Of a stretch of 26,276 nt of DNA, positions 1-26,276 are shown piece after piece (position 1 is the stretch's first letter; every line of letters begins with the position of its first letter). A program made the position numbers and the translations under genes. The DNA comes from a virus. The notes under the pieces are model-generated. The model made no database searches, had not been told where the DNA came from, and saw nothing but the letters and a program-made list of their open reading frames with translations. The stretch is taken from IMG/VR virus record IMGVR_UViG_3300020395_000089, positions 1-26,276 of that record; one strand, given 5' to 3'.

Positions 1-803
1 GTGTATCCAGATCCACCAGATGTAACAGTAGCAGAGGCAATACGACCACCATCTACAACAAGTGAAACTCTACCACCAACTCCGTCTCCTTTAATAGGCA
101 CGTTTTCATAGGTACCGTTGTTATAACCAGCACCAGATGATCCAATAACAATGGTATCAATCTCTCCACCGATAGCATCAGCAACAACAGCAGTGTCAAA
201 CAACACAGGCATGTACTCGTTGGAGAAGAATTTTAAGACCTGACCAACAGGGATCGTAAACATATACTTCCAACGGTAACCATCAGCAGTTGTGATAATT
301 GAAGTGGAGGTGCCAGTAGGCTCAACAGTACTAGGTTTACCGTTAGGATCACTAGGACTGGTGCCGTTGTAAATGCATTTATAAACTTGGTAAGACGAGT
401 TAACAACGTAGAAATCAGCGTCGTAAAGTTTAGTCGCACCCGATGATGCAGTTTTAGTCGAGGAGTAATCATGACGATACATATCATAAACATATCCCAA
501 GCCACCAGTGGTTTGCTCAGGGGGAATCCAGTCAGTACGACGGATAACCTGAATGGTGTCATTTGCTAACACCCTCTTCAGGGAGATCATATCCGAATAG
601 TCATCGGAAAATTCTTGGAATGAATCTACTGGGTCTGGAGGTGCGTTTTCGTTATCCCATGGTTGGGGTCTACCGATAAACACATAAAGGCGATCCCGAC
701 TAGTACCCGCTTCCAGGTCAGACTGAGTAGGATTTGGCCCTTCAAGTGCCTTCCTGAACCTTTCGGCAGTAAATATTCTAAATTGGTCGGTAAGTAATGC
801 CAT
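1..803 (-). CDS. 8: Baseplate wedge subunit gp8 (3' end outside window)
   Basis: 267 codons from ATG 801-803 run off the left edge. The sequence follows the T4 gp8 pattern: YVFIGRPQPWDNEN early (T4 has a GRSEPW-type motif here), then VIRRTDWIPPE, then NSSYQVYKCI, then the EP-GDGY-like stretch ADGYRWKYMFTIP and NEYMPV. In T4, gp8 is a wedge subunit that assembles with gp7 and gp10 during baseplate construction in the host cytoplasm. After the gp8-like core (from about residue 210) there is a Gly-rich module (IGSSGAGY; VVDGGRIASATVTSGGSGYT) like that in the neighbouring structural proteins. I do not associate this module with T4 gp8, so it seems to be a C-terminal addition or replacement in this phage. 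A CATAAATA box and an AGAAGG lie in the 34-base gap upstream. The start is chosen because no in-frame start precedes it and MALLTDQFRIFTAERF leads directly into the conserved region. Confidence 0.92.
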   Translation of the reverse strand, partial: MALLTDQFRIFTAERFRKALEGPNPTQSDLEAGTSRDRLYVFIGRPQPWDNENAPPDPVDSFQEFSDDYSDMISLKRVLANDTIQVIRRTDWIPPEQTTGGLGYVYDMYRHDYSSTKTASSGATKLYDADFYVVNSSYQVYKCIYNGTSPSDPNGKPSTVEPTGTSTSIITTADGYRWKYMFTIPVGQVLKFFSNEYMPVLFDTAVVADAIGGEIDTIVIGSSGAGYNNGTYENVPIKGDGVGGRVSLVVDGGRIASATVTSGGSGY

Positions 804-825
804 TACTATACAATTGCCTTCTTTT

Positions 826-833
826 TATTTATG
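826..833 (-). promoter_or_regulatory. Putative T4-type late promoter box (CATAAATA) before gp8
   Basis: On the minus strand the 34-base gap before gp8 reads CATAAATA, close to the T4 late -10 box TATAAATA recognised by the phage gp55-type sigma factor. Its last base is 22 bases upstream of the ATG, leaving room for a short leader. An AGAAGG (817-822) follows, 13 bases from the ATG, which is long for a Shine-Dalgarno. Confidence 0.5.
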
Positions 834-837
834 TGGG

Positions 838-2742
838 TTATTCACCCTCGTTTCGGGAGAATGTATTATATTCAACAGCTTTGATGTTGGCTAATGCTCC
901 AGAGACATTACCTCTAAGCACTTCACCTACATTAAACTTATAAGTGTCACCGCTATTAACTAGACTCTTAACATCAATAGTGTATTGATTTGTCTTTGGT
1001 CCAGATACTCTACTAACAGACGTACACTTAACACCAGTTGTAACACCTTCTAACTCTTCTGCACCATTGCCTGCTTCGACATAGTGAAGATTTTGTGTAG
1101 TATATTCTATTATAATAGATGCAGTCGATGTATGAGTATCACCGTCGCCAAGTTGACCAGCAGACTGCACAGTTGCAACTAATGCATTCTGACTACCGTC
1201 ATATATCTGATCACCAATCTGTAATAGAGTGGTGTTTTGTCCACCAAGTGTTTCCTCTATACCATATTTAGACGATGCGATACCACCATCTAGATTAATC
1301 TGGTTTTCAAAGTCTGTACCTGTGTTAACAAGGTCAATAATACCATCACCAAATCTTTGTATACCTTCACTATCAGTATACTCTTCATCATCATCCTCAA
1401 ATGCTCTATTAAGAATAAGACCTAGTGGTACAGTGAAAGTAACAATGTCACTTCCTTCTACTTCAACTAAGACGTGAGGCTCAATACCTGTACCTGATGA
1501 TCCAGAAGTACCACCAACAAATGCTATATTCTTTGCCTTCTCATTTGATCTACCACCATCAATAAACGCTAGTTCATCAACCTCGAAGGTTAAATAGAGT
1601 GCTCTCTGGACAGGATCCCAGTCATATACTATAGCAACTCGGTTGTTAGATGACTCTTCAACCCTTCTTACTTTATCAGTAACACTGAAACTATAAGCAG
1701 TTAATCCAGTATCAGGGTTGTCCTGTAGATTATCAAGTATGACCTTCTGATCGAAACGGAAATTAATACCTCTATCACATCCAGTGAATGCGTCATATAA
1801 GGCACCATCTATACCTGCTTCAGTCTTACCTGTATATCTAACTAACTCTCTACCCAGTAGAATTTTACCTGAACCTGGGAAAGGTGCAGTAGTTTCAACT
1901 GGTATTTCTGTTTGACTTGAAGTTAAATCAGTTGTAATACCTGTAAGGTTGTATGTAACTGCATTTAACGACTGTCTAACTCTTGCTTCTCTAATAAGGT
2001 TAGTATCCCTAGTAAAGATAATCTCAGGAGGCGTACTATATCCACCGCCACCTGCCAAGAGGTTAATGCTTGTAATCTGTCCGAGGTTAATATACGCTTC
2101 GGCCGTTGCACCTGATCCACCGCCTTTTATTATCTGTATAAGAGGAGGATCCTCGAAGAATTCACCTTGATTTGTTAAGGTAATAGATGTAACCTGACCG
2201 AATGGATTAACAGCAGCAACACCAGTTGCACCCTGTCCACCACCACCTGAAATAATAAGGTTAACGTCTTCCTCAGTATAGTTTCTACCCTGCTCTTCAA
2301 TAGAAAGACCAGTTATCAATCCCGTGATTGGTACCAATTCAGCACCAGATCCACCACCACCTTCAATGCGAGCAGTAGCATCAAAATAACCATCACCAGG
2401 TGTGGTCATCTGAATGAAATCAATACTACCGTCTTCTTTAAGGAAGACTATACCATCTGCATGATTATCAGATGCATCATCTTCAACTACTAATGTTAAT
2501 GGGTTATATCCTTCACCAGGATCTAACACTTCCACAGCAGTAATCTCTCCAGCACTACCTTCTATTACAGGTCTTAGTACAGCATCACGAATAGGCGTAC
2601 CACAATTCGTAATACGAAGTCTTGGAGGGTCATTAGGGTCATATCCACTCCCAGGATTAGTCACATAGACATCTCTCACCCCTGATATACTATTAAATAC
2701 AGGGAAGATTTGTGCACCAGAGCCAGGGACTGTTCTTGTCAT
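838..2742 (-). CDS. Gly-rich modular virion structural protein, function unknown
   Basis: 634 residues, ATG at 2740-2742, separated from the preceding TAA by one base (TAATATG), so translation is probably coupled. Residues about 20-245 are tandem copies of a module of the form V-T-x-PGSGY followed by a beta-strand and GGGGSGA (for example ARIEGGGGSGAEL, IISGGGGQGATG, IIKGGGSGATAEA). The same module occurs in the giant protein and in gp8. After it comes a segment around residue 300 with GKILLGRELVRYTGK and RGINFRFD, a pattern I associate with marine T4-like structural proteins. The C-terminal 200 residues are acidic with no recognised domain; they end in GEVLRGNVSGALANIKAVEY, again resembling a segment of the giant. 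No signal peptide, membrane segment or enzyme motif is visible. Position between the gp10-like gene and gp8 points to a baseplate or tail component. It could be a fibre-baseplate connector. Confidence 0.9.
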   Translation of the reverse strand: MTRTVPGSGAQIFPVFNSISGVRDVYVTNPGSGYDPNDPPRLRITNCGTPIRDAVLRPVIEGSAGEITAVEVLDPGEGYNPLTLVVEDDASDNHADGIVFLKEDGSIDFIQMTTPGDGYFDATARIEGGGGSGAELVPITGLITGLSIEEQGRNYTEEDVNLIISGGGGQGATGVAAVNPFGQVTSITLTNQGEFFEDPPLIQIIKGGGSGATAEAYINLGQITSINLLAGGGGYSTPPEIIFTRDTNLIREARVRQSLNAVTYNLTGITTDLTSSQTEIPVETTAPFPGSGKILLGRELVRYTGKTEAGIDGALYDAFTGCDRGINFRFDQKVILDNLQDNPDTGLTAYSFSVTDKVRRVEESSNNRVAIVYDWDPVQRALYLTFEVDELAFIDGGRSNEKAKNIAFVGGTSGSSGTGIEPHVLVEVEGSDIVTFTVPLGLILNRAFEDDDEEYTDSEGIQRFGDGIIDLVNTGTDFENQINLDGGIASSKYGIEETLGGQNTTLLQIGDQIYDGSQNALVATVQSAGQLGDGDTHTSTASIIIEYTTQNLHYVEAGNGAEELEGVTTGVKCTSVSRVSGPKTNQYTIDVKSLVNSGDTYKFNVGEVLRGNVSGALANIKAVEYNTFSRNEGE

Positions 2743-2746
2743 ATTA
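2740..2746 (-). promoter_or_regulatory. TAATATG stop-start junction
   Basis: The stop of the gp10-like gene and the ATG of the 634-residue gene are one base apart with no visible Shine-Dalgarno, which suggests termination-reinitiation coupling. Confidence 0.5.
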
Positions 2747-3070
2747 TACGATTGTTATATTACCAACCATTGAAGGATGGAGTGTGCATTGATAAACATA
2801 TGTTGTGCCAGCAGCAACGTTTTGAGGCACAGTATAATATTGGACTCCTGTAGTAGATCCAGTAACACCTACATTTAAAGCAGCACCACCTGCTGACTGT
2901 CTTAATTCAAATGGGTGTGCTACACCAGAAGTGTTGTTAAATCTGTATGTGAATCCTCTATAAACATAGATTGTTGGATTATTTGCTGATGAATCCATAC
3001 CACCACCTGAGAATTGATACTCATTCATGGTAGGTGCAGTAATATTGAAACCAACTGTAGGACTCTCTAC
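2744..3070 (-). other. Cupredoxin-like domain with full type-1 copper ligand set
   Basis: Last 105 or so residues of the gp10-like protein. IYVYRGFTYRFNN forms the leading strands, His437 precedes PFEL, and YVYQCTLHPSM ends the domain with Cys480, His483 and Met486 (codons 2786-2788, 2777-2779 and 2768-2770). The 43-residue spacing from first His to Cys lies between those of amicyanin and plastocyanin. Copper binding is inferred. Confidence 0.72.
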
Positions 3071-4225
3071 AGGATCCCATGAAGTACCATTGAATATAAT
3101 ATTATCATTATTGGATGCACTTCCAGAAAGATAAAGATCTGCGTTTAGGGTTATCGTATCTGCTGTTGCAGCAGTTGTAACTCCATTACCACCCGCTACG
3201 GTTAATGTAGTAGTTGCACTTCCAGCAGCAGTTGTACCAGAGTCACCAGCGATTGTCTGGAATATATTCTGTGATACGTTTGGAGCATCATTAGTGATTG
3301 TAAGGTTGTCTCCTGATATAGCAGTGCTTATACCAGTGCCACCAAGTAAATTAATAGTAGCAGTAGCAGCATTTGCTGTTTTATTTCCTGAATCACTTCC
3401 AATAACACCATAGGCATTTTGGTTTAGGTCACCAAGGGTGCCTGTCATGTTTATGGTGAGGGTGTCTCCGACGATTGCAGTCGAGATTTCAGTGCCTCCC
3501 GCAACTGTAAGAACATCAGTAGGAGCACTAGCAGTAGTACTGCCAGTGTCAGCAGTGATTCCTTCAAAAAGGTTTTGAGTCGTTCCACCGCCTCCACCAG
3601 ATCCTGCCTCATCGTTTTTAGGCTCCCAAGCAAGATTAGAAGCGGACCATTTAAGTACTTGACCATCACTCGGACCTCCACCGACTGTCATATCTACGTC
3701 ATCAAGCATCCCTACACTACATGTCGTGTCTATTATCTTAGTCCACGCTGTATTAGTTGCATAGTATGCAGCAGCCTCATCGATAACAACACCAAACATT
3801 CCTTTATGATCAGTAAATGCTGGTAAATCACCAGATGTTGCAAAGTCATTAGACCATTTTAGTTTACCATCAGCACCATCAATATAGGTAAGTGCCGATC
3901 CAGTGTTTGCTGCCCAGAATTTGATATCACCACTACCGTTAGGTTGTACAACTATGTCACCGTTGTTAGATGATATGATTTTCTGACCAGATACATCTAC
4001 ATCAGCTGTAAATGCAGCGAAATGACTCTCAGCAAACTGAGCACCATTCCATATTAGAGTTTGTCCATTCGTAGGAGCACCTACGTTGACTTGAAGATTG
4101 GTATCGTTACCTAGATTGGTGTAAATTTCATCAATGACTTGATTCAATTTGATAGCACCATCTCTCAGACTGTCGCCTGTGCCGTCATTGGCGGTAGTAC
4201 CAATACTGAGTGTTTGTTTAGCCAT
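2744..4225 (-). CDS. gp10-like tail/baseplate protein with C-terminal cupredoxin-like domain
   Basis: 493 residues, ATG at 4223-4225. The N-terminus (residues 1-40: LSIGTTANDGTGDSLRDG, then IKLNQVIDEIY) matches the conserved start of T4 gp10 and related T4-type tail-fibre proteins, where it attaches the protein to the baseplate. Residues about 214-355 hold three beta-repeats (QN-x-F, DSG, GG-x-GISTAI, LTI), typical of marine phage fibre shafts. Residues about 390-493 look like a cupredoxin: a His in GVAHPFELR (residue 437) and a terminal CTLHPSMVGNITIV with Cys480, His483 and Met486. That is a complete type-1 copper ligand set, with the C-x2-H-x2-M spacing of amicyanin and the plastocyanin-like MVG-x-IT ending. 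Whether copper binds is untested. The only residue after the domain is the final Val. The gene stops 1 base before the next start, suggesting coupled translation. Confidence 0.93.
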   Translation of the reverse strand: MAKQTLSIGTTANDGTGDSLRDGAIKLNQVIDEIYTNLGNDTNLQVNVGAPTNGQTLIWNGAQFAESHFAAFTADVDVSGQKIISSNNGDIVVQPNGSGDIKFWAANTGSALTYIDGADGKLKWSNDFATSGDLPAFTDHKGMFGVVIDEAAAYYATNTAWTKIIDTTCSVGMLDDVDMTVGGGPSDGQVLKWSASNLAWEPKNDEAGSGGGGGTTQNLFEGITADTGSTTASAPTDVLTVAGGTEISTAIVGDTLTINMTGTLGDLNQNAYGVIGSDSGNKTANAATATINLLGGTGISTAISGDNLTITNDAPNVSQNIFQTIAGDSGTTAAGSATTTLTVAGGNGVTTAATADTITLNADLYLSGSASNNDNIIFNGTSWDPVESPTVGFNITAPTMNEYQFSGGGMDSSANNPTIYVYRGFTYRFNNTSGVAHPFELRQSAGGAALNVGVTGSTTGVQYYTVPQNVAAGTTYVYQCTLHPSMVGNITIV

Positions 4226-4246
4226 TTGAATACTTGATTACAGGAT

Positions 4247-4253
4247 TATTTAG
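4247..4253 (-). promoter_or_regulatory. CTAAATA box overlapping the YHYH stop codon
   Basis: The minus strand reads CTAAATA, containing the TAA stop of the YHYH gene, 21 bases before the gp10-like ATG. It resembles the T4-type late -10 box. The sequence is short and AT-rich, so chance is possible. Confidence 0.35.
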
Positions 4254-5842
4254 GTACCATCATAAGATTGTAAGGTAGAATCCATAGTAGATGCTGTACT
4301 ATCGAATCTATTATCAGTGCTTCCACCATCACCAGCACCAGTTACTGTCAATATTGCTGCTTGTGAATCTAATGGTGAGTTAGAAGCAGGTACTGGTGCA
4401 CCATTTGGACCAGTTATACGACATCTAAAGCGATACCCTGTCATATAGGGTAATGCAGTTAGAGAATAGGTGTCTGTAGTAGCACCAGTGATCACAGCGA
4501 ATGCGAAACCACCGTCTGTAGATCTATACCACTGATATGATACAGGTCCGTCCTCTGGTATTACCAACTTCTGTATGTTGAAGGTAGCAGTTTGACCAGA
4601 ATTGATAGTAACATTCTGTGGTTGTAATGTAAATTGTAAAGTTGGAGGTATTGGAGGGTCTCCACCGTCTCCACCATCACCACCACTGGATACAGGTGAA
4701 ACAGTATATCCAGTATCAATAGTTTCTCTAGTAGTATTGCCAATAATATAAGGGAATTTTGTTATATTATTGTCATCTGGGTCTACTGTTAGGAAATATG
4801 CGTACGTTCCAGTGGGATATTCAGGTGTAAAGCAATATCTACCGTTATGAATATCTAAATCTCCACTACCTTCCACATATTCATAGTCTTCCATGAGTGC
4901 ACCAGCAGGAGGATTGTCAGAATCCGTGCCATAATCAGGTCTACCAGGTGCTTCTTGGTCTCTTACACCATATTGAGTCCTCATTGTACGAGTACCACTC
5001 AAATTATCGAATGGACTACTATATCCAAAAGGACCATAGATGGGAAATCCGTCAAAACATATGCCAATTATCTTAGAATGACCGTCAGGATGACGAATAT
5101 TATTACCATTAAACTGTGTATTACCGTAATAATCGTTATAACTTGCCATTGTTGAATTAGTTTTCCAACAATCTAAGAAATGTGGGTCATGATAATGGTA
5201 TTCGCCTGACTGTGTAGGATGTCCACCACAATCATCTTCTCCAGAATCAACAAAAGGGGCATCTCCAGCAGCAACCCAACTGAATCCAGCAGGTGGATTT
5301 AATCCAGTACCAGCAGACGGGTTAAAAATAGCAACTCCATTACCAGCAACTCCTATGTTCCCCAGTGGCGTGGCACCTCTACCATTTCTACTATCCCAAT
5401 ACTCATATGTACCATTAACAGGAGTAATCTCCTGAGTATCCATGATTAAATCTATTCTATCATCTGCTGCTAACCAGAACTCACCAGAGATAGAAGTAAA
5501 CTCAGTACCTTTATAAAGATATCTTAAGTGCAACCCATCACTAAACTTAAACATTACATGGTCACCAGCAACAATATTACCACCAGTAAAGATAGTAAGA
5601 TCAGTTACTGATAATGCTATTGAACGAATGAATCCGTCATGTGTATACACATTGGAATCGAATGTCCTAGAGGTACCGAACGTACCGCCTCTATACAAGA
5701 AATCGTGATCAAAATCTTGCTCAGTAGGTACATTAGGGTTATTATCGTTAGGAAATGTACCATGTGCCACTGGCGTTGGTAATCCATTGGATGCCACCGT
5801 AAGTATTTTAGTACCTTGGTTATAGGTTGCTGTTGCGCTCAT
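4250..5842 (-). CDS. YHYH-domain structural protein with C-terminal Ig-like domain
   Basis: 530 residues starting at ATG 5840-5842, 8 bases after the giant gene's stop. Residues about 160-385 carry the YHYH domain: CGGH, then EYHYHDPH (YHYH at residues 215-218), HSKIIG and DGFPIYGPFG, then LDIHNGRYCFTPEYPTGTYA and FPYIIG. YHYH proteins are a secreted or surface family of unclear biochemistry; the conserved His, Cys and Asp residues suggest metal or ligand binding, but that is not shown here. Residues about 396-501 form an Ig-like beta-sandwich (SYQWYRS, then YRFRCRITG). Ig-like domains are common add-ons of tailed-phage structural proteins. The first 140 residues are unassigned. No clear Shine-Dalgarno is visible; a CTAAATA box spans the preceding stop codon. 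Most likely a virion surface or fibre-associated protein co-expressed with its neighbours. Confidence 0.93.
   Translation of the reverse strand: MSATATYNQGTKILTVASNGLPTPVAHGTFPNDNNPNVPTEQDFDHDFLYRGGTFGTSRTFDSNVYTHDGFIRSIALSVTDLTIFTGGNIVAGDHVMFKFSDGLHLRYLYKGTEFTSISGEFWLAADDRIDLIMDTQEITPVNGTYEYWDSRNGRGATPLGNIGVAGNGVAIFNPSAGTGLNPPAGFSWVAAGDAPFVDSGEDDCGGHPTQSGEYHYHDPHFLDCWKTNSTMASYNDYYGNTQFNGNNIRHPDGHSKIIGICFDGFPIYGPFGYSSPFDNLSGTRTMRTQYGVRDQEAPGRPDYGTDSDNPPAGALMEDYEYVEGSGDLDIHNGRYCFTPEYPTGTYAYFLTVDPDDNNITKFPYIIGNTTRETIDTGYTVSPVSSGGDGGDGGDPPIPPTLQFTLQPQNVTINSGQTATFNIQKLVIPEDGPVSYQWYRSTDGGFAFAVITGATTDTYSLTALPYMTGYRFRCRITGPNGAPVPASNSPLDSQAAILTVTGAGDGGSTDNRFDSTASTMDSTLQSYDGT
4340..4655 (-). other. 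Ig-like domain of the YHYH protein
   Basis: FTLQPQNVTINSGQTATF, then VSYQWYRSTDGG and YRFRCRITG. It is clearly related to the terminal Ig-like domain of the giant protein encoded just upstream (both read VT-(I/V)-N-x-G-x-x-A-x-F, then YQW), suggesting sharing of a domain between neighbours. Confidence 0.78.
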
Positions 5843-5847
5843 TGAGT

Positions 5848-5854
5848 TATTTAG
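5848..5854 (-). promoter_or_regulatory. CTAAATA box overlapping the giant gene's stop codon
   Basis: Same CTAAATA string with the TAA stop of the giant gene inside it. Only 5 bases separate it from the YHYH ATG, so a transcript begun here would be nearly leaderless. A promoter role is therefore weaker than at the other two sites. Confidence 0.25.
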
Positions 5855-8800
5855 ATGTCATCAAAGATTTGTGTTGGTAAGAAGTTGCTTAGGATTGTAG
5901 CACCAGTCTGGACGCTCAATATCGCAGATAGTGAGTAAACTGGAGTTGCTCCAGATGCAGTGATCGCAACACGATATTCGTCACTGTCATCAGCTTGTGT
6001 TGTATTTGGAGTGTTGTATGTTGACTGGTTAGCACCAATGATGTTGCTCCATGTTTGTGTACCATACTCCTTCTTCTGCCACTGATAATTCATTGTCTGA
6101 TCGTTAGTTACGGTAGAGACAACTGTGAATGCAGCAGAGTAACCTTGGTTAACAGTTACGTTAACTGGGTCTGTAGTAATAGCGATTGTGCCAGCTTCAA
6201 TATCTCCAGCACCACCTGTGTATTCAGATCCTTCGCCAGCGAGTACGTCAAATCCACCGTTAATTGGAGATCCTTCTGGAGTTGTGAAACTATCAGGTAC
6301 TTCATTGTCTATAGTAACGTTTGGTAATGCATATCCAATACCAGCAGTCTTAACATCAATTCTAGTAACACCCATCAATGCCTTGATGCGAGCATCAAAT
6401 CCAGAGGAGGAGATAACATCAACGTTAGGACGTGAAACGTAACCATCACCAGAATTGGTTAGGTTAGCATTTGTAATCTGTCCAGAAGTGATAGCAGCAA
6501 TAGCAGCAGCGTTTCTACCCTTAACAGATCCAGTGTACTCGAATGTGATTAGTGAGTTTGAAGACTCAATTAGAGCAACCTCACGAGCAAATTCTTCACC
6601 GTCTATTTCAAGTTTGTCACCAGCTTCGATTGGTGGTACAACTGTTGCTGCGATAACGTCTGCGTCAGATCCAATGTATGAGAAACCAACGAAAGTTGAT
6701 CCCGCACGTGGAACTTCAGCGAAGATTAATCGTGAACCAACAATCTCATATGCGAGTCCAGGTTCCTGTATAACACCGTTAAGTGATACGATAATATTAT
6801 TCTCAGGACGGATAACGTTAGATGAAACACCTTCAGTTAGAGTCAAGGAGTAGAATAATCCAGATCTCTTAAGGTTGAAGGAAGATCTCAATGAGTCAAA
6901 CTCATAACTGATATCATCTAATTGACGTAACTTACCAACATAGTAACCAACGAATTGTGATCCAATTACAGGTGCCTCAGCAAACTGAATCTTATCAGAG
7001 AATGCAACGTAAGAGTTATTACCACCAGGAGGCTGCATGATACCATTAACAAATGTTAATATGTGTCCAGCAGGGTCTGGGAAGTATGCTTCACCATTAG
7101 AGATAGTTAAATCAAACTGTGTCTGACTACCATCAAATCCTCTGAAGTATCTGTCAACTCTACCCTCAAGTGTGCGAGCAGAAGAAACAGCACCACCCCA
7201 TCCGAAGTCAGATATAACTGACATATTATCAACGAATAAACCAGATGCGTCTTCTACCCAGATCTCAGCAGTAATACCAACTTGCTCGATTGATACGACT
7301 TTAGCGTATGATGAGTAAGTTGTTGTAGTTACGTTAGTAACATTAGCATATATGCTTGGGAAGTTAGATCCAAGATCAATCTTACCAATGTTATTTGTGC
7401 CAGCAGTTACAGCATCAATTGTCTCACCTGTGCCTACTGGAATTACGTTACCAACCCAGAGTTTGTGTATGCCATAATTAGGATCTGTATTCTCAAGTTC
7501 TAAACCATTAATGTAATTAGTTACAGTTGCTTTGAATCCTGGATTCTTCTCAGCAGTACCTTGTAGGAGTGATACTTCATCACCAACACGGAATGTATCA
7601 TTAGTACCGATATCAACGATTGCAACTCCAAGATCTAATTCATAGACCGCAGTACCATGTATGTACTGGTTAAGTTGAATCTGTGTACCACTTATACCCT
7701 TAACTGAAAGGATGTATGAAGTAACACTACCGTAGATAACATCGCCAGGTACCCACTGAGCATCGATTGTTTCAACATCAATTGTGATACGACCACCAGT
7801 ATTACCTGTTAGTGATCCAGACTTATTAACATATTCATCAATATATCCTTCAGTATTAGATTCTTTAGAGAAGAACCAATCGCCTGCTGCAAATGCACCC
7901 ATAGAAACATTAAGTAAGAATCTATCAGTTGGAATACCAGCAGTACCTGTAGCACCAGTTGTCTGACCTTCTAATACATCATTTTGATTAATAGTACCAG
8001 CGATAGTTTGTAGTTTAACTAATGATGTACCATCAGTAGACCTCTCAGTCTGCATTACGAAACCAGTATTTGATCCAGCACCTTGTACTTGAACTGTCTC
8101 ACCATTTGCAAAGATCTCATACTCACCACCCTGTGTTGTTGACATTCCAGTGATAGGATAATGTGTATACAACTTACGGATACTTGCTTCGTTATTTTGT
8201 ATTCTTCCTATCTCAGACTCAGCACCTGAAACACTACCGTAGATAACGTCAGCAGGATTGAATCCACCTTGGATTGGTGTATCTGAAGGATCAATTGCAT
8301 ATACTGGAGCATTACGTGTAATACCACTTCTCTGTACAACTGCCATGATTTGTGATCCATCGTTAGAGGTATCTACCTGTAAGATTCTAAATCTTCCATC
8401 ATGGATGTAAGAAGCACCAATTTCAAACCACTCAGCAGTAGCAGTCAAGCAATAGAAGTAAGGTTGATTTGTCAATCCAGCTAATGATGTATCAGATGCA
8501 GGAATGTAACTTAGTACGTCACCACGTCTGAAGTTGTTAGCACGGTTAATTCTAATTCTATACTCAGCACGATCAAATCCAACTTCAACTTCAGGAGTTA
8601 GTGTAACCAATGCAGGGTCAGTATTGTAATCCCAACCTACCTCATACTTGGTAACTCTGTTAATAGCATCAGTAGATGCAACGAATGTAACTCTTGCTTC
8701 TGTTGGGAAGGATGATCTTTCTAGAGCAAACTCAATTGGGTTAAGTGAAGAGTCAATTATAAACTCAACTGCTTCCTGATTCCACTCAAGTCTTCCAGGT

Positions 8801-11800
8801 GGTTGCCATACATCATAGTTATCCCAAACAGTATCAGTACCAACAAGATACATGATACTCTTAATGTATTCTCTACATCTTGTTAGAGCGAATAGAATCT
8901 GAGATCTAACAACATCTTGGAATGCAATAAAGTTACCTTCACCATCAAACCAATCTTGTGTCATCGCAAATGCACCAGCATTACCACCTGTAATCAAGTC
9001 ATAACGGACTGCCTTGAGGACATCATTGCAGAAGTCAATAGTTAAGTTAGTAGATGGGTAACTTGCTTGTGTATCAGAGAATGCTCTTCCAGAAATTGCT
9101 TGCTGATTGAAGAGAATCATGTTAGCTATAATCTTATTATTATATGTGCCAGCACCAAGAGTGGTTGACATACTATCGAATAATGTATCGATAGCAGACT
9201 GGACATTGTAACATGTACCTGACTGATAGTTACTATTAGTATATGCAGATGGGAATGTCTTAGTTACGTTATTAACAAGATAGTTCTGGTTGTTGTTTGC
9301 TGCTTGAGATATAGTTTGAATGTATATGTCAGCAATTGTACTAATTGCAGAAGCAGTTTCATTACATGTACCAACCCAGTTACCATTAGAATCTTGACCA
9401 CCACCAGATGTGTCGTATGTGATTGTTAAATCTCTAGCAACTACATCAGGAGTATACTTGACAGGCCATACAGTTGGTAGGGTGTAAGATCTACTAGCAA
9501 TCTGATTAGGATTAGTAAATGCATCTGTTGCGAAAGTAACAAGAGTAGTAAGTTCGTTTTCTACGTTAGAAGACTCAGTGCCACTATATGCAGGATCAAC
9601 TAGACGAGATCTATAGTAATCTAGATCAGATCTTGTAGGCCATGCCCATGACTTAACATGTTGGACTGGTAATTTCTGTCCATCAGCATAGTCTGTAACA
9701 CGTGGATATGTGTGGTTAGTCTGGTTGCTATCCTGTGAGCATGTAAAGGTTAGTGAATTACTATCAATGATAACAGCATCATCGGTACCAAGACTATGAC
9801 CTGCGACAGTTAGAGTTAACTGACCACTTGTAGGCTCATAGTATGCGTCTGTAGGTGTTAACTGAGTACCATCATTAGCAACAGTAATACAATTAGAAGC
9901 AGCAGATACAAATGTATGTCTGTAATTACCACCCTGAACCAGAGCACCAGCATTAGCACTTACAAATGTGTGCTGATATGTATTTCCAGCTGGTGACTTA
10001 CCAACGTTAATTGTAATAGTACCGTCTTGTTTCTTAAGACCTTCCTTCTTAGCAGATACAAATGAATGAGTACCAAGGAATGAGGAAGGAATCATATTGA
10101 ATCCTAATACACCAACATCAAATTTGGTTGTAGATACATTGTGTACTGGTAACCATTGATTGCTTGCATGGTCAGTAGGTCTTGGATATGTATGAGGAGT
10201 TTCATCCTTATCAAGATCACATGTAAATGATAATGAGAAGTCATCAAACATTACATAATCATTTGCCTTAACAACTCCATTAGTATCAGCAGATACGAAT
10301 GTATGTCTGTAACTACCACCACCTATAACAGCACCAGCTAGAGCACTTACAAATGTGTGGTCATACATGTCAGCAGTTGTTTGTGCAACTTCAACATCAA
10401 CAGTAATCTTACCAGATTGTCTGTGAAGACCATTATGCTTCGCATCAGCAAATGTATGTGTATAGTTACCACCAACAGTAACACCGTTTGTGAGAGCAGA
10501 ATTGAATGTATGAGTATACTCACCACCGATAGTAACAATAGATCTTTGGACGTTAGATGCGTTAGAAGAAACGAATGTATGTACTGTTGTATTTGTAGAA
10601 GGTATATCTGTTAATACTTGGACATCAAAGAGGTCACAATTAACATTAGAAATCTTCAACCATCTTCCACTTGAAGGATCAGTTGATCTAGGATATGAAT
10701 GGTTAGTAACATTGTTATCCTTCTTACATGTGAATGTTAATGAATTATCTGCAATCTTAACGTACTCACCATTAATGAATCCGTTACCAACCATGATACC
10801 ATTTGCAGTAGAAGACTGGAATACATGAGTAGTAGTGTCAGTGATAGCACCTTGACCACCATTAACGTTAACCGTAATTGTTCCACCTGCTTGGTCTACA
10901 GCAGTTATATCTAACTCATTATTGTATGCATAGTCAGCACCATCTGTTGTAAGAGCACCAGCAGCACGAGGATATGTCTTAGTAGTTACGTTTCCGTCTC
11001 CACCATAATCACATGTAAATGTTAGAGAGTTAGGTAACAATCTAATAGTATCATCAGTGGTTAAAGTGTGAGCACCGATTGTTAATTCTAAAGTACCAGA
11101 TGTTGGGTTGTATGCTGCACCTGAAGCAGTCTTTTTCTCTCTAGGTACAGAGAGTGTCATAAATCCACTAGCAGGATTGTATGATGCAGTCTCTGTGGAG
11201 TATGTGTTATTAGCGTTTTGGAATGCGTGAGTTGTGGTGTTAGAAGATGTACCAACATCAACTGTGATACCATCAGCAGTAACAGCAGTAATCTCAACTC
11301 TATTATTGTATGCAGGGTCATTACCTGAAGCACCACCCCATCCTGTAGGACGTGGATACCAGTGATCAGAATTTTGTGAGTCTTGATCACAACGGAAGAC
11401 CATTGATTTGTTTGCAATCTTAACGTAATTACCAACCTTAAGTTGATGGGTACCGATGGTCATTGTTAGAAGACCAGTACCAGGTACGTAAGATGCACCA
11501 CTTACTCCATAACCAGTAGCATGAGATTCTCCAACATCAAGTTTGATTGTTGTATTCTCTCTCATCAAACCATTATCTTCAGCACTTACAAATGCGTGAG
11601 TATAGGATCCACCACCCTTAACAACACCTCTAATAATTGCACCTGTTTCAGCAGATGAGAAGTTATGAGTTGTTGTGTTAGATGATGTACCAACATTAAC
11701 TGAGAAGGAATTAGCATCAATATAGGTAACAGTTAACCATGCGTTATTAGATGCAGGATCCTGTTTTCTAGGATATGCATGATCGCTATTGAAACTATCT

Positions 11801-14800
11801 TGCTGACATCTGAATACAATAGACTCATCCTTAATCTGAATCTTATCTCCATTAGCAAATGGGTGACCAGCAATTGTTAGTACTAAGACTCCAGTACCAG
11901 GTGTAAATGTTGCACCTGTAGGTGTGAATGCATTAACAGATCTTACAAATGTATGCTGAGAAGTATTAGAAGAAATACCAACGTTAACTACAACACTATC
12001 AGCAGTAACTGATTGAATTGGAATAGAAGTATCATAATATGGATCGTCAGCACTAGCACCACCTTGACCGTTTGCACGAGGATAGAAGTGCTCAGTTGCA
12101 TTATCATCTAAGAGACACTTGAATACTAATGACTGATTCTCAATCCATAATGCTTCATGTGCAACCTTAAGTCCATTAGGAGCAGCAGTGTTAAATGTAT
12201 GAGCATAACCACCACCAGAAATTACAGCACCAGCAGAAGTACCACCAGCCCAGATGTGTGCTGTTTCGTCAGTGATTGCTCCCTGATTTCCGTTAACATT
12301 AACTGTAATTGTTGTACCAGTCTTAGCAGTAATTGGTATGGCAGTATCATATACATAATCCTTACCATTTCCAGTAGAAGCACCAGATGATCTTGGATAT
12401 GTCTTCTGAGTTGTGTTACCATCGCCATTAAAATCACAAGTGAATGTTAATGAATTAGGTTTAATCTTAATACTATCACCAATATCTAATGAATGAGATC
12501 CAATGGTAAGTTCCATGTTACCTGATGTTGGATTGTAATTAGCATTAGTTACGTTATGTGTAGACTGAGGTGAAGTACCTACATTAACCTCAAATGTATC
12601 ATGAGTGATATTACTAATAGGCATCCACTGATTAAACTGAGGATCGGTAGTCCTAGGATAAGTCTTAACAGATGTATTTCCATCCATTCCACAAGTGAAT
12701 GATATTGAATCTTGACCAATCTTAACTCTGTCACCGATAGTAAATCCATGAGAAGGTATTGTGACTGTCAACTTACCTGATATAGGATCATAACCAGCAT
12801 CAGTAATAGTATGAGTGGATCCACCTTTATAACCATGTGGTCCAATCTTCAGTGTCATATCACCTGTAGTAGGCTCATATGTTGCATCAGAAACAAGATA
12901 ATTTGCACGAGATGTCTTACCAACTTGAATATTCAAATTGTTACCAGAAACACCAGAAACTTCTAACCACTTATCATATGATGGGTCGATTCCCTTACGA
13001 GGATAAGAGTGATTAGTTGCATTGCCATCCATATCACAAGTCATTACAAGTGAGTTTGGCTTCAACTTAATTCTATTACCATTACTGAATGGGTTATTCA
13101 ATACAGTTAGTGTTAATACACCAGTCTCAGCATTATATGCTGCACCAGATGCTGTGTACTCTGCATGTCCTACATCTTTAATTTCTATAGAATGATCGTA
13201 TGCTCTATCTCTCTTATGAGTTACACCACCACCGACAGCAGAAACAAATGTATGAGAGAATGATCCACCCTTTCTAATTGTACCTCTTAAGATTGAGTTA
13301 ACCTTAGCAGTTACAAATGTATGTGTGTCTGTATTTGTAGAAGGTACCTTATCAAGTACTTGAACTCTGAATGTGTCTTGTGTTACATTAGAAATAGTTA
13401 ACCACTTATTGCTTGCAGGATCACCATGTCTAGGATAAGCATGCTCACTTGCATGGTCATCTTTAGCACATGTGAAGATTAATGCATTATCTTCTATCAA
13501 TACTTGCTCACCATCTAACATTCCATGATCAGGAATTGTGATGGTCATAACACCAGATGCACCACTATAAGTTACATTGGTTGGTGTCTTACCTACAGCA
13601 GGTTTGAAGATATGAGCATGATTAGAAGATCCACTAGGTGAAGAGTTAACGTTAACTGTTATAGTACTATCATCAACAGCAGTAACATTAATAGCGTTAC
13701 GGAATGCAGGGTCATTAGCAGTTGCTCCACCTACACCATTTGCTCTTGGATATGTGTGATCAGATGAATGACTATCTAAGTTACAAGTAAACATCATTGA
13801 GTACTCATTAATATAGATGCTATCGTTAACTTCTATACCATGATCAGGTCCAACAGTGATTACCATATTACCATTAGACTGATTATATTCTACATTCTGA
13901 GGATCGAAACTTCTAAACTCAGACTTACCAACAAAGATGTCAAGAGTATTATCAGTTACATTTTCTACAGGCTTCCACTTACCACTGATAGGATCAGAAG
14001 ATCTTGGATATGTCTTAGCTGATGTATTACCATCCATTGTGCAATTCAATGACAATGCATTGTCTGCAATCTTAATAAGAGATCCATTATCTAATCCATG
14101 ATTAGTAATAGTAAGAGTTAGATAACCTGTATTACCATTAAAGTCTGCACCTGTAGGAGTGAATGAATCAATAGTTGTCCTTGGATAAGCATGTTGAGAT
14201 CCATTTTGATCCATGTCACAAGTAAATGTAACTGCACCATCAGCAAGTTTAACGTGCTGACCTTGCTTCAAGGAATGACTACCAATATTCAACTCAAGCA
14301 TACCTGTGTAAGGATCATAAGAAGCATCAGTAGGTGTGAATTGTGCAGCAGCAGTTGTACCAACATTAACTTCAAATGCATCTTGAGTTACATTGGATAT
14401 CTGTACCCACTTACCACTGATAGGATCTGTACCTCTTGGGTATGCATGGTCAGATGAATTGTCATCCATTGTGCAATTCATATGTAAAGCATAATCATCT
14501 AACTTGATGAAGTCACCGTTAGAGAATCCATGCTTAACAACTGTCATTGCTAATACACCTGAAGATGGAGTATAAGTTGCAGCAGTTGGAGTATGTCTTG
14601 TTACACCATCATCAATAATTCTTAATGAATTGTTGTATGCTGGATCAGTAATTCTAGGATATGAGTGCTCAGTAGAGTTACCATCCTTAGAGCATGTGAA
14701 TGTTAAACCATCAGCAGCAATCTTAATACTATCATTACCCTTCATCATTGTTGCAACAGTAATACTCTTAGGTACTGCTGATACGAATGAGTGAGTAGAA

Positions 14801-17800
14801 GTATTAGAAGAAGGTATATTGAATAATACTTGTACGTCAAATGTGTCTTCAGTGACGTTACTTACCTTCATCCATTCATCACTATATGGATCATTCTTTC
14901 TAGGATAAGAGTGATTAGTTTGGTTACTATCCTGTGTGCAGGTCATAGTAACAAATCCATCTTGTACCTTAATTCTTCCACCATTTTGTAGACCATGCTT
15001 CGCAGAAGTTATGGTCATAACACCTGTTGTTGGATTGTATGCAACATTGGTTGGTGTTAGTTGTGCAGGAGCAACAAACTTATGACTGTAGTTACCACCA
15101 GTTACAACTTGTGCTCTAGTAACACCATTAGGAGTAGCAGACTCAAACTGGTGTAATGTTGTGTTTGTAGATGGAATATTCTCAAGTACTTGGACATCAA
15201 ATGTATCATCTGTGCAATTAGAAATTGTTATCCACTTACCACTTACAGGGTCACTACTTCTTGGATAAGAATGAGGACTACCTAGACTATCTTGTAAGCA
15301 TCTGAATGTTAAAGAGTTATTGTTAATCTTGATGCTCTCTCCATCATGGAATCCATGATTAGGAATAGTAAGAGTCATCATACCTGTTGCAGGTAGATAG
15401 TTAGCATTGGTTACAGTATAAGTCTCAGTACCAGGAATGAAGGTATGAGCATACTGACCACCAGCAACTAATGCACCACTTACTGCACTCTGGAATGAAT
15501 GAGTTGTTGGGTTAGTAATTTGTCCATTACCAACATCAAGTGTAACAGTACCAGTTTGTCTGTGTAATGAATTAGTATCAACAGAAACGAATTGATGATC
15601 GTATACATCATTAATAGCAGACTTACCAACTTGGACAGAGAATCCAGTAGTACTTACATTACGGATTGGTAACCACTGTCTGTATGTTGGGTCAGATCTT
15701 CTTGGATAAGTATGATCTGATTGATTGTTATCTTTACTGCAAGTAAATGTAATTGCATTCTCATCAAATCTTACAAAATCACGTGCATGATAAATTGCAC
15801 CAGTTTCAATGACTGTACAATTGTGAGTTGTAGTATTAGAGATAGGTGAGTCACCATAAAGATTACCAACCTGTAGATCGAATGTATTACTACCGATATT
15901 AAATGCTTTTAACCACTTACCAGAAACAGGATCAGAAGGTCTTGGATATCTGTGATCAGATGCTTGACTATCTTTATCACATCTAAATGTAAAGACGCTA
16001 TCTCTGATCATCAGCATGTCACCATTCTTCACAGTGTGACCATTCTTAGTTAACCTTAATATACCTGTAGTAGGATAGAAGGTGCACATTGTAGGTGTAA
16101 TCTCATTAGGTCCTAAGAAAGTATTAGCAACCGTAATCTGCATACTACCCTCAGTTGGGTTGTATGAAATAGTAGAAGGTGTATGATCTGTTTCACCAAT
16201 TTCCCATACAGGAATGTTAGTATCGTAGAAGTGATCCTTCTTATGAGTTATGCAATTGTTAGTAGCAGATAAGAAAGCATGAGCTGTAACATGAGTAGAA
16301 GGTATTACGTCAAGTACTTCAACTACGAAAGTATTAGCAGTTGTATCTTGTATCTGACACCACTTACCAGCAACAGGGTCTGTTGCTCTTGGATATAGGT
16401 GAGCAGAAACTACAACACCAGTTACACATTCTATATTCTCATCACCAGGTCTAAAGGTATGAGTACTTGTATCTGTAATAGCACCTTGTCCACCATTAAA
16501 GTTAACAAATACACTGTCAGCAGATACTGAATTTATTGGTAGATATGCATCATATGCATAGTCCTTACCATTTGAAGTTGCAGCACCTGTTGCACGAGGA
16601 TATTTCTTCTCAGTTACATTACCATCACCATTAAAGTCACATGTGAATACTAGAGACTCAGGTGTAATCATAATCATATCATTAGTTGTTAAACCATGAT
16701 ATTGACCAATAGTTATTTCTGCTACACCTGTTGTTGGGTTGTAATCTATAGCAGTAGGTGTATGTCTTGTGATATCTTTCTTACAACTGAATGATAGAGA
16801 CTCATCAGCAATCTTCACATATGAGTATGGTAAGAATCCATGATTATCAACATGGAATGTAAGCTGACCAGTATTAGGATCATATCCAACATGAGATGGA
16901 GTATGTGTAGTAACAGCAGATCTAGGATATGTGTGGTTACCTGAATATCCATCAGCAGCACAACTGAATGTTAATCCATTATCCTTAATTCTTACACTAT
17001 CACCAGCATGTCTAACACAGTTAGTTACAGATGTTGAATAGGTGTGATCGTAGATTCCACCAGTTACAATAGCTGCTCTATGGACACAATTTGGAGAAGC
17101 ACCAATAAAGGTGTGTAGAGTTGTATTACTCTGAGGGATATCTGTTAGTACTTGGACATCAAAACTTTGTGAGGTTACGTTACTAACTTCAAACCAATTT
17201 CCTGAGAATGGATCAGAAGGTCTTGGATAAGTATGTTTTGTTGTATGTACATCCAATGCACAAGTGAATGTTAATGAATTGTTATCAATCTTGATCTTAT
17301 CTCCATTTTCAAATCCATGACCATCAATGGTTAGATTAAGAATACCTGTTACTGGGTTGTATACAGCACTTGTTGGAGTGTATCCTACATGTGGTATAAA
17401 GGTATGATCTGTAGTATCAGAAGATTGACCAACATCAAGAGTAATTGTGCCATCCTTCTTAGTGATTCCACCAGTGCTACCCTGCACGAATGTATGAGTA
17501 GTAGTGTTGGTTGAAGGAGCATAACTTAATACTTGGACATCGAATGTGTAAAGACCTACATTGGATACTGCTATCCATCTATTTGCATATGGATCACCTG
17601 ATCTAGGATATGCATGGTTAGATCCATTATTATCTTCTAAGCATTGGAATGTTACAGCATTTTCTTTAAACTTAACTTCATCACCATTACTCAATCCATG
17701 AGCAGAATCACAAGCAACAGTCATAATACCTGTTGTAGGATTATATGAAGTACCTGTAGTTGCAGTTAAAGGTGATCCATCATGAATGATTGGACATGGC

Positions 17801-20800
17801 TTGTTATAGAATGGGTCAGCACCACCGTTACCAGAGAAGTTAGATCCTGAAGATCTAGGATATGGATGTAATGATTGGTGAGCATCTAAGAAACAAGTAA
17901 ATGTTAGAGACTCTTTTGCAAATCTTATAGATTGACCATTACGAAGATTATGATCTCCAATGGTAATCTGCATGTGTCCTGTTATAGGATTAAAATCAGC
18001 ATCAGTAACTAGGAATGGAATTTCAGGAGTACGTCCAACGAATATATCAAACTCATCTTTAGATACGTTTCTAATATCCATCCACTTATCACTCATTGGA
18101 TCAGTTGATCTAGGATATGCGTGGACTGAAGCATTAGCATCCATTGAGCAAGTGAAACTTACTCCACCATCAGCAACTTTAACATAATCACCAGCAGAGA
18201 ATCCGTGGTTAGTAATCTTCAATCTCATTAATCCAGTCTGACCATTATATGATGCAGTGGATATACTATGATCTGAAGATTGACGAAGTGTTGTCTTTCT
18301 ATCTGTTGTTAATACTAACTTACCATCAGCAGGAGTAAATGTAGCACCATTTACATCATATTGTTGCTCTGGTGTCTTACCTACGTTAACAACAATAGCA
18401 TCATTAGTTACCCCAACAATAGGTGTTGGCTCATTGTGGATTGGGTCAACGTGACGAGGATATTGATGCACTGAAGCATGGTCATCCATTGCACAAGTAA
18501 ATGATAATGACTGAGATGCAATCTTAATATTAGTACCCGTAGTTAAACCATGACCATTACCGACAGTCAATGTTAATTGACCAGTAGTAGAGTTAAATGA
18601 TGCAGCAGTTGGATTCCAACCTACAGTTGGTGACTCTCCAACATTAACAGTAAATGTACCACCATCAATATCAGACTCTACAACATCTAACCACTTACCA
18701 CTGCAAGGATCAGTTGATCTAGGATATACATGCTCACTGTAATAGTTGTCCATGGAGCATGTGAATGTCATGGAGTTATCAAAGATTTGTATCTGCTCAC
18801 CCTTAGTAATCTTATGACCAGGAACTGTTAGAGTAAGAAGACCCTTAGTAGCAACATATTCTGCATGAGATGCAACGTGCATATCTGCACCAACAAATCT
18901 ATGCTGACCGATATCTAATTCTAATTCACCATCAATCTGATTATAATTTGCATCAGATACGTTGTACTCAATCTTAGGTGTTTGTCCAACGTTAACAGTG
19001 AAACTATTTGTAGTTACTTGCTCCACTAACATCCAAGCATCACCAGCAGGATCCTTTGCTCTAGGATATCCGTGCTTAGTAGAATGATTATCTTGAGCAC
19101 AAGTGAATATTATAGATCCATTCTTAATTTGTATTTGATCACCAGTTTGGAATCCATGTGCATTAGACTGACATACTAACAATCCAGTTTCAGGATCATA
19201 TGTAGCATCAGATATAGTATGCATTGTAGAATCAGTCATACCATGGAAAGGTAGAGTGATTGACATACTACCATTCTCAGGATTATATTCTGCATCCTCT
19301 ACAGTATGTGCAGTAGCACCAACTGCAATAACTTCTACAGCAGCATTACCAGCTGGGTCACCAGATCTAGGATAAGAATGAGTTGAAGCATTATTATCTT
19401 GATCACATGTGAAGTTTATAGAGTTAGTTGCAAGTGATAAGAAAGTACCAACCGTCTGGTTATGTGATCCTATAGTCATCACCATATCACCACTGCTACT
19501 ATCATAAGAAGCATGATTGATATCGTACTCAATCTTAGGAGCAGGACCGACGTTAATTGTGAAGGTGTTAACAGTAGCAGACTCACCATTAACTAGGTTT
19601 CCACCACCAATAGCATATCCAGCAAAGTTAGAAGAAGCGAATATTCCACCACCACCTGTTAGACCAGTATAGTTTGCACCAGGAGTTGATGCTTCACCAA
19701 CAGGTGTGCCGTCAATCCAAAGTTTTACTCTACCACTACCAGTACCTAAATTACCACCAATACGGATCTCCCATACTAACTCATGGTCACCATCATCAAA
19801 GTATGCAGATAGACCACTGATTTGTAGATCAAGCATTGCAAGACCATTATCATTATGGTTTGCACCACCAGTGTAAGCATTAGATCCATCACCAGCTCTT
19901 AATCTGAAATATGTACCACTATCTCTAATACCAAACCATACACCAGATGATGAATCACCTGCTTCAAATAAACATCCGTCAATTGGGTTAGAAGGTAATT
20001 TTGTAACACAACGGAATACTGCATCTTCATTAGTTACAATTCCAGTGCCACTATCAGTTGTAGAAATCTTATCTTCACCAGCAATGAATGATCTGGTTAC
20101 AAGGTTATTAGGTTGTGCAACAATAATACCTGTATCAGCAACAGAATTGAATAGTGAATTATTAGGTCTTGGGACAGCATCATAGAATCTCTGATCAACA
20201 TTATGACCAGCATTGTTAGTAATAACCTGACCCTTCATGGCACGAATGGCAAATTCCTTTGCCTTATTCATAATCCAGATAGTCTCAGCAGACTGAGCAG
20301 TAACGTGATCTAAAGCACCATTATAAGTGGTATAGAATTCAGCAGAATACTGCATCCAGTTGTTACCACCATACTTAAGGTTAAATGCTAATGATCTTAG
20401 AATATCAGTAACGTCATGGACACAGTTAGCTGGACCTCCAGGAATTAGGAGATTCGGGAATTGTACAAGTCCCGCAGCAACCGCTTGCTCTGCAATATAG
20501 CGTATATTTCCATCAATAGCATCCCCACATTTCTGATACATCACTTCACGTGGGTTTTGCTCATATGATTGTACTGGTGTTGTTTGTAAATCAGTACCAT
20601 CAATGTAGTCTCTACCAAATGCATTACGCATGGTAAGAGTCATGATATCTCTTAATATCTTAACTACAGTTATAGATGCTTCCCACTCACCCTCAATATG
20701 CTTAAGAGAGTTATCTTCTGTCTCAACATATAATGCAGCAGCATCATATGTCTTCTCGTTACAATCAAAGCGAAGGTCATGAACCGCTGCCTCGATCATA

Positions 20801-23800
20801 TCAAGTACATCATCTTCACAATTAACTGCTCCACCAGGAATCTGTAGATTCTCATACTTGGAGAGATCATTCATAATTGCTACGCATTCTTTAGCAATTA
20901 TTCTTCTATTATTCCAGATAACATCAGCAGCGTCAAGGTATCTGTCATTAGAGTTTCTACCAGTTGGACCCTGAGGATATGCTTCAGTATCAATTACTAT
21001 ATTCTCATCTCTATATGCTGCTCTTGCAGTGTATAGAGGACTGTAATACTCTTCTTGGATATATGAAGGTGCAATAGCTCCCAACTCAGAAGCAGATTCA
21101 CCTGAAGATAATAATAGGTTATTAATTGCTTTGAAGCAAAGAAGCTTAGTATGCTCGAATGCATCAAGCATTGGATTAAGCTCAGACTCAACATGAATTA
21201 CATTCTGTTGATTATCAAGATACTTGTCAATTACAGCTTCAGTCTGATATGTACCACCTGTAGCAAGGTCAGCAATTACAGCAGGAAGAATGAAGTCTTT
21301 AACATCCCTTTCACAATATGGTTGTCCATATCCAGGCATCTCAAGGAAGTCAAATGTGATACCATCGATATCCTTCTCATACTTATTCTGAATGAATCCA
21401 GCAACTTCTTCTGCGATATAATCTCTATTCTTCCAAAGTTGATAACCACCTTCTCTGAATCTCTGATCCATAGGAGCAACAACCTTAAGTAGATTTTCTC
21501 CTAAAGTGTTAACCTCATCAGTTGTGTTAGATGAAGCAGGTGTTGAGAAGTTATTAGGTATTCTCAATCTAGTACTATACTCACCAGTAAGATCACTAGA
21601 TGTGGTTGTAATAACATCAATACAGATCTTAAATACTTCATTCCATGTATAGAGAGATTGTAGAATCTCAGCAGCGATGTGATCTAACTTACCACTAGCA
21701 GTTAGATAAGTCCTTGCAGTATAGATTGTATGGAAGTCTCCACCTTCTTGAAGGTCTTTAATAAGTGCTCCAAGGATGTAATCCTTAGTATCTCTTACAC
21801 AAAGGTTAGTACCACCATATACGTTATTACCAGGATCGTCACCACGAATAGTGAAGTCTGGGAATGCAACCTTCATTCTACCGACTGCCTCTTCAGCAAT
21901 CCATGCAGCGTTAAGGTCAATTATTTCAGCACATCTCTTCTGCTCTGCTCTACCAGTGTCAACGTCTTCTACGATGATATCTCTATCTGAATAATCAATA
22001 GACTTAGCAGTTGCAGATGAAGAATTCTGTCCACAGAATGTAGCATAACAATCAGTAGTGGAGCATACAAATGGTGCTTCACCATCTAGACCAAATACGA
22101 TACTATCTAAATCGTAATTAATTGTATTAGGTGAAGTGAAGTTTGCTTGACGATCACCTACTCCTTTCTTGATTACAAAGTTATCAATATGACCAGCCCA
22201 ACTATTTGCTAAGTTAAAGTCTGCTCCAACATATGCACCACCATATAGGTAATCATTTGTATCAACGTAGTTAGATCCAACTTGTGATCCATTTACGAAT
22301 GCCTGTGTAACACCACTTGATCTACAGACTGAAATATGATACCAAGTACCTGTAGTCGCAAATACATCTGTACTAAGGATAGTATTGGTCGTGCCGTTAT
22401 ATACCTTTAATTTCTGCCCATCCATCAAGATATTCAAACCTTGAGCAGCAGTTAGTCTTCTAAAGTCTACAAGTACTTGTGTGCCGACATTAGCAGCAGG
22501 ACGGATCCAACCTTCAATTGTGAAGTCTCCAGTGCCAAATTCAAAGTCTTTACTCTCTGTAGCAACTATATGACCGTTAGTTGGAATATAAATCGATTTA
22601 TTTCCTTCTAATTCTGCTTTCTTGATTATTACACTTTGAGAGCAATTTGTGTTTGTGAGGGTGGAATTAGTGAGATATTCTCCATTTTGGAATGTACCAG
22701 TAATTGGACCCGCAAATAACCACTTAAGACCAGAATTAACTCCAATTGCGCTGAATACAGCACCAGAGGTAATACCTTTGATTTGATCGTTAGTTATGAA
22801 TAATCCAGATGACTTATCCTTATATGCAAGTTTTATAGTCCTTACAGTCTCATTAGCAACAAATGTACCATCAGAAACAAGTGCAAGGCTATTAACGTTG
22901 GTTAGGTTGCCAGCAGTCATTGCAGTTGTTGCAATGCCAGCTAAAGTGTCAACATAAGATTTAACGTTAGCACAGTTGTTAATATCCTGATTATTACCAG
23001 ATGCATAGTTTGCATCGAAAGTATTAGCAGGAGCAACACCACCAGAGTAAGTAGTAGGATCATTAAGGTTATAACCAGCAGTATTGAGTTCCTTCCAATA
23101 CATCAAGTTATTGATCGCCTGATACATTAATGTCCTTGCAGAGTTGAATGCAAAGACTGCTTCTGCCTCTTCACCAACAATACCGTTAGTTAGAGGTACA
23201 CCAGCAGCATCGAAGAATTTCTTAGTAAATTCAACGGTATTGTAGTTACCACCAGATCCAATATCCTCAGCAATAGAATCAATGAAATATCCAAGGTCAC
23301 GACGACACTTCTCTTGATGAGGTGAATATGTGCCTTCTGTTTCATCAGGAAGTTCAGTTAGAGAAGAAATATTCAATGCTTCGTCTATAAACTCCCAAAG
23401 TGTTGAAAGTGCAGATTGTACGTCTGAGCAGTTCTCAGAATCAGTATTAGAGGTATTAGAGCCAGCAGTGCCATATGCATCATTAGGTGATGGGTCAGCA
23501 GTGATTGTTAGGTCTTGATAGGCAACCCAAGAGTCTCCAGAGTTAGCAGCATTGATTGTGCCAGAATAACCGTTAGCAAGAGCAACTAAGCAACGATCTT
23601 TTGCTTTCTCGTATGCAAAACGTGTTTCGGCCGCTTGGGCATTGACGTAGGTTAAATTACCGTTAGTATCGAAGAATTGTTGGATAAACTTACGAGAATA
23701 ACGATTACCACCTGCATACATGTCAATAGTGATTGCATCGATGAATAATCCGATATCTCTCTTACATTTGTCATCTGAAGGAATAGAAGATCCAGGATAC

Positions 23801-26276
23801 TGAGTCTTCATGTCATCAAACGCCATTCCAGCGATTAATGCTCTATTCTTCTGAATTAACCTATATGCGTCTTTATAACGACTCCATGGGTTAGTAATAA
23901 CGTCAGATGGGAAATAGTAGTCTTCAAACTCAACAGCAATACTTGCTTCAGCAAAATCGATAATTTCTTGCTTATTATTCGCAATATTACGTTTTCCATC
24001 TAAGAATCTGTTTGCAGCGATTCCATGGAAAGCAGAAACTGGATTTCCGTAAATAACTTTCTTATTTCGGATAATTTCGTTTTCTGCAAGAGTACCACCA
24101 CTAAGTTGCGAATATGTAATCTCAGTTGTCCTTACTTCTTCAAAATCAAGGAAATCAGCGTTAATTCTGTTTGCAGAATCGTAAAGCTTAGTAGGAGTAA
24201 TAGATGATTGTGAAATGTCGTCTAGAATGACATTTGGGTTAGTTAGAGAAACTAAACGCTCAAATAGTAATCCGAAGAATGTAGATCCTTTGTTAATGAT
24301 CAATTCATCAACAGGGTCACCAGTAACAGGATCTGTGTAAGGTGCAATGTATGTAATCTGACCTGCGATCTTAGATGATGCAGAATAGATGTACTCGTTA
24401 AGTCTAAGATCAAATATACCAGTTTCAAATCTAGGAGTACCTGAAGTCTTACTTACAACCAATCTATCATTAACATTACCTTGGACATCAACGTTAGTCT
24501 CTTCAATATAGGCAGTATCACCATCGAGGTTAGTAACTGCTTCTCCAAATTCAAATATAGTATCTGAGTTAATTAGAGTAACAGATTCTACTAATGCAGC
24601 GAAGATCTCTCCTCTTACAATTTGCTCATTAAGATCAAACGTACCTGTACCACCAACTACATTAATAACATCTAGATGGTTAGTACCTGAATCAATAACT
24701 GTAGCAATAGTATCTGTAGTCTCACCCTGTATTTGCATACCTAGGGTTGGGAAGATACCATAGTTTGCATTACCACCAGAAGTGTAAAGTGCAATTCTGT
24801 AGATAGGTGTAGGTGTAACTCCTAAGATTCTATAGTTAACTTTAGAAGGTGGTTTAGGTGGCTCAGCAAATACTAAGTTACCACCAACAATTGAAAATGC
24901 TTCACCAGGAGACTGGATAACACCGTTAAGAGTTATCATCAACTGGTCTTGCTTAACGATTACTTGTTGACCTTCAACAGTAATTGGGAATTGCTTATCA
25001 ATACCATTAAATGACCCAGAGATATCATCTAGTTTCTTAACGATAGAAGTTAAGATTTCCTCAGAAGAAGTTAGACGCTTCTTACGGAAGAGAACCTCAG
25101 TATTGTTGTAGTCAGTATAGATTGGTTGTGCAGCACCGAATGATGTAATCTGGTTTACATTACTATAGTTTTGTATATTAACTTTCTTCGTAAACTCAGT
25201 ACCAATACGTCTTCCAGATACGTCCTTACCACCAGTAAGTTGTAACTGACCAAACATATTGAAACCAGCAGGATGGTTATTTTCTAATACTTGTGTCTTC
25301 CATTCAGTAATAGGAATCTCAGATTTAACAACATAAGAGAAGTTCTGATAGAAGAAACTATCCTGAATCTTCTGGACAATCTCAGAAGGCTTACCAACGT
25401 CATCAATAAATCGGCCTGGTGTCTTCGTTAGGGAGCCGATATTTAACACACCACGAGCAATCGAGAAGTTATCGATAATACCAGATGCTTTAGATATCTC
25501 ACCTTGGACTCTCTCACCAACAGCCCAATCACCAGTGTAATCAACGACCTTAAGAATCTTAGGTCCGATTTGCCAACCAGTGTTAGTAGAAACCTTACCA
25601 ATAGCAGTTTCTGTTTCTATTGAAGATCCTTGGTATACTGTCTCTCCTTCTAAGAAACGAGATGTTTCAACAACAGCAGTTGCTTTACCACCGAATACCT
25701 CAGTTAAAAGTGTCTGTCTACCAGATCCTTGAGTCAGGAATGTAACGTAAGATCCAGCTTGTGCTGATTGTAGTGTTAATCCAAATCTTAATTGGTCAGG
25801 CTCAAGACCAGATGCTTCACCAGAAATAGCATAGTAAGTCTGTCCAGCAACTAAACTGGTTAAACCTGCGGTAGATGGTTTTGGTAATTCACCAGTTGTT
25901 GATCCAATATCATCAGATCTAAATTGTACTTCAGCACCAGTGGTTATACCATGTGGGAAGTTAAACTGTAGATAGTTAAGGTCTAAGTTAACAACATAGT
26001 TAAATTCTGATTTTAGAGTAACAGTTGGTTCTGATGAGTACCCTGCACCTGGATTCTTAATTGTAATCTCAGATAGTCTGTTATTCTTAACGATTGCTAT
26101 TGCTTCAGCACCTGATCCACCACCACCTTCGATTACAACAGCAGGAGTTGAAGTATATCCAGAACCTGGGTTGGTTATCTTAATCTGAGCAAGTATTGAT
26201 GTATTAAAGAGTTGTAAGTTAACAGGGAAGGTAATCTCTGGTTTTAAGGTATAGTCATGTGAATAACCGAAACCAA
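5851..26276 (-). CDS. Giant modular tail/baseplate structural protein, gp7-like near its N-terminus (5' end outside window)
   Basis: One frame stays open from the right edge to TAA at 5851-5853, giving at least 6,807 residues (roughly 0.7 MDa). The first available in-frame start is a GTG at 25447-25449, but the frame upstream is clearly coding (Gly-rich module with GGGGSGAEA; then DWAVGERVQGEI running into it), so the true start lies beyond 26276. Domain order: Gly-rich module (about 26010-26190); gp7-like segment (25250-25360) with FSYVVKS and HPAGF; LNGVIQ/FAE module; six helical CxxD modules; two laminin-G-like domains; 31 H-x-YPR repeats; a seventh helical module; two LNGVIQ/FAE modules; Gly-rich module; terminal Ig-like domain. 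It precedes the YHYH gene by 8 bases. Role in the virion baseplate or tail is inferred from neighbours gp8 and the gp10-like gene. I see no transmembrane segment or enzymatic motif. It could instead be a long tail fibre that happens to lie in the wedge cluster. Confidence 0.95.
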   Translation of the reverse strand, partial: GFGYSHDYTLKPEITFPVNLQLFNTSILAQIKITNPGSGYTSTPAVVIEGGGGSGAEAIAIVKNNRLSEITIKNPGAGYSSEPTVTLKSEFNYVVNLDLNYLQFNFPHGITTGAEVQFRSDDIGSTTGELPKPSTAGLTSLVAGQTYYAISGEASGLEPDQLRFGLTLQSAQAGSYVTFLTQGSGRQTLLTEVFGGKATAVVETSRFLEGETVYQGSSIETETAIGKVSTNTGWQIGPKILKVVDYTGDWAVGERVQGEISKASGIIDNFSIARGVLNIGSLTKTPGRFIDDVGKPSEIVQKIQDSFFYQNFSYVVKSEIPITEWKTQVLENNHPAGFNMFGQLQLTGGKDVSGRRIGTEFTKKVNIQNYSNVNQITSFGAAQPIYTDYNNTEVLFRKKRLTSSEEILTSIVKKLDDISGSFNGIDKQFPITVEGQQVIVKQDQLMITLNGVIQSPGEAFSIVGGNLVFAEPPKPPSKVNYRILGVTPTPIYRIALYTSGGNANYGIFPTLGMQIQGETTDTIATVIDSGTNHLDVINVVGGTGTFDLNEQIVRGEIFAALVESVTLINSDTIFEFGEAVTNLDGDTAYIEETNVDVQGNVNDRLVVSKTSGTPRFETGIFDLRLNEYIYSASSKIAGQITYIAPYTDPVTGDPVDELIINKGSTFFGLLFERLVSLTNPNVILDDISQSSITPTKLYDSANRINADFLDFEEVRTTEITYSQLSGGTLAENEIIRNKKVIYGNPVSAFHGIAANRFLDGKRNIANNKQEIIDFAEASIAVEFEDYYFPSDVITNPWSRYKDAYRLIQKNRALIAGMAFDDMKTQYPGSSIPSDDKCKRDIGLFIDAITIDMYAGGNRYSRKFIQQFFDTNGNLTYVNAQAAETRFAYEKAKDRCLVALANGYSGTINAANSGDSWVAYQDLTITADPSPNDAYGTAGSNTSNTDSENCSDVQSALSTLWEFIDEALNISSLTELPDETEGTYSPHQEKCRRDLGYFIDSIAEDIGSGGNYNTVEFTKKFFDAAGVPLTNGIVGEEAEAVFAFNSARTLMYQAINNLMYWKELNTAGYNLNDPTTYSGGVAPANTFDANYASGNNQDINNCANVKSYVDTLAGIATTAMTAGNLTNVNSLALVSDGTFVANETVRTIKLAYKDKSSGLFITNDQIKGITSGAVFSAIGVNSGLKWLFAGPITGTFQNGEYLTNSTLTNTNCSQSVIIKKAELEGNKSIYIPTNGHIVATESKDFEFGTGDFTIEGWIRPAANVGTQVLVDFRRLTAAQGLNILMDGQKLKVYNGTTNTILSTDVFATTGTWYHISVCRSSGVTQAFVNGSQVGSNYVDTNDYLYGGAYVGADFNLANSWAGHIDNFVIKKGVGDRQANFTSPNTINYDLDSIVFGLDGEAPFVCSTTDCYATFCGQNSSSATAKSIDYSDRDIIVEDVDTGRAEQKRCAEIIDLNAAWIAEEAVGRMKVAFPDFTIRGDDPGNNVYGGTNLCVRDTKDYILGALIKDLQEGGDFHTIYTARTYLTASGKLDHIAAEILQSLYTWNEVFKICIDVITTTSSDLTGEYSTRLRIPNNFSTPASSNTTDEVNTLGENLLKVVAPMDQRFREGGYQLWKNRDYIAEEVAGFIQNKYEKDIDGITFDFLEMPGYGQPYCERDVKDFILPAVIADLATGGTYQTEAVIDKYLDNQQNVIHVESELNPMLDAFEHTKLLCFKAINNLLLSSGESASELGAIAPSYIQEEYYSPLYTARAAYRDENIVIDTEAYPQGPTGRNSNDRYLDAADVIWNNRRIIAKECVAIMNDLSKYENLQIPGGAVNCEDDVLDMIEAAVHDLRFDCNEKTYDAAALYVETEDNSLKHIEGEWEASITVVKILRDIMTLTMRNAFGRDYIDGTDLQTTPVQSYEQNPREVMYQKCGDAIDGNIRYIAEQAVAAGLVQFPNLLIPGGPANCVHDVTDILRSLAFNLKYGGNNWMQYSAEFYTTYNGALDHVTAQSAETIWIMNKAKEFAIRAMKGQVITNNAGHNVDQRFYDAVPRPNNSLFNSVADTGIIVAQPNNLVTRSFIAGEDKISTTDSGTGIVTNEDAVFRCVTKLPSNPIDGCLFEAGDSSSGVWFGIRDSGTYFRLRAGDGSNAYTGGANHNDNGLAMLDLQISGLSAYFDDGDHELVWEIRIGGNLGTGSGRVKLWIDGTPVGEASTPGANYTGLTGGGGIFASSNFAGYAIGGGNLVNGESATVNTFTINVGPAPKIEYDINHASYDSSSGDMVMTIGSHNQTVGTFLSLATNSINFTCDQDNNASTHSYPRSGDPAGNAAVEVIAVGATAHTVEDAEYNPENGSMSITLPFHGMTDSTMHTISDATYDPETGLLVCQSNAHGFQTGDQIQIKNGSIIFTCAQDNHSTKHGYPRAKDPAGDAWMLVEQVTTNSFTVNVGQTPKIEYNVSDANYNQIDGELELDIGQHRFVGADMHVASHAEYVATKGLLTLTVPGHKITKGEQIQIFDNSMTFTCSMDNYYSEHVYPRSTDPCSGKWLDVVESDIDGGTFTVNVGESPTVGWNPTAASFNSTTGQLTLTVGNGHGLTTGTNIKIASQSLSFTCAMDDHASVHQYPRHVDPIHNEPTPIVGVTNDAIVVNVGKTPEQQYDVNGATFTPADGKLVLTTDRKTTLRQSSDHSISTASYNGQTGLMRLKITNHGFSAGDYVKVADGGVSFTCSMDANASVHAYPRSTDPMSDKWMDIRNVSKDEFDIFVGRTPEIPFLVTDADFNPITGHMQITIGDHNLRNGQSIRFAKESLTFTCFLDAHQSLHPYPRSSGSNFSGNGGADPFYNKPCPIIHDGSPLTATTGTSYNPTTGIMTVACDSAHGLSNGDEVKFKENAVTFQCLEDNNGSNHAYPRSGDPYANRWIAVSNVGLYTFDVQVLSYAPSTNTTTHTFVQGSTGGITKKDGTITLDVGQSSDTTDHTFIPHVGYTPTSAVYNPVTGILNLTIDGHGFENGDKIKIDNNSLTFTCALDVHTTKHTYPRPSDPFSGNWFEVSNVTSQSFDVQVLTDIPQSNTTLHTFIGASPNCVHRAAIVTGGIYDHTYSTSVTNCVRHAGDSVRIKDNGLTFSCAADGYSGNHTYPRSAVTTHTPSHVGYDPNTGQLTFHVDNHGFLPYSYVKIADESLSFSCKKDITRHTPTAIDYNPTTGVAEITIGQYHGLTTNDMIMITPESLVFTCDFNGDGNVTEKKYPRATGAATSNGKDYAYDAYLPINSVSADSVFVNFNGGQGAITDTSTHTFRPGDENIECVTGVVVSAHLYPRATDPVAGKWCQIQDTTANTFVVEVLDVIPSTHVTAHAFLSATNNCITHKKDHFYDTNIPVWEIGETDHTPSTISYNPTEGSMQITVANTFLGPNEITPTMCTFYPTTGILRLTKNGHTVKNGDMLMIRDSVFTFRCDKDSQASDHRYPRPSDPVSGKWLKAFNIGSNTFDLQVGNLYGDSPISNTTTHNCTVIETGAIYHARDFVRFDENAITFTCSKDNNQSDHTYPRRSDPTYRQWLPIRNVSTTGFSVQVGKSAINDVYDHQFVSVDTNSLHRQTGTVTLDVGNGQITNPTTHSFQSAVSGALVAGGQYAHTFIPGTETYTVTNANYLPATGMMTLTIPNHGFHDGESIKINNNSLTFRCLQDSLGSPHSYPRSSDPVSGKWITISNCTDDTFDVQVLENIPSTNTTLHQFESATPNGVTRAQVVTGGNYSHKFVAPAQLTPTNVAYNPTTGVMTITSAKHGLQNGGRIKVQDGFVTMTCTQDSNQTNHSYPRKNDPYSDEWMKVSNVTEDTFDVQVLFNIPSSNTSTHSFVSAVPKSITVATMMKGNDSIKIAADGLTFTCSKDGNSTEHSYPRITDPAYNNSLRIIDDGVTRHTPTAATYTPSSGVLAMTVVKHGFSNGDFIKLDDYALHMNCTMDDNSSDHAYPRGTDPISGKWVQISNVTQDAFEVNVGTTAAAQFTPTDASYDPYTGMLELNIGSHSLKQGQHVKLADGAVTFTCDMDQNGSQHAYPRTTIDSFTPTGADFNGNTGYLTLTITNHGLDNGSLIKIADNALSLNCTMDGNTSAKTYPRSSDPISGKWKPVENVTDNTLDIFVGKSEFRSFDPQNVEYNQSNGNMVITVGPDHGIEVNDSIYINEYSMMFTCNLDSHSSDHTYPRANGVGGATANDPAFRNAINVTAVDDSTITVNVNSSPSGSSNHAHIFKPAVGKTPTNVTYSGASGVMTITIPDHGMLDGEQVLIEDNALIFTCAKDDHASEHAYPRHGDPASNKWLTISNVTQDTFRVQVLDKVPSTNTDTHTFVTAKVNSILRGTIRKGGSFSHTFVSAVGGGVTHKRDRAYDHSIEIKDVGHAEYTASGAAYNAETGVLTLTVLNNPFSNGNRIKLKPNSLVMTCDMDGNATNHSYPRKGIDPSYDKWLEVSGVSGNNLNIQVGKTSRANYLVSDATYEPTTGDMTLKIGPHGYKGGSTHTITDAGYDPISGKLTVTIPSHGFTIGDRVKIGQDSISFTCGMDGNTSVKTYPRTTDPQFNQWMPISNITHDTFEVNVGTSPQSTHNVTNANYNPTSGNMELTIGSHSLDIGDSIKIKPNSLTFTCDFNGDGNTTQKTYPRSSGASTGNGKDYVYDTAIPITAKTGTTITVNVNGNQGAITDETAHIWAGGTSAGAVISGGGYAHTFNTAAPNGLKVAHEALWIENQSLVFKCLLDDNATEHFYPRANGQGGASADDPYYDTSIPIQSVTADSVVVNVGISSNTSQHTFVRSVNAFTPTGATFTPGTGVLVLTIAGHPFANGDKIQIKDESIVFRCQQDSFNSDHAYPRKQDPASNNAWLTVTYIDANSFSVNVGTSSNTTTHNFSSAETGAIIRGVVKGGGSYTHAFVSAEDNGLMRENTTIKLDVGESHATGYGVSGASYVPGTGLLTMTIGTHQLKVGNYVKIANKSMVFRCDQDSQNSDHWYPRPTGWGGASGNDPAYNNRVEITAVTADGITVDVGTSSNTTTHAFQNANNTYSTETASYNPASGFMTLSVPREKKTASGAAYNPTSGTLELTIGAHTLTTDDTIRLLPNSLTFTCDYGGDGNVTTKTYPRAAGALTTDGADYAYNNELDITAVDQAGGTITVNVNGGQGAITDTTTHVFQSSTANGIMVGNGFINGEYVKIADNSLTFTCKKDNNVTNHSYPRSTDPSSGRWLKISNVNCDLFDVQVLTDIPSTNTTVHTFVSSNASNVQRSIVTIGGEYTHTFNSALTNGVTVGGNYTHTFADAKHNGLHRQSGKITVDVEVAQTTADMYDHTFVSALAGAVIGGGSYRHTFVSADTNGVVKANDYVMFDDFSLSFTCDLDKDETPHTYPRPTDHASNQWLPVHNVSTTKFDVGVLGFNMIPSSFLGTHSFVSAKKEGLKKQDGTITINVGKSPAGNTYQHTFVSANAGALVQGGNYRHTFVSAASNCITVANDGTQLTPTDAYYEPTSGQLTLTVAGHSLGTDDAVIIDSNSLTFTCSQDSNQTNHTYPRVTDYADGQKLPVQHVKSWAWPTRSDLDYYRSRLVDPAYSGTESSNVENELTTLVTFATDAFTNPNQIASRSYTLPTVWPVKYTPDVVARDLTITYDTSGGGQDSNGNWVGTCNETASAISTIADIYIQTISQAANNNQNYLVNNVTKTFPSAYTNSNYQSGTCYNVQSAIDTLFDSMSTTLGAGTYNNKIIANMILFNQQAISGRAFSDTQASYPSTNLTIDFCNDVLKAVRYDLITGGNAGAFAMTQDWFDGEGNFIAFQDVVRSQILFALTRCREYIKSIMYLVGTDTVWDNYDVWQPPGRLEWNQEAVEFIIDSSLNPIEFALERSSFPTEARVTFVASTDAINRVTKYEVGWDYNTDPALVTLTPEVEVGFDRAEYRIRINRANNFRRGDVLSYIPASDTSLAGLTNQPYFYCLTATAEWFEIGASYIHDGRFRILQVDTSNDGSQIMAVVQRSGITRNAPVYAIDPSDTPIQGGFNPADVIYGSVSGAESEIGRIQNNEASIRKLYTHYPITGMSTTQGGEYEIFANGETVQVQGAGSNTGFVMQTERSTDGTSLVKLQTIAGTINQNDVLEGQTTGATGTAGIPTDRFLLNVSMGAFAAGDWFFSKESNTEGYIDEYVNKSGSLTGNTGGRITIDVETIDAQWVPGDVIYGSVTSYILSVKGISGTQIQLNQYIHGTAVYELDLGVAIVDIGTNDTFRVGDEVSLLQGTAEKNPGFKATVTNYINGLELENTDPNYGIHKLWVGNVIPVGTGETIDAVTAGTNNIGKIDLGSNFPSIYANVTNVTTTTYSSYAKVVSIEQVGITAEIWVEDASGLFVDNMSVISDFGWGGAVSSARTLEGRVDRYFRGFDGSQTQFDLTISNGEAYFPDPAGHILTFVNGIMQPPGGNNSYVAFSDKIQFAEAPVIGSQFVGYYVGKLRQLDDISYEFDSLRSSFNLKRSGLFYSLTLTEGVSSNVIRPENNIIVSLNGVIQEPGLAYEIVGSRLIFAEVPRAGSTFVGFSYIGSDADVIAATVVPPIEAGDKLEIDGEEFAREVALIESSNSLITFEYTGSVKGRNAAAIAAITSGQITNANLTNSGDGYVSRPNVDVISSSGFDARIKALMGVTRIDVKTAGIGYALPNVTIDNEVPDSFTTPEGSPINGGFDVLAGEGSEYTGGAGDIEAGTIAITTDPVNVTVNQGYSAAFTVVSTVTNDQTMNYQWQKKEYGTQTWSNIIGANQSTYNTPNTTQADDSDEYRVAITASGATPVYSLSAILSVQTGATILSNFLPTQIFDDI
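5905..6180 (-). other. C-terminal Ig-like domain of the giant protein
   Basis: About 90 residues near the C-terminus: VTVNQGYSAAFTVVS, then MNYQWQKKEYG, WSNIIGA, STYNTP and DEYRVAITASG. The pattern Y-x-W-x-x ... D-x-Y-x-V is an Ig-type sandwich. The disulfide cysteines are absent, as is common in phage Ig domains. It parallels the Ig domain at the end of the next protein. Confidence 0.78.
6310..6490 (-). repeat. Gly-rich SGY module near the giant C-terminus
   Basis: TSGQITNANLTNSGDGYVSR, then RIDVKTAGIGYALPNVTI repeats the V-x-N-(P/S)G-(S/D)GY pattern of the N-terminal copy, here with the glycine run degenerated. Confidence 0.7.
6672..7150 (-). repeat. LNGVIQ/FAE modules, copies 2 and 3 in tandem
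   Basis: Copy 2 reads FDGSQTQFDLTISNG, LTFVNGIMQPPGG, KIQFAEAPVIGSQFVGYYVG. Copy 3 reads YSLTLTEGV, IIVSLNGVIQEPGLAYEIVG, RLIFAEVPRAGSTFVGFSYIG. The two are adjacent and closely similar to copy 1 near the N-terminus, so the two ends of the giant share a building block. Confidence 0.8.
8940..9425 (-). repeat. Seventh helical CxxD module, on the far side of the YPR array
   Basis: FCNDVLKAVRYDLITGGN, with the preceding TCNETASAISTIA and TCYNVQSAIDTLF helices, repeats the pattern seen at 20330-23910. It lies about 10 kb downstream of the other six copies, separated from them by the second laminin-G-like domain and the entire YPR array. Confidence 0.75.
9655..19555 (-). repeat. Array of 31 H-x-YPR repeats inside the giant protein
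   Basis: Coding repeats averaging about 107 residues between successive YPR motifs. I count 31 YPR motifs, the first at 19366-19380 and the last at 9700-9714. Consensus by eye: A-x-YNPTTG-x-LTLTI-x-x-HG, GD-x-IKI, NSLTFTC-x-x-D, H-x-YPRS-x-DP, SGKW-x-x-ISNVT, DTFDVQVL, and often THTFVSA. Four positions are nearly invariant: the Cys of FTC, an Asp three residues on, a His (sometimes Lys) and YPR. The HG-x-x-x-GD-x-I portion resembles small beta-barrel modules seen in other phage tail proteins. Function is unknown; a beta-rich rod or spacer with surface loops is the simplest reading. Copies differ enough at DNA level that the array is not a recent expansion overall. Confidence 0.93.
19555..20040 (-). 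other. Laminin-G-like domain 2 in the giant protein
   Basis: About 160 residues starting near DAVFRCVTKLPSN and containing GCLFEAGDSSSGVWFGIRD, YFRLRAGDG, DDGDHELVWEIRIGG, RVKLWIDGTPVGEA and FAGYAIGGG. The order of strands (exposed-ligand loop, then LWIDG) is that of concanavalin A-like lectin or glucanase folds. It merges directly into the first YPR repeat through the linker TFTINVGPAPK. It is divergent from domain 1. Confidence 0.72.
20330..23910 (-). repeat. Six helical CxxD modules in the giant protein
   Basis: Repeated predicted-helical units centred on C-x-x-D followed by a hydrophobic helix and a GG(N/D) turn: KCKRDIGLFIDAI ... GGN, KCRRDLGYFIDSI ... GGN, LCVRDTKDYILGAL ... GGD, YCERDVKDFILPAV ... 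GGT, NCEDDVLDMIEAAV, and NCVHDVTDILRSLA ... GGN. Several are preceded by IAEE/IAEQ helices and a proline-glycine loop (LQIPGG, LLIPGG). A related helical motif, C-x-x-V-(Q/K)-S (NCSDVQSALSTLW, NCANVKSYVDTLA), lies between units one and three. The family is not one I can name. The same pattern is common in large structural proteins of marine T4-like phages as far as I recall. Confidence 0.8.
22060..22612 (-). other. Laminin-G-like (concanavalin A-type) domain 1 in the giant protein
   Basis: About 180 residues with the laminin-G/LamG-type signature: FGTGDFTIEGWIRP, then VDFRR, LKVYNG, TGTWYHISVCRSSG, VTQAFVNGSQVG, and HIDNFVIKKG near the end. Such jelly-roll domains often bind glycans or other surface ligands. 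Here the domain interrupts the helical modules, between the second and third copies. Confidence 0.85.
24850..24995 (-). repeat. LNGVIQ/FAE module, copy 1
   Basis: FPITVEGQQV, ITLNGVIQSPGEAFSIVGG and LVFAEPP form a compact beta-module that recurs twice near the C-terminus. T4 gp10 contains a comparable VRFNGILQE stretch as I recall it, so this is probably a general T4-type baseplate or fibre building block. Confidence 0.75.
25250..25360 (-). other. gp7-like / baseplate segment in the giant protein
   Basis: The stretch FFYQNFSYVVKSEIP, then EWKTQVLENNHPAGFNMFG aligns by eye with the C-terminal part of T4 gp7, which I recall as having a YYV-x-x-I-x-S-x-x-P-x-x-x-W and HP-x-GF pattern. Similar FYQ-x-FSYV ... 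HPAG motifs also occur in other tailed-phage tail proteins, so the match alone is not decisive. The location upstream of gp8 supports it. Confidence 0.5.
26010..26190 (-). repeat. Gly-rich SGY/GGGGSGA module in the giant N-terminal part
   Basis: IKITNPGSGYTSTPAVVIEG, then GGGGSGAEAIAIV and ITIKNPGAGYSSEPTVTL. It lies upstream of the first available start codon and is direct proof that the coding frame continues to the window edge. The same module occurs in the 634-residue protein and at the end of gp8. Confidence 0.85.

Follow-up and report, generated by a model that had tools for sequence, protein, structure and literature searches.

What does a virus gain from stringing 31 copies of one small domain along a single virion protein, and is this domain really without a family? 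Both questions are raised by a stretch of DNA of 26,276 nucleotides (IMG/VR record IMGVR_UViG_3300020395_000089, positions 1 to 26,276; hereafter the window), whose relatives are T4-like cyanophages, i.e. abundant ocean viruses.

A giant protein in the gp7 slot

The following genes were recognised in the window:

5851 to 26274, minus strand: giant ORF of 6,807 aa, virion structural protein in the gp7 slot (open reading frame; phrog_701)
4250 to 5842, minus strand: YHYH-domain virion protein, next gene downstream of the giant (PF14240, E 2e-34)
2744 to 4225, minus strand: gp9/gp10-like baseplate protein (PF07880, E 2.6e-9)
838 to 2742, minus strand: conserved hypothetical protein in this gene cluster (by position)
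3 to 803, minus strand: gp8-like baseplate wedge protein, truncated at the window edge (PF09215, E 4e-14)

The order YHYH, gp9/10-like, conserved hypothetical and gp8-like is common to P-RSM6, P-TIM40, S-WAM1 and S-SZBM1, and the position of the YHYH gene downstream of the giant gene is repeated in P-TIM40 and other isolates. On the upstream side, gp6 adjoins the giant gene in S-WAM1 and S-SZBM1, where the stretch shown reaches gp6, and, judged from the look of the upstream ORF, also in the related contig G005. The order gp6-giant-gp9-gp8 is found in P-SSM3, P-SSM7, S-P4 and S-RIM8, and annotated isolates have the gene order gp25-gp6-[giant]-gp9/10-gp8. The giant gene lies between the gp6 and the gp8/9/10 genes, the position of T4 gp7, and it is annotated as "similar to gp7" in P-SSM3, as "gp7" in S-RIM8 and as "baseplate wedge initiator" in S-WAM1 and S-SZBM1. 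The term "gp7 slot" is a positional statement; by sequence, the N-terminal part, searched as a profile of 1,194 columns, matches nothing in the PDB at E <= 1, and thus not the solved T4 gp7 either. The first-pass annotation had regarded the repeat protein as a virion protein, which agrees with the gp7 slot and with the array-less S-SZBM1 orthologue (6,619 aa), for which 71 peptides were detected in CsCl-purified virions (PMC9146016). Long tail fibres are reported to be absent in S-SZBM1, S-WAM1, P-RSM6 and P-TIM40 (PMC9146016).

The N-terminus of the giant ORF is open and lies beyond the window edge. In the close relative G005, the ORF is complete with 9,922 aa (G005:C1:10346-40111, stop-free, uncultured cyanophage), which corresponds to about one megadalton, and since the open frames of other relatives comprise 9,458-9,914 aa, the complete protein of the window probably has around 10,000 aa. 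The 9,922 aa of G005 stand against 6,076-8,573 aa in the isolates compared here. The gp7-slot giants of the Kyanoviridae (P-SSM3, S-WAM1, S-SZBM1) occupy the same locus, and their N- and C-terminal parts are 37-68% identical to those of the window protein. A YHYH domain (PF14240) is also present inside the N-terminal part of the G005 giant ORF (aa 1400-1545, E 9.5e-28).

The array and its unit

Within the giant ORF, the array and the units referred to below are as follows:

9622 to 19521, minus strand: YPR array, aa 2252-5551, with 31 YPR motifs and 32-34 profile matches (HMM)
17122 to 17382, minus strand: unit u8, modelled singly with AlphaFold (pLDDT 89.6, pTM 0.77)
14740 to 15441, minus strand: units u14 and u15, modelled together with AlphaFold (pLDDT 90.2, pTM 0.51)
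14335 to 14595, minus strand: canonical unit u17, YPR at aa 3945, about 87 aa (profile match)

An array of 31 repeats had been proposed at 9655-19555, and this array is real: exactly 31 YPR motifs stand in one open frame on the minus strand (ORF 5851-26274), from aa 2301 (window 19374) to aa 5523 (window 9708), and the HMM-defined extent is close to the span first given. An 86-column unit profile, made from 30 of the YPR units, detects 32 copies within the ORF, each domain with E <= 6.3e-9, and a second unit profile finds 34. One profile copy (aa 3125-3167) is without YPR and several are truncated, so that the two profile counts show the number of 31 to be right, give or take truncated copies. 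At the DNA level, a strict 57-base pattern (F-x-C-x2-D-x5-H-x-YPR-x2-D) has 16 matches, compared with 0 in 100 shuffles.

The spacing from YPR to YPR is 59-169 aa with a mean of 107, in line with the proposed unit of about 107 residues, but the conserved core has a length of only about 80 aa (TPTxAxYxPTTGxLTLTIxxHGLxxGDxIKIxxNSLTFTCxxDxxxSxHxYPRxxDPxxxxWLxIxNVTxDTFxVxVG), and the rest is spacer. The spacers vary from practically nil to more than 100 aa and frequently take the form of a beta-hairpin resembling STNTTTHTFVSA. Across an alignment of 69 units, G13, C41, Y52, P53, R54 and D57 are invariant, and H22, D44 and V78 are nearly so. From the H-x-YPR signature that was suggested, YPR is retained in all 31 motifs, but the preceding H is replaced by K in some units. 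According to the AlphaFold model of u8, the unit is a folded beta domain of about 80 residues with seven strands (5-9, 14-18, 29-31, 37-40, 49-52, 63-67 and 73-77), in which the H-x-YPR segment is predicted to form a strand and not an unstructured linker. The model of two consecutive units, with its pTM of 0.51, does not fix the angle between them.

Resemblance to known families

A single unit matches no Pfam, NCBIfam or PDB-sequence family above the cut-off, which upholds the initial impression that its signature belongs to no well-characterised family. The unit is contained in PHROGs, in protein clusters that have no domain name, with significant profile matches of phrog_1276, phrog_5342 and phrog_701 to 69 of 69 units each and of phrog_18802 to 68 of 69. 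These four clusters (phrog_1276; phrog_5342, tail fibre; phrog_701 and phrog_18802, virion structural protein) are made up of the cyanophage proteins discussed here; PHROGs cluster whole proteins, and the repeat therein carries no domain name, function or structure. As the unit has been clustered there and hundreds of annotated cyanophage genomes contain it, its family is not unseen, and the claim of an undescribed family holds for the missing name but not for the sequences themselves.

There is a faint, repeated resemblance of the unit to HG..GD beta-barrels in fold and motif, but the signals are individually not significant and we do not claim membership. The first of these barrels is the E1_FCCH domain of ubiquitin-E1 (PF16190), with which the unit has the hairpin HG(F/L)xxGDxIKI in common. 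An array piece of 1,640 aa scores 29.8 bits against this family, just above the gathering cut-off of 29.5 bits that single units do not reach (best 18.9 bits among the units listed); only 24 of 70 positions match, and the C..D..H.YPR..D segment of the unit is outside the alignable part. In Foldseek, Uba1/Uba6 are among the matches of a single unit, with E-values of at least 1.0. The second is the endosialidase barrel (PF12195; phi92, 4hiz), which is the solved chain with the highest Foldseek probability (0.91-0.95; rmsd 2.9-3.0 over 79 columns, TMq 0.50-0.51, E 0.3-0.55; the match is given per chain). By sequence, PF12195 is weakly matched by 7 of 69 units, with the best score among the units listed (14.5 bits) below the cut-off of 35 bits, and the sialidase domain is absent here. 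An hhalign comparison relates the unit to a HGLLVGDQVTIYG (HGLLVGD) module in the N-terminal part of the giant protein itself (63%). For the single unit, every fold-match E-value against the PDB is above 0.1, and sequence matches to HG..GD families span just the HG..GD hairpin.

Other candidates were rejected. An iota-carbonic anhydrase match (PDB profile, E 2.7e-5) is the sum of three repeats of 5-11 bits, each with an i-Evalue of at least 3.7; a CTP synthase match has an E-value of 0.39; and fibronectin/plexin folds matched the two-unit model with rmsd values of 15-22, none at E <= 0.001.

Helical repeats around the array

Around the array lie seven phycobiliprotein-like helical repeats, each about 125 aa long. 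These repeats and the other regions of the giant ORF are:

23527 to 23892, minus strand: helical repeat 1, phycobiliprotein-like (profile)
23068 to 23469, minus strand: helical repeat 2
22171 to 22563, minus strand: LamG/concanavalin-like domain (PF13385, E 1.1e-13)
21562 to 21960, minus strand: helical repeat 3
21088 to 21480, minus strand: helical repeat 4
20605 to 20982, minus strand: helical repeat 5
20188 to 20571, minus strand: helical repeat 6, directly before the insert
9694 to 20181, minus strand: segment absent from S-SZBM1 and S-WAM1, aa ~2032-5527, a stretch of about 220 aa plus the array (blastp, local alignment of flanks)
8806 to 9159, minus strand: helical repeat 7, after the array
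5854 to 9594, minus strand: C-terminal region, 50-54% identical to P-TIM40, P-RSM6, S-WAM1 and S-SZBM1

A profile made from 43 helical repeats has 144 PDB matches at E <= 10 (best E 1.2e-6), and the best 60 of these 144 are, without exception, phycobiliproteins or their fluorescent-protein derivatives. In the C-x-R-D motif of the helical repeats, C is present in 40, D in 42 and R in 22 of the 43, and the aligned Cys is the one that attaches bilin in phycocyanin. With PF00502 (cut-off 22.2 bits), a piece of 860 aa reaches 22.3 bits, its best stretch being helical repeat 6, which gives 16.3 when it is excised; the cut-off is exceeded in 4 of 13 phages, scored with neighbours in frame. The literature searched holds no description of phycobiliprotein-like repeats or bilin in such a virion protein, and genes for phycobilin lyases are reported in many cyanophages (PMC10665884). 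A virion protein with phycobiliprotein-like repeats in cyanophages deserves a separate study. The LamG/concanavalin-like domain is a candidate carbohydrate binder. The roughly 220 aa that separate helical repeat 6 from the first YPR unit (19525-20181, minus strand, aa ~2032-2250) have no Pfam family match; this stretch is among the faster-changing parts (dN/dS 0.20-0.43) and belongs to the segment that is missing in S-SZBM1.

In P-TIM40 and P-SSM7, YPR units lie within one helical repeat, in both cases in the same loop (YPxLxIxG^..C..D), and P-RSM6 has 5, 5 and 10 units at three sites of one protein. The arrays therefore behave as insertable cassettes.

Distribution, variation and selection

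Relatives were found in 293 phage records, all of them named Synechococcus, Prochlorococcus, cyanophage or marine virus, and the host of the window phage is deduced from relatives only. No psbA was found on related fragments, a result that carries no information on the host. Comparing the number of units in related phages, as had been suggested, gives a series from 31 down to 0: IMG/VR relatives with the array complete in the stretch have 31-24 YPR motifs, and the isolates, in contrast to the 31 of the window, have 19 (P-RSM6), 11 (P-SSM3 and P-SSM7), 6 (P-TIM40) or 0 (S-SZBM1 and S-WAM1). In the latter two, the flanks join cleanly and the entire segment is missing, and the array therefore is not essential for infecting their hosts. 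YPR units also occur in other tail proteins of cyanophages, namely in the tail-fibre family phrog_5342 and in phrog_1276, a protein that adjoins tail-fibre genes in P-SSM5; the smaller proteins carry them singly or in pairs.

Between the window and its relatives, the units are mostly colinear, and single units or short runs have been gained or lost. Orthologous units are 63-85% identical, whereas paralogous units share 38% on average and at most 59%, which rules out a recent tandem duplication, and the units are not homogenised. The array evolves under purifying selection, with a dN/dS of 0.20-0.35 where the large flanking parts have 0.13-0.29, and its protein identity is lower than that of the flanks.

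In genome collections, the DNA pattern has 31 loci, of which 27 contain real units and four have no YPR unit. One locus carries the name "Nonlabens xiamenensis" (NZ_RMVE01000006.1, 188,235 bp), but 8,000 bases of it are 98.7% identical to P-TIM40 (genome 188,632), so that the contig apparently comes from a P-TIM40-like phage and was included in the assembly of a bacterium. The remaining loci with units come from a Prochlorococcus single cell or from MAGs of marine or aquatic origin, and we take the MAG loci to be phage contigs, too. As the match in a named isolate is a cyanophage contig, a cellular origin of the units is rejected on present evidence.

What the array may do

With moderate confidence, we propose that the baseplate carries the array as a cassette-like surface for adsorption; such a swappable string of 31 domains is probably a sticky or extending surface for reaching the host. 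In a T4-like marine cyanophage, the baseplate wedge protein in the gp7 slot would carry a cassette of about 31 beta-barrel-type domains; this cassette would project from the baseplate, and its long multivalent surface would touch host-surface polysaccharide during adsorption. The nearest isolates reportedly lack long tail fibres, and the array could in this way take over part of the role of such fibres. Each unit would either be a diverged member of the HG..GD beta-barrels, known from phage tailspikes, or simply resemble them, with the C..D..H.YPR..D segment as structural core motif of the barrel and with binding specificity in variable loops, and units gained or lost one or few at a time may tune reach or avidity. 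The lectin-like LamG domain in the giant protein and the presence of units in the tail-fibre family phrog_5342 count in favour of adsorption, as do phrog_1276 next to tail-fibre genes in P-SSM5, the dN/dS values and lower protein identity of the array, and the mostly colinear order of units that are conserved between orthologues.

What alternatives exist for such an adsorption surface? The main one is a passive spacer or extension rod, in which the units just lengthen or thicken the baseplate protein while other parts, such as LamG or other fibres, do the binding. This is possible, if somewhat doubtful. Regular, small tandem beta domains whose number differs between close relatives would suit a rod, as would the invariant core positions and the purifying selection, and tandem beta repeats are described as extenders in RTX adhesins (PMC7493085). 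However, single or paired units in smaller proteins, several sites per protein and insertions in loops fit surface decoration better, and it would be surprising for a mere rod that paralogous units are very different (38%) though each is conserved.

It is unlikely that the array, without any receptor role, is a variable decoy or a shield protecting the virion from host defences, proteases or co-infecting phages: the array protein does change faster than its flanks and is present in some phages and absent in others, but a dN/dS of 0.20-0.35 is well below 1, the core residues are invariant, and there is no direct evidence here of a defence that acts on virion surfaces. Quite improbable is a chemically stabilised or catalytic array with a metal ion per unit or cross-links by Cys (disulphide or thioester), for which the invariance or near-invariance of C41, D44, D57, R54 and mostly the H near YPR would speak, but several units have K instead of H, and one Cys per unit cannot form a disulphide within the unit.

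A more far-reaching form of the adsorption surface, which we consider speculative and rather unlikely, would be a megadalton adsorption organelle made from the gp7-slot protein, with a scaffold descended from phycobiliproteins and with cassettes of YPR units, as a new and individually specialised glycan-binding beta domain, that sit in its loops and linkers and replace the long fibres; the helical repeats may even still attach bilin at the conserved Cys.

Implications

New here are an unnamed domain family in known virion proteins, an unusually long array and its insertion as a cassette. As there is now a defined domain with a profile, a natural series of 0-31 copies on a single conserved backbone and precise points of insertion, the number and site of units can be tested against host range. 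The YPR unit thereby offers a way into how T4-like cyanophages without long fibres recognise their hosts, and its profile would allow the annotation of hundreds of "virion structural protein" records.
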